A stretch of DNA of 64,000 nt from Azorinus chamasolen (lineage: Eukaryota; Mollusca; Bivalvia; Cardiida; Solecurtidae), in NCBI GenBank assembly GCA_963576725.1, contig OY755241.1, positions 72,483,799 through 72,547,798 on the forward strand, given 5' to 3'. The notes under the pieces were generated by a model that did not search any database, had not been told where the DNA came from, and was given only the letters and a program-made list of their open reading frames with translations. Below, piece after piece: positions 1 through 64,000 of this stretch. Every line of letters begins with the position of its first letter. Positions within the stretch are counted from its first letter, which is position 1. The translations under genes and the position numbers were made by a program.

Positions 1-414
1 TCAGTTCTTCATAGTTTTCTTGTAACTTTTTATAGTCCTTGGTCTTTTTTCTAAAGCTTTAGTTACTCTCATTCTTGCTCCTGCCTTTCGCCGAGGAAAA
101 GGCATATTCACTACAAGGTGACGAGGCATTGTATCAGATGCGCTCTCGTAACCACTCGATTCAGGTGGAGCTTGCTCTTCTGCTAGGTCATTTCTTTCTA
201 GATTAATAAGTTTTTTCTTAAGTCTATGTCTGTGTAGGTACTCTTTGTTCTTTAATCGCCTATATGACTTTTCTTTCCTATTTAATTTATCTGCTGGAAC
301 ATAATTCTTCTGTTTTCTTTGTCTAGCCTTCAGTAGATATAACTCATAGGCTTTTTTGTCTTGTTTTAGACGTTCTCTATATTGCCGTTGAATTTCCGCA
401 CGAGATTTGGCCAT
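1..414 (-). CDS. KSRAEI-domain basic protein, N-terminal part (paralog of the 7692-10156 gene)
   Basis: The start codon is at 412-414 and the frame closes with TGA at 1-3, on the window edge. The 137-residue product opens MAKSRAEIQRQYRERLK, is strongly basic over its first 70 residues, and then has an SGYES motif and an NMPFPRRKAGAR motif. The same blocks occur in the same order in the protein at 7692-10156 (KSRAEINRDYRKRLK, SGYES, AMPFANRAAGPRKR), so the two genes are homologous. In that gene the N-terminal block is followed by about 600 further residues; here the rest would lie outside the window, in another frame or after an intron. The basic region looks like a DNA-binding arm, but this is inference. 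The upstream 1.25 kb carries its own site array (435-1668). Function unknown; most likely mobile-element derived. Confidence 0.6.
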   Translation of the reverse strand: MAKSRAEIQRQYRERLKQDKKAYELYLLKARQRKQKNYVPADKLNRKEKSYRRLKNKEYLHRHRLKKKLINLERNDLAEEQAPPESSGYESASDTMPRHLVVNMPFPRRKAGARMRVTKALEKRPRTIKSYKKTMKN

Positions 415-434
415 GGTTATGGTCTGAAAAATTG

Positions 435-1668
435 TGAAAGGTTCGTTACTTTGTTGGCTTAAGTTTTATGATCATCTATCAACTCTTACTATAATGATAA
501 TTACATTTTGCATGAACGTACAATCATAATTTAACAACATTGTTGCTTGCACAATAGATATTGTGACAATTCCTTGTAATGTTTCGTTTTCAGATTTTAG
601 GAAACAAATAAACTTATAATAGTATCGTAGTAAAATACGTAGGTCTACATAAATGCAAGTGTATTTAACATTCAATAACACATGAACAGCATTTTAACAA
701 AATATTTAATTCCAAAACTTACTCATTTCTTTAAAAAAAATCTCATTTTCTAACCTGAAAGGTTCGTTACTTTGCGTAACAAACCTTTCAATGCGTTAAC
801 TATACTATAATTAGTAAAAATTATTACTCAAATAGCTGAATCAGTAAAGCCAAAACACGTTTGGTTCATAAACTATTAAGAGTGATTAGGAGAATATAAA
901 ATTATATATTTACCAATTTTTTTCATCCCGTTGCATGTTGGTGTTTAGATCAAAATGCTCAAGTTCCAGTTTCCAAGTAAATCAATCCGTTCTTAAATTA
1001 TGTCGTCATATCATGATATGACGTCATGTAAATCAATGCAGCCTAAATTACACGTTAACCCCCGAAATATGGCCGAATGCGGTACTTTATAAATACTGTG
1101 GTAACAAACCTTGCATAACGAACCTTTCAATGAGCAGTATTTTATTCTATATTTGTGGAATAAATCATGTGATTCACAAAAAATGGCCTTTTATTATACA
1201 CTTACTCTATTTTGAAACATGCGCATACTTATTCTGCTGTTAAATATATCAATTACGCGTTGTTATGATGTAACAAACCTTTTCATTTAAAGTCATATTT
1301 CAAATTACTGAGTTGTCAACACTCTATACGCGCCAATCTATCTTTTTCAACACGATTTTCTTACTTTCGGTAAATTTTATGATACGGTACGAGTATTTTA
1401 ACCACGTTACGACATAAATTGGCATTGAATGAAAGTTACAAAGAATTTCCTTTGAAGCAGTAACGAACATTTCATTCATTTCGAAGACAATGTATATATG
1501 CATGCATGTATGCACAATTTAACACCAGGTTCGTATAAACTTGATTAGATGCGAAAAGAGTTCTGTTTCTGCAAATCTACTTATTTTATGCTTGGTAGAT
1601 AATAACAACTAATCAATAAGAATGTATATTAGAGAATAAATTGAAAGACGACAGTCACGAACCTTTCA
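435..1668. promoter_or_regulatory. Array of eight 15-bp sites (TGAAAGGTTCGTTAC) upstream of the first KSRAEI gene
   Basis: Forward copies start at 435 and 756. Reverse copies (GTAACGAACCTTTCA, 0-2 mismatches or a 1-base insertion) start at 776, 1101, 1115, 1270, 1460 and 1654. The copies at 756 and 776 form an inverted pair with a 5-base spacer; those at 1101 and 1115 form a direct pair. All lie on the 5' side of the gene that starts at 414. The layout matches the array at 10197-11492 next to the paralogous gene. Likely binding sites for the encoded protein (inference). Confidence 0.75.
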
Positions 1669-1844
1669 AATCTACGATGTTTGTGATGGGATTTAAAATA
1701 GTGTTTGCATTGTATCTGTATACTACTAATTCATTTAAGTTCAGCTATCTGTTGCTCATAAGAAGTCCACACCAAATCAATTATTTCCTCGGCTGTTAAT
1801 GACACCAGATGACAGCGACACTGCCTGTTAGAAATTGCACCGGC

Positions 1845-2406
1845 TTATTGAATATGACCGTAATACGTAAGTGTCAGAATTTTCAATTCAATCCGATGCT
1901 GAACCGGAAGCCAGTGAAGTTCCTTCAAAACCGGCGTGATATGATTATATCGATATATATAAGTCCTTGTTATGATGCGGGCTGCTGTGTTTTGTACTCT
2001 TTGAAGCTTCCGCAGTGTTTTGTTTGGAATTCCATGCAGCAATGAGTTGCAGAAGTCTATCTTTGATGTAACCAGAGAGTTCACCAAAGTCTTGGTAGCA
2101 GCAGGCGAGAGATACTTTCTTATATGACCTATTCGTCGGAGCTGTGCATAACTAGACCTACACACGGAATTGATGTGTGATGTCATATCCATTTGTGAAT
2201 CGAGCCATGCGCCGAGATTCTTTATACACAGAGATTTTAGAGGGTCCTTCTTGCACATGAATCTCTTCAGGTACTTCTGTGTTTTTAGTATGAAACAGTA
2301 TGACCTCGGTTTTGTCAGTATTGAGCTTCAGCATGTTCTGGTGCATCCAAGACACTAGCTCCTTGAGACAGTTCTCAACTCGTGATAAAGCTTCCTGTTG
2401 ACACAA
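1845..2406 (-). pseudogene. Non-LTR retrotransposon reverse transcriptase, 3' fragment (CR1/L2-like)
   Basis: Two overlapping minus frames together read as the thumb and C-terminal part of a LINE reverse transcriptase. The first part (about 2406-2260) contains SWMHQNMLKLNTDKTEVILF. After a frameshift near 2255 the second part (2258-1845) continues with LGAWLDSQMDMTSHINSVCR, KTLVNSLVTSKIDFCNSLL, VQNTAARIITR and LKELHWLPVQHRIELKIL. These runs are typical of CR1/L2-clade elements. The catalytic YADD region and all 5' sequence are missing, so this is a dead, 5'-truncated copy. It lies just outside the first KSRAEI site array and may mark where that element ends. Confidence 0.85.
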
Positions 2407-2779
2407 AATGTAAATGTTTCTGTCAAATTAAACTTACCTTATTTGCACCAGATGGAATATTTATTATCCAAACTTCATTATATAACTTTAAAACACAGCA
2501 CATATTAAATGTAATACATTTCAGAAGGCTGAACAAAGAATAAGCATAAAATCGCAAAAATATGTTACACTCCTGACAATCACATGATGTCCATGTACTT
2601 GATACACAAACATCATCTTCACTCATAAGTGTTACTTGTGATCACTCTCAGACTCAGACTTCCAGGAAAATCATATAAATGTGTAAAGTTTTTGGCATCA
2701 CAATTTTTCATTATATACCAAATGTTTCACTCCTGACGGATTCAGGCCAGTTTTTTTCTATGAAGCAAAACAACAGTTA
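2407..2779. other. No gene seen; flank of the TIR element
   Basis: AT-rich, no supported coding. About 60 bases at 2722-2772 (tttcactcctgac ... tatgaagcaaaa) recur in diverged form at 5840-5900, on the other side of the inserted 2.7 kb element, so the element entered a locally duplicated sequence. Confidence 0.5.
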
Positions 2780-3579
2780 GGGGAGACCGGGGCTAGTTGG
2801 TACATTTTTTACATTTTGTTTTATTTTTCATCTGATTTGAAAAATATGGAAAATCAGTTGTACAAGTCTGAATGTATTGAATGCGCTTTATTAAAACAAG
2901 GGGTAGTTTAGGACACAGAATTGAAGTTAACGAATATATAAAAAGATTTTGATAGCCTTTTTAGTGTATCAACAAACCCCATACTCGGGGCTAATTGGTA
3001 CATAGTGTGGGGCTAATTGATACACGTCACTGACGTGAGTAGCTAATGTCATCGGCATCTGAACCGCAATTCTAGCAAAAATAAACACACCATTTAGAAA
3101 CATTTGTACATTCGACATGGTCTCATTCACTGTAATCAACACATTTAATCCACTTCTCGTGGGGCCTCGAGTTAGATTATGGTTCAAGGCCGACTGAGCA
3201 ATACCATTCGTTATCATCAGATCATTCAGATGATTCTACACGTTTTGTCTTCGGTTTTACGTTTTATTATTGTTTTAGGCGCTTTAAGTCCCTTCTTATT
3301 ATTGGTGTTTGCTATTAGAATTGCATCTGTTGATAGATATACATGTATCGCACCTGTTCATTTTCCTTTTATAAATACGGACCATCCTGAACCAAAATCA
3401 AATTCAATTCTGATTTAAACCGTTCTCTTTTTAATTAAAACATTATGCACGTCTACCGCCATCGATTCTGATAATCTTTTTTTGTTGCCCTGATATTTTT
3501 TATAAAACAATAATATCTTTTACTTTTTTGTTATATTTTGAGGTTTTTAACACAAAACTAGAACCCCCCCCCCCCCCTT

Positions 3580-4840
3580 GTGTATGACATTTGCTTTCTG
3601 CATGCTCTTTCTATAGATGAAATGTCTTTCCAATAGCATCAGTAGAACAGGAGTTATTGATCGGACAAAAACGTAACAAAGGGCAATAACTCCAAAGGTA
3701 TTGAGGCGAGAGTTATGGCTATTGTACATGACACTTTCTCTCATCATGCTCTTTCCATGTATGACGTTTCAATCCAATAGCATGAACTATATAGGAGTTA
3801 TCGTCTGGACAAGAAAGTGTGAAACAAAAGTATAAGGGGAAATAACTCAAACATTTTTGAATGGAAAAGTAGTAAAGTCAAGCAGGCAAAGCCACATGCA
3901 AGACGCAACCACCACCAAAACACCGATAGACAGCATGACACACACACCCACAACCACACACCCAATCGCAAAAAACTAGACCTTGTATATAGCACTTTCA
4001 TTCATCATGCTCTTTCCATGTATGAAGTTTCAATCCAATGGTATGAGCTTTATAGGAGTAATCGCCTGGACAAAAGAGTGTAAAAAATGTAAAAGGGGCA
4101 ATAACTCTAATATTAGTGAAGTCAGAGTTATGGACCTTGTGCATGGCACTGCCTCTCATCATGCTATTTTCATGTATGAAGTTTCAATCCAATGGCATGA
4201 ACCATATAGGAGTTTTCGTCCGAAAAAGTGTGAAAAAATGTACAAGGGACAATAACTCCAATATTATTGAAGCCAGGGGTGTGGACCTTGTGCATGCAAT
4301 GAAGTTTCAATCATTTCAATCCATTGAGCCATTCAGGAGTTTTCGTTCGGACAAAAAAAGGTGAAAATGTACAAGGGGCATTAACTCCAATGTTAATGAA
4401 GTCAGAGTTATGGGCATTGAGCATGAAACTTCCTCTTATCATGTATGTACACTGTATATAGTTCCAGACTATAAACCTCACCTTTACCTTTATCATTCTC
4501 TTCCTATGTATGAAGTTTCAATACGATGGCATGAGCCATATAGGAGTTATCGTCCGGACAAAAAAGTAAGAAATAATGTACATTGGGCAATTAACTCTAA
4601 TATTAGTGAAGCCAGAGTTATGGACCTTGGGCATGACTATTCCTCTCATTATGTCTTTCCATGTGTAAAGTTTCAACCAACTGGCATCAGGCATATAGAA
4701 TTTATCGTCCGGACAAGAAAGGGTGACGGACAGACGGAAAGACAGACGGACTGACGGACAGACAGACAACTCTCACAAAAACCAGACAACTCTCACAAAA
4801 ACAATATGTCTCCCCATATAAATATTGGGGGAGACCTAGG
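3580..4840. repeat. Degenerate tandem array, about 150-bp monomer, ending in a gacggacagac run
   Basis: Monomers share 'gttatggaccttgtgcatgg', a catgctctttccatgtatga block, tttcaatccaatggcatga, atataggagttatcgtccgg and aaggggcaataactcc. Restarts of the ggaccttg block fall near 3978, 4133, 4281 and 4621. The array closes with tandem gacggacagac, then ctctcacaaaaac and a tctcccc/ggggaga inverted pair at 4809-4835. This layout is usual for bivalve tandem-core elements. Open frames here come from the repeat, not from genes. Confidence 0.7.
3867..3975 (+). repeat. Dispersed 110-bp repeat, copy 1 of 3
   Basis: The run from gtagtaaagtcaagcaggca through the caccaccaaaac and gatagacagcatgaca blocks recurs at 20531-20641 in the same orientation and at about 19283-19372 reversed. 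Confidence 0.8.
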
Positions 4841-5504
4841 CTATTAAATAACGTCTAGATCTACCTTAACAAGAAATCACAAAAAAATCACATTGTTTCT
4901 TACACAACTATTAGAGGCATGCATTTACTTGGTAGATTATATAAGAGCACATTAATATACACAATAGTTTACAAACTAGCAACTGTATCAGCATTACTTC
5001 TAATTATACATTTTAGAAATAAAAAGAGTGGAATTGCGCATAAAAACATATAGATCTATTGTATTTTGACCTATACTAATATTAAAGTCTAGACTGGGGC
5101 TAGTTGATACACTGTATCAAATAGCCCCATGGCATGTGTATCAATTAGCCCCAAGCCAGCTTCCTATAAAAAATGGACTCAAGAATGTTCCAAATTATGC
5201 CCATGCCATCGCTACAAACACATTATGTTTCAAGCTGAACCTTACATATAAAGTAAATTCAAAATAGTAAACGCTTAGTTACTGATTAACACAATAAACC
5301 CAAAATTTACTTACGTTGTTATAAATCATACACATGGACCTACGAGAAGCAGTTATTGTCGTAGAGGGTTGGCATCAACAGCAAAACGGCCGCAATATTT
5401 TACTGTTTTTAAATATGAAGTGATTGGCGTCATTTTGGGAGGTTTTACATTATTATGTGTGCTGTGCCATCTAGCCCCATGTATCAACTAGCCCCAGTCT
5501 CCCC

Positions 5505-7438
5505 TACATTAATAACATATGAAAAATATTTTACCTAGTTTATTACAACACATTTCTCTTAACTCTGAACAACAAAGAATGTTAATCATTTAAATGTTAT
5601 TGAAGTTGTAGCTCAATACACATTTTTTAAATATCTTTTTTAGTGATTTTTTTCTAAATACCCATTTATGAAATCACTTATTTTTTGCGTCTTGACATGA
5701 TAATAATGCTTAAAATTATATACTATCTTCAAGGCAACATGTTAAACTTTTTGTTAAAAACAATTGTAACTTTCAAAGTTATCAATATTATTTAAAGGAA
5801 TCTCATGAATTTGGTGTTTGTTGAATACTGTCACGCTTTTTTGTTTCACTCCTGACATTTTAGACCTGTTTTGTTATCATAAGTTTTTTTTCTGTGAAGC
5901 AAATTCCTTCAAACTTCACACACTTTTTAATGACATTGAATGACATGTTTTGGGGTAAAAGATGTTAGCATAGTTTGTTTAGAATATATTTTATTGTGGA
6001 AAAACCCAAACTAGCCAATTGTTTGAAAATAGCCCATATGAGGTAATGGGTTAACCTTTTACTGCATAAATGTTCATGTAAGAACTAATGACCTCATCAA
6101 TATTATTTAGATTAACTGTTTGAATAGCACATTGTTAGGGAGTGCTTGGTTAAGGCAGAAACTATAGAATCATATCTACATGCTATCATAAGCAAACACA
6201 GCATCCTGATCACATGGCTCCTACAGGAGGAGTCTGATCGGGGTCTACTCTTCAAAGGCGTAGAAGGCGCATTTGTGGAGTAAAGGGTCAATACTTCTTT
6301 TACAAACAGAGCAGATCCAGATCTTACAACTAAAAACAGAGCTATAAAAATTAAATAAAAACATCATGAACATTAACTACTGGTACATGACAATCTGTAA
6401 TGGCACATTAACACATAAATGTTTGGTCTTGGCTGAATATGGTAGATTCAATACTATATTTTTTCATACATGTATATCTGTTTAAAAACTCATAGATGTG
6501 CCTTTTCACTCATTCTCACGAGATTTGGGATTTTCAAGATAAAAAAAACCAAGAAAGGTGATGCAAACTGATTAGTTTTACTTTCTTCCTTCTAAACGAT
6601 CAAATTCTTGTTGACATACCTTGAAAATATTTTGAACATCAATTGAAAGACAAAAATGCTATAGGCATTCAAACTAAAGGTGTCGATGCGACGTTTTAAG
6701 TTGTTGTAATGTACGGTACGTTTGACAATGACTTATTTAATATAACATCTATCACTGTATATGCATCTATGATTAATAATAAGTACTTGTATTTGACTAG
6801 TAACGTTGTTGTTAGTAAATGATTGTTCCACTATATGAGGAGATGGCAAACAGATGGCCAAACGTATATCATTGCTAATGTGACGAAAACAGATTGTGCT
6901 AGGTTGCGCCGCCATTTTGTCAACACCTCCATATCAGTGTTTAACACAAAGTGAATTTACACTTGATTACACTAGAAGCGTTACATTTTCATTATAAATA
7001 CATTTATCAGATGAAAATCGAATGACCATTATTGAATTATTGCATAATTTGCATGTAGCAGTTCTTTGAAAAGTCCCTATCAAATGTATCGGACATTTCA
7101 TCAAGTTTGATATTTTTCAAACTGCATCTATCCAATGTTTCTGCATACCAGTGTTGCTTGTTGCCTGTGTTGAAAAACAATATGCAAATAAAACATATTG
7201 AAAAGACATACACATGTCTACAAACTACGTTTTTGTTATTCTTTTGTCTGAAAAAGGTTTACGAAATCCAAGTTACTAGTCAAGAGCATTTCTAAAGGTG
7301 AGCGAACTACAGTCACCACAATTGATAATCAGAAACTCTGCACATTCATTAGGTCCCATATACGACACAGATAACAAGAATCAACACTTATAGAACAGCA
7401 ACAAATCGAACATGATAACAAAGTATTAAATTGCTTCA
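5505..7438. other. No gene seen; AT-rich DNA with one decayed miniature element
   Basis: No coding evidence. A decayed A-type miniature element lies at 6051-6291: a TTAACC end, hairpin remnants gcaaacacagca and tctgatcggggtctactc near 6191-6260, and gagtaaagggtcaa at the far end. Confidence 0.5.
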
Positions 7439-7452
7439 GTCTCGGACGTTAC
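7439..7452 (-). promoter_or_regulatory. Outlying KSRAEI-type site (GTCTCGGACGTTAC)
   Basis: One mismatch to the reverse form of the second array's site (GTCTCGAACGTTAC). It lies on the 3' side of the gene, about 240 bases beyond the coding remnant, so sites flank both sides of this locus. Confidence 0.55.
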
Positions 7453-7691
7453 ACAAATTTCGGAATTCTCGCGATCTCGCCAATATGGTAACATATCATC
7501 ACACAAAACGACATTCTCAGTGGCTGCTGATTGCAAAATGAAGAAACACATAATGTACAAAGATCTTATAAGCTTTATGCATTATATTGTTTTGAATTAG
7601 GAATCTCTGTTGTCTCTGTTCACCCAAAGAGAGTCTTAGTTAGCATTTCCAATGTCACGGCAAGGGTCCACGCGTGATGAAAGTATACTTG

Positions 7692-10156
7692 TTACTTAAT
7701 TACGTACCTTTCGAAACAGGACTGAATTTTCACACTGTCCTCTTCACACACACGGAACATCCGTTTGGACTTGCCTGTCTGTATAGGGGATTGAATATTG
7801 CATAGCATCAACTCTGTGCCAACCCACAACTCATCTGCTCTACGGGGCCACTGAAACAAACTCTTCTTTTTCTCCATGAAACTCACTCATCAACACCGAT
7901 GACTTTACCGACAAACCAGTCCGTGCCATATACTGCTGCAACAAAGGAACCGATGTCCGTGCATATACTTACGTCCCGGTCCCCGTTCCCGTTTTCACTC
8001 ACCTCTGTATTATTCTGCTCTGGTGGGATTCGACTCCTATCAACGTTTTCCGTCTTTCTAGTGACTTCCAGTCTCCACGTGTGACATACACCGGTACCAA
8101 GAATACATTCTTCACAGTAACAACTTGTGTTTCTGACAAATAGCTTTGAAACTCCTGCGCCAAATACTGCATGTACTTTCATCGTACCCTTTACAGGCTT
8201 GAGCTGAGGAGCGGTCGCTGCCATGTCACTTACCTTTTGTTGGACTTCTTCGTCAGAAATATACTTGAAGCTGACATTTCTGAGACTGGATTGCGTGGCC
8301 CATGCAAAAAACTCTTGGGCATCTTGAATGGTACACTTACCTGTCTTGACTGCCATGTCGGCCATTCTTTTTACTGTCCCCCCTAACCCGTCGCAAGGAC
8401 CCTTGCCGTGACCACTCTCGAAATAATTCCAGTAAGCCTTGCAACCAAACCTGTCTTTATGATTTGCAACAGTGTCAAATATAATGCGGTTTCTATATTG
8501 AGACGTTGGACTGTCTGTCCAATAATGACAGACGTCCAAGTCTGGTACTAGTGTTTGTACTTCTGGTATAATGGCGTCTAAGACGCAAAGAACTGTGTTT
8601 GCGTTATGTGACAATGTGTCCGACACGACAACGAAGCTGCGATGGTTCAATGGTCCATCCTCACCATGCTTGTGATACACAACGACAGGATGAAGTGTCA
8701 CACTTGTCTGATTCCAGTACGCGGATTGTATCTCATTTGCAGATTTGCAGGCATAGTTCTCCGCAAAATCCATGTGTACTATTGCATGTTTTGCCGGCAA
8801 ATTTTGTTTTAGACCCCGCATTTGGTCAAACTGTTCTTTAACGCGACTCACGTGCGATGCAAAAGCAGTTTTCTGTTCTTTAACGTGATTAAGGAACTCG
8901 GCTTTTAACAGGCTACTTTGCACAACTCTCATCACATATTTACGTTTTCCCTTTTCTTCAACTTCAACTCTTTTCCATTGTGACAACCGAATTTCATTTG
9001 CAAGTCTGTTTTCTATATCTGACAAGTCTACGTTTTCTTGAACAAATTTTTCTGGGTTTGAAGATACCAAAATGCCCATACTACGAATTGATTTCACAGT
9101 GAGAGCCATGTTTTGGTGCTGTGTACAGAGACAGCTGTTTCGCGTTATGAAGGCGGATAATTGTATGTACTTTGGTCTTATCCTACAAAATGTCGAGAAA
9201 GACACTTTTAATTCCGGGTTTTCCGCGAGAAACTTCTTGTGAAGATGTTCAAGGTAGTCCGTTAATACACGTGTCTGTTTTAGTTCTTTTCCGCACTTTG
9301 TCGCATCATTTTTGCCGGGCTGCAACCTGCTGTTGTCGTCCCTTTCTAGGAAGACTAGGATCTTGTCTTCAAGTTTACGCTTGAAACTGGGTCTCTCTTC
9401 TTTGTCACTGGTTGGAGCCATATAATATTTTGTGAACACATTTTTGTTCAAGCCAGCTCTGTAGCACAGCGCTACATTGCATCGGTATTTTCTTAAAATG
9501 TCTCCTGCCATGAGTATATGAACACTTTTCACTGTTGAGTTGTTGGTGCATTCAGCTTTTTCGCGAATTTGATCAGCCATTGCATTTCCAAATACAAGTT
9601 CTTTTCGTATAATGTTATTTTGCTCATTTGAAAGGTTTGCACTTTTCATCAGGAACTCGGCCTTACTTTTAGGTGTACTTGGTGACTTTTGGAGACGCTT
9701 GAGTATGCGCTGTTTTCGTCTTTGCTCTGTTTTGAGTTATTTGAAAAGAGCATTGTTCGTATTTCGTAGCTTAGATATCTCCTTTTTCGCATCACGCAGT
9801 TCATCAGATAGTCGCTTTCTCGGCCCAGCTGCACGGTTGGCAAATGGCATGGCAACGATGAACGGTGCTGGAGAGCTAGAGCAAAAACTCTCATAACCAC
9901 TGGTTTCATTGTCTCCTTCCTGGAATGAATTGTCTCCGTTCTGTTCTCTGTTTTGTTCTCTTTTACGGCTCCTGGACCTTTGGACCCTTTCTCTAGTAAG
10001 TTTTCTTCTTTCCTCCCTCTCCTTTCTAGACAAAAACGCTGATGGTGTGTAATTTCTTCGCCTCCTTTCTCGCTCTTTTTGTAGATAACCTTCGTTATCC
10101 TTTTCTTTTAACCGTTTTCTGTAGTCCCGGTTGATTTCTGCACGTGACTTAACCAT
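7692..10156 (-). pseudogene. KSRAEI-family protein with possible DDE-type transposase core; one in-frame stop, one frameshift
   Basis: From ATG at 10154-10156 the frame runs 139 codons, meets TAA at 9737-9739, and continues in the same frame through LKTEQRRKQRILKRLQ to a 588-codon frame ending at 7883: one reading frame of 758 codons with one internal stop. Order: basic KSRAEI arm; SGYES and AMPF motifs; a short leucine-spaced helix; C/H cluster CLCTQHQ (residues 173-178 of the 588-residue part); HMDFAENY (Asp294); HYWTDSPTSQYRN (Asp379); ESGHGKGPCDGLGG (Glu411); CYCEEC (510-515). The D-D-E spacing and flanking motifs suggest an RNase H-fold transposase; this is inference. Homologous-looking sequence (SFMEKKKSLFQWPRRADELW) follows in another frame at 7886-7692, implying a frameshift near 7886. 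A good splice donor (AAG/GTACGT) lies at about 7709-7701. Function in the host unknown. Confidence 0.7.
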
Positions 10157-10196
10157 GGTGACCTGTATTAAAAAAGGAGCTATGTTTTAGGAAACT

Positions 10197-11492
10197 GTAA
10201 CGTTCGAGATTATCATATGTAACGTTCGAGACCAAAGTATACAGCATCCTGGCATGGACTGTTTTAAAAATTATATATATGGAAGAAATGAAACTTTCTT
10301 CAGGTTAAAAACACAAGTTTGGTTTTATTTTTAAAAAAAAATGGCACTTAGATATTTGACCCAAGATAACTTGGGTTTTTTTTCAAATCGTTTTACGTTA
10401 CAAGCCAATGTTCAATTATAAGGTCTTGATGGATTCAAATTCATAAACTGAATACAAATACATGAAGTATGATGAATATAATAGTTGCTTTATAGGATAA
10501 CGTTAGAATTTTAAGCCAGATATGGGCATTAAAAGAACCATAGAGAATATGTAACGTTCGAGACGGAAAAGTCGCGGACGTTACATGCATTTTATTCATA
10601 CACAATGTGGATCAAATTGGTATACTTTAATACAAAAACATTCGAAATACATCGGGCTAACAACCTATATATCATGCAACATCAATGTTGAATCAGTTTT
10701 CAATATCAAGGGAGATAAAAAAGTTCAGTTACCAAGGCTGGTTTTTTTCTTCTCCAAATGTTATCACAACAGCGCTGCCACGATGGAGGTGACGTCACTT
10801 CATGTGCCCAATGACGTCACTGACTTCTTCGACTTCTGGGATCGAAAAATCACGCACATAGGAGTACAAACGGATTATTTACTTATTGGTCTCTAAATGG
10901 CAGTCTCGTACGCTACAGTCTCGAACATTACAAAAGAAACCATTTGATCATGTGTTTGATTGTTATTTGTATTGAGGCAGTAGAAGCATGTTCTCTGCAA
11001 CATCTAAGAGGGTTTCAATCAATCGAAATCATTAAACAGCCAAATCCTTTCTCGATTTTTCTTTCATTTGGGTCTCGAACGTTACCACGTTTACTTGTAT
11101 TTTCGCCGCTGTTTGCAGATAAACCATTTTTCAGGGTAACAACTCGTTTCAAACTAGTTTGGCACCAATGAAATTATACATACTAGTTACTACCATGTAT
11201 GAACGAAAGCCTCGTATGAAGAAAGTGATGTTGCAGCTCTAGTTTGGCGAAGATAATGAAGGGCGAAATTTACAGTCTCGAACGTTTCGCTCATTTACGA
11301 AAATCGGCGACAAGCATTTACAAGCATGTGCAAGATATTTCTTTCATTTTTTGGTAGTACGTTCAATTCTAAACAATAGGGAAAACAGTTTTCTTCAATT
11401 CAGGTCTGCTGTTTCACTCGATTTGCCTCAAATTTTGATATTGTAGGTATCCAATGTTGGGCATTAGATATGGCGACAGTACCGAACGTTAC
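10197..11492. promoter_or_regulatory. Array of nine 14-bp sites (GTAACGTTCGAGAC) upstream of the second KSRAEI gene
   Basis: Forward copies start at 10197, 10219 and 10551. Reverse copies (GTCTCGAACGTTAC, 0-2 mismatches) start at 10571, 10903, 10918, 11072, 11275 and 11479. The copies at 10551 and 10571 are an inverted pair with a 6-base spacer; 10903 and 10918 are a direct pair. The gene starts at 10156. Aligned with the site of the other locus, the two share GnAAnGTTCGnnAC (10 of 14 positions). Confidence 0.78.
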
Positions 11493-12639
11493 ATTTACGA
11501 CATATCAGCCGCAAAAAGAACAGGTTTATATGTCAGCTGATTATTTTTTCTACATAACCAAGCAAGATAATGTTGTGTTAATGGATTGAAGCCATTAATT
11601 GGCTTTTAAAATGTATCAGTTAACAACCTTTGACTTGGCGACATTAAAATCCCAAAGTTGGTGAGAATGAGTGTTTTATGAAAATAGTGAGCGAGTTGCG
11701 TTTTACGGCACTGCGACACAAAATAGGTCATATAGCGCCGATGAATGATGAGGGATGACATCAGGAAGATGATTTCGGCTAATCCCATGCGCTGCAAAGC
11801 GTTGGACAAGATCAGACAACTGTTTTAGCTGTATTGCCAGGATCTTCCCTGTAGTAGAACTAAAATTCTCGTTTCATTTCCATAAGATCTAGCTAGATAT
11901 AGATCTATATTAAAATATAGATCTACAATCTCATTGCGTTCATCTATGTGCTGTAAAATGTATTTTTGCTACTGTTCGTACATTACCGTAGCAGATATAG
12001 TAGAAGTATTTTAGAATAGAACTAGATCATATCAATCTAAACTATCTGTAAAACTAGAATTTATATTAATCTAAATTTTAAATTGGTTTAAAACGTTTGG
12101 AATCAACTTTGTGCTGAGCCATAGATCTACAATTAATCAAAACATAGTTTTCTTGTATTTTTGGAGAAGCTAACAAATCATACTTTTAGATCATTGGGCA
12201 CATTATTTGGTGTTTCTGTTACGTAATATTCGTAACTGTGTTGCTAAGAAAGCAGTGGTGTGATCACAGTCAAGACTATTGTCCCCTGCTGAGAAACTTT
12301 GAAACTTAAATGACACGCATGACTATGTAGACCACAAACAGACACACTTTTAGCTAAGGTTTTTTAGCAGAACATAGAGAAAGACTTCAGTTAAATACTT
12401 TCATTTTGTTTTATGGGTCCAGTATTGTTTGTAGGAGAGGTGTCATTTATGCTGTGGTCATCATGAAGAACAGAGATGATAGGATCCAATTCAGGTTGGC
12501 TATGGTCATTTAGGGGAGTACCTATTAAGTTGGATTCCCCACTGGTACACGAACCTCCCTGCCATAGTCCCCACTGGTTCACAAACCTCCCTGCCATACA
12601 TTATTCATGTGTTCCTCTGTAGTTGGGCCTTCTGCACCT
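11493..12639. other. No gene seen
   Basis: AT-rich DNA with no supported coding. A small AT palindrome built on tatagatctatatt lies near 11898-11926. Short direct repeats of 'ccccactggt(a/t)cac(a/g)aacctccctgcca' occur at 12538-12598. Confidence 0.5.
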
Positions 12640-13005
12640 AAACGGGGAAATGATACAATGAAATTTACTAAAGCATGTAAAAGAAGAATATCTGTGTATA
12701 TACTTTGATAGAGGGTCACAAAAGGAGCATTAGTGTGAGACTTCGCTGAAATTGACTTTTTGGTTTGGGAGATATTCGTTGAAAAAATTTCTTTCGGTTG
12801 CCATGGCAACAAGACTTCTGCATACATTCACTTTCTTTTAGCTATGATTATAGAGGGTCACACAAGGAACATTCATGTGAAGATTGGCTGAAATTGACCC
12901 ATTGGCTTAGGAGGATATGTTGGTAACCGGAAAAGTTTGATGACGGACGGACATAGGACTATCCAAATAGCTCACCATGGCACTTTGTGCCAGGTGAGCT
13001 TAAAA
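12640..13005 (+). repeat. Dispersed bivalve repeat ending in gctcacc...ggtgagc
   Basis: Two diverged copies of 'atagagggtcaca(a/c)aaggagcatt' (about 12711 and 12850) are followed by gatgacggacggac and a short inverted pair agctcacc/ggtgagct (12969-13000). This tail is usual for abundant molluscan interspersed repeats. No coding. Confidence 0.6.
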
Positions 13006-13359
13006 GTTTATACCAATGTTGGCAAAAAAATATGACATTTCAGGAATATCAATTTTGGACCGTATTTTTATGCATATGCTGATTTTCATGTTTATATAAA
13101 ACTGGCATCCTAGTTTAGCAATGGAAACTGGCAGCCATTGCAAAATTTAGAACTTAAGTGACACGTGTGCTTATGTAGCACACAAAATATCTCCGATGTA
13201 AGGTTGTGTAGCACATCATAAAGACAACTTGATTTAAATACCTTTATTTGTTTTCATGAGTTCAAGTATGTTTGTTGGTGATGTGGTCATTTATGCCAAG
13301 GGAAAACTTATGTTGGAGCTAAAATCAGATGTTTCGCATCATTATCGTCACCCCCATAG

Positions 13360-13396
13360 GGACAGCGATACCCTAGTCTCCCCTACACTCCTCCAT
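13360..13396. repeat. Fragment resembling the end of the 2.7 kb TIR element
   Basis: 'accctagtctcccctacac' resembles the right end of the 2780-5504 element (agtctcccctaca). It may be a solo end or a related family; no partner end was found nearby. Confidence 0.35.
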
Positions 13397-13679
13397 TGTG
13401 GCTCGAAAAAACTTCAGTAGTTTTGTTTTGATTTAGTGCTTATCCCTTAAAGGCCATTTAAATATTGTATAGTAATTCTAAGAAATATCTCGCTGTCAGC
13501 AAATGCATTTCTGGGATCTTTACAAGTGACTAAGAACTTTACAAAGAACATCAGAGAAAGAGACTTTAGTGTGCACTCTTTGATAAATCACTTCTTAATT
13601 ACCACATATTTTCCTCGAGTAGTTATTCTTTCATCTAAAACAAGCGAAAAATGCGGAAAACGCATTAAAGCCGGATTTT

Positions 13680-14160
13680 TTTTTGTTTTGATCTTGACCC
13701 AATTTCTTGTATCCTTCTGTCATCTGAAAGGCCTTCACCCAAGATATCTGAATACCAAACATAAATTGTCTAGCCAATGTAGTTCAGAATTTATAACAAC
13801 ATTTCAAGGACAGCCAATATTTTAAAATAATAATCTTGACCTGATTTCAGGCGTCTTTATGTCATCCATACCAAAGGTGAATGGCCCAGCACTCGTGGAT
13901 CAGAAGTTATAGCAAAATGTTAAGTTTTCAATATAGTGACCTTGACCTTGACCCAATTTCATGTATCCTTGTATCAACTGAAAGGCCTTCAACAAAGGTA
14001 TTTATACACCAAAGATGACTTGCCTAGCATTCTTGTACAGAAGTTTTAGCAATGTCAAAAAGTTTAATCAGAACGACAAAGTTTTGGAAATAGTGACCTT
14101 GACCTGATTTCATGTATCCTTATATCAAGTGAAAGGCCTTAAAGGCGTTAAAGTAACACA
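13680..14160 (+). repeat. Tandem array, about 160-bp monomer with 'gaccttgacc' motif
   Basis: The block 'tgaccttgacc(c/t)aatttcatgtatccttRtatcaaNtgaaaggcctt' recurs near 13695, 13840, 13938 and 14095, with 'accaaa(c/g)atRa' spacers between. It resembles the tandem cores at 26850-27720 and 38000-38720. Confidence 0.65.
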
Positions 14161-14290
14161 AGCAAGTTTTTTCCAGTTTTCTTCACACAGTTCAAATAAA
14201 TTTACCAGCTCACGTGCACGAACTTGAAGAAAAACATTCAACTTTTTTAAATCTTCTGCAAATGGGATTTCATTTGGCTTATTAAATTGT

Positions 14291-15442
14291 TCATTGTGTA
14301 AATTTTGCAGAGCAATACTTGAAATCTCTGCTCCACTCTTTTGTACAAAGTTCTAAGAAATCTATAGTTTGCTTCTTCATGTCATTGTTTCCGCACTTCA
14401 ATGCATCTGCTTCCACAATAATTGCACATTTTTTCAAAGAGTGGCCCAACTTTAAGGCAAAAGATGGCGTATTGTATTGACCTGTTGCTTCATTGAACCC
14501 ACACACACTTTTCACTGACTCGACAACAGTTGGAAACATTTGTGGATCTATACAATCAATGAGGCTATTGATTTTTGGATTGTTCATTTGAGCCTCATTT
14601 AGAGGTCGAGTAGTTTCCCTCATCTTCTGTTTCACATACTGGTACTGATGAGGCTGTTGCGAGGAAGCCCAAGCATAGTTGGCATGGTAGAATATCACCG
14701 GCACCATGAGCATCCGATTCTTTTGGCCTTTTATATGGAATAATCCTTCCTTGCTTATTATTTATAACTTGTTTGTTGTACAAAAATTCCCCGCCATTCA
14801 TCATTTCTCTCAACATTGCTTTTCTTTCAGTTGAACCTTTCTTCAAAGACAAGACATCAAGTTCATTCTTATGTAATTGTTCAAAATGTCTTGGTAGTTT
14901 TCCAAATATCTTTGAACAAAATTTACAACTATGTTTCTTGGGAACATTTTCTACTTCCGTCCTCTTTCTTAGAATATTTCATTACTGTCATTTCTGGTTT
15001 CAATGTCAGATTGAGCATTTCATTTATTCCTTGCCACTTTATAACTTCTGAGGAATCACTTGCACTTGCACTATCAGACACAATCTCTGTTTGTTTGTCT
15101 TTTAATACACAAGCTGCAGACGGGACGGTTTCTGATGAACCAATCCTGTTCTCTCCACATTTAGATATATCGTAGTTTGAGTGGGCTGTAGTCAGCATCT
15201 GTAGCATCAGTTACAGTGTTCTTATCATGATGATGTTTGACACAAGTTTTAAATTTGATGTTATCTGTTGCAACTTTGCCATTGATATATTCTGCTTCTT
15301 CCTCACTTTCTTTCGAAGGTATGTACTAGTAGTCACTGTCACAGTCATCAGGTACATCAATATCCTCAACTTCACTTCCAATTAGATCATCGTCATCAAT
15401 GTCTCTGTGAACAGGTACACCTCCACTATGAATGTCATCTGA
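14291..15442 (-). pseudogene. Zinc-finger protein relic of a mobile-element-like family, multiple lesions
   Basis: Reading right to left: an AG acceptor near 15443 opens an acidic stretch (DIDDDDLIGSEVEDIDVPDD) that ends DSDY, TAG, then YIPSKESEEEAEY in the same frame. A frameshift near 15207 leads to 15205-14929; another near 14970 leads to a C2H2 finger CKFCSKIFGKLPRHFEQLH, then KGSTERKAMLREMMNGGEF, LYNKQVINNKQGRIIPYKRP and ILPCQLCLGF. A third shift near 14710 leads to the final segment ending at 14291. The finger followed by 'KGS-ER--ML-----GEFLYN' and 'LPC--CLGF' is a recognisable architecture of repeat-associated proteins in aquatic invertebrates. I cannot name the family firmly. At least one stop and three frameshifts make it non-functional. 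Confidence 0.6.
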
Positions 15443-15968
15443 AATATAACAATGTTTGTTAACCACTACTTGTGAACAAGAGAGCAAACATTAAATCTTT
15501 AGAATCCTTCATTTAAGAGCGATCGCTCAGAACTTCTGTTCACCAAACTAAATTAAACTTCTATGCTGCATTTACTACAACATGCTTTATCTGATTTCTT
15601 ATATAATTTTGACTAGGAAAGGAAATAAGTCAGTACAAGAAACTGCCATCCTAAATTACATCCCACAAAAAATTTCGGGTCGGTAGGTCGGATTTTTTTG
15701 TTTGCTTTTGTTTTTATTTTTGTAACTTGCATACATTTTATATTATAACCTACTTTGATTAGCTACTTAGGCAGTACTGTAGTTCATTCATATTTGCCAC
15801 GTATAATGCAAACTTTTTTCTTAAAATCCTTAATTTACAATATGGGGATCCGCATGATGCAAGGATACAAGCATATAAAGTCTTGACCAGTCAGTCTATC
15901 TTAGAGAACATTCATTTGAGCAAAACATCAATTATCAATGTATAGTTTTGCTGTTTTCACTTCTTACC

Positions 15969-15996
15969 ATATATATATATATATATATATATATAT
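15969..15996. repeat. (AT)n microsatellite
   Basis: Uninterrupted AT dinucleotide run next to the Tigger relic. Confidence 0.95.
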
Positions 15997-16012
15997 CCAT
16001 CACCACGTGCAG

Positions 16013-16440
16013 CTAATGTCTTGTCAGGCAGGGTCTGTAGTAGAGACCGGTTTCGTCGGCGTTGAAGACGTCAGACAAACTGAAGCCCTGGATTATGCCT
16101 GGGGGTCGACTCTTGTAGTTGCTGACTGTCTCCTGGTCCACACTAGCACTCTCTCCTGACACTTTAAAGGCCTTGAATGAGTGGCGTGACTTCCAGGATT
16201 CCAACCACCCGTTTGATGCTTTGAAGTCCTCAAATCCAAGTTCCCGCGCAAAACCGTAGCCTTTTCCTGGATCACTGGTCCTGAGAGAGGAAAGTTATGT
16301 GCTCTTTTGCGGGAAAACCACTCACAGGTCAGATCGATAAGTCGGTCGTATTTGCAGGCGTTGGCAAATCTGAAGGTTTTCCCCGTAGCGTTCTTCTCCC
16401 ACTGCTGAAGATAGGTTTCTGTCTAGTTCAGGATGTCCCC
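16013..16440 (-). pseudogene. Tigger/pogo transposase relic (CENP-B-type HTH and first DDE block)
   Basis: The minus strand reads KTFRFANACKYDRLIDLTCE and WFSRKRAHNFPLSGPVIQEK, then a frameshift near 16250, then SGESASVDQETVSNYKSR and SLSDVFNADETGLYYR. The first part is the end of a CENP-B-like DNA-binding domain; NADETGLYYR is the hallmark first catalytic block of Tigger/pogo DDE transposases. Downstream catalytic blocks are absent. It is a fragment with an in-frame stop near the 5' side (GDILN then TAG at about 16424-16426) and one frameshift. Tigger-class enzymes recognise CAGT-type ends with TA duplications, the class seen in the C and H miniature elements farther right. Confidence 0.85.
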
Positions 16441-16754
16441 GACAGTTGACTGGGGACAGTCGACTTGTCCCCGACAATTTACTTGCCTATCCTAAAGCGT
16501 TCACTAAACGTCTGTAAAATAAAACAGGCAACATTACCAAATGGAAACAAAATTATTGAAAATCCAGATAAACGGACGAGCCTACAAATAAATGTACGCA
16601 CTGGCGGATAGACGGACAGATTCTCTGCACAACTCTTGTTTGCAATCGTAAAGCACCATTAATGTAAGGATGGAAACCTTTGTTTATCAAAACGTGCATA
16701 TTAAACACAACAGCAGTTTGAAATGTTTTGGGTTTTATTCTTTTTAATGAAGAC

Positions 16755-16870
16755 AGTTTAAACCGTCTAATCAGGGTCTGCTCTAATCAGGGTCTGCTCT
16801 GTTTGCTAACAGAATCTGAACGATCTGTTCTTTTACATTCTTAAATGGCTACACTGATCCACCTTTCATG
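16755..16870 (+). mobile_element. Partial A-family miniature element (right half)
   Basis: Begins inside the hairpin (taatcagggtctgctct, itself duplicated) and carries the A-family right body (gtttgctaacagaat ... ttaaatggctacactg). The left half is absent. Confidence 0.65.
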
Positions 16871-16879
16871 TTTCATCAA

Positions 16880-17132
16880 TTAATAACCCTTTCCTTCATT
16901 GAAACGTGTTTTCACGCACTTGCAAGCAGAGAAGACCCAGATGAGACGGTATCTATAGGAGCCGTCTGATCAGGGTCTGCTCGTGTTTGCTAATAGAATT
17001 TAACGATCTGTTTCTTAACATTCTAAAATGGTTACAATGTTTCACCTTTCTTTTTTCAATAAAACTAATTTGTCCGTGAATATTAATTCGGTATTAAAAA
17101 TTTAAAATAAAATTGAACAAGGAAAGGGTTAA
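16880..17132 (+). mobile_element. A-family TTAA miniature element with hairpin
   Basis: TTAA at both ends, imperfect inverted ends (accctttcc / ggaaaggg). The hairpin at 16924-16990 carries cagagaagacccagatgaga on one side and gccgtctgatcagggtctgc on the other. No coding; piggyBac-like termini. Confidence 0.75.
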
Positions 17133-17239
17133 GGAGAAAGGAAAAAGTATACTAACCTTCTAGGATGGCTTTGGTTTAGACTCAGTCTATGATCAACTTA
17201 ATCTTGTCTTCTAAAGACAGTTCTACACGTCTTCACAGC

Positions 17240-17660
17240 ATTGAAGAACAGAGCTCTTTTACTTTAACTGCCGAAACGAGACCGTTTATAATTGCTATTA
17301 TAAAATACGTTGTTTGACATGCAAGTAATTAAGCGATAATTTCTATTATCAATTTCTATGATATTTGGCTGCAGGTTAGATTTTCTGTTTCATGATTGAT
17401 GTAACCGCGATCATTGAGGAATATCTAGAGCATCACACCTTTCATAATAAACCTATTCACAATTATCCACAACAAATTGAACAAACAAATTATAAAGAGT
17501 TTTAACATAGAACAACAGAGCTGTTTGATATAAAATGATAAATCGATACCGATAATAATTGCTATTACAAAATACATTTCTATGTGTAATTAAGTAATAA
17601 TTTGACATTCCAATATTAGTGGCTACATGGAAGGTTTGATGTAGCCGCGATCATTACTGT
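17240..17660. repeat. Diverged direct duplication, about 160 bp
   Basis: 'ataattgctattaYaaaatac ... gtaattaagYRataattt ... gatgtaRccgcgatcatt' occurs at about 17290-17420 and again at 17555-17655. Confidence 0.6.
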
Positions 17661-17699
17661 TATTTATATTTTAAGTTTTCCATTCGGGCCCTTATTCAT

Positions 17700-17993
17700 T
17701 GCACTGTGTAAACAATTGCGCCATGTTGTCATGTTGCGTAAGCGTGTTGAGGGGCCAGTCAGCAAATTACGTTCCGGTCCGCTGGTTTTTGGCACCCGGT
17801 TTACACAGGTGAATTTGGGTTGAAATGAGACAAATATTTGGCGAGACCCGTCCGGTATCCGGTTTTCATAGAGAGCGGTTTTTAGAGGGATTTTCATAAT
17901 CGGAAAAGAAGGGGGAAAGTCGGGACCGAACAAATCGGCCAGTTTCGAGAGTATACCGGTTTACACAGGGTCTGGTTTTTCACAGGTTTCACT
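17700..17993. mobile_element. Right end of a CAGT-type DNA transposon
   Basis: The segment ends ...caggtttcactg followed by TA (17994-17995); reversed, this is CAGTGAAACCTGTGAAAAAC, a pogo/mariner-type terminus. An ACCGGTTTACACAG motif is repeated inside. The matching left end was not found, so it may be truncated near 17700. Confidence 0.5.
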
Positions 17994-18393
17994 GTATGCT
18001 GAATAGAGGGTTGTTATAAATAGCCCTCTGGTATCTGCATTTGTTTTGAAAGAACAAGTTCATTATTAGTTACTGCACTGTTGTAGTTAAATTACAGCCA
18101 TACATCTGCTGAATGTCTAACAAAATGATTCTTATTCAGATGCCAAATTAAAAGATATCTGACCTGCAAATAATGTATGCATGATTATGGCAACTTTAGT
18201 TTGAAAAGTCAATGATATAAATACATACATTAGTCTAAGCCAGATTGGCCTTCATGTGAATTTAGTGTATGAATACTATAATAAAGTAGCATTACCTTTC
18301 ATAACCAGGTCTGCCTTGTAGACACTTAAAATGAAAAAAAAACAGAAATAAAAAAAATCAAATCCGGTTAAAAAGGGGACATCGTAACGAGAA

Positions 18394-18606
18394 ATGAAAA
18401 ACTTTTTCAAATTACGTTATACGTTTTCGGAATTTGAAGTTTTTTTTCAAATTCCATGGACCCTGTGCCTTTCGAATATTGTGTTTATTGAACACAAAAT
18501 GGAAAAAAAAGATTTATATCAATTAAAAAGAAATAACAACATACACTTAAATACAATACCAAAGAGACTAAATTATGTGTACTTTATATTAGTAAAAATG
18601 AACTAA
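18394..18606 (+). other. Short open frame, not recognised
   Basis: A 70-codon frame rich in Asn, Lys, Phe and Leu in very AT-rich DNA. No motif, splice context or homology recognised; probably chance. Confidence 0.1.
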
Positions 18607-18752
18607 AACTGATTTATAGCTCAGACAATTCTGTGTCACGATGCATATGCGATTTGCACTAGAAACTAGATATAGACCGGCTAGCTGTAGATGAGTTTTA
18701 GACACGGGATTAAGCTGTTTCCTTCTTTTGTAGTTTCTTGTTTTTAACACAC

Positions 18753-19797
18753 CTGAGTATAATCAGTTGAGATTTTGTGATCGACCATCGCCTGGTGTCC
18801 GTCCGTTCACCCGTCCATTCGTTTCGTTTGGCAGTCCGTCCGTCCGTGAATTAAACGGCATCGCCTCCGAATTCACAAGGCAGAATGTAACTGTATATAA
18901 ATGGTCTTAGTATAATGGCCTATCAAACTGATAAATAATTTGGATTCATATTGAAACCTGGCTGTCGTGGAAACCAATATAAATCTTAACAAACCGATGG
19001 TAAGAACCAACGATATTTGAAAGGAATAGTCTCCTATTGACCTTCTACCTTAATTGCTAAACTCGTGTCGATAGATCAAAACATATGATAAGGACTGGTC
19101 AGGACTAGATTTTCTTATATAACAATACAGAAAACCTTTAACAACTTTCTTCTCCCAAATTGGTGTTCCGGTGTGAATGGAATTTGAAAGCAATTGTCCT
19201 TTGGCGACCTTTTATCAACATTGCTAAAACCATGCCGATACCTAAAAAAAGATGTCGCCTGGGGCGGGGTCAAATTGCATTATATGACTTATACATGTAT
19301 GCTGTCTATCGGTGTTTTGGTGGTGGTTGCGTCTTGTATGTGGCTTTGCCTGCTTGACGTTACTACTTTTCCAGAGAGATAATACATTCTTATCTAAAAC
19401 CGGTGGTCAAATGTGAATAGAAATTGGTAGAAATTAGTCCTTTATTGGCCCTCTTTCAGAATTGCTAAAATTAAGTCCCAGTCCCCTCTCGGTCATATGT
19501 TTTAAGATAACAGCATGAGTTAAGCAAATTAGACAGAAGGCCACTAAATATCTATTCCTTTCAACATACTGGTTTTAGACAAAACATTCAAAGATTTTTT
19601 TCCATGACAACCAAGGTTTTAATATAGCAGTTTTGTCAGATCATGATACTAAGATCATTTATGTAGTTTGGTTACTTTCTGCCTTGTGCTTGTACATATG
19701 CTGTTACAGCACGGACGGCCTAAGGGATGAATGGACGGGAGAACGGGAATCGGATCAGAAAAAAACTCATCTGAGCATATTTAGGTGTGCAAATATC
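18753..19797. repeat. About 1 kb element with 'cacacctgag' inverted ends and tandem interior
   Basis: The left end aacacacctgagtataatca and right end ...ctgagcatatttaggtgtgc are diverged inverted copies. Inside the left end is a gtccgtccgt run; inside the right end its inverse (cggacggcc). The interior has diverged repeats of the type 'ttaattgctaaa...gatagatcaaaa'. A reversed copy of the 3867-3975 repeat sits at 19283-19372. Confidence 0.55.
19283..19372 (-). repeat. Dispersed 110-bp repeat, copy 2 of 3 (reversed)
   Basis: 'gctgtctatcggtgttttgg' followed by tggtggttgcgtcttgtatg is the reverse complement of the blocks at 3867-3975 and 20531-20641. Confidence 0.8.
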
Positions 19798-20530
19798 GGG
19801 AAACTACAAAACAAGTAACTAAAAATCCCGGATTTAAACAGACTCATGTTCATATGCAATATAATTCTAGTTTCTTGTGCTAGAGCAAACCGCCTGTGCA
19901 GCGTGACACAAAAGTGTCGGAAGTGTCATGCAGGAAGTGCCACATACGGTTTCAGTTCATTATTACTAATATAAAGTATAATGAATGAATAATATATATA
20001 ATATTGTTTCTGTTAGTATTGTATTCAATTGATAGGTCATGGTCAAGGTCACAATATCAAAATATTGACCAGTATGTATTGAAAGATCTTGTTAGAAGCA
20101 CTGCTTATATAACCTATGTAAGCCTTGTGCCTAAGCGTTCAGACGTTATAGGACAATGTTATGTTTTTGTGGAAAGGTAGGGTCAAGGTCATTTTTGTGT
20201 CGCCTGCCGAGAGTCAAGGTGTCACTTAGGGATAATTTTTCCGTCGTCTTTCTGTCCGTCCCTCAGTCACACTTTATGTTTGTGACATCTAAACTTATCT
20301 TTATTGAGATTTCACATGTGCCTTCCTCTCATTTAGGACCATTGATGTTACTAAGGTACACCACTCTGCATGCAATACCTTTTTAGTTATTCCCCTTTGT
20401 TCTGATTTTCGCACTCCAGCATATTAACAGGTTTTGTGTCGGTTGCGAGCAGGTGACATGTGTTCCTCCGAACGATCTAGAGTTATACAGCTGGAAAGTT
20501 TTGATACAAGGAAGACACATGCTAAGTATG

Positions 20531-20641
20531 AAATGGAAAAGTAGTAAAGTCAAGCAGGCAAAGCCACATACAAGACGCAACCACCACCAAAACAGCGATA
20601 GACAGCATGACATACACACACAACCACACACCCAAACGCAC
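20531..20641 (+). repeat. Dispersed 110-bp repeat, copy 3 of 3
   Basis: Near identical to 3867-3975, then degrades into an A/C-rich cacacac stretch (20640-20760). Open frames here on both strands arise from that simple sequence. Confidence 0.8.
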
Positions 20642-20788
20642 ACTCACACACGAGACAAACACAGAAAACACCAACAGACACACAAGAACGAGAGACAAAC
20701 ACTCCACACACGAACAAAACCACAAGCACAAAGACGCAAGGCAAACAAAAGGAAGAGTGACAAAGAGAGTACCGCCTTGGCACGGTCA

Positions 20789-20950
20789 GTAGCAAAACAC
20801 CACCGGGGGTTTAAACCGGTTTACGGACGTCCTTGCCTCACACTTCTCTCAAAATCACCCTAGCTTTACAAATAGTGTAAATAAAGGTATCCCCGGCGGA
20901 CTTACCCACAGCATAAACGACGGTGAACACAGGACAACATGTACAACATA
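20789..20950. repeat. Left inverted flank of a retroelement relic
   Basis: Reverse-complementary, with divergence, to 22120-22330: shared blocks include ggggatacctttatttaca, gaccgtt/aaccggtt and tgtcctgtgttYacc in reverse. Confidence 0.7.
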
Positions 20951-21110
20951 GCATAATAACTGTGACAATCCGTCAAATATGTACTCAATGACTTTGCTGA
21001 AGCCAGAGCACCTCCATATTAGCTGTTAAGGGCACGGCAGGGAAAAGGTAATACATGAGTCTGGTAAGCTCATCCCGTATCCGAGTTTAAGAGTATACCA
21101 TCATAGAGTA

Positions 21111-21800
21111 CTACCCTCGGCCTGTCATCGCGCAAGCAAAGAGGGAAGCGTAGCTACCGACTGTAAAAGGGTCGATAACCAAACATGCAGTGTGTTGCAA
21201 TATAATGGGATCATAACCTTTCTTCTTAAATGTTTTAATGCGTTTTATAAACAAATCATGAAAATGAATATGACCCCGAATGTTCCTAAGTGTGTAGATA
21301 ACACCCCCATAAAAGTCTGGTTGAGAAATGCCTTGTTGTAGTAACGTCCGTAGATTGCAATTATATACACTAATGAGTGGTAAATTTCGATAATAAAATT
21401 TAGACAACGTTTTTCGAAGATGTCATATCTGTAACCTTGCTTAAGAAGTTTATCAGTTATTACTAAATTACGACTATTAAAATATTCAAGCAAAGAACAG
21501 GCTCGGGCAAACCGAATAAGTTGAGAAATATAAACCCCATAAGATGTAGAAAGGGGCACTTCTCCATCTAGAAAAGGATAATTAACAATTTTAAAATTAA
21601 AATCTCCTCTTTTATCGTATATTTTGGACGAAACTTTATCATTTGTAATTGAGAGATTCAAATCTAAAAATGAAGCTATAATGTCAGATTGATTCGCTTT
21701 GTTTAAAGACAGATCTTTTGGGTAAATTGAGGAAATCATACATGTAGTTTCAAAATAAGGAGCATCTAAATTCAAGATATCGTCTAAATATCTTGGAAGT
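21111..21800 (-). pseudogene. Reverse transcriptase relic (YLDD type), possibly Penelope-like
   Basis: Minus strand from about 21800: PRYLDDILN (the catalytic Y-x-D-D), then IYPKDLSLNKAN, SKIYDKRGDFNFKIVNYPF, SYGVYISQLIRFARACSLLE and LLKQGYRYDIFEK; a frameshift near 21390 leads to LLQQGISQPDFYG and the end at 21111. The YGVYISQLIRFAR run marks a reverse-transcriptase family common in bivalves, cnidarians and lancelets. Its closest class may be Penelope-like, but I am not certain. Everything 5' of the palm is missing. The relic sits between two inverted flanks (20789-20950, 22120-22330), which might be pseudo-LTRs or a separate inverted-repeat element into which it fell. Confidence 0.75.
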
Positions 21801-22119
21801 TTTATTAAAAGCGTTAACCTGTGTCAAACATTTCAAAAGGCATTGCCACGGTTAAGGGTTTTCCTTAAGTAGGTCAAAGATCAAGGTCAACTTCGACTGA
21901 CTTGCTAAAAATAATTGCTGTAATTGAAAGGCATACACCACATGCGTATGCAATGGTTCACAGGTTATGGACAATTAAGTAGTTTTTACAAAAGTAGGCC
22001 AAAGGTAAATAACACAAGGTAAACAAATTGTACCTTATACGTTTGGAAAGGTCGTGACACAAGAAAGATATTGCTATGTACGAAAGTCCTATGTCCAATA
22101 GTTAAAACGCTATGCAGCT

Positions 22120-22330
22120 GAGCTACATTATACATATTGTCCTGTGTTTACCATCTCCTATGTGGTGGGGATACCTTTATTTACAATATGTGTTAATCTA
22201 GAGTGACTTTGAAAAAAGTGCGAGGTTAGGACATCCGTGAACCGGTTACAACCCCAGTGTGGTTTTGCCACTGACCGTTTCAAGGCAGTGCTGTATTTGT
22301 CACCCTTGCTTTTGTGTTTTGTTTGTACTT
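22120..22330. repeat. Right inverted flank of the retroelement relic
   Basis: Inverted partner of 20789-20950. The part 'aaccggtt...aacccc...gtcactgaccgtt(t)ca...aggc(a/g)gt' also recurs at about 37355-37415, so it is a dispersed family. Confidence 0.65.
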
Positions 22331-23401
22331 TTGTGTGTGTAAGTTACGCGGAAGATGTCCATTACTGGTACTTTATCCGCGGAGTTTGGGCGCAGTTAGT
22401 CGCAAATGTGTCTTAAAGTAATTACAAACAAAAACTAAATTCTATATGCTTTAAAGTGTATTCAATTGTTATCTTCATATCAATATAAATATAGACGCTT
22501 CAAAATATGAACTAATTCTTACGCGTAGTAATTTATTCATAGTACTCCGAACGTGCTTCAGACATTTTCCGGCGGTCATCCAAAGACATTTTTTCAGTGC
22601 TCGTGTGGTTGATTTGCATTTCATGTACATTTAATAGTGATTTCCTATATTTAAAAGTTACCTGAAACTTTTCAATAACTGTTTATTCTACTCTACGTCC
22701 TCTTATTCTTTTCAAAAAATAAAATCGCCTAAAAAACAAAATATACAGACAGATTAAGGCTCCACCAACTCATTGCAGTATATTGAAATAGCATCTCCTC
22801 CGAATTCACTAACAAAAAGACACAGCCATAAAGTATATTGAATTTAATTGTAGATATGACTGTAGTTTAAGTCATTTCCGTTGCACAGTATAATATATTA
22901 TAAGCAACCCTTCATAGATCTAGTTCACTGTTCTATAAAATATCAAAACATTAACTTTAATATGGAAGGGATTTAATACGATTATTGTTTTGTACATTAA
23001 TCAATATTTGAATGCCGCTGAATATCTTTTTTTTAAAGATATTTCTTGTTGCATATTATTCCAGCCCCATGAAAGAGGCAATACTGTTATATTGGGGGCG
23101 ACTTCAATCATCGGCTGTTCGACTAACGTTTGATTGAACTGTCTCTGGTAAGAGGAAATGACGTCAGTTTAGTGTCTGTGGTTAGACCAACGGTTGCAGT
23201 ATGGTCGAACTTAAGTTGAAATTCGGAATACCTCAATAGTGATTTTGCTCCTTTTCCTTGTAAAAAGCGTGCTAGAGAAACCTAACCAAACTTGGACCAG
23301 TTTGCGTTCGATCATAGACCGTAGTGACCACTGGTTGGTGACCGAAGGCCCTCTTGTTGTGTCATACACATCGTTCGAAAATGTAAGTATATATCCTACT
23401 G

Positions 23402-23690
23402 CAATCAGCATTTTCTTACTTGGATCAATAATCGTTGTTTCATTTGTCCGTGGAATGCAATCAGCATTTTCTTACTTGGGTCAATAATCGTTGTTTCATT
23501 TGTCCATGGAAATTATATTTCATAAATGTGACTTGTAGATTGGTTCTAGTTTTCAACATTTCCTTGAAAACAATTTCCAGTGCGCAAAACAAGAGTTTTC
23601 AACATTTCCTTCAAAATAATTTCCAATGCACCAAACAAGACACAGCCAAGATATTCCGATTGGACACAGCTAAGGTATTCCGATTGTTTA
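23402..23690. repeat. Cluster of short tandem duplications
   Basis: A 56-bp unit (gcaatcagcattttcttact ... ttcatttgtcc) occurs twice (23402, 23458); a 46-bp unit (ttttcaacatttcctt...) twice (23551, 23596); a 23-bp unit (acacagcYaagRtattccga) twice (about 23641, 23665). Likely replication slippage. Confidence 0.8.
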
Positions 23691-24012
23691 CTTGACCTGG
23701 GTCTATACCAGCTCTATCGTTCAATGTTACACAATGTGAAACCAGTTATTGGGTCGGTCATCTCGGACACACATATGTGTTGCAAACGTACACATGCGAG
23801 GTATTTTCATTCACGAAAAAGCAAAGGTACTCCAAGTCTGTGGGCGGTTCTTTGAATATTCATATGATTTTATAGTGTTTTCACACTACAAGCATAGAAC
23901 TATCGGAGTGATTTAACATGTGTGATTTCGCATGTGAAGTCGCACACGAGTGACTCATCGAGATTTTAATGCATACCGTAAAAGTACTTGTGAGATAGTG
24001 CCGAAGTTTCGC

Positions 24013-25045
24013 CAAAAACACAGGGGTCTGGACCGAATACATTGGGGTCTATATGTACAATATATAACAACAAGGGTTCCGACTAGCAGAACGGATATCC
24101 GTGTACCACGAGTACAAATATGACTGTAACTCTTACAATTTAAATGATTATTTCGTAATTCTTTCGGCTATTGAAAGACAATATATTTTTCTATCTAATA
24201 AATATAATCTTTTAACGGTATTTTATGAACAAGTATCAATCCAACAATGATTTTATCAAATTTTCACGTGTTTTTAGGGTCATTGACAAACGTCGTTCAC
24301 TCCGGTTGCACTATATTACAGCAATAACCTGGCAATTTGCAGTTCAAAAAATGGCATGAGTAAAAAAAAAGAATCAATTCTAACACCCACCTCCAATTAT
24401 TTAGTCCCCAGCATCAAAAGAATGATGTAAAACTAGAGAGTGTTGTCAATTTGCTTCAAATCGTCGAGGAAGGAGCCATTGTACGTGACGTGACGTCAAG
24501 GATTTCCAACTTTTCCTTCTCTCATCCAATGAAATGGCTCCATTCAAATTTGTTGCAAAATGGCAGCGTCCGAAATAGAAACATAACGATAGACGGAAAG
24601 GCCGCTGTTGCTAGTTGCTTATTTACTAAGAGGACAAAACAAATGGAGATTGATGATATAATTGGGTTGTTTTGTTGAACCACGCCATCTTTTGAACTGA
24701 AAATCGCCAGGTTATGGCTGTGATATAGTGAAACCGGGATGAACGAACGTTTGTCACTGACCCAGAAAACACGTGAAATTTTGAGAAAATCGTTGTCTGA
24801 TTGATGATTGCACGTAAGTTACCGTGAGAAGATTATATTTATTTGATAGTAAAATATATTGGCTTTCAATAACCGAAAAAAATACAAAATTATCATTGAA
24901 ATTTGCAAGAGTTACATTCATATTTGTACTTGTGGTACACGGATGTCCGTTTTGCTAGTTGGAATCCTTGTTATTATATAGTACATATAGACCCCCCCCC
25001 CCCCCCCCCAAATGAACCGGTCCAGACCCCTCTGGCCAAAAACGT
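24013..25045. mobile_element. 1 kb long-inverted-repeat (foldback) element
   Basis: The left arm (24013-24356) and right arm (24682-25045) are inverted copies with moderate divergence over about 340 bp: aggggtctggaccg, ggggtctatatgtac, aacggatatccgtgtacca and ctattgaaagacaatatat-type blocks all have reversed partners. The right arm contains a run of about 20 C (24992-25010). The 325-bp centre carries no clear gene. Class unknown. Confidence 0.75.
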
Positions 25046-25651
25046 CATGAAGCCTAAACTAAAGGATACTTTAGGAGCAAAACCTTTCCGATGTACCATT
25101 TTTGGTACCTCGCACAGTTGGTCCTATGCTTCTGAAATTCCTCGCATGTGTACGTTTGCGAATGTGTGCGTTTGGTGTGGTGTGTTTGTCAGTGCATGAG
25201 TCTTTGTGTGTGTTTGTGTAACAGCATCATTACAAATGTAGTATTGCAGTGTCTTAAAAGAGGACATACAGCTACATGCGATTGTTATTATAATACAATA
25301 CAAGGTCCCCTTGGAAATCAGTATAGAAAATTCAAAAGGCATACGAGAATATTCAACATTTATTTCGGTGTGCTATGTTTACTCTTATCCAACCATCCAT
25401 CGCCTGACTCGCATTTGCAAACAGCTTGGAACCAGATAAGACGCCGAGTAATTTGGCGTCTCAACATGGCCAAAACTGTTTGACATTCGATCAAACGTTA
25501 TAGATTAACTTTGAGCAGGCATTTAATTTTCCCAGCAGGGTAAGTCTTAATCATTTATTCCCATATCATTTGAAGAAAACTCGTCGAAATGTCATTGTGG
25601 AAAGCTCCATTTTTCATGTTGAGGGGCACAACTAACAATCGATGGTTTCAG

Positions 25652-25713
25652 GAAACAGTGCAGACCCTGATCAGAGGGCTCCTTCACTCTGATCTGCGTC
25701 TACACTGTTTGCC
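25652..25713. repeat. Hairpin of the CAAACAG superfamily
   Basis: gaaacagtgcagaccctgat / ctgatctgcgtctacactgt, apex ggctccttcactct. A decayed relative follows at 25929-25999. Confidence 0.6.
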
Positions 25714-26107
25714 TACATTTCCTACAAAATACACTGGGCACACATGGGTTAATAATATACATAACATGTTAATAAAAATACATTATGAATATTAATTGGA
25801 TGATGTTTTAAAATGGGATACTAACACTAGATGTTTTGCAAATGACAGAAAATGTAGAATCAGGTCTTCATAATTATTATTACGTACTGGTAGTATTGCT
25901 ATCTAATAGTATTATTATATTATCGCATTAGCAAACATCAGACCTCACCAGGCGGCTCGTACAGGAACCATCTGATGAAAGACTACTCTATTTGCAAAGG
26001 TATATTTAAAAAGGAAAGGTTACACAGGTATTTAGGATGTATATATCATTCCACCATTTTATCACCCGGATGTATTTTAAACCACCCGGACGTTGCTCCA
26101 TATCACA

Positions 26108-26272
26108 TTAGTCCACATCCAGAGCTACGCAATGTCGTCCTCCATCGACATACAGATGTTGACCGGTCACGTGCCTAGCGGCGTCAGACGCAAGGAAAGC
26201 CACGGCCTCCGCACAGTCACTCGGAAGTGCGACACGACCAAGCGCGTTCCGAGTGGCTTGTCTCTGGTAATA
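26108..26272 (-). CDS. SDR exon 9 (terminal)
   Basis: 165 nt including TAA at 26108-26110; acceptor CCCCAG. Encodes NALGRVALPSDCAEAVAFLA and TGQHLYVDGGRHCVALDVD, the usual SDR C-terminus. More GC-rich than its surroundings. A clear poly(A) signal close by was not found. Confidence 0.93.
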   Translation of the reverse strand, partial: YYQRQATRNALGRVALPSDCAEAVAFLASDAARHVTGQHLYVDGGRHCVALDVD

Positions 26273-29200
26273 CTGGGGAAAACAAACAACAAATGTTAAA
26301 CCATATATATCTAAGTGGACGTGTCTAAATTAGCACATCTACACGACTCTACATAGTAAACATTCAATATCGGACCGATATCCGCCGAATTTTTTTCTTC
26401 TAAACGGGCCGTCATCGATCCGACGTCGGATGTGCACCCACTTTTCAAATTGGTCCGACATCGGCTAGCATATCGGACCAACAACGGATTTTCAACGGCT
26501 CTGCATAATAAGCCGACATCGGCATGTTTTATAGATTACTCCCATATATATGTATATGTACCCCTAAAGCTAATTCAGAAACGTTTTACTAAAAAGGAAG
26601 GAAGGCATCCACAATAATTCTCGGGCTAGTAAACTAAGCTGTAGTGACTCAAACTCTAGTGTTTGTCCCCCATTTCTGAGAAAATACATGATCAATGGCA
26701 TAAATATTTAGGTTACAAAACAGCACAACACTGTTTTAAATTTCTGATGCCATCAGTTTTATTATACGCCCGAAGGGTCGTATTATGTTATGGTCTCCAT
26801 CGTCTGGCCGTCTGGCTGGGTGTCCGTCTGTCTGTCTGTCCGTCCGTCCGTCCGTTAGCAAATTCGTGTCCTGGCTATAACTTACTCATTTTTTCTCCGA
26901 TTTTCAAAATTCTTTCACACAAATGTTCAGTATCACTTGAAGGTGTGTCGCGTACAAAACCCAATTGTGAACTTTCAAGGTCAAGGTCACAAATAGGGCG
27001 TTAGCAATTTTCGTGTCCTTGCTAAAACTTACTCATCTTTTCACCAATTTTCAAAATTCTTTCACACGTATGTTCAGTATCACTTGAAGGTGTGTCGCGT
27101 ACAAAACCCAATGGTGAACTTTCAAGGTCAAGGTCACAAATAGGGCGTTAGCAATTCTGTCCGTCCGTCCGTTAGCAAATTCGTGTCCTGGCTATAACTT
27201 ACTCATTTTTTCTCCGATTTTCAAAATTCTTTCACACAAATGTTCAGTATCACTTGAAGGTGTGTCGCGTACAAAACCCAATTGTGAACTTTCAAGGTCA
27301 AGGTCACAAATAGGGCGTTAGCAATTTTCGTGTCCTTGGTAAAACTTACTCATCTTTTCACCAATTTTCAAAATTCTTTCACACATATGTTCAGTATCAC
27401 TTGAAGGTGTGTCGCGTACAAAACCCAATGGTGAACTTTCAAGGTCAAGGTCACAAATAGGGCGTTAGCAATTCTGTCCGTCCGTTAGCAAATTCGTGTC
27501 CTGGCTATAACTTACTCATTTTTTCTCCGATTTTCAAAATTCTTTCACACATATGTTCAGTATCACTTGAAGGTGTGTCGCGTACAAAACCCAATTGTGA
27601 ACTTTCAAGGTCAAGGTCACAAATAGGGCTTCAGTATCACTTGAAGGTGTGTTGCATACAAAACCCAATTGTGAACTTTCAAGGTCAAGGTCACAAATAG
27701 AGCGTTAGCAAATTTTGTGTCCTGGCTGTAGCTAACTAGACCTACATCATTACCTTTAAGGTCAGTCATATTTGAAGGTGAAAGGTTAAACGCACTTATG
27801 TCACGTTCGGTTTAAACTTTCTCGACTTTTTTTCCAAAGTTCAAAAAAGTCTGAAAGTCTGAAAATGATTGCTATGTACACTGTTCTTACCATGCTCATA
27901 TCTTGGATATTTTTCATTCTGGAGTTATTGCCCTTTGATAGTTTCGGGTAGCAATTTCTTGTGCAACTAACTGCTCCTTTATTTTTCAACATAATTTTAT
28001 AGAACAGCATTCGGGCGTATATTGCCCCGTCTTGCGGTGCTCTTGTTGTTTATCATTTCATGTAACGATATTTTATTAATCTTTTCTCCAATGAATGTTG
28101 ATGCAAAACACTACCAATTGTGAATGTTTGAAATTTCATTTTGGTAAATATTGTACTGAAAAACCAGGGGTGATGCCTTAAAACCTTTTAGTCTGAGAAT
28201 AAACTTATGCTCAAACTCGAGATTGGTCAGATTTGACGTAGTCAAAGTCTGACCAATCTCGAGCTCCAGCACGATTTCAAGCTACATATCCACCAAATTT
28301 TGTATTTTAAAGCTTTGCTCAAACTATAACTGAGTAAATGTTTGAGAATTGTGCAACCAGTGCACTCCACAGCAGTGATTGCACAGCGAAATACTTGTAC
28401 ACAGTGAAGATATATGTAATTATACAACAGGACATGGGTAAAGAAGAAGAAATGTATTTTAAAATTCGACAAGAGAAGGGTTAACAATGTTCAGCTAGCC
28501 ACTGACCACAGTCCAGATTTTGGATATTTCTCATACCTTCTCTCCTACAGTTACTTGTAGATAATTATATAGTTGTATACTGTCCCTTGTTTCATAGTTA
28601 AGCCTTCCTCAATGCAGGTATTATATATTATATATTTTTGTCTCAGGTAAAAGGTAGATCCGGACCATGTAGGAGCTTAGCATTACATTTGACCTGCATT
28701 TAGCTGATTCTTGATATGTGTGGTGATACATTTTAGAACAATTCAGTATCGTAAAATTTGGAAGGACTGAATATTTGGTTCGACTTATCCCGAAGTCCGA
28801 GTTCGAGATATCGAAATTCAGCTGTATTTTCAACGGTGGATGGGGATAACACGAGCGTTTAACATAATGTACGAGTATGAAACACTATTGCAGTCAATAT
28901 GTATGTTACAATTAAAACGTTTCAGTCCTTCTCATTCTGAAAAAAATGTCTGCCTCATCTCTGATCTACTAGACTTGTTTTCGACTTCATTCAAGCCATC
29001 AAACTACTTACTGAGTGTCAAGACGCTTGAAGTCACTAGGCGTCTAAACTGGAGCCATGCTGTTTGAAAAAGTCAGTAAAAGCCCATGGAGTGATGGACC
29101 ATTGGCGTAACTGACGTATGGAGTAACGGGTTAATATGACAATAGATTAGCCGTGTAGGACTCGTAAACTAATACTTTGATCTGCATCTGGGTCCATGCT

Positions 29201-32200
29201 TATAAAGCTTTTTAGTTGAGTCTGAGTTCGTTCTCAAGCTTTTGATTGGCCAGATTTGAGTTGTCAAGCTTTTGATTGGTCAGATTTGAGCCAATCAAAA
29301 ACTTGAGAACGAACTCAGACTCAACTAAAAGTTTTATAAGCATGGAACCAGAATAGTTCGCTTTCATCATGACTTTCGATCTGCATTAAGCTGTGAACTT
29401 GAGATATCGGTCAGATTATAAAACAGATGACTCGACATCGGTTATCTCGAACTGATTTTTTATGGTCACTTGAAGTTCGAGATATCGAAGTTCATCTGTA
29501 GTTGAGTACGTTGTTTTGTGCATATCGGACAGCCCGTCGGTAGATCAAATGGTTTCCGACCAATAATCCAGCAACTCTTTCGCCCTAGTAGGACATTTCG
29601 TAATTAGTAGTAAATGATTTCGAGGTCAGTGGGTGAGACGCCAGGGTCAAACTCTAAGTTCATATGTAAAACTAGACCAAGTCATGGCATGAAGTGGAGT
29701 CAATGTTAAGCTTCGTGGTTCAAAGACAAATAATAAAACTTTAACCTTGGTCACACTGTTTAACCATTAAAGATAGAGACTTTATATTTGTCATCTACAT
29801 TCATCTGAAAGGCCCTTCCCAGTTGAGTCCTAGTGAAGTCAAGTCCAATGTCAAATTGCTAAAGTTTTACCCCGGCCTTCATGTTTCAAACACTAGAAAG
29901 TTTATATTTGACATACGTATCATACCCTGTAGCTGCAGCTTTGAGTGGTGCAACGTCAATATCACACTTCAAGGTCAAAATCAACCAAAAGGTCAAATTA
30001 TTCTGCAAACGTCTCTTGTAACATAGACTGTGGAAAAAACAACAAAAATATTACCTGGTCCACGCCCGGGTCAGACAGTCCACCTCTCTTAAATATTCGG
30101 GACTCGGTAATTCCAGGACTGAAAATAAATGAAACACTTCAAGCATTAGCCAAGAGGGCAAACTTCCATCCGATTAATAATGCAAGTTTGCATGTTTCGT
30201 ATATAACTCTCTACTCCCTACAAACGCATTATTACGCATTTGCAAACAGAATAGGCACAGCTCAGACGGTTCATGTAGGAACCGTTTTGTTAGGGTCTGT
30301 CATGCTTGCTTATAACCAATATAGATCTAATTCTACTGTTTCTGTCATGATAACAAACATTGTTCATTAGAGGCGTTATAAAAATTGAGTATGTATTGAG
30401 AATTCGTGACATCGTTACGAGGGCTTGGTGCAAAACTATTCTAACTCCTTCTTTGTGAAGGAGTTAGAATAGTTTTGCACCAAGCCCTCGAAATTTAATT
30501 CTTACAAGAATAGTCATGAAGTAAAGACTAATATCTACAAATCTTTATTGTTTTCGTTTTCTTTAATTAACCAATGTGTACCAAATATCCCATATATGGA
30601 TCATAGACAAACAGTGTAGACTCTGGTCGGACGCCACGTGATGCGGTGTCTTATCTCAGTCTACTCTGTTTGCTGATAGGAATTGCAATATCAAACAAAC
30701 GAAATAGACAAAAATGGACCAGGCATCCCTTAGATAAACAAGAGAACCCTAAGCGGCTGCGAACGCTCGTCTGTTATCATTTGGTTATGTGTGGATAGGC
30801 CTTGTCAAGATGAACATGCATACCAAACATGAAGGTTGTAAGTGAAAAAAATGAAGACGTTATGGTCAATGTTAAAAGATTTGGGACGCCGGAGTTACGA
30901 CAACAGCTAGTGATTTCTTCGAAACAGACGAGCTAAAAATTGAATACAATTTATAAACATGGAAGAATTCACTGGGCGCAAATGGGTTAAACATTCAACC
31001 TGAGTGTCAAACAGTTTGGAACCTGGTGAGAGGTCGACTTACTCGGTTTGTCATCTGGATCCAATCTGTTTGCGAGGTTGTCACTAATTCTACCGTACAG
31101 TGCTCAACCCTTTAACCCCCTCATTTACCCATTCTCTCCTACTGACACCTTTTTGCGCATCTGTTAAACTCATTTTTTGAAACCTTTGTGATAAATAGAG
31201 CATTTTTTGAAACCATGTGATGAATAGAGTTCCTTAAGAGCAAATGCTCTACTTATCACAATGATTTAAAAACTGCACAATTCTAAAATGTTCCTTTCCT
31301 CTAGTAAATTCTCCTTTTCGGTACATTTATTCAAAGAGGTTGGATCTAAAAGTAGCCTATGAGGGTAGGGATTTTGAATAGTAGGTAAATGTGTCCTATT
31401 TTAATGTGTATCACTTAAACATAAGTGGTGTGACAAACAGTTTGTATCCTGTTGAGACGCCGAGTAACTCGTCGTCTCATCAGGATCTAAACTGTTTGCT
31501 AAGGTAATCACAGTTTCTCTCATTGTAACACACCCTGTGAGTCGCTTTACGGAGACTTTGGTGGTGAATGAGTTTACCAGCGAAAAGTTCTTGGGCCTTG
31601 ATGAGAAGTCGAGTCTCATCTAACTTAAAAGTGTTTGCAAAGATTATCACAAGTTCGTGGCTAGGTTTACAAATAACGGATGCACTGGTCTATACTTACT
31701 TGATAGAATTCACCCGCACGCCGGACGGTCCAAGGTCTAAAAGAACATTAGCAAGTAAAATTAGCCTTGTCCACTCCCAGCAAATGTCGTCGGTAAATAT
31801 TTTATCTTATGATTCAATTTTCTCGGAGTTCTTGTCAGCAGCCAGTAAGTTCTTGTCAGCAGCCAGTATCAGGGTGCCAAACAGTTTTGACCTTTAAGAG
31901 ACGCCGAGTTATTCGGCGTTTCATCTGGATCTAAACTGTTTGCAAAAGACAGAAGCTGAATATAAAAGGTTAAATTTCGACATACGTTCGGACTTAACAC
32001 TTCGCACCCTAATTAATTATCGTATGCAAAATGTGCCATGTTAAAGGTATCTGTTCCTTTTCAAAACCCCTGATAAGCTTGGCAAATGGTTTGGATCCCA
32101 GGTTTTGAACATCAATCCATAATCTTATTGCTCGGTAACCTATCTGAATCCAACCTGTTGCAAATGTGATCAAGATAATCATGGGTAACTCGGCGTCTCA

Positions 32201-35200
32201 CCAGGATCCAAACTGTTTGATACACTGACGGTGGTGTTGAAAAGACGTTTTTATGCCTTAGCATACAGAGTAGATCCAGATCAGATGACGTATTTAGGAG
32301 CCGTCTGATCAAGGTCTGATTCATTCTCTTATGGAATTGTATCAGTCTTAATTTCACAGTTTCTGCCAAAGCTGAAATGTATTCAAAGACCGCTGTATAC
32401 GTTTAGCTAATCAATATACATTTGTACATTAATATTCATAAGGTTATAAGTTAATTAAAAGTACTCAATGAGTCAATGTAGACCAAAACAATATAGTATT
32501 ACATTCCTTTCGTGATGTTTTACCTCTTTTGGCGCCAAATTTAAAAGTGCCGTCTGCAATAATAATTTCGTATTAAATATAATTATAAACTAAATAATAA
32601 AGGTATAAAAGTAAAACATTTGTTTTTTAAAAATCCGTGTGCTTGAGCTAAAATAATACAGAAAACAGTGAAGTCCCAGGTCAGATGCCACCTTCAAAAA
32701 GGCGGCATCTGACCTGGGACTGCACTGTTTTCAATTGTGCCAACAGGCGACATTGGCGCCGAAAGAGTTAAGCTGTCACCTGCATAGTAAAAATAGAAAA
32801 TCCACAGCAAACAAGACGAACAATCATTAGCCTTGTTGATTTGTAGTTTTAGTTAATAAACCTTAAATGACTAGCCTAGTAAATTGGTCGTTTTGACAAA
32901 GAAACCGGCAAAAAATAGCATGACGTATGCATGGCCCTTTCCTTCATATATAGCGTTTTCGCGCATTTGTCAACATAGTAGACCAAAATCAGACAGCTCC
33001 AATAGGAGCCATTTGACTAGGATATGCTCTGTTTGCTTATGGAATTACACAGATCCTAGTCTAAACTCTCTGCCACAGTAAAATTTCTTTTTTTTAATAA
33101 TGCTGTAATATAGTTTGGCTCATTACTAGTCATGGTATCATTATTTCTTACATGAATATTGAACAGGGAAATGGTTAATTGGTCGATGTCTTACCTAGGG
33201 CCAGGCACTTCGTGAACATATTGAGGGCAGCTTTGCTCATAGAATACACGCCAATCGAGCAGAGCTGAAAATATCAGAGAAATCACCAACATCTGTTGAA
33301 TTAGCACTTGTATGGCGCTACATGCTTAGCGTGGTTATTTTAGAAAACAGTTTGGACCCAGACGAGACAGCATGTATCTCGCTTTAACTCATGTCTCGCC
33401 AGCATTTAAACTCTAAATCAATTACTCAATGAATATTCATTTAAGACATAATGACATCTTGAATATTGCTTAGATCATTTTTTTATAATGGCACATGAGG
33501 AAATATTGGGAATGGCAGAAACTGTAGAATCATATCTTGATAATTTCATAAGCAAACAGAGCAGACCCTGACCAGACGACTCCTATAGGAGCCGTCTGGT
33601 CTTGGTCTTCTCTGTTTAGAAAGGTATAGAAAGACATTAATATGAAGGAAAGGGTTGAGGTCCGGATTATACAGTTAACCGTTTACCCGATGGCGATCCC
33701 TTCTCGCGCAATTGCAAAGACGATAGACTCAGATCCGCCCCTCGTCTGGTTCCAAACTGTTTGCCAACAATATCACATACACACTGTGTAGAGTGTTAAT
33801 CATTCAATCCATAGATATGCATTCTGTCTCATTTGCAAAGAGAGCAGACCCAGATCAGTCCGCTCCTGTTGATGCATTCTAATTAGGATCTGCTTTATTT
33901 GTTTATGCAAACATATAGACATACCGAGCTGAATCCAGGTTTTTTTGCCATGGTCAAAACTTTTGTTTTTAAAACATATTTATACAGCAAACCCTATCTA
34001 AAGCGCCCCTATATAGAAGTCTGTAGTTGGGTCTTAAACGCAGGTGGTAGCTAAATGCAGAGAGAAATTTATGCAGAAAATTCTCTTGCAGCTTTCTGCA
34101 TTACGTACGTCACTATAGGCAGGTTAACTATACATACTACAGTAATGTCATGGTAATACGAACGATACAAGTCTAATTTTGGAATCAGATGGTAGCTTAA
34201 TGCCTGACAAAAGTTGTTAAATGCATGACAACCTGTTGTTATAGACTCTCACGTCTATTCAGCACATATTCATAGGTAGGTTCATAAGTAATGTACCTTA
34301 ACATAATAAAATGTAGTTACTCACCGGCTGTACAGCTGCTATGCTAGAATTATTGACGATGCAGCCTGAAAATGTGACGTCATAAAACTATACATGTGTA
34401 TCTTATCATACATTTTGTATCTACGTAACAACCTCCCCAACACACACAAACATACATAAACACACACACACACACAAACACACACTTTTTTTTTTTTATC
34501 TTGAATGTTCTCCAATAGATGGCATTTCCAGCATACACTTTTGTTCTTAATCGATCCACATTCTTTAGCCGTTTCTTTTCATATATAGACGATCTTACAT
34601 TCGTGTTCATCACAAATTGTTTTTATGAAACCAGTTTATAAAAATAGTATGACGCGAGCTCTAACGAGTGTCATATTCATTATAGTACACGAGTTTCATG
34701 AAAACAATTTGTAATGAGCACGAATGAAAGACTCTTTTTATCACATAACCCCCCCCCCCACACCCCACCCCACCCCCCCCCCCCCCAAAAAAAAAAAAGA
34801 AAGAAAATGAAACAGGCTATAGCCGATGGCCGTTTCGGCTATTGCTTGCAATACAGCGGACGACGCACATTGAGCGCTAAGATTGCATAACGCTTAAATG
34901 AGCGCTACGATCGGCTAACGATTGCTAATTTGCATAAAAATGCACAAGTGCATTTCCGCGATTACGGCCCTCTGTTTCGGCACTCCCACAAAGACAGATT
35001 TTTTTTTTTCACGTTTTTGCAAACAGTAGACCAAGATCAAACGGCTCCTAAAGGAGCCCTCTGATCAGACTCTAGTCAGTTGGGCGTATGGGATTATATA
35101 GATATGGTCCTGCAGTTACCATCTAGCCAACAAAATCCGTTAAAAAAACAAACTTATATTATAAAAAACAAGTAAATGAATATTCATGAAATGCTCATTT

Positions 35201-38200
35201 CATGCATACACGTTCATTACGGAAATGGTTAAGCCGTATCACATTGTTAACCAATTACTCTATAAATACGCATTACTATGCCTTTGCAAACAGAGCAGAC
35301 CCAGATCAGACGGCTCCTCTAAGAACGGTCTGATCAGGGTCTGTTCTGTTTCCTTAAGAAATAATAAAGATATGAATATACTGTTTCTGTATAGGCCAAA
35401 AATGTCTGTGTTCATGCGTCCTAATTAATCTAATAAATATTCATACATGCACGTTCACTAGGGAAATGGGTAAGCCTTATCACTCTGATAACCCTTTACT
35501 CCATAGATACGCCTATGTACGCCTTTGCAAACAGAGAAGACCCAGATCAGACGGCTCCTAGAGGAGCCGTCTGATCAGGGTCTGCTCTTTTTGCTTATGG
35601 AATAATGTATAATTATATTGTTTCTGCCAGGGCCAAACATGCCTTTGTTTATGTGTCCTTATAAAAAACAATAATTTTATTAATATTCATAATGTCATTT
35701 TCTTGCATAAAGAGTCACGAAGTGAATGGTTAATATATAAAATAAAAAATGATAAAAAAGTTCAAACCTGATCTGACGCGGAGCTTACTGGGCGTCAGTG
35801 GGTCAGTGTTTGCATTAACTCTTTCACCGCCAATGTCACGACAGATAGTGCAGTCCCAGACCAGATGACGACTTTTCAAGACGGCATCTGATTAGTGACT
35901 TCACATTTTATCTCATACTCTATTTGATGTGGTTTAAATGCGATTTATTCCTTTGAAATTTACATTTATTTATCTAATTTCCTTATTTTACCGCATGATT
36001 TAACAAAATTGGTTTGCAGACGACAATTAGAAATTTGGCGCCGAAAGGGTATAAATGTGTGTCACCTTTAGTCTTCTTCAGATGAGGTATGGCTAACTGG
36101 GCCAGGAAAATGCAGGCTTTCACATTGGTATCAAAGATGTCGCTGTATTCTTCCTGTGTTGTCTGAGCAACATATTTGGCATGAAGAATCCCTGCATTAT
36201 TGACCTGTAAATGAATATTCATATAAAGTATGATGTTTATTTAACCCTTTCACCTGTTGAATATTCATGTAAGCAATAATAACATCATGAATATTTATTA
36301 GCTTAAATATTTGTATGATGGCATATGTACACAATATATTTGTCTATGGCAGCACTATCAGATATATTATACCATCAGCAAACATAGCAGACCCTGATCA
36401 GACGGCTCCTATAGATCCAAGCTCTTTGGTACCACGAGTCACGCCGCGCCGTGTTGGATGAGTCAACAACATATCAAGGTAAGACTTATCAAGCAACAAA
36501 GTAATGTCAAATTTGGTCCGAATAGTTTCACCGGTCAGTTACCTTTCTCCAAAATATGGGTGTGTGAAATGTATAGATAAGTAAACAAGGGGCTTGATAG
36601 GGATGCCTTTTTGACACCTTTGAGTAGACACTGGTCAGAATACAGTAAAACCCCTCTTAACCGGACGTTAAAATTAGCATAAATGTGGGTCTTGGAAACA
36701 GGTAGCTGCTTAATGCAGGGTGAAAGTCGCAGAAAGCTCCTCTAGGAGCTTTCTGCATGACTTTCACCGTGCATTAAGCAGCCACCTGCTTAAAAGTAGC
36801 TAAATTCTTGTCTACTAGAATATCGGTTTTTACTGTATTGAATTTCACAAATCTTGTCATGAACAGCGGCCGAGATGCCCTGTTTGCAAATGCGCATCAA
36901 GTCGCACATGGTGGAATAAAGGTCTATAGTATATTGTCTTTGATAATTCAAAACACATAATGCCACATACAACTGACCCTTTATCTGATGAACATTCACG
37001 TAGGAATTAATGACGTCATGGATATTAGATTAATGTTTATAATGGCAGAAACTATAGAATAATTAGCATTAATTCTATTACTATTGGGCGCATCGCTTTA
37101 CCACTCATGAGAGGGGAATGGTCTTGATACGACATTGCAAAGTTATCTCGGCATAATGTAAGAATATTAATTAGCTATATTTTATTCTGGCATTTGAACA
37201 CAATAATTCTGAACTTGACAGGGGCTGTAGAACCAGATCTATATTATTTCGAAAGACGCCATCTGATCGGGGTCTGGTTAGTTTGCAAATGCATAACATG
37301 GTGTCTCCATTTAGGAAACTGGTTGACTAAGAATAAATGTGAGGCTGGGCGCCCCATAACCGGTCTAAACCCCTCGTAACCATTGTCACTGACCGTACCA
37401 AGGCGGTATTCCCATCTTCCCCCTATTGTTTGTTTGTTATGTTTCCGTGCGTCTCTTTGTTTCTTTTGATATGCATGTACATTTCACTGTTTTTGTCGTG
37501 GTGCTGTTCGGGCGGCTGTGTTTTTATGGGGTGTTTCCTGCATTATTCATGCATGTGTATGCAATTTTAGGTTAACTATCAAAACATATTACCAGTACAT
37601 CTATCTGTCCAAACTTTTCAAGAGTTTTTGCAATCACGTCTGCCCTGTGGGTTTCGTCCCTTATATCACCACACACTGTGATAACCTGAAAATAGCCAAA
37701 TAAAATAAGAAACATAATTGTGGTATTTTTCGAAAAACAGGCGTGTATGGCAGTAAAAAGGTATGGTATAGTCCTATCCAAATGTATGTATGGCAGCGAA
37801 AAGATACTATGGTATTTCCTCAGAAATCATGCGCATGGCATATGTGTATCGTGTGAATGAGCGCGCTTCGTGTGATTTGAATCGGTTTGTGTAGAGTTCC
37901 TTTTATGGTCTACATCCTTTGGCACTGCATGACCTTTTTATACGCCCGAAGGTAACTTCTGTCGTATAATGGTATGGCGCTCGTCCGTCCGTCTGTCCGT
38001 GCGTTAGCCATTTTTTTGTCCGCTCAAAAGGTTAACTAATATGTATGCTGTCTTTATACTTAGTATGAAGGTTGGTCATGACTAGTAGATGACCTCTATT
38101 AATTTTGAGTTCAGTCGGTCAAAGGTCAAGGTCACAGTGACATTCAACTAAAACTATCATCCGCTCAATAACTTGATAAGTATTAGGTGCGCTGTCATCA

Positions 38201-41200
38201 TACTTAGTAGGAAGATTTGTCATGGTTAGTAGATAACCCTATTGACTTTGACGTCAGCCGGTCAAAGGTCAAGGTTACAATGACCTTCAACTAAAAAAAC
38301 TCTTGTCCGCTCAATAACTTGGTAAGTATTAGGTGAGATGTCTTCATACTTACATGTACCAGGAAGGTAGTCATGGCTAGTAGATGACCCCTATTGATTT
38401 TGAGGTCAGTAGGTCAAAGGTCAATGTCACTGACCTTCAATTAAAAAATGTTGTCCGCTCGATAACTTGATAAGTATTGGGTGTGCTGTCCTCATACTTA
38501 ATAGGAAGGTTGGTCATGGCTAATAGATGACCTCTATTGATTTTGAGGTCAGTCGGTCATAAGTCCAGGTCATTGTGACCTTCAACAAAACATTTTGTCC
38601 GCTCATTCACTTCATAAGTATTAGGTGTGCTATCTTCATACTTAGTAGGAAGGTTGGCCATGGCCAGTACCTGACGCCTATTGAATTTGAGGTCGGTCAA
38701 AGGTCAAGGTCGAATTGACCTTCAACTCAAATTAATACGTTGCATGTTACGACGGCACATATTTCGGGCATATAAGGCTCCGGCACATGGTGCTCTTGTT
38801 ATTTTCGCACTGCCTTTAAATGGTGTTGATGTGGAAAAGGCTAGAACCAGTCTATGAAGGTCGTGCGGAAGTTGGGATTGTTGTATGTTTTAATAATGTC
38901 TGTCGTTCGATCTTACGTAAAACTAGATTGTTGAGTGAGGATTTGTGTTCCTTGCTATGCCTTCTGATGAGAAGATGATTATAATGTAACACATGCAGTG
39001 GGGTTTTTGTTCATCCCGTTACTGAAGTACCAACGCATGTTTCTTTAATACTGTAACTCTATACTGTAAAAGCCCTCTAAACAGGACGTTAATTTTAGTA
39101 TTAATATCGGTCTTGGAAACAGGGGCAGCTTAATGCAGGGTGAAAGTCGTGCAGAAAAAGCTCCTCTAGGAGCTTTTTGCATGACTTTCACCCTGTATTA
39201 AGCAACAATCTGTCTAAAAGTATCGAAATTCTTCACTACTAGACGTCCGGTTTACAGGGGGCGGGGTTTACTGTATTGAAATGAATAATATAGCAGCACA
39301 TGTACAAGAGCATCTTTATTCATCACAACACATTTGATGAGTTTGTGTAACATTTATCTTTAGACAGTGTTAAAGCAAATCTTATTAACCCTTCTCTTGC
39401 TAAATTTTAAAGTGCATTTCTCCTTCTTTACCCATGCCCTGTTGTACAATTACATATATCTTCACTGTGTACAAGTATATCGCTGTGCAATCACTGCTCT
39501 TAAGTGCATTGGTTGCACAATATTTACAGGTAGGTATATTGACGTGAATAGCAAGCGAATGGTTAAAAAACTCTCACCTCGGTTGTAGAGGTGCCTGCTT
39601 CACGACATCTCACGGCCGCGCGTTCCAAATTGTCAGCTTTTCTGCCTGCTATGCAAATTTTGGAACCCAGTGATGCAAACTTTAAGGCAATACCTTCGCC
39701 AATACCAGAGTTTCCTCCTGCAAGTAAACAAAATAGTTCATATACGTTACACTTTAATATCTATTTTAAATAATGTATACAGTTGAACGTTAATATCTCA
39801 AACCTCAACTGACCATACAAATTACTACGAAATAACGGAAGTTCGACTCATCCGATTTCTAATTTGAACAATTTATCAAGTTCACAGCTTAATGCAGGTC
39901 TAAAATAAGTCTTAAAGCTCCTACAGGAACTTTTAGCATTACTTTCAGCCCGTATAAGCTGTCATGTGTTTCGAGTTTCTCGATATGCGTAGTGATACAT
40001 TTTAGAACAATTCTGTATCGTAAATTTTGGATTGACCAATTTTTTACTTCGAGTTATCCAGAAGTTCAAGTCATCTAAGTTCGTAAACATTAAGAACAAA
40101 TAAAAATAAATTTTTTAGCAGAAGACATAAATAAATTGGCAGCGAAAGATTTAAAAACTGGTAACCAGGCAACATTCCCAATCTTAATCATACGTAAGTG
40201 AGTGAGTTGGGTTTTCGGCACTGCAACACTAACCCGTTTATAGGTAATATGGCACCGAGAATAGAGAAAAGTTGCGTGACCCACATCTCTTACATGTACA
40301 TCAAGATTAGATATAGGACAAGGATACAGAAATGTTAACACCTGTTGGAAAATCAAAGATGAAGAAACTCCAGTTTACGGAAGTCACCCCTTACGATCAT
40401 GCAAAATTAGAACAGTGATGTCCATTCTTGTGTCATCATGAAACTTGTTCATCCTTTCATGGAAGTTTGATTTACATCAGCATTGTGGTATAAACTTGAA
40501 CTTTAACCTGCTAAGCTAATAAGTAATTACCTATGCGAACAGCATGGATCCAGCTGCAACGCCGAGTAACTCACAATAGCATGAGTATGCAGCTTGTGCA
40601 CGTAATTTGTGTGTTATATGATAAAACAAATATCGACTTCATTTAGAGTGACAGTGCATACTGAACTGCTATCGACCGAGGCGTAGTGATAGTGAGTATT
40701 GTTAACCTGGGGAAATATTGTCGACCGACGCGTTACATGTATGGCTGCATTTTGTAAACTTGGGGAAAATTGTCAACAGATGCGTTATGATATTGCATAT
40801 TGTTAACTTGAGGACATACTGTTGACCGAAGCACAATAGCGGATTAGCAGTACTTATTGTTAACCCCTTCCCTCATTTAAACGTATTTTTGCGCATTTGC
40901 AAACAGTAGACCCAGATCAGACGGCTCCTATATGGGTCTGCTCTGTTTGCTAATGGAATTTGATAATTCTGTTTCTTTACTTTGTAAATTCCACCTTCAA
41001 TATTTCAATGTAACTATTTTGTCTATGAATATTCAGTAGGTATTGAATTTTGGAATAAACATAGAACAGGAAAAGGGTTAATCTGAAGAAATACTGTCGA
41101 CCGAGGCGTAATGACATTGCATATTGTCAGCCTGAGGAAAGTCTGTCGGCTGATGTTTACGCCTAGGTCGACAGTATTTTATCAGGTCGTAATAAGCATT

Positions 41201-44200
41201 GCCAGCCTCAAGGAAGGCAAGATTTATATATTATTACATGTTTTAGAAAAACACACGATGAAAAGTCAGCTTTCTTTTTCCAAGACAAGGGTCGCCATTT
41301 CCACTAGTTCACATTTGTGTATTCTAAATGGTGATATCGAGCTACTTTCCGTTTTAACGATATCCCGGCAGACGGCAACTATCACAAAATTAGCATGCTG
41401 TATTACGGGTCATTAATGAGACTACATTTCGACTAAAGCCGATAATACGAGTTGCTTCCTCGGTTACAGCTAAACATTTATCAGAACGCTTTGACTTGCT
41501 AACTATAATGTCAGGATAATGTGACCATGCGTGATGGAAATATTCACCGGGTGACAGTAAATCAGTCAGCTCTTACTGGTTTCGTCGATTTAATTTTACA
41601 ACAAAAAATAAGTAGTTTCATATCATATTTGTAAAATACATTTTCCTCCGATACTGTTGGAAGATTCAGACAAGGGAGACAGCCATAGTCTGTTGAGCAA
41701 ATTATATTTAAAGATATTTTTACCAACTGCATTTTTTACAATTCAAGCTATAATCGATTTTGTCTACAAAATGCGACCACGGTCCATGCTTATAAAGCTT
41801 TAAGTTGAGTCTGAGATCGTTCTCAAGCTTTGATTGGTCAGATCTGACCAATCAAACGTTTGAGAACTCAAATCTGACCAATCAAACGCTTGAGAACGAA
41901 AATCAGACTCAACTAAAAGCTTTATAAGCATGGACCCAGATGAAACCTCGAGCTATATTACCAAACTATGTCACAGTGCCGTTAACCCTTTCCCTGTTCT
42001 ATGTTTATTTCAATTTTCAATAGCTAATGAATAGTTGTTAACAAAATAGTTATAAAGATATATGCAAGGTGGAACATTGTAGACATTTTAGAAAGCAAAG
42101 AAACAGATCTTTAAAATTATGTTAGCAAACAGAGTAGACCCTGATCAGACGGCTCTTCTTATCTCTGGAGCCATCTGATCTGGGTCACCTCTGTTTGCAA
42201 ATGCGTGAAAACACGTTTATATGAGGGAAAGGGTTAAGACAAACCCCAATCAAAGTCATCGATAATAAGTTTATAAAAATGAATAACGCACCTGTTATAA
42301 TAACAACTTTCTCAGTTTTAGACCCCATGTTCCACAGCCTGTCTCTTCTCAAAATCACAATAAATTTCCTTATGTTCGCTCCCACTGATCTAGTGACAGG
42401 ATAAGACAGTTCACTGGACAGTGGGTTGAAAAGTTTAAATCTGCTGAATAGTAAAAACCAGCCCCCCTCCTTATCACATTATTATTTCAACAAACAAGCT
42501 TATATAAAAAATTATTGCAGAAGAAAACAATTATTATGACTAACAGTGCAGATCCTGATCAAAAGGGTGCCCTTAAAGGACACCCTCTAAGGACATCCTC
42601 TGGGTGTACATTGATTTATATACTCGGACATAAAGGGTTAAATCTGATGAAAATAAGTTAATGTAAACACTCCTCATACGAAAAGTAATACAAGTACAAA
42701 CATGAGTCATGCAGGAAACACCACATACAGAACAAACAGTCACATAAACAATCGCCATACTCTCTTGAAGTTGTCCAAACCTGTGTAATATTTTAATACG
42801 AGAACGAAACAGTTGTGGTCGTCTTAAACAAGTATATTGTTCATTATCTCAACGACTGCTGGCCCTACCGTACTTCTGTAAGTGTTTTACAAACATTTCA
42901 GTTTTGGGAATCAAAACAGGTCACCCGGGGCTATGTCAACGATATCAAGAGCATTTGCTTGGGTTTTTTCTCAAACCTATTGGCGTATCACGTGGATTCA
43001 AGCTGTTTACTAACGTGAGGGAGTTAACATGGGTGGGATACAATAAAACCGATCTGAACCGGAATTCTAGTAGAGAATTTTTTTTAAGGCAGGTGACTGC
43101 TTAATACAGGGTGAAAGTCATGCAGAAAGCTCCTCTAGGAGCTTTCTGCATGACGTCCACCCTGCATTAAGCTTTCACCTGTCTCCAAGACAGATATTGA
43201 TACTAAATTTAACATCCGGTTAAATGAGGTTTTACTGTATATGGTTTTGTCACTGGAAGTTCCATAGATGTACATGCAACAGTAGAAACTGTCTTAAACG
43301 ACCATTATAAAGAAGTGTATAAACCTGGATTTCTAAAACGGGTAGTGGCTTAATGCAGAACAAAACTGATACAAAAATATAGGAGCTTTCTGTGTCACTT
43401 TTTCCCTACATTAAGAGGTCAAAAATAATACCAAAAAGCTCCTAAAGGAGCTTTATGTGCTACTGTGGCCCTGCATTAAGCAACGATCTGCTTTGTAATA
43501 TTCCTATGTTCAATAGATAAATGACTGCTTTGTCAGGTTCTACTGTACATACAAGAATCGACATGGAATAGTCCAGGAGTTCTATCACTGGGTGATCAAT
43601 TACATGTAACCCCTTTACTTCATGAATATTCATGTAGGAAAGAATGACACCATGGATACCGGTATTAACCCATTCCCTCATATAAGCGTGTTTTCACGCA
43701 TTTGTAAACAGAGTAGACCCAGATCAGACGGCTCCTAGAGGAGCCGTCTGATCAGGGTCGGCTCTGTTTGCTAATAGAATTTGATAGATTCGTTTCTTTG
43801 CTTTCTAAAATGCATACAATGTTCAACCTTCCATATTTCTTTATAGCTATTTTGTTAATATTCATTAGATACTGACACTTTGAATAAACATAGAACAGTG
43901 TAAGGGTTAATTGGCTGAATATTTATAACGATATGAAATCAGTATCTTTTGGCCAAGACAGAAAATATAGAATCAGATCTATATCATTTCATAAGCAAAC
44001 AGTGCAGACCCTGCATGAGCTGTCTGATCTGGGTCTTCTCTTTTTACAAATGCGTATTTATGGAGTAAAGGGTTAAGATAACAAGGTATCTCTATCATAA
44101 TAAGAATGATTTAACCACAGCTGTTCCAATAATCTTACCGAGATGTTCCAACTAGCATCAAAACAAAATATTTCAGTCAGGTTACTTTGTGAAAGTCCCT

Positions 44201-46552
44201 ACGATATGCTATGTTATGTTCAATCATTTTTATGAAGACTGACAATTTGCACTGATTTTGAAAAATGTTCCCGTGATACAAAATAAGCCATTTTCAATCA
44301 ATCAACTTATCATTTTTGTTCTACAAGAAAATATTATCGTCCTTTGTCGAATAGTTAACGAAACTAAAAATCAACCCGTATAAATACTAATACGTGGCCG
44401 AATAACATCGGGTCTGTGATATCAAACACATGAATGTTTTGTCTTCTTCGAGATTTATTCAATTGGTTCTCTTGCTGTACAGTGCTCCCTCTCTACAACG
44501 ACACCCTTTGGGATACGAAAATTGTATGTGTTGTTCAGAGGGAGTTGTTATAGGGAGGAAAAATCAAACAAAATTAGCTTGTTTGCAGATCCCCAGATAA
44601 GGTGTATTTCGAGACTAAATCCGTTATGCCTCAATCAAACCCTATGTTGTGACCACTCTTTAGAATCGTCACAAAGTGACGATTCTAAAGAGTGGTCGCA
44701 ACATAGGGTTTGATGGAGGCATAAAGAAAATATGATGGAAAAAAGTTGTGTCTGGAGCCTTGTTGTTTCGGAAACAGTGACATGCGTTGTTGTAAGGAGG
44801 GAATCGTTATTGAGAGGGCCGTTGTAGTAAGGGACCACTGTATATACTTCTTTTCAGCTTATAAATAAATTAATCATGTAGTTGTTAAGCATTTGAAAAC
44901 GCGTTGCAAGTAGAGACTTTCGCTTTAATATATTTGGTTTTCATGTTGTAGAAAGTAGTTTCTTTATACAGTCAAACTTCTTTAAAACGGACATCAAATA
45001 CAGTAGAAACTTTGGCAGCTTAAACCCTAGTTACACGGCGCCCGTAGACTCGTCGTAAGGTCATTTACACACAGTCTCCGTACGGAGGCATACGGTCGCC
45101 GTACGATTTTCTTATGGAACCGCCGTAGCCTCTGCGATTTGTCATACATGTAAGAAGAAAAGATTTGTCACTAAGAAAAATCGCAAGCCCGCAGTCCATA
45201 AGCACGTGGTTACAGGCATCGTGCGACCTCCGCACGGGGCATTGTACGGAGTCTGTGCGAAGATCGTTCGGAAAACAACCGATATCCGATGAACATGTTG
45301 CCAAAAAATCGTATAGCGACCGTACGATCATCGCATAATCACCGCAAGGCTGTCGCTCGGTGTCCGTGAGATACCCGTAAAATCGTACGTACATGTACAT
45401 CGCACGGACATCCTGCGGCAACATCACGGCGACCACACGATGGCCGAGCGGCGATTTTGAGATTTCTGATGGGTGCATATTTGCTTGACATTTCCCGCAT
45501 TTGTCTATCTGTAGAAGATGGAACAACCCCGCTGGTCTCCATAAAGAACCCGCACAGGCTCCAGACGATTGCCTTATCCAAACGGAGACAGCGCGACGAC
45601 TGCACGGAGATCGCACGATCTCCGTACGGTCGCCGCTCAGTCATCGTACGGATAAGCCCCGATCATTATACACAAATAATCGTACGATGATCGTAGACAA
45701 TGTAAACAAAAACATCGCAGCCCGTAGATTTGTACGATGCACAAAAATATCGTAGGAAAGTCGCTGACAAAAGATCGTACTGCCTCCGTGGCAAATGTAA
45801 ACTAGGCATACATGTAATGCAGGATGAAAGTCTTACAGAAAGCTCCTAAAAGTTTTCTGCATGACTTTCATCCTGCCTTAAGCAGCCACCAGCCTAAAAG
45901 TATCTAAATTCTTCTTTACTGGATTTCTAGTTTACATGAATTTTACTCTATAGTATATAGAGTATTTTTCCTTCATGAACACAATAGAAATATTCTTTTC
46001 GCAGTGCCTTCTTAGATTTTCTTTCAGTCAGAGTTCAGGAAACACTTCAGCGAGATATGTTTTGTAGACAACCTTTGACATTGATTTGTGTAGTGTGGAA
46101 ACTGATCAGAGGTCTCCTTCAGGAACCCTCTGAACTGGATCTACACTGTTTGTGCCTGTCCCATGTATGGGATCACGAGTGTTTATAAGCTAAGTACATG
46201 TAATCAGTGTCGTTTTCTTTCCATGATGTTTGACAATGTATCTTGCTTCTACATCACTATAACTCTTTGAATGTGGGAAACCGTGTAGACCCAGATCAGA
46301 AAGATCCTAGTGGAGACCTCGGATCAGTGTCTGCACTGTTCATCATTCAAAATGTTGTAGTAAATTTAAAAGCATGTACTGCACTCTGAATGGACTCTAT
46401 GACAGAACACTGATGTGTCATTCATCTTCGAATACCCAGTAATAATGAGTTAATGTTTCTGTGCAGATTCGTAGTTAATTTCACAATTTCCATTTTATAC
46501 AGAAAAAACACGCACCTGTTACAATTACTACTTTTCCAATGAAAGATTCCAT
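26108..46552 (-). CDS. Short-chain dehydrogenase/reductase (classical SDR), nine coding exons plus an alternative first exon
   Basis: NAD(P)(H)-dependent oxidoreductase of the classical SDR family; substrate cannot be told from sequence. Joining exons 42292-42328 (or 46516-46552), 39578-39717, 37593-37685, 36066-36204, 34325-34365, 33195-33264, 31700-31736, 30055-30118 and 26108-26272 gives 786 nt: 261 residues plus TAA, the usual SDR length, with every junction GT-AG and every phase matching. Rossmann nucleotide motif TGGNSGIG (12-19), NNAG (92-95), catalytic Asn117 (DTNVKA), Ser144 (NNSSIA), Tyr157 and Lys161 (YSMSK), then RVNSINPG, and a C-terminal TGQHLYVDGG. No signal peptide or membrane segment; probably soluble (cytosol, peroxisome or mitochondrion not decided). 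Introns of 1-4 kb are filled with miniature transposons. Nothing is broken; likely expressed. Confidence 0.95.
26765..28045 (+). mobile_element. Tandem-core element (pearl-like), copy 1, in the last SDR intron's 3' side
   Basis: Starts tacgcccgaagggtcgtatt, then a gtccgtccgt run, then a tandem core, and ends gggcgtatattgccccgtct then tgcggtgctcttgtt. The core (26854-27715) consists of alternating monomers of about 155 bp (A: gttagcaaattcgtgtcctg; B: gttagcaattttcgtgtcct) forming a higher-order unit: A starts at 26854, 27171 and 27484, B at about 27001 and 27322. Each monomer ends ttcaaggtcaaggtcac. Known bivalve 'pearl' elements have about 160-bp tandem cores between conserved ends; the assignment is by resemblance. 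Confidence 0.75.
28216..28263. repeat. G-family hairpin fragment
   Basis: ctcgagattggtcagatttg and the reverse arm ending tgaccaatctcgag, 3-base loop. Confidence 0.75.
28290..28484 (-). mobile_element. D-family TTAA miniature element, hairpin side lost
   Basis: Reverse strand begins TTAACCCTTCTCTTG (28484 leftward), then the D body (ctttacccatgtcctgttgt, cactgtgtacaagtatttcg, gcaatcactgctgtggagtg). An 80-codon open frame across it is conserved only because the repeat is. Confidence 0.7.
29190..29350. repeat. G-family long hairpin (about 60-bp arms)
   Basis: Arms from ggtccatgcttataaagctt and gttgagtctgagttcgttct to their reversed partner ending cataagcatggaacc-type sequence. The loop region duplicates caagcttttgattgg. 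Confidence 0.85.
30055..30118 (-). CDS. SDR exon 8
   Basis: 64 nt, phase 2-0, acceptor TTTCAG, donor CAG/GTAATA. Encodes the N-PG turn, then ITESRIFKRGGLSDPGVDQ, the substrate-lid region. Confidence 0.92.
30237..30310. repeat. Decayed A-type hairpin
   Basis: gcaaacagaataggcacagc ... gttagggtctgtcatgcttg; several mismatches, no clear shell. Confidence 0.5.
30418..30490. repeat. Perfect 34-bp palindrome (family I)
   Basis: Arms 30418-30451 and 30457-30490 are exact inverted copies (cgagggcttggtgcaaaact outward part) around a 5-base loop (tttgt). Lies in the SDR intron upstream of exon 8's acceptor, 300 bases away. Confidence 0.95.
30608..31365. repeat. Three decayed hairpins (CAAACAG type, B type, E type)
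   Basis: 30608-30675 caaacagtgtagactctggt ... tctactctgtttgc; 31010-31073 caaacagtttggaacctggt ... ggatccaatctgtttg (B); 31176-31272 gaaacctttgtgataaatag ... gctctacttatcacaatg (E, with E body to about 31365). Confidence 0.6.
31434..31943. repeat. Two B-family hairpins flanking exon 7
   Basis: 31434-31500 (caaacagtttgtatcctgtt ... ggatctaaactgtttg) and 31879-31943 (caaacagttttgacctttaa ... ggatctaaactgtttg), apex gccgagt-a/t-actcggc type. They bracket the 37-nt exon 7. Confidence 0.75.
31700..31736 (-). CDS. SDR exon 7
   Basis: 37 nt, phase 1-2, acceptor TTTTAG, donor CAA/GTAAGT. Encodes DLGPSGVRVNSI and two bases of the Asn codon completed in exon 8. Confidence 0.92.
32519..32771 (+). mobile_element. 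F-family element with hairpin
   Basis: Left end ctcttttggcgccaaattta, right end ggcgccgaaagagTTAA (inverted). Hairpin 32661-32732: gaaaacagtgaagtcccagg / cctgggactgcactgttttc, apex ccttcaaaaagg. Confidence 0.8.
32957..33902. repeat. A- and B-type hairpin relics around exon 6
   Basis: 32957-33035 (A, apex gctccaataggagc), 33345-33415 (decayed B), 33552-33618 (A, gcaaacagagcagaccctga, apex ctcctataggag) and 33834-33902 (decayed A). Confidence 0.6.
33195..33264 (-). CDS. SDR exon 6
   Basis: 70 nt, phase 0-1, acceptor TTTCAG, donor CTAG/GTAAGA. Encodes VYSMSKAALNMFTKCLAL, with the catalytic Tyr-x3-Lys. Confidence 0.94.
34325..34365 (-). CDS. SDR exon 5
   Basis: 41 nt, phase 1-0, acceptor TTTCAG, donor CCG/GTGAGT. 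Encodes GCIVNNSSIAAVQP with the catalytic Ser. Too short to show up as an open frame alone; identified by motif and splice phase. Confidence 0.92.
34738..34800. repeat. C-rich then A-rich simple sequence
   Basis: About 45 bases of C with a few A and then 12 A. Confidence 0.95.
35019..35732 (+). mobile_element. Tandem trimer of A'-family elements
   Basis: Three A' copies: the first ends in TTAA at 35229-35232, the second is 35247-35473, the third 35488-35732. Hairpins start at 35019, 35286 and 35527 (gcaaacag...). The 14-base spacer after copies 1 and 2 is also repeated (gccgtatcacattg / gccttatcactctg), so elements and spacer were duplicated together with a 241-bp period. Confidence 0.75.
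35815..36054 (-). mobile_element. F-family element abutting exon 4's splice donor
   Basis: TTAA at 35815-35818, inverted ends ctctttcaccgcc / ggcgccgaaaggg. Decayed hairpin 35843-35915 (agtgcagtcccagaccagat ... catctgattagtgacttcac). The right TTAA has become tataa. Confidence 0.75.
36066..36204 (-). CDS. SDR exon 4
   Basis: 139 nt, phase 0-1, acceptor TTACAG, donor AAAG/GTGACA. Encodes VNNAGILHAKYV and the catalytic Asn in DTNVKACIFLAQ. A family F element (35815-36054) begins 11 bases past the donor. Confidence 0.95.
36370..36416 (+). repeat. Half hairpin of A type
   Basis: gcaaacatagcagaccctga then gatcagacggctcctatag; the second arm is replaced by unrelated sequence at 36414. Confidence 0.65.
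36643..36835 (+). mobile_element. C-family (CAGT/TA) miniature element with hairpin
   Basis: CAGTAAAACCCCTCTTAACC ... GGTTTTTACTG with TA on both sides (36641-36642, 36836-36837). Hairpin 36707-36780, apex agctcctctaggagct. Tigger-type termini. Confidence 0.88.
37593..37685 (-). CDS. SDR exon 3
   Basis: 93 nt, phase 0-0, acceptor TTTCAG, donor CTG/GTAATA. Encodes VITVCGDIRDE ... LEKFGQIDVL, with the CGDI acidic motif typical of adenine-ring binding. Confidence 0.93.
37935..38805 (+). mobile_element. Tandem-core element (pearl-like), copy 2
   Basis: Starts tacgcccgaaggtaacttct, gtccgtccgtctgtccgt, then five monomers of about 155 bp (tgtccgctcaataacttgat ... tagatgacctctattgattt ... ggtcaaaggtcaaggtcac) and ends gggcatataaggctccggca then tggtgctcttgtt. 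The ends match copy 1 at 26765-28045; the core differs in sequence but not in monomer length or the ggtcaaggtcac motif. Confidence 0.75.
39064..39272 (+). mobile_element. C-family miniature element
   Basis: ctgtaaaagccctctaaaca ... gcggggtttactg, diverged CAGT ends. Hairpin 39128-39203 (gcttaatgcagggtgaaagt), apex agctcctctaggagct. Confidence 0.8.
39385..39566 (+). mobile_element. D-family TTAA element lacking its hairpin, abutting exon 2
   Basis: TTAA at 39385-39388 and 39563-39566, body as in 57007-57260. The sequence passes from gcacaat directly to atttacaggtagg, skipping the hairpin present in the other copy. Its edge lies 11 bases past the exon 2 donor. Confidence 0.82.
39578..39717 (-). 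CDS. SDR exon 2
   Basis: 140 nt, phase 1 to 0, acceptor TTGCAG, donor GAG/GTGAGA. Completes the TGxxxGIG cofactor motif and carries IALKFASLGSKICIAGRKAD, the second beta strand of the Rossmann fold. Confidence 0.93.
39783..40080 (+). mobile_element. CAGTTGAAC-type miniature element carrying a C-like hairpin
   Basis: Left end cagttgaacgttaatatctc, interior gttatccagaagttcaagtc. The hairpin at 39888-39960 (gcttaatgcaggtctaaaat, apex gctcctacaggaac) is of C type although the shell differs from the other C elements. Related ends (gttcgagatatcgaa...cagctgta) occur at about 28800-28825 and 29475-29505. Confidence 0.6.
40673..41175 (+). repeat. 52-bp minisatellite interrupted by an A-family element
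   Basis: Units of about 52 bp (gtcgaccgaggcgt ... tattgttaacctgaggaaatact) start near 40673, 40727, 40778, 40831, 41096 and 41147. The unit starting at 40831 is split at its TTAA by the element at 40860-41081. Confidence 0.85.
40860..41081 (+). mobile_element. A-family TTAA element inserted in the minisatellite
   Basis: TTAA on both sides, ends ccccttccctcat / aggaaaaggg. The right hairpin arm is partly deleted (gcaaacagtagacccagatc ... tgggtctgctctgtttgc, 40900-40951). Neighbouring minisatellite units give the unoccupied site. Confidence 0.9.
41781..41935. repeat. G-family long hairpin (about 50-bp arms)
   Basis: ggtccatgcttataaagctt ... aagctttataagcatggacc, with an inner cluster of aatcaaacg and ctgaccaatc repeats. 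Confidence 0.85.
41982..42237 (-). mobile_element. A-family TTAA element in SDR intron 1
   Basis: Full length (256 bp), inverse orientation, ends ccctttccctgttct / tgagggaaaggg. Hairpin 42125-42198 with a widened apex (ggctcttcttatctctggagcc). Confidence 0.9.
42292..42328 (-). CDS. SDR alternative first exon 1b
   Basis: Encodes MGSKTEKVVIIT plus one base, ending ACAG/GTGCGTT. A TTAA miniature element (41982-42237) sits 54 bases into the following intron. Confidence 0.88.
43042..43237 (+). mobile_element. C-family miniature element
   Basis: caataaaaccgatctgaacc ... ggttaaatgaggttttactg, TA on both sides. Hairpin 43098-43172, apex agctcctctaggagct. A decayed, partly duplicated relative follows at 43335-43485. 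Confidence 0.85.
43665..43910 (+). mobile_element. A-family TTAA element, full length
   Basis: 246 bp. Hairpin 43704-43771 (gtaaacagagtagacccaga / tctgatcagggtcggctctg), apex ggctcctagaggagcc. Another shortened relative is at 43993-44075. Confidence 0.9.
44480..44840 (+). mobile_element. H-family CAGT/TA element with 49-bp hairpin
   Basis: CAGTGCTCCCT ... AGGGACCACTG, with TA at 44478-44479 and 44841-44842. Hairpin arms 44624-44672 and 44676-44724 match at 47 of 49 positions around 'aaa'; outer part ttatgcctc, apex tcgtcacaaagtgacga. Confidence 0.88.
44970..45955 (+). mobile_element. C-family element split by a CpG-rich insertion
   Basis: Left part 44970-45022 (cagtcaaacttctttaaaac ... ggcagctta); right part from 45815 (taatgcaggatgaaagtctt ... 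tagtttacatgaattttact). Joining them restores the C-type gcttaatgcagg hairpin start. Confidence 0.7.
45023..45814. mobile_element. 790-bp CpG-dense insertion with CGTACGA motifs
   Basis: Inserted in the C hairpin's TTAA, apparently duplicating TAA. Ends ccctagttacac / gtaaactagg are short inverted copies. The interior is full of cgtacga/tcgtacg near-palindromes (for example near 45070, 45092, 45322, 45384, 45624, 45646 and 45682). CpG is far denser than in the surroundings. The 183- and 101-codon open frames overlap on both strands with no motif; I do not call them genes. Confidence 0.65.
46096..46340. repeat. Two decayed CAAACAG-type hairpins
   Basis: 46096-46152 (gtgtggaaactgatcagagg ... 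ggatctacactgtttg) and 46275-46340 (gaaaccgtgtagacccagat ... cagtgtctgcactgtt). Confidence 0.55.
46516..46552 (-). CDS. SDR alternative first exon 1a
   Basis: Encodes MESFIGKVVIVT plus the first base of the next codon, ending ACAG/GTGCGTG. Same length (37 nt) and phase as exon 1b, so both join exon 2 in frame. The 5' leader (agagaagacacacagagcag before aaacATGG) resembles that of exon 1b, indicating exon duplication. Confidence 0.85.
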
Positions 46553-46752
46553 GTTTCTGCTCTGTGTGTCTTCTCTTTGAAACATAAACTAGATACGATG
46601 TTGAAATGATCCGCAATCCACGAATTTCGCCTCAACAAGTCCGGGGTTCCAGTTCGTTGACACAATAATTTATGCGTTAACACCATGCTCTATATCTAAT
46701 GATAGTGCACTAGTGCGAGGTATATTTTTATGTAATGGATTAAAACATTATA

Positions 46753-46926
46753 CAGTAGAACCTATCTTAAACGGCCAGCAAAATCATGTGTCTGTTTAGC
46801 AGACGGTAGCTTAATGCAGGTCCTATAGGAGCTTTCTGCATTCTGTTTACTCTGAATTAAGCAACCATCTGCTTTTAACACTCAACTCTTCGATAAATGA
46901 ATGGCCATTTAAGACAGACTCTACTG
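46753..46926 (+). mobile_element. C-family miniature element, 174 bp
   Basis: CAGTAGAACCTATCTTAAAC ... TTAAGACAGACTCTACTG with TA on both sides. The hairpin is shortened (gcttaatgcaggtcctatag, gagctttctgcattctg). Confidence 0.88.
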
Positions 46927-47103
46927 TATAGGTGTGCTCGTGCGGGTGTGACTTTAACTAGGTTATACTTTAATAAAAATGATGAACCATGAAAAAAGAT
47001 TTTTTTTATCTAACCATTTACTTAAAGCTTGAATGTTTTGGCAGTACATTATACCTCATGAATCTGATATTTTTAGAAAACGTTTGATACAAGTGACTGG
47101 CCT

Positions 47104-47316
47104 TAACCCTTACATCGCTGACTTTTCAAATGAACTATTCCAAAATTAAAACAGGTCAAGCTTATGGTGAATGTTTAGGGATTTTTCTAAAGAAAAGTGT
47201 AACATAACAAAGTGTGTAACCCCTAATGAGAGGGCTCTTCTAACAGCACTCTAATCTGGACCTACACTGTCTGTAAAGGGCATTAGTGACTCGGGTCCCG
47301 CACAGTAAGGGTAAAT
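47104..47316 (-). mobile_element. J-family element
   Basis: TTAACCCTTACATCGCTGAC ... gtcccgcacagtaagggtaa. Decayed hairpin with taacccctaatgagagggct and aatctggacctacactgtct at about 47215-47275. Confidence 0.6.
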
Positions 47317-47346
47317 ACAAGATAGGTGTCAGACTCACACCTTACG

Positions 47347-47567
47347 TTAACCCTTTCGCTGTCAAACTCTGCCGTCTGCTAACTTTCTCGTCTGCTACAA
47401 ATTTTCATTCTTTTGATTTTCTTCATTTTTGTTTAAAAAACATAGTCACAGTAACAAACAGTTTGGATCCTGATGAGACGCCGAGTTACTCGGCGTCTCG
47501 TCTGGATCCAAACTGTTTGCATAGGTACATGTAATCATAGATCCGGCATTGCCAGTGAAAGGGTTAA
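47347..47567 (+). mobile_element. B-family TTAA element, full length
   Basis: 221 bp, TTAACCCTTTCGCTGTCAA ... GCCAGTGAAAGGGTTAA. Hairpin arms 47455-47485 and 47489-47519 (caaacagtttggatcctgat), loop tta, apex ccgagttactcgg. Its right TTAA is shared with the next element. Confidence 0.92.
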
Positions 47568-47807
47568 CCCTTTCCTTCATATTAATGCCCTGTCATGCCT
47601 TTACAAACAGAGAAGACCCAAATCAGTCGGCTCCTATTGGAGCTGTCTGATCAGGGCCTGCTCTGTTTGCCTATATAATAATGATAGATCTGACTACAGC
47701 TCCTACCAAGACCAAAACCTCCATATGTCATTATAAACATTGAGCCAATTTAATACTCATGATGCCATTATTTCGTACATGAATATTTAAACAAGGTAAA
47801 GGGTTAA
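47564..47807 (+). mobile_element. A'-type TTAA element, middle of a three-element chain
   Basis: TTAACCCTTTCCTTCATATT ... ggtaaagggTTAA. Hairpin 47604-47670, apex ggctcctattggagct. Confidence 0.88.
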
Positions 47808-48036
47808 CCCTTTCCTGATTGTATATTTGTTCCAAATGTCAATACCTACTGAATATTCATGCACAAAATTGTTATAATGAAATATTGAAGGTGGAACATT
47901 GTAGCCATTTTAGAAAGTAAAGTTCCATTAGCAAACAGAGCAGACCCTGATCAGACGGCTCCTATAGGACTCGTCTGATCTGGGTCTACTCTGTTTGCAA
48001 ATGCGTGAAAACACGTTTATATGAGGGAAAGGGTTA
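47804..48036 (-). mobile_element. A-family TTAA element, third in the chain
   Basis: TTAACCCTTTCCTGATTG ... gagggaaagggtta (last base now g). Hairpin 47931-47998 (gcaaacagagcagaccctga), apex ggctcctataggac. Confidence 0.88.
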
Positions 48037-48229
48037 GATGTAGTACCAGCGAAGTTTACTGTAAGTAAAAGTTCAGCAAATCGAAGTTTAAACCGACCTC
48101 AAGTTTAAAGTAGTTTCAGGTTTAACGCTTTCGCTACCACGGCCTTTTTTATCAGTAAAATGAGTTGTCTGCTTCAATTTTAAGTTTTCATTTTCCTTCA
48201 TTATTGTTTAAAACCTAATCATACTATGA

Positions 48230-48291
48230 CACTGTTTGGGTCTTGTTCAGACATCGAGTGTTTCGGTGTCTTATCTGAACTGTTTTACTGG
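48230..48291. repeat. Decayed B hairpin
   Basis: cactgtttgggtcttgttca ... tcggtgtcttatctgaactg, next to ttaacgctttcgct (48122). Confidence 0.5.
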
Positions 48292-48356
48292 GTCATCGAG
48301 AGTTCGCCACTGTCATCAAAATCATTAAATATATCACCGACCTACATCTGCATGTA

Positions 48357-48560
48357 CATTAAAACCTCTCTATAACGGCAACTGAATTGTGTTAATTAGT
48401 TGGTATTTGGGCCAGGTGACCGTTTAAAGCAGGGTGAAAGTAAAACAGAACGCTCCTATAGGAGCGTTCTGTTTTACTTTCACCTTGCTTTAAGCAGCCA
48501 CCTGCCTTTAACCCAAAATAATTGATGTCATTTAGTGGCCGTTATAGAGAGGTTTTACTG
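48357..48560 (+). mobile_element. C-like CAGT/TA element with loopless palindrome
   Basis: cattaaaacctctctataac ... gttatagagaggttttactg, TA on both sides. Hairpin arms 48423-48458 and 48459-48494 match at 35 of 36 positions with no loop; apex cgctcctataggagcg. Confidence 0.9.
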
Positions 48561-48648
48561 TATTTTTTTTTTTCATTTTTAAGTCAGTCAAAGGTTATTC
48601 GTATCTTATCACCAAATAATTACAGCAGCTGTATAAAATTTACATATA

Positions 48649-48746
48649 TTAACCCTTACGGTGCGGGACCGAGTCACTAATGCCATTTGCAAACAATGTA
48701 GACCCGGATGAGAGGGATCCCTCTCATCAGGATCTGTACTGTTTGT
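48649..48746 (+). mobile_element. J-family element, left part with hairpin
   Basis: TTAACCCTTACGGTGCGGGA, then hairpin gcaaacaatgtagacccgga / aggatctgtactgtttgt around a perfect gatgagagggatccctctcatc-type core (48710-48731, given here only by its ends). Right terminus not resolved. Confidence 0.7.
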
Positions 48747-48967
48747 TATATTACAATTTTCATTAAAACGTCCCTGAGTAATCACTCAGCTCTACCTGTT
48801 TTAATTGTAGAATAGTCTATTTGAAAAGTAAGCGTTGAAAATGTTAAGTACTTTTTCACTGCTTGTATTGAAACGTGATATTTTCAAAAATTTAAAGTGA
48901 AACAAAATACTGAATGGGTGTACAGTTTAAATTTTTAGCCTACTAAGGGCGGATGAGTGAATACATA

Positions 48968-49034
48968 TGCAAGCAGTTTAGATCCAGATAAGACACCGAG
49001 CAACTCTGCGTCTCGTCAGGATCCATACTGTTTG
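48968..49034. repeat. B-family hairpin
   Basis: gcaagcagtttagatccaga ... caggatccatactgtttg, apex ccgagcaactctg. Confidence 0.7.
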
Positions 49035-49212
49035 ACACCCTGGTTGCATTTTGGTTTACAAATTGATTATAGCTTGAGATTTGAAAATTTAGTAGGTGAA
49101 CAATTCTGTAAAAATAATTTGCTCAGCAGGCTAAAGGTTAATGAATATCTGCATTAGGTTTCAGCAAGTAGGTCAGATGAAGTTATATTTTTAAACTAAA
49201 GGAATGTTACTA

Positions 49213-49614
49213 CACTAGAACCTGTCTTAAACGGCCATTCATTTTTTAACATATGAGTCTTAAACAGCAGATGGTTGCTTTAACGCATTACACCCTAATG
49301 ACGCATTTTGCGCGTCTATAAAATTCACATTGTGAAACCATTGTGATAAATTGAGCATTTGCTCCTATATGGTTTCAATTAAAAAATTCAAAACATTTCA
49401 TTTTCTCTAGTTAATGCTCCTTTACGGTAGATTAATTCAAAAAGGTTGGATCTAAAAATAGCCTAAGAGATAATGAGTTAATGCAGGCCAAAAGTAATGC
49501 AAAAACTCCTATAAAATGTTTTTGCATTACTTTTGAGCTGCATTAATCTACCGCTTGCCTTACCGAACTATAAATAGACCTCAGTGGCATGGCCACTTCA
49601 GACAAGTTCTGCTG
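49213..49614 (+). mobile_element. C-family element split by an E-family element
   Basis: Outer ends cactagaacctgtcttaaac ... gacaagttctgctg. The hairpin right part resumes at 49482 (tgcaggccaaaagtaatgca). Confidence 0.8.
49280..49481 (+). mobile_element. E-family TTAA element nested in the C element
   Basis: TTAA at both borders, sitting exactly at the TTAA of the C motif gcTTAAtgcagg. Body gaaaccattgtgataaattg, gagcatttgctcc, tctctagttaatgctccttt. The second hairpin arm is mostly lost. Confidence 0.82.
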
Positions 49615-49659
49615 CAAAACGAGTGTGACAACATTTGGTGACCTGTTACTCTAGTGAGT

Positions 49660-49870
49660 AGGCAACGTTATAAGATGCCATCTGTCTCAGATGTGTCATC
49701 GTTATAAGATGGCATCTGTCTAATATGTGTCAACATTATAAAATTCTATATGTCTTAGATGCGTCAACGTTATAAGATGCCATCTATAGTAGATGTGTCA
49801 ACGTTATAAAATGCCATCTGTCTAAGATGTGTCAACGTTGTAAGATGCGTTCTGTCTCAGATGTGTCCAC
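49660..49870 (+). repeat. 36-bp minisatellite
   Basis: Six diverged copies of acgttataagatgccatctg tctcagatgtgtca. Confidence 0.88.
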
Positions 49871-50212
49871 AATACATGTACGTCCTATAAGACCACGGAC
49901 ATATATCTTAATTACCTTATGTATTCGGACAGAAAAAAACTTGTGCAAATAGTGAAGACCCATGTCAAACGGCGTCTGAATGAACCTGTGCTATTTGTTA
50001 CTATGCCAATCTAATTTTATTTTGTCAACATGGTTTCAAACTGATTTGATCAGTTTACAAACCAAGGAAGAGGGACGATTACGTTTCGAATATTTGAAAT
50101 AAAATTGGATATACGCATGTTCTTCAAAGCAATCAATGAAATGATCATTTGCAACTATCCAGAAAACCAATTATATTTCTTATACGTAGGCCAATAGTAA
50201 TGCAATCGTGTA

Positions 50213-50424
50213 CAGCAGAACATGTCCTGGGCGGCCATTTATTTATTAAACGCAGGAGTGTAAAACAAATAGATGGTTGCTTAATGCAGAAGAAACGTAT
50301 TGCAGAAAGCTCCTGTATGAGCTTTTTGCATTACTTTTGACCTGCACTAAGCTACCATCTGTCCTACAGATCCATACATGTAATTAGGCCTGTTTTTGTT
50401 GACCGCTTAAGACAGGTTCTACTG
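50213..50424 (+). mobile_element. C-family miniature element
   Basis: cagcagaacatgtcctgggc ... gcttaagacaggttctactg. Hairpin 50279-50353 with apex agctcctgtatgagct. Confidence 0.85.
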
Positions 50425-50444
50425 TATAATATAATCAACTGCTT

Positions 50445-50720
50445 ACCAATGCAAATAGTAACTCGATGTCTCATCTGTAATTACCAATGCAAATAGTAAC
50501 TCGATGTCTCATCTGTAATTACCAATGCAAATAGTAACTCGATGTCTCATCTGTAATTACCAATGCAAATAGTAACTCGATGTCTCATCTGTAATTACCA
50601 ATGCAAATAGTAACTCGATGTCTCATCTGTAATTACCAATGCAAATAGGAACTCGCTGTCTCATCTGTAATTACCAATGCAAATAGTAACTCGATGTCTC
50701 ATCTGAATCTCAACTGTTTG
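50445..50720 (+). repeat. 38-bp tandem repeat, 7 copies, derived from a B hairpin
   Basis: Unit accaatgcaaatagtaactc gatgtctcatctgtaatt starts at 50445, 50483, 50521, 50559, 50597, 50635 and 50673, nearly identical. The last copy runs on into ctgaatctcaactgtttg, the B-hairpin end, and the unit's taactcgatgtctcatctg is the B apex and right arm. Confidence 0.93.
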
Positions 50721-50757
50721 TTACTGTAGTAATGGTTTTAAAATCAAAGTTAGAACA

Positions 50758-50955
50758 TTAACCGTTTCAGCGCCAAATTTCTAATTGTCGTCTGCAAACC
50801 AATTTTGTTAAATCATTCGGTAAATTAAGGAAACGAGATAAATAAATACAAATTTCAAAGAAAGATCAGACGCCGCCTTTTCAAGGCGGCGTCTGATCTG
50901 GGACTGCACTATTTTTCGTGGTGCATTTTTGCGACATTGGCGGTGAAAGGGTTAA
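50758..50955 (+). mobile_element. F-family TTAA element
   Basis: TTAACCGTTTCAGCGCC ... GGCGGTGAAAGGGTTAA. Hairpin 50863-50899 (17-bp perfect arms agatcagacgccgcctt, loop ttc); the base of the left arm is lost. Confidence 0.88.
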
Positions 50956-51261
50956 ATAAACAAAGCTTATAGCAGAAGACAAGTCCGTAGTAGACACTAC
51001 TTGGCAAGTTGGCAGTGATATAGTTAAATGTCTGACCTACATACACCTATCGGTATACAACTATCACTTTGATTATGATTCACATGTATTGTGACTTTTT
51101 AAGGTGGTTCTTAATTTCATCACTTAGGCAATACGTCTTCATTACTGACATATCTCCCTATACTATTCGTATGCATATACTTTAGTTTCTTTCACCGAGT
51201 ATAACTTCAAATCTGAAACAAATATAAACCATTACAATCTTGCCCGCTTCATATTTTGAAT

Positions 51262-51354
51262 TTGGATTCATTCTCAAGTATCTGATTGGTCAGAATTTGA
51301 GTTTGATCAAATTCAGACCAATTAGGTGCTTGAAAATGAGCTTAGACTCACGCA
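51262..51354. repeat. G-family hairpin
   Basis: tttggattcattctcaagta ... gcttgaaaatgagcttagac, inner ctgattggtcagaattt / aaattcagaccaatta. Confidence 0.7.
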
Positions 51355-51525
51355 GAACGTTTTACAATCACGCAGCTTGATAAATGAAACATATTGGGAT
51401 TCGATGAAACACAGAGTAACTCGGTGACTCAGTAGGACCTGAGCTGTTTGACACTCGATCAACAGTTCCTCAAAAGCTTGATCGAAATGCACCAGATCAA
51501 AAAAAGAACTGATACTATTTTCAAA

Positions 51526-51751
51526 CAATGCACTGGGGTCAACTACATATTATTATCAAAATGTTTTGCTACGACAATTTATATGAGTATTTTAATAAAT
51601 TTGTTTTCCTACGAAGGCAACTTTGTTATCGTAGGAAAACATTTCCCAATTGATACACTGGCTTCCTAGGAAAACAAATCTATTAAAATACCAATATAAA
51701 TTGTCGTAGCAAAACATGTGATAATAATACGTAGTTGGCCCCAGTGCAATG
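51526..51751. mobile_element. K-family foldback, 90-bp arms
   Basis: Left arm 51526-51616 (caatgcactggggtcaacta, tgttttgctacgacaattta, ttgttttcctacgaag) and right arm 51663-51751 are inverted with few mismatches. The 46-bp centre holds another inverted piece of the inner arm (atcgtaggaaaaca). Confidence 0.88.
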
Positions 51752-51769
51752 GGTAAGGGTTAAATGTGG

Positions 51770-53590
51770 CATGATACAGGTCAGCTACAGCCTGTGCCAT
51801 ACAAGTGCTGATTGATAAGTCGAGAGCTTTGTATTGAAGGAGTTAAGCAGGGGTGTCCTTTTTCTGCCCTACTATTCCCTAACTATTAAAGGCTGTGTGC
51901 CCGAAGACTGATGTCATGTGGTAAGTTTATGCCAAAGAGGTAGCACCCTTAAGTCAACAAGGTACTTGATTGGTGTGTACGCGAGTGTGTGTGTGTGTGT
52001 GTGTGTGGGGGGGGTTATTAATATTATTTTTTTCAAATCATTGTTTACGCAGGGGATTCTCTCATTGCAATTTCTTGTTTAGACCAAACACCAGTCTTTT
52101 CAAATACAAAGTGATTAATAAACTAATTCGTCATTCATACATTTATCTTGTGGTATCCGAATTTCGTGAATGCTCGGATGCATGCAACAGTAATTAAAAC
52201 TAAAATGTTCAGACCTAGACATTCACTTACACATCTTTAAGGAGCATAGCTGAATCCAAATATAGTTCAAACACCGTGGCTATAGGGGTCTGGGGGCTTG
52301 CTCCCCTGGGAAATTTTAGAATTGAGTGGTTTCAAAATGTGACTTTTACAGAGGCGTCAATAGGAGGAGTGGGTTAAATCTTACATGACAAGACAGAACA
52401 TTTATCAAAGTCTATCCCTACTTGGCCTTCGAGTGTTGTTCCATTTTGGCCATACTAGTTAATGTTTTCACCTATCATTGATGTTACACACGTGCGTAAA
52501 TGCGTGTCGCTAGCTACGCCCCTGTCTTTAGAAGTTGGCTTGTAGTCTTTGCGACTGACGTTGAAATGTTCCACTGCGAGCGCACTTCTTCACTGCGAGA
52601 AATGGTGTGCAGTTTGTGAGGCTCACAAAACGGGCAGTTTTTATGCAGATTTTTTTCTCCTTACCGTTGCACCATTTATAAAGTTTATTTTGATTGCTAT
52701 TGCAATAACAAGCAGCATATCACTTCCCTGAACTACTTTCGTATGGCATTATAACTTATTATTCTATACAAATTCCTAAAATATCGGTCAAAAAACAAAT
52801 CCATACAATCTAAAATCTTTATTTATCAGCAAAACTTAACAGTACCATAATGACGGAATGTATTCAATTAATTTTGTAATCATTGTTATTTGCAGATTCG
52901 TCAAAACCGAAAGTAGCGCAATAGTAGATGTGGATACTCTGCCATTTGTGCCTTCTAAAAGTTTCCTCATTTGCTATTGCACAACCTACATTTTAATTCT
53001 AGACCAATGGCATTTTCATGATAAACATGAGGTGTCAGTTTATTTTCCTCGCACTAACATAAGGGAACGATTATAAGTAAATTTTAGCCGTAAAATACCG
53101 CACACCACGCAAGCTATTTGCCGAGCAGTCTTCATAACAGTAACATATATTACTATTCGCCGTACACATCGGAAGCTATTCGCCGTACAATATTCATACC
53201 ACGTTTTTATCTATTCGCCGTACACACACCTTGTTTTTCTTTTATAAAATTCAACGCCAATTTCGATCGTATTCTGAAATCAACGCTGGCATAACATGTA
53301 TTGGCTGTGTGATGACAAGGAATGTGTGAAATCGTGTGTTGGATGATTAGAAAAGCGACTGCGAACACGTTTTTGACCTCTTCGCTGCTATCTCGGTTGT
53401 ACTAATCCGAGAATAATGTACCCAAAATGATTTACATACGTGAATTTGAATTGATCAGAAACCATGTAATCATTTGTTGATCTACCTACCAGTAATTTCA
53501 AACATTGCAATGCTAGAATATGTCATAATCTATATAAATATATCGAATTACTAATTCACAGTCAATGAACTTTCGCTTCACTTAGTAGTT
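51770..53590. other. No gene supported; repeat fragments and a (GT)n run
   Basis: (GT)n then G-run at 51985-52013. A dispersed-repeat fragment with 'ggggtctgggggcttgctcc' lies near 52285-52320. Short frames at 52549-52731 and 52858-53076 show no motif. 'ttcgccgtacac' repeats occur near 53156, 53190 and 53216. Confidence 0.45.
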
Positions 53591-53659
53591 TTACCTAGCT
53601 ATTTCCGGAGTTGTTGACAGACAGTGATACTAGGACGCAGTGATTGCCTGCATATTTAT

Positions 53660-53920
53660 AGAAGAAATTGCGAACATGATCACGTGTTCTAGTCTTGCAC
53701 GTCGATACAGGAGGAACATGTGCAACTTTTAGTTTGGGTGTTTGATCACACGTTCCAGTTGTATACGTAAATGGAGGGGGCATTGTGCAAAATTTAGTTT
53801 CAGCTGTATACGTCAATTCAGGGTGGGTGCAAATTTTGGTTTGGGTGTATGATTACGCGTTGTTGATAGAGGGGGGGGGGGGTGTTGCCAGTCTTAGTTT
53901 GGGTCTATGATTATGCAACG
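53660..53920 (+). repeat. Diverged 75-bp tandem repeat with a G run
   Basis: Four units of the type gtgcaactttt agtttgggtgtttgatcaca cgtt; a run of 13 G near 53869-53881. Confidence 0.7.
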
Positions 53921-54269
53921 TCATCGAACGTTTTATTATTACAATTTGAATACTTATTCTGCTGTAAAAAGAATTCATTAATTCATTCACTCGACATCTC
54001 ATCTTGATCCAAAATGTTTGCAAATGTGTGAGTCATGTTAAATGTTAAAGGTCTACTATCGAGAAATTAAGCTTACTGAATCTGTCGATTGAAACTTGTG
54101 GATTTTTATTCGATTTTAAAGCCCACTGAGTCAAACTATATACAGAATGTAGGGCCGATACTATTGGCCAGTATTAACGATCAGCGTTATTTTCAAAGGG
54201 TAATGATAAGTGCGCTGATGTTGTCCAGGATATTCTTGCACTGGAATTCTCACCGGGAGCATATTGCCT

Positions 54270-54522
54270 TTAAACCTTTACTCCATAAATGCACCTTTCT
54301 ATGCCTTTGCAAACAAAGTAGATCCAGATCAGACGGCTCCTATAGGAGCCATCTGATCAGGGTTTGCCTTGTTTGCTTATGAAATAATATAGATTTCACT
54401 ATACAGTTTCTGCCATGATCAAAACGGCTTGTTACCATGTGTAATTATAAGAAATAAACTAAATGATAGTCATAATGTCATCATTTCTTCCATAATGATA
54501 AATTAACGGAGTAAAGGGTTAA
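54270..54522 (+). mobile_element. A'-family TTAA element, full length
   Basis: 253 bp: TTAAACCTTTACTCCATAAA ... acggagtaaagggTTAA. Hairpin 54308-54377 (gcaaacaaagtagatccaga), apex ggctcctataggagcc. A decayed B hairpin follows at 54590-54670. Confidence 0.9.
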
Positions 54523-54798
54523 AGAGCAATTTCAATTGTACAGTTGTATTGACCCATGTTCGGATGACAGCGGCACAAGTCGTATTTGCAAACACCTTGG
54601 ACCCAGATGAGACGCTGGGTAACTTGGCCTCTCACTAGGATTATAGCTTATTGACACTCGGTCTGTCATTTCTCAAGTTTCTCACGTGGTATGACACTCG
54701 GCCAATAGTTTCTCAAAAGCTTGATCGAATTTGAAATATTCAAAATTGAACCAGATTCAAATTTGAGTAGACGTTTTTACGGCGCGGAAATGTAATGT

Positions 54799-55034
54799 TT
54801 AACCCTCTCCTCCATAAAAACGCCTCTTAACGCTTTCTAAGCCTCTGTAAAGGTCACTTTTTGAAACCATTGTGATAAATAGAGCATTTGCTCCTAAGGA
54901 GCAAATGCTCTATTTATCACAATGGTTTCTGAACTACAAAAATCTAAAAAATCCTTTTCTCTAGTTAATGCTCCTTTTGGGTAGATTCATTCAAAGAGGT
55001 TGGGTCTAAAATAGTTTATGGAGGAATGTGTTAA
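54799..55034 (+). mobile_element. E-family TTAA element with perfect 33-bp hairpin
   Basis: TTAACCCTCTCCTCCATAAA ... atggaggaatgtgTTAA. Arms 54863-54895 and 54897-54929 are exact inverted copies with one loop base; apex ttgctcctaaggagcaa. Its right TTAA begins the next B element. Confidence 0.93.
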
Positions 55035-55246
55035 TTCATTCAGTGCCACGAAGACAGGTCTGTGATACCATATACAAACAGTTTGGATCCAGATGAGACG
55101 CTGAGTAACGCGGCGTCTCATCTGGATCCAAACTGTTTGACTGTATGTTTATCGGTTAACTCGTATAAAGTTGAACAGGCACCCACTAAAAAACTGGAAG
55201 CAGGGGAAAATGTGTCCAGCAGACGACAATGCTGGCACTGAAAGGG
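55031..55246 (+). mobile_element. B-family element adjoining the E element
   Basis: TTAATTCATTCAGTGCC ... ggcactgaaagggtt. Hairpin arms 55075-55105 and 55109-55139 (caaacagtttggatccagat) match at 29 of 31, loop taa. Confidence 0.88.
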
Positions 55247-55493
55247 TTCAGGACAAAAACTGTAACCGACGAAATAGTTATCAATAAGCTAACGATACTG
55301 GAATTCTCACCTGAAGTATATTACCTTTTTAACCCTTTACTCCATAAATACTCGTTCTGTGCAATTCTAAATAGTAAATAATTATTTTACTCATAAATAT
55401 GTATTATTACTGCTGACATAAGAATTATTGTACCATGCATTGGATGTCGTGTTCTAAAAGATTTGTTATTACTTTTTTATAGTAATAATATTC

Positions 55494-55560
55494 AAACTGT
55501 GTGTATCCGGATCAGAATATATCTAAATTATATGTCAGATCTGGATCCAAACTGTGTGAT
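55494..55560. repeat. Diverged B-like hairpin
   Basis: caaactgtgtgtatccggat ... cagatctggatccaaactgt; the base motif is CAAACTGTGTG, not CAAACAG. Confidence 0.65.
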
Positions 55561-55689
55561 TACAAATACTCAGTTCTATTTTAGGTATGTGTGAGAGTTT
55601 GATCTATATATATATTTATGTTTATTTTCTGTGTTTTATAATATTTACCATAGTACAAGGGCGCTAAAGATATATTTAATCGGAGTTAA

Positions 55690-55845
55690 AGATACCACGG
55701 GCGCTCAATATATGTTTACCATTGAGCATGTGTGTTAAAGATAACATGGGCGTTAAATATATGTTTACCATTGAGCATTGTGTTAAAGATAACATGGGCG
55801 TTAAATATATGTTTACCATTGAGCATTGTGTTAAAGGTATACATC
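55690..55845 (+). repeat. 48-bp tandem repeat, 3 copies
   Basis: gataacatgggcgttaaata tatgtttaccattgagcatt gtgttaaa; restarts at about 55690, 55740 and 55788. Confidence 0.92.
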
Positions 55846-56220
55846 GGAGTTTGATTTTAGAAACAATACTTAAAAAAATACTTCCAAAACATACCTAAGC
55901 GTGGTTAAACAGTACTTTTTCCACTGGAATTTTCATTTTTTAATTTAAGTATTATACAAATATGCGTGGCAATGTTTAACACAAGCTCGGGAAAATCTGA
56001 CTATGTAGGAAAATAGCTAGTTTCGCTCCAGAATTAAATATTTATATGTTTATAATTACAAAGTCTCGTCTTATAATAAATTTCACAGGCCTTTTAGTGA
56101 TGTTTTATCTTGCTTATACGTTTCATGAATATAAGTTATTGAGTAATTTGGCAATATCAACACGGCTACGAGCAAACTTGTGATTACATGTACATGCACA
56201 ATAAAACAAACTAAGCGTCC

Positions 56221-56345
56221 ACCAAACGAGGTCGTATAGACAGGTGATAGCTTGATGCAGAACGATTGTTATGCAGATAGCTCATACATGAGCTTGCGTT
56301 ACGTTTGTCCTGCATTAAGCAACTATCTGCCTTAATGGACGCGTG
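56221..56345 (+). repeat. C-type hairpin relic
   Basis: gatagcttgatgcagaacga ... cctgcattaagcaactatct, apex agctcatacatgagct. Inverted cgaggtcgtatagaca / tgcc-type ends are weak. A second inverted pair (ttattcgggt...aaatactta) lies at 56535-56850. Confidence 0.6.
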
Positions 56346-57006
56346 TGTTTATACATTAAAGTGACTGTAATGTGCAATGTATTTTCAACATGTCTAAAAT
56401 TACATAAATCATTTGTTGATATGTTGAAAAATGTATATTACAAGAAACAAATCGAATAAACTATGAAGAAAACAAAAGTTTCATTTGTTTGATATGGGAT
56501 ACACCCATGTTTTAGCCAATGTATTACATGTAGTACAAATGTATTTATTCGGGTTGCGTTTAAGTTTCGTAACTGTTCGAAATAGGCCAATTATATTTTG
56601 TCAGAAATACTTAAATAGCTTCTATCTAATATTTCGACCAATACGGGTCTTTAATACGGGTCTTTATCAAAGATAGTCATGTCAAAAAATACTCGTCACA
56701 TTTTAGGTACATGCATTGAACCATAAAATCAAAGAGAATATGGCTGAATGCATGTACCAAAATGTTACGTGTATTTTGACATGACAATATTCGATAAAGG
56801 CCCGTGGTGGTCGAACTATTAGATAAAACTGACTTAAGTATTTCTGTATAATCTTAATTCCCTTTTTGGAATTTTATCTCCATTGTATATTTTGTCGTAC
56901 AAAAAAATCACAAGCACCGATATAAATGGTTCACTTTGTATCCAATTGTCATTTTCAATATAAGTTCAAGTGTATGTTTATTGTAGAGACTGCCACTATA
57001 AAACTA

Positions 57007-57260
57007 TTAACCCTTCTCTTGCTGAATTTTATATAAAAAAAGTTCTTCTTCTTTACCCATGCCCTGTTGTATGATTACACAGATCTTCACTGTCTGCAAT
57101 TATTTCTCTGTGCAATCACTGCTGTGAAGTGCACTGGTTGCACAATCAATTTGTAAATAGTGCAGACCCTGATGAGACAGCTCCTGCCGGAGCTGTCTCA
57201 TCTGGGTCTTCACTATTTACAGGTAGGTACAATGTACTTTGGCGTGGGTATTTAGGTTAA
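57007..57260 (+). mobile_element. D-family TTAA element with intact hairpin
   Basis: TTAACCCTTCTCTTGCTGAA ... gggtatttaggTTAA. Hairpin arms 57153-57184 and 57189-57220 (gtaaatagtgcagaccctga) match at 30 of 32, apex agctcctgccggagct. Confidence 0.92.
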
Positions 57261-57549
57261 CTACTGCAAACTGACTGCATATACAGTGAGATCCTTAAAG
57301 TTCGAACATTTAGATACCTTGAAGTAAGTCCATTAACAGAACAGAACATATCCTTATTCAACGTGTACAAGCATGTACATTGTTGTTATAAATACATATA
57401 CATAGCATATGTCACATAGGTCAAACGATCTGTCAGAGTGACAGTATATTAAAATTTCAATCAGTTTAGTTATGTGCAAAATCTTTACTTGAAAGGAAAC
57501 TGACATTTGCGTTGTGCATAAAGTGCTGACTATTCAGATTTGAGATGAC

Positions 57550-59810
57550 TTACATGTAAGCGTTAACAAGTGCGTTTCTCCTGCAAAAGGAATACTTTAT
57601 ATATAGAGCCAATTTAACTATTCCTGACGGTTTTGACTTTGTAGTAGCTGACAAAACTTTACAAAGCTTGGTCTAGCATAATAATACTTTTTTATATACT
57701 TCTTACGCAGGTCTGTGTACAAACTACATATAAGAACAAAATGAAACTCGTCTTCAATATCACGAGTTTCATAGTAGCTACAATATCTTTCATTTCTTGG
57801 AGTGTTATTTTTACAGTACCTCCCGGTTTCTATTTTTAATGAATGTGAAGACAGACGCAGTCTAGCAAGGTAAAATCTAAGTTTATATGACAATGTATCT
57901 AAATATGCTTCAAATCCGAAACAGCTTTAATAATGCATATATGTTGCTAGTACACCGCTTCTGTTGATATTCTCATCCCACCCTTGTATAAAACCATCCA
58001 CTAATCTTTGTTTAAATTTTTTGTGAAAGGATTTCGGGTTTACAATTATTGGATCCATCCAAACATCAGCAAAACCATTTGTTACTTGTAATGTTTTAAC
58101 ATTTGTAACCCAGTTTGATTCGCCATTCCAACAGTCGGCTAATAAAGTATTGTATACAGTAGATAATATTACATTCCGTGTTGAAACTAGTTTCAACCAA
58201 TATTTAATAATTCTACAGTAACGATTAATATACAAGGGATATCTACCCATTTCACCATATATACTGTATGTCGATGTACACCTCTTCACATGTAGTAACC
58301 TTTTACAAAATTTTAGGTGTACTCGTTCTATTTGCTTAGATTTAGTATAACCCCATACTTCACAGCTATAATTCAAGATAGAACTAACAAATGCATCAAA
58401 TAACTGACATGTAACACTACCTTTCAGGTTCAAACCTTTAATATTGGCCATGAGTGCATTCGATGCTCTCAACCCCTTGCCTACTATAAACTCTTGATTT
58501 AAAACAAAGCTCCCAGTGTAATTGAAAACCGTCCCAAGGTAATTAAAGTCACTAACTGTTTCCAAAATCTCATCCCCGTATGAACAATTTTCATTTTCCT
58601 TTAAACCACCCCTTTTCCTAAACACCATTATTTTTGTTTTCGAGAAATTTACTTCTAACCCCAAAGTTTCGCAGTATTCATTTAATTTATCTAATTTATA
58701 TTGCACGCCATGTGGCGAGGTACCAAAGACAGCCATGTCATCGGCAAAAAGTAAAATTGCAAGCATAATATCATCTATACTTATTCCTATAAGATCTGGA
58801 TCTTGAAGATTTAACTCTGAATCCTCAAGAAAAAGGACAAACATTATGGGCGAGATTATCTCCCCTTGCATGAGTCCAATATAATTATCGTAGAACTCAG
58901 AATAAGTATTTCCTTTTCTAATACACGTCTTGACTTTATCGTACATATCCTTTAAAACACGTACATTTTTAACGTTAAGACCCAACTTATATAACTTGAA
59001 CCACAAAGAATTTCTATTTATACTATCGAATGCTCTCTTTAAATCGACGAAAGCGCAGTACAAACGTTTATTAGACCCTATCGTCTTCTGTACAATAGCG
59101 TGAAGAATAAACACCGCGTCTACAGTTGACCGACCCGATCTAAAGCCAAACTGTGCATCTGATATAATATTATTTTCCTCACACCATGCTGAAACCCTGT
59201 TATTTAATACCCCTGTAAATATTTTGCAAAGCAGCTAATCAATGCAATACCCCTGTAGTCGGAAGGGTTTTCACGATCACCCTTTTTATATAATGGAATA
59301 ACTATGCCCTGGGTCCATGAATCTGGATAAAATCCAGAATTCAAAATGGCGTTAAATAAATCGCTCAAGTTTGAAGCTATAATATCAATTGACTCCATGA
59401 AGTATGAGTTCAGTAGAACATCAACCCCAGCCGCTTTATCTGACTTAAGTTTTTTAACAACTACTAAAATTTCTTCACAATTAAGTTCATCAAAATTACA
59501 ATTAGGATGATCAAAATCATGGTTAGAGCAAAACAACTCTGCGTCCTCATTTACGTTCTGTGTAGAAGAGCCCATCATTGTTTTAAAATAGTTAAAAATA
59601 CTCGTCTACGCTTAATTCGTTAGTATCATGTGACTTCGTCCGGAAGAGCGTCCGGAAGAGCGACCAAAACTCTTTCGGCTTAGAATGGCGTAAATTTTCT
59701 ACCCTTTTAACGATGTTCATGACAGGTGTTGGCCTTGGGCGGGATGGGGTGAAGCGGAGAGTTCCTACAGTAGCTGCCTGCTTTGCTTCCGTCCTGCTTT
59801 GGGCATTCAC
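57550..59810 (-). pseudogene. Non-LTR retrotransposon ORF2 (reverse transcriptase), 5'-truncated, at least three frameshifts
   Basis: Minus strand: SKPKEFWSLFR (59810-59592); shift in a T run near 59590; LKSDKAAGVDVLLNSYF, GFYPDSWTQGIVIPLYKKGD and NPSDYRGIALISCFAK (59578-59220); shift near 59220; then FGFRSGRSTVDAVFILHAIV, CAFVDLKRAFDSINR, LMQGEIISPIMFVLFLED and LLFADDMAVFGTSPHGVQYK (catalytic FADD), LGLEVNFSKTKIMVFRK and FNYLGTVFNYTGSF, to 57927; a further frame at 57893-57618 and a last shift gives a C-terminus ending about 57550. Palm, fingers and thumb are all recognisable, so the copy is fairly young. The endonuclease half is missing. The clade is not assigned. A 12-base duplication (gtccggaagagc) lies at 59639-59662. 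Confidence 0.9.
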
Positions 59811-59869
59811 CTGCCTTTAACGTTACCATTTTTTTCAACGGGTTGTTTGAATTATCGAGGTTTTACTGT

Positions 59870-59998
59870 GTTACTTTAAATAATGTTCGTTTGTTTGATT
59901 GTTGCTAATTTGACTTTTGTAGATGTATATATGTTATGAGGGCCGCATGGATGTTTTTTTACCAAACGCGTTTCCTCTTTAAATAAAGTTTTTATTAT
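59870..59998 (+). repeat. LINE 3' end with AATAAA and TTA tail
   Basis: gttatgagggccgcatggat ... ctctttaaataaagttttta leads straight into (TTA)n. This is the opposite orientation to the neighbouring ORF2 relic, so it is a separate insertion. Confidence 0.6.
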
Positions 59999-60009
59999 TA
60001 TTATTATTA

Positions 60010-60093
<84 letters not shown>

Positions 60094-60113
60094 CATTATT
60101 ATTATTATTATTA

Positions 60114-60187
<74 letters not shown>
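59992..60187. repeat. (TTA)n microsatellite, about 195 bp
   Basis: Trinucleotide run with a few slips; gives a meaningless poly-Ile/Asn frame on the minus strand. Confidence 0.97.
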
Positions 60188-60244
60188 TTGATCTGACTAG
60201 GCTGGCGATAAGTAGGCACATTTCTTTACACAAACTTCAGTAAT

Positions 60245-60590
60245 CAATAGAGGCCTCCGTTGCCGATAGGTTATGGCCTCCGCCTGACAGTCGCTTAGCC
60301 CCTCACCGAGTGGTTATGGTCCCCGGCTGACAATCGCTTAGCCCCTCACCTAGTGGTTATGGTCTCCGTCTGACAATCGCTTAGCCCCTCACCTAGTTGT
60401 TTTGGTCCCCGCTTGACAATCGCTTAGCCCCTCAACGTTGTGGTTCGAATCCCGATCTGGGCATTTGGATTTTTTTCGTGTGAGGAAGGCTTCCAGCTGG
60501 CTTGTGGTAGGTCGGTGGTTCTACCCGGATGTTCTCCTGTGCACGAAACAATGCAAGACCCGATAAAAACCAAACCAAACAGTAATAAGT
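60245..60590 (+). mobile_element. tRNA-derived SINE with tandemly amplified head
   Basis: B-box GGTTCGAATCCC at 60442-60453, then the body (atttggatttttttcgtgtg, aggaaggcttccagctggct, ggtcggtggttctacccgga) typical of abundant bivalve SINEs. Before it, the A-box half (ggttatggtctccgtctgac, aatcgcttagcccctcacct) is repeated three to four times with a period of about 51-54 bases, from 60265 on. Confidence 0.85.
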
Positions 60591-61045
60591 CAATGGTGTG
60601 CTCTCGTTGAGCATCTCCTCAATATTGACCTGAGTCAATGTGTTCACGCCTGGTAATTCATTAACATGGTGCGGAGTCAATGGTTTGCTCTCGTTGAGCA
60701 GTTCCTTAACATCCAGGTGAGTCAATGGTGTGCTCTCTTGGAGCAGCTCCTTAACATTGAGGTGAGTCAATTCTTCGTCCACGCTGAGTAATTCATTAAC
60801 ATGGTGCTGGGTCAATGATGTGTGCTCGTTGAGCAACTCCTTTGCACTGAAGTGAGTCAATGGTGTGCTTTTGTTTAACAATGTTGAGCAATTCCTTGAT
60901 ATTGAGTCGAGTCAATGGTGTTGGTCTCGTTGAACAATTTCTGACATGTAACATTGAACCGAGTCAATAGTGTATTCACGTTGAGCAATTCCTTTTCCGA
61001 GTCAGTGGTGTGTTGGCGTTGAGCAATTTCTTAACATTCAGCAGC
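60590..61045 (-). repeat. 57-bp minisatellite, open as a 19-codon repeat
   Basis: Units of ggtgtgctctcgttgagca then gctccttaacattgaggtga gtcaat. On the minus strand (60881-60432) each unit reads like VKELLNESTPLTH in one unbroken frame. No start context, splice signal or partner exon supports a gene. Confidence 0.8.
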
Positions 61046-61050
61046 GTTCA

Positions 61051-61298
61051 TTAACCCTTTCCCTCATATAAATACATTTTCACGCATTTGCAAACAGAGA
61101 ATACCTAGATCAGGCGGCTCCTATAGGAGCCGTCTGATCAGGGCCTGCTCTGTTTGCAAGTGGAATTAAAAATATGTTTCTGTACTATCTAAACTGACTA
61201 CAATATTTCGCCTTCCACATTTCATTTTAACTATTTTGTCCATGAATATTCAGTAGTTATTGAAATTTTGGCTACATATGGAATAGGGAAAGGGTTAA
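61051..61298 (+). mobile_element. A-family TTAA element, full length
   Basis: 248 bp: TTAACCCTTTCCCTCATATA ... gaatagggaaaggGTTAA. Hairpin 61090-61157 (gcaaacagagaatacctaga), apex ggctcctataggagcc. Confidence 0.92.
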
Positions 61299-61479
61299 TT
61301 TGTTTTTGTTGCGATGTTCTACCAATGATTGTATATTGTAGGCATGTTTAAAACGCGTTGCAGAACAGAACAGAACTGAGCCTTCATTTTCGTCATAGTT
61401 TACATAAAAGTAACACCATGTAAGCTTATACAGGAGAACAAAAATCACAATGAATAACACCAAACCTTAAGAATATTAA

Positions 61480-61830
61480 TGTCGTGTACTGAGCGTCTCG
61501 GACAACCGCGTCACCGAATCCCAGTCGACACTTCCCCGGCCCCACCCAACGAAACCCGAAACCCACCCAAACAGTCCCAGGGCAGGAGACGAACCCCGAG
61601 GCCAAACCCCACCGGAACCCGACAACAGGCGCAAACCCCACCAACCCACACTGCAAAGAAACCTCCATCCTCGAGTATAATATGACATTGTCGAAAGCGA
61701 GCGATCCCCACAATGGGGGTCAACGAGGAAAAACCATGCCCGCTGCCGGATCCCAGCGAAATCCCGCCCAGAGCCCGCCCCGAGACGGTCGATGCGAGAC
61801 CGAGCGCGGGTGGAAAAAATGCAAACTGTA
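61480..61830. other. GC-rich island, open on both strands
   Basis: About 350 bases much richer in G+C than the surroundings, C-biased on the plus strand (ccccggccccacccaacgaa, cgcccagagcccgccccgag). Overlapping open frames of 60-119 codons exist on both strands, as expected when stop codons are rare. No motif recognised. Could be a CpG-island promoter, an exon or a foreign insertion. Confidence 0.4.
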
Positions 61831-62209
61831 TTCAATGTACCGAAAATTCAGCAACACAGCCACCCGAAAAGCACATTACAAGTATATAGGTACATGTATA
61901 TAGTAGTTGAATAGATATTGCATACTGACTGAGCAATTTTCTTCAAAATAGATCTAGATCTATATTGATACGGAGTCAGCCGCACAAAAAGACTAACGGG
62001 TGATCAAGGAATAAAATCAACATACAATTAATGAAAAGAAATCCACATGGGGTATGCAAAACGCATGCCAAAAAATTACACTTGTTTAACCTTAATCAAC
62101 TATTGAAGTCCATGCAACTGACCGCCGGACAAATATTTTAAGATTCGGCACAGATCTAGTAGATCAAGAACTAGGGAAAAAATACAACAGATTTATGATC
62201 AGTTTAACC

Positions 62210-62860
62210 TTGTAAGAAACATTTGATTCCTGAAAGCAGTGTAAATTTATGAACACCTTGCCACTTAATTAGGCCTCTGATAAGGGTCTACACTGCTGGC
62301 AAAATTCATAAGTTCTTACGAAATCCTCATAAATACATGTAGTTGATTATCGTGACTTGAATGGCGTCAGGAACTCCTAGAGGACGAGTACTATGTTTAT
62401 GAATTGGGGATTCCCTTGTGACATATTTGTGACGTATGTACACGCGGCATCAAAATACGTAATACTAATAAAAGATGCTGCAGACAAGCAATCTACATAA
62501 TTATAATCAAGAACACAAGTCAGAAGGATATTTTAAGAGATGATGGTCAAACAGAATGTATCAGTGATAAGAGGACTCCTTCGAGAGTCCTTCGATCAGG
62601 ATCTGTACTGTTTGCAGGTGTTTCCTTTTATTTTTATTCTGAGTCTTATAGATCTACGAAAATGAGTACTCGTTAGGTTAACACTTAACAACTAAAAATA
62701 TTGCTAATAGCATGTATACATGACCATAACATATGAACAGTATAGAAAACATCATTCCATTGTTATGTCGTGATTTAAAGCATAACAGCAAACAGTTTGA
62801 CCCCTGATAAAACAGTCTCGTCAGGACCTATCTCGCAGGGGCCACACCTTTTGCTATATT
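62210..62860. repeat. Three decayed hairpins (CAAACAG/J/B types)
   Basis: 62236-62302 (gcagtgtaaatttatgaaca ... gggtctacactgctggc), 62546-62615 (caaacagaatgtatcagtga ... caggatctgtactgtttg, apex ggactccttcgagagtcc) and 62789-62855 (weak). Confidence 0.55.
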
Positions 62861-62907
62861 TCTTTTATATCTCACGTTTAAGCAAACGGTATAAATCCAG
62901 ATAAGAC

Positions 62908-62962
62908 AATCATTATTATTTTATTATTATTATTATTTTTATTATTATTATTATTAATGTTT
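62908..62962. repeat. (TTA)n microsatellite
   Basis: Short imperfect TTA run. Confidence 0.9.
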
Positions 62963-63131
62963 ATTATTAGTATTACGCTGAAACCCAGTAAATCTGATTT
63001 AACTTTTCACCCTTAAATATTAATTAAGCTGCATGAATATTCATGGAATACTTTTTTTAAAAATTGCACAGAAAACAATGACGTATTTGACTGTGACAGA
63101 AACGTCAGGGTCAGATCTATAGTATTCTATA

Positions 63132-63206
63132 AGCAAACAGAGCAGACCCTGATCAAACAGCTTCTACGTGTACAGGTGAAGTCTGATCTCGGTCTACTGT
63201 GTTTGC
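63132..63206. repeat. A'-type hairpin
   Basis: gcaaacagagcagaccctga ... ctcggtctactgtgtttgc, apex disrupted (gcttctacgtgtacaggtgaagt). Confidence 0.65.
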
Positions 63207-63238
63207 AAAGGCACCCAAAGTCATTTATTGGGAAAGAG

Positions 63239-63488
63239 TTTAACACTTTCCCTTATGTAAGCGCATTTTGACGCATCTGCAAACAGAGTAGACCCAGATC
63301 AGACGGCTCCTATAGGAGCCGTCTGATCAGGATCTGCTCTGTTTGATTATGTTGTAATATAGATCTGATTTTACAGCTTTTGCCTGAGGCAAAATGTCCT
63401 GTATTCACATGCCATTATGAAAAATAATCTTATTAATATCCATGACGTCATTATTTCCTACATGAATATTCATCAGGGAAAGGGTTAA
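63239..63488 (+). mobile_element. A-family TTAA element, full length
   Basis: 250 bp: TTAACACTTTCCCTTATGTA ... catcagggaaagggTTAA. Hairpin arms 63280-63312 and 63313-63345 with no loop, 30 of 33 matching; apex ggctcctataggagcc. A decayed C hairpin (63515-63600) and a decayed A' element (63770-63925) follow. Confidence 0.92.
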
Positions 63489-64000
63489 ACTTTCACTGAT
63501 TACACACGTAGGTATTGCTTAATGAAGGACAAAAACAATGCGGAACGCTCTTTAAGTAGTTTTCTTATTTACAAGTGTCATGCATTAAGCTACATTAACA
63601 CCAAGAACTTTACTTCTTTTAAATAGTTTTGTTGATCATTGTCTCACTGAAAATCAAACCTAGCACAATTTAGATAGCAATATGCTGACATTTGCTTCTT
63701 TCCTCTGCGAAAGTTCGTGTAAGAATAATTGCGTTATGCATATTAATTACATTGATTTATTATCATACCAAATGGACACATGGATATTTGGCCATGACAG
63801 AAACTGTAGTATCATATCTACGATATCATAACAGAGCATTCCATGATACAATGTATATAGGAGCCGTCTGATCTGGGTCTACTCTGTTTACAAAGGCGTA
63901 TTTATGGAGTGAAGGGTTAAATAAGATATTAAGTTTCCACTGAATATCGTCGCTAAATTAAAGAAAAGTATTCCCTTTAACAGTTTTGTCTGTTTCTATC

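Follow-up and report, generated by a model that had tools for sequence, protein, structure and literature searches.

Collinear site arrays beside two transposase-like genes are subterminal regions of related DNA transposons

Two site arrays and the genes beside them

Two genes on the minus strand of the window (the whole 64-kb stretch of DNA analyzed here), with start codons at 414 and 10156, each carry an upstream array of 14-15-bp sites. A sequence-only reading noted that the letters of the sites differ between the two loci while their order, orientation and spacing agree, took the genes for paralogs, and proposed that the sites co-evolve with a DNA-binding protein encoded next door. What are these arrays, and why has their geometry been kept? 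All 17 sites reported in that reading are present upstream of the two ATGs, at the distances and in the orientations reported, and the interval of 169 bp is exact at both loci (1101 to 1270 and 10903 to 11072). The core thought to be shared by the sites, GnAAnGTTCGnnAC, fits exactly in 10 of the 17. The arrays listed are real but were listed incompletely, without three downstream sites, the inverted ends and the duplication at the element's edges (Table 1).

Both arrays are the subterminal regions of two related DNA transposons, not the promoters of two genes: locus 2 is an element that we call A, and locus 1 is part of a second family, B. Paralogous host genes with promoter arrays were considered and rejected, because homology between copies stops at the inverted repeats and the flanks beyond them differ. 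The limits of element A are the points where its homology to three other genomic copies (L010, L011 and L012) stops, within about 10 bp, and a blind search of the window for inverted ends ranked the pair 6507/11673 first. The terminal sites at 6705 and 11493 were ruled out as ends of element A, since the copies agree for 180-198 bp further outward. For element B, another genomic sequence, L009, supplies the rest of locus 1, the ends being 1860 and L009:5364. The window copy of B lacks one site near the ATG, and its 4-bp flanks, compared by eye, do not match.

A site matrix trained on 10 locus-2 sites was scanned across the 64 kb. Its ten best matches were the training sites; the next two, both untrained (7086 and 6705), lie inside element A, beyond the locus-2 gene as seen from the array. 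The site letters are TGTAACGTTCGAGAC in family A, TGAAAGGTTCGTTAC in B and TGACATGTTCGTTAC in C, a further family found in the host genome, and these three differ at positions 3, 4, 6, 12 and 13 of 15. In a family D, the sites are degenerate and B-like.

Table 1. Features of elements A and B in the window
Feature	Positions	Strand	Basis or remark
Element B, right part, about 4.8 kb in all	1..1860	-	Remainder left of window, to L009 position 5364
Element B transposase-like gene start, 137-aa ORF, broken	1..414	-	ORF list
Element B 5' array	435..1668	.	Sites 435+, 756+, 776-, 1101-, 1115-, 1270-, 1460-, 1654-
Element B 5' terminal inverted repeat, inward reading CGGTCATATTCAATAAGCCGGTGCAATT	1833..1860	-	End comparison
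TTTT, target-site duplication, 3' edge of element A	6503..6506	.	Flank match
Element A, 5167-bp DNA transposon, both ends present, broken transposase-like gene	6507..11673	-	Copy homology and inverted ends
Element A 3' terminal inverted repeat CACTCATTCTCACGAGATTTGGGATTTT	6507..6534	+	25/28 identical to other end
Element A site 12, weaker, inverted, 198 bp from 3' end, outside matrix training	6705..6719	+	Matrix
Element A site 11, weaker, downstream, outside matrix training	7086..7100	-	Matrix
Element A site 10, downstream of gene	7439..7453	-	
Element A C-terminal tail, another frame	7697..7882	-	Read by eye; a like tail ends an L011 ORF
Element A 588-aa ORF with predicted RNase H-like core	7883..9649	-	ORF list, alignment, fold prediction
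Element A 139-aa ORF, N-terminal basic 'KSRAEI' region, other frame (broken gene)	9737..10156	-	ORF list
Element A site 9, closest to ATG	10196..10210	+	
Element A site 8, 22 bp from site 9	10218..10232	+	
Element A site 7	10550..10564	+	
Element A site 6, inverted pair with site 7	10571..10585	-	
Element A site 5	10903..10917	-	
Element A site 4, abutting site 5	10918..10932	-	
Element A site 3	11072..11086	-	
Element A site 2	11275..11289	-	
Element A site 1, outermost, 180 bp from 5' end	11479..11493	-	
Element A 5' terminal inverted repeat, inward reading CACTCATTCTCACCAACTTTGGGATTTT	11646..11673	-	End comparison
TTTT, target-site duplication, 5' edge of element A	11674..11677	.	Flank match

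Further copies and families in the host genome

We searched the host assembly (1.72 Gb, 137 contigs) with the site pattern. The core GnAAnGTTCGnnAC has 677 + 657 exact matches, and its backward control, a pattern that has no CpG, has 3121 + 3051. Scattering of the motif over the genome had been named beforehand as evidence against a tie between array and gene; the core is indeed scattered, as single matches, and since the loose core alone behaves in this way, single matches mean little. Clusters were drawn from the first 100 of the 1334 core matches, 29 of these 100 falling into eight clusters. All eight, when fetched (L010-L017), proved to be elements of this kind, including families C and D, a yield that is partly circular because the search pattern was the site. 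No array was present at six single places fetched out of 71 (L001, L002 and L005-L008); L003 and L004 fall inside the L016 cluster. The sample thus defined covers one genome and four families with one to four copies each, and the search pattern favors A and B. Family D is separate at the DNA level, having no match longer than 100 bp to the other families inside the element at the similarity threshold applied.

Terminal inverted repeats bound a repeated unit in families A to D. In all four A copies the two ends share 25 of 28 positions, and elsewhere 24 (B, L013), 23 and 24 (C, L015 and L016) and 20 (D, L017) of 28; between families, the B and C 5' ends agree by eye at 16 of 25. From the element's end, the first site lies 178-192 bp inward on the 5' side and 190-201 bp inward on the 3' side. 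Matching 4-bp flanks were found in three of the four A copies: AAAA (window), TATA and TAAT, in gene orientation. Flank comparison revealed none in the remaining A copy, L012, nor in L013 (B), L015 and L016 (C) or L017 (D). Each of the four families also has TGTCG after its outermost 5' site (window 11479, L013 3383, L015 3452, L017 2291); it was not seen after the inner sites of the window A and B copies.

Several copies are incomplete. L014 lacks its 5' side. L010 and L012 hold the 3' part of the gene only, and L015 and L016, which are about 94% alike and not independent of each other, show no match to seven query proteins; L010, L012, L015 and L016 all retain ends and arrays. Non-autonomous transposons moved in trans would look like these four copies, whose retention of ends and arrays suggests a requirement for the array in cis. 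The earlier reading had bound the array to a neighboring gene: arrays without a gene exist (L015 and L016), but inside two-ended units.

Intervals between sites and the DNA that separates them

Read inward from the 5' end, with arrowheads for site orientation and intervals in bp, the plan of family A is >204>202-203>154>15>332-338>21<332-344<22-24< gene >352-354>380-382< (last interval 368 in L010), that of B is >194-195>190>155>14>325-330>20<321-336<23< gene >165>377-380<, that of C is >206>190>155>15>319>21<358<22< followed by >534 (L016) or >722 (L015) >, and that of D is >196>190>155>14>332>21<359>21< followed by <375>382<. Two sites are turned round in family D relative to the other plans. 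The two outermost 5' sites are missing from L012, and site 2 from L015, in which a 401-bp interval replaces the expected 206 and 190 bp. The intervals of 154-155, 14-15 and 20-21 bp are found in all nine copies with a 5' array (L014 has none). On the 3' side, the first interval is not kept between families; the last measures 377-382 bp in nine of ten copies (window A, L009, L011, L012, L013, L014, L015, L016 and L017) and 368 bp in L010. The last 3' site of family C fits at 11 of 15 letters and other 10-12-letter matches occur nearby, so that its case rests on position and orientation.

The agreement of the 5' interval lengths among the four families (one copy each) was not reached in any of 20,000 permutations or 20,000 uniform placements; these nulls reject random placement but cannot tell selection from common descent. 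The spacers themselves (one copy per family, 30 comparisons) score between z -1.2 and 3.3 against mononucleotide shuffles. Twenty-four scores lie below 2, and the six above it concern the outermost spacer (four) and the 304-317-bp spacer (two). Spacer lengths nonetheless agree across families, as with 139, 140, 140 and 140 bp. A stronger argument for selection comes from copies about 97% alike: the length of their 321-344-bp interval already varies by 12 bp in A and by 15 bp in B, while the 154-155-bp interval hardly shifts between families. The notion of a kept geometry with changed letters holds for the 5' side of A, B and C; D keeps the geometry with B-like letters. Because most intervals stayed while the spacer DNA and the A, B and C letters changed, we infer that spacing is probably under selection. 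That order and spacing outlast both site letters and intervening DNA hints that spacing itself matters.

We also looked for a nucleosome signal in the spacers of four representatives. A/T-dinucleotide periodicity of about 10 bp exceeded mononucleotide shuffles in B only (1 of 200 shuffles) and not in A, C or D, and spacer GC profiles agree poorly between families, except B with D (0.62). Such a signal is unsupported by either measure.

The transposase-like protein

The predicted fold comprises a Tudor-like tail and an RNase H-like core that resembles, among the families listed, the cores of mariner Mos1 and of retroviral integrases; the ends of the elements differ from those of these systems. 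Residues D294, D379, E411 and D420 of the 588-aa ORF are invariant in 48 aligned sequences. The role first suggested for the protein, that of a transposase or self-regulator with its own array, fits the predicted DDE/RNase H-like core and the lodging of the array within an inverted-end unit. Between A and B, the protein pieces share 39-46% identity, with 44% over the N-terminus, which is readable in these two families only.

Pfam and PDB sequence searches of the protein returned nothing convincing: PDB sequence matches did not go beyond chance, Foldseek gave no PDB match at E 0.001 or better, and a single member out of 24 had a sub-threshold Pfam match to bZIP_2 (16.6 bits versus a cut-off of 22.3). 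Relatives occur in molluscs and other invertebrates and are mostly full-length single proteins, versus the broken genes of the window, and their distribution makes a bivalve mollusc the likely host; none was confirmed in genome_contigs or viral_contigs (17 and 11 pattern stretches). Since 'transposase' occurs in no name among the matches listed (120 of 441 and 120 of 158, many nameless), the protein family may help to annotate many unnamed genes.

Comparison with known transposons

Ends of CACTA/EnSpm elements begin with CACTA or CACTG. Those described here begin with CACTC in A, CGGTC in B, CATCT or CACCT in C and CAGCC in D, so that family A shares CACT and the other three differ. The CACTA/EnSpm duplication is 3 bp, versus 4 bp in family A, and no Pfam match to CACTA/EnSpm was present among those listed. 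CACTA/EnSpm subterminal regions span several hundred bases and contain direct and inverted repeats (PMC8978399).

The hAT element Hermes has short repeats inside its ends that are bound by an N-terminal BED domain, and about 220 bp of both ends are needed; binding of auxiliary transposases at inner repeats was judged unlikely (PMC10368747). Here, 15-bp sites extend over 1.3 kb at long intervals. No hAT family appeared among the Pfam matches listed (25 of 31 families; 24 members, E 0.1). Amoebozoan Sola2 elements are described with 4-bp A/T-rich duplications (AWWT; ATAT, AAAT, ATTT) and short inverted ends (PMC3627910), and Sola1-3 have been reported from bivalves (PMC10294476). By description, the 4-bp A/T flanks in three of four A copies resemble those of Sola2, with no match in copies of other families; the portions of these sources used describe no site array.

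The sequence-only reading knew of no described element with this layout, and none was found in the titles and abstract openings of the open-licence papers listed by literature searches. Subterminal site clusters as such are known from other DNA transposons (PMC10368747, PMC8978399).

A model for the arrays and its alternatives

We consider it very likely that the four families form one clade of cut-and-paste transposons whose N-terminal region, we infer, binds the sites, whose looped ends would form a transpososome and whose protein would damp its own expression. The longest copies measure about 4.8-5.2 kb. Their inverted ends are some 22-28 bp long, and family A also has a target-site duplication of 4 bp of A/T. 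A single gene would encode a transposase of about 820 aa, with a basic helical N-terminal region and a coiled coil, followed by a predicted DDE RNase H-like core, a cysteine-rich stretch and a predicted Tudor-like C-terminal domain. By analogy with the BED domain of Hermes, the N-terminal region is the most likely binder of the 15-bp sites. As many as nine of these lie on the 5' side, starting about 180 bp in from the end and reaching almost to the ATG, and three lie on the 3' side. Bound together, these sites may loop the two ends into one transpososome of fixed architecture. The inner sites, lying over the gene start, could let the protein damp its own expression, and their place near the ATG suggests self-repression.

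It is very unlikely that the sites are operators only, serving an autorepressor or a host factor with no part in transposition. Nine of the twelve sites do lie upstream of the gene, and one A pair is about 40-65 bp from the ATG; however, three sites are downstream, the last two at the near-constant distance given above (377-382 bp in nine of ten copies, 368 bp in L010), and copies without a gene still keep their sites, the last one being weak (11/15) in both C copies. A recruited host protein, whose preference rather than the transposase's would set the site letters, seems highly improbable as well. The similar letters of B and D would fit such a protein, as would the fact that the transposase's DNA-binding part is marked by nothing beyond the sub-threshold bZIP_2 match. 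This explanation is weakened because the three letter sets of A, B and C coexist in one genome, and hence with the same host factors.

Alternatively, the spacing may merely be inherited, too few indels having accumulated so far. The families share ancestry and their outermost spacers are slightly similar, but 24 of 30 spacer comparisons fall below z 2, A and B have diverged to 39-46% protein identity, and one interval (321-344 bp) has already shifted by 12 and 15 bp between copies about 97% alike while another (154-155 bp) hardly moves between families; we regard mere inheritance as unlikely. A bolder form of the transpososome model, to which we give little credence, makes the 5' array a ruler, that is, a fixed three-dimensional scaffold read by its spacing, with the transpososome perhaps assembled on nucleosomes read by the Tudor-like domain. 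Under this ruler, families might exchange their letter preference and all sites together, and the distances could not change (about 180-190, 200, 190-203, 155, 15, 330, 21, 340 and 22 bp; at the far 3' side 380 and 195 bp).

Families within one genome that carry a dozen sites in nearly one plan with differing letters would constitute a natural experiment on the joint change of transposase and site, and would inform what a transpososome needs in space.

Other repeats in the window and fetched loci

In place of the gene, family C copies contain diverged repeats in their interior, recurring about every 280 bp (L015 5011-6055, L016 4375-5439). Two minus-strand ORFs at 1845-2406 look like the C-terminal portion of a reverse transcriptase from a non-LTR retrotransposon; 1845-2258 gave no noteworthy Pfam match. 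Diverged head-to-tail repeats occupy 3576-4726 and resemble L017 9275-10000. Local tandem or overlapping direct duplications are seen at 26839-27727, 38016-38734 and 50443-50705. Finally, an interspersed repeat of about 250 bp occurs at 16884-17132, 41982-42237, 43664-43912, 47804-48036 and 61051-61300, with pieces in the fetched loci.
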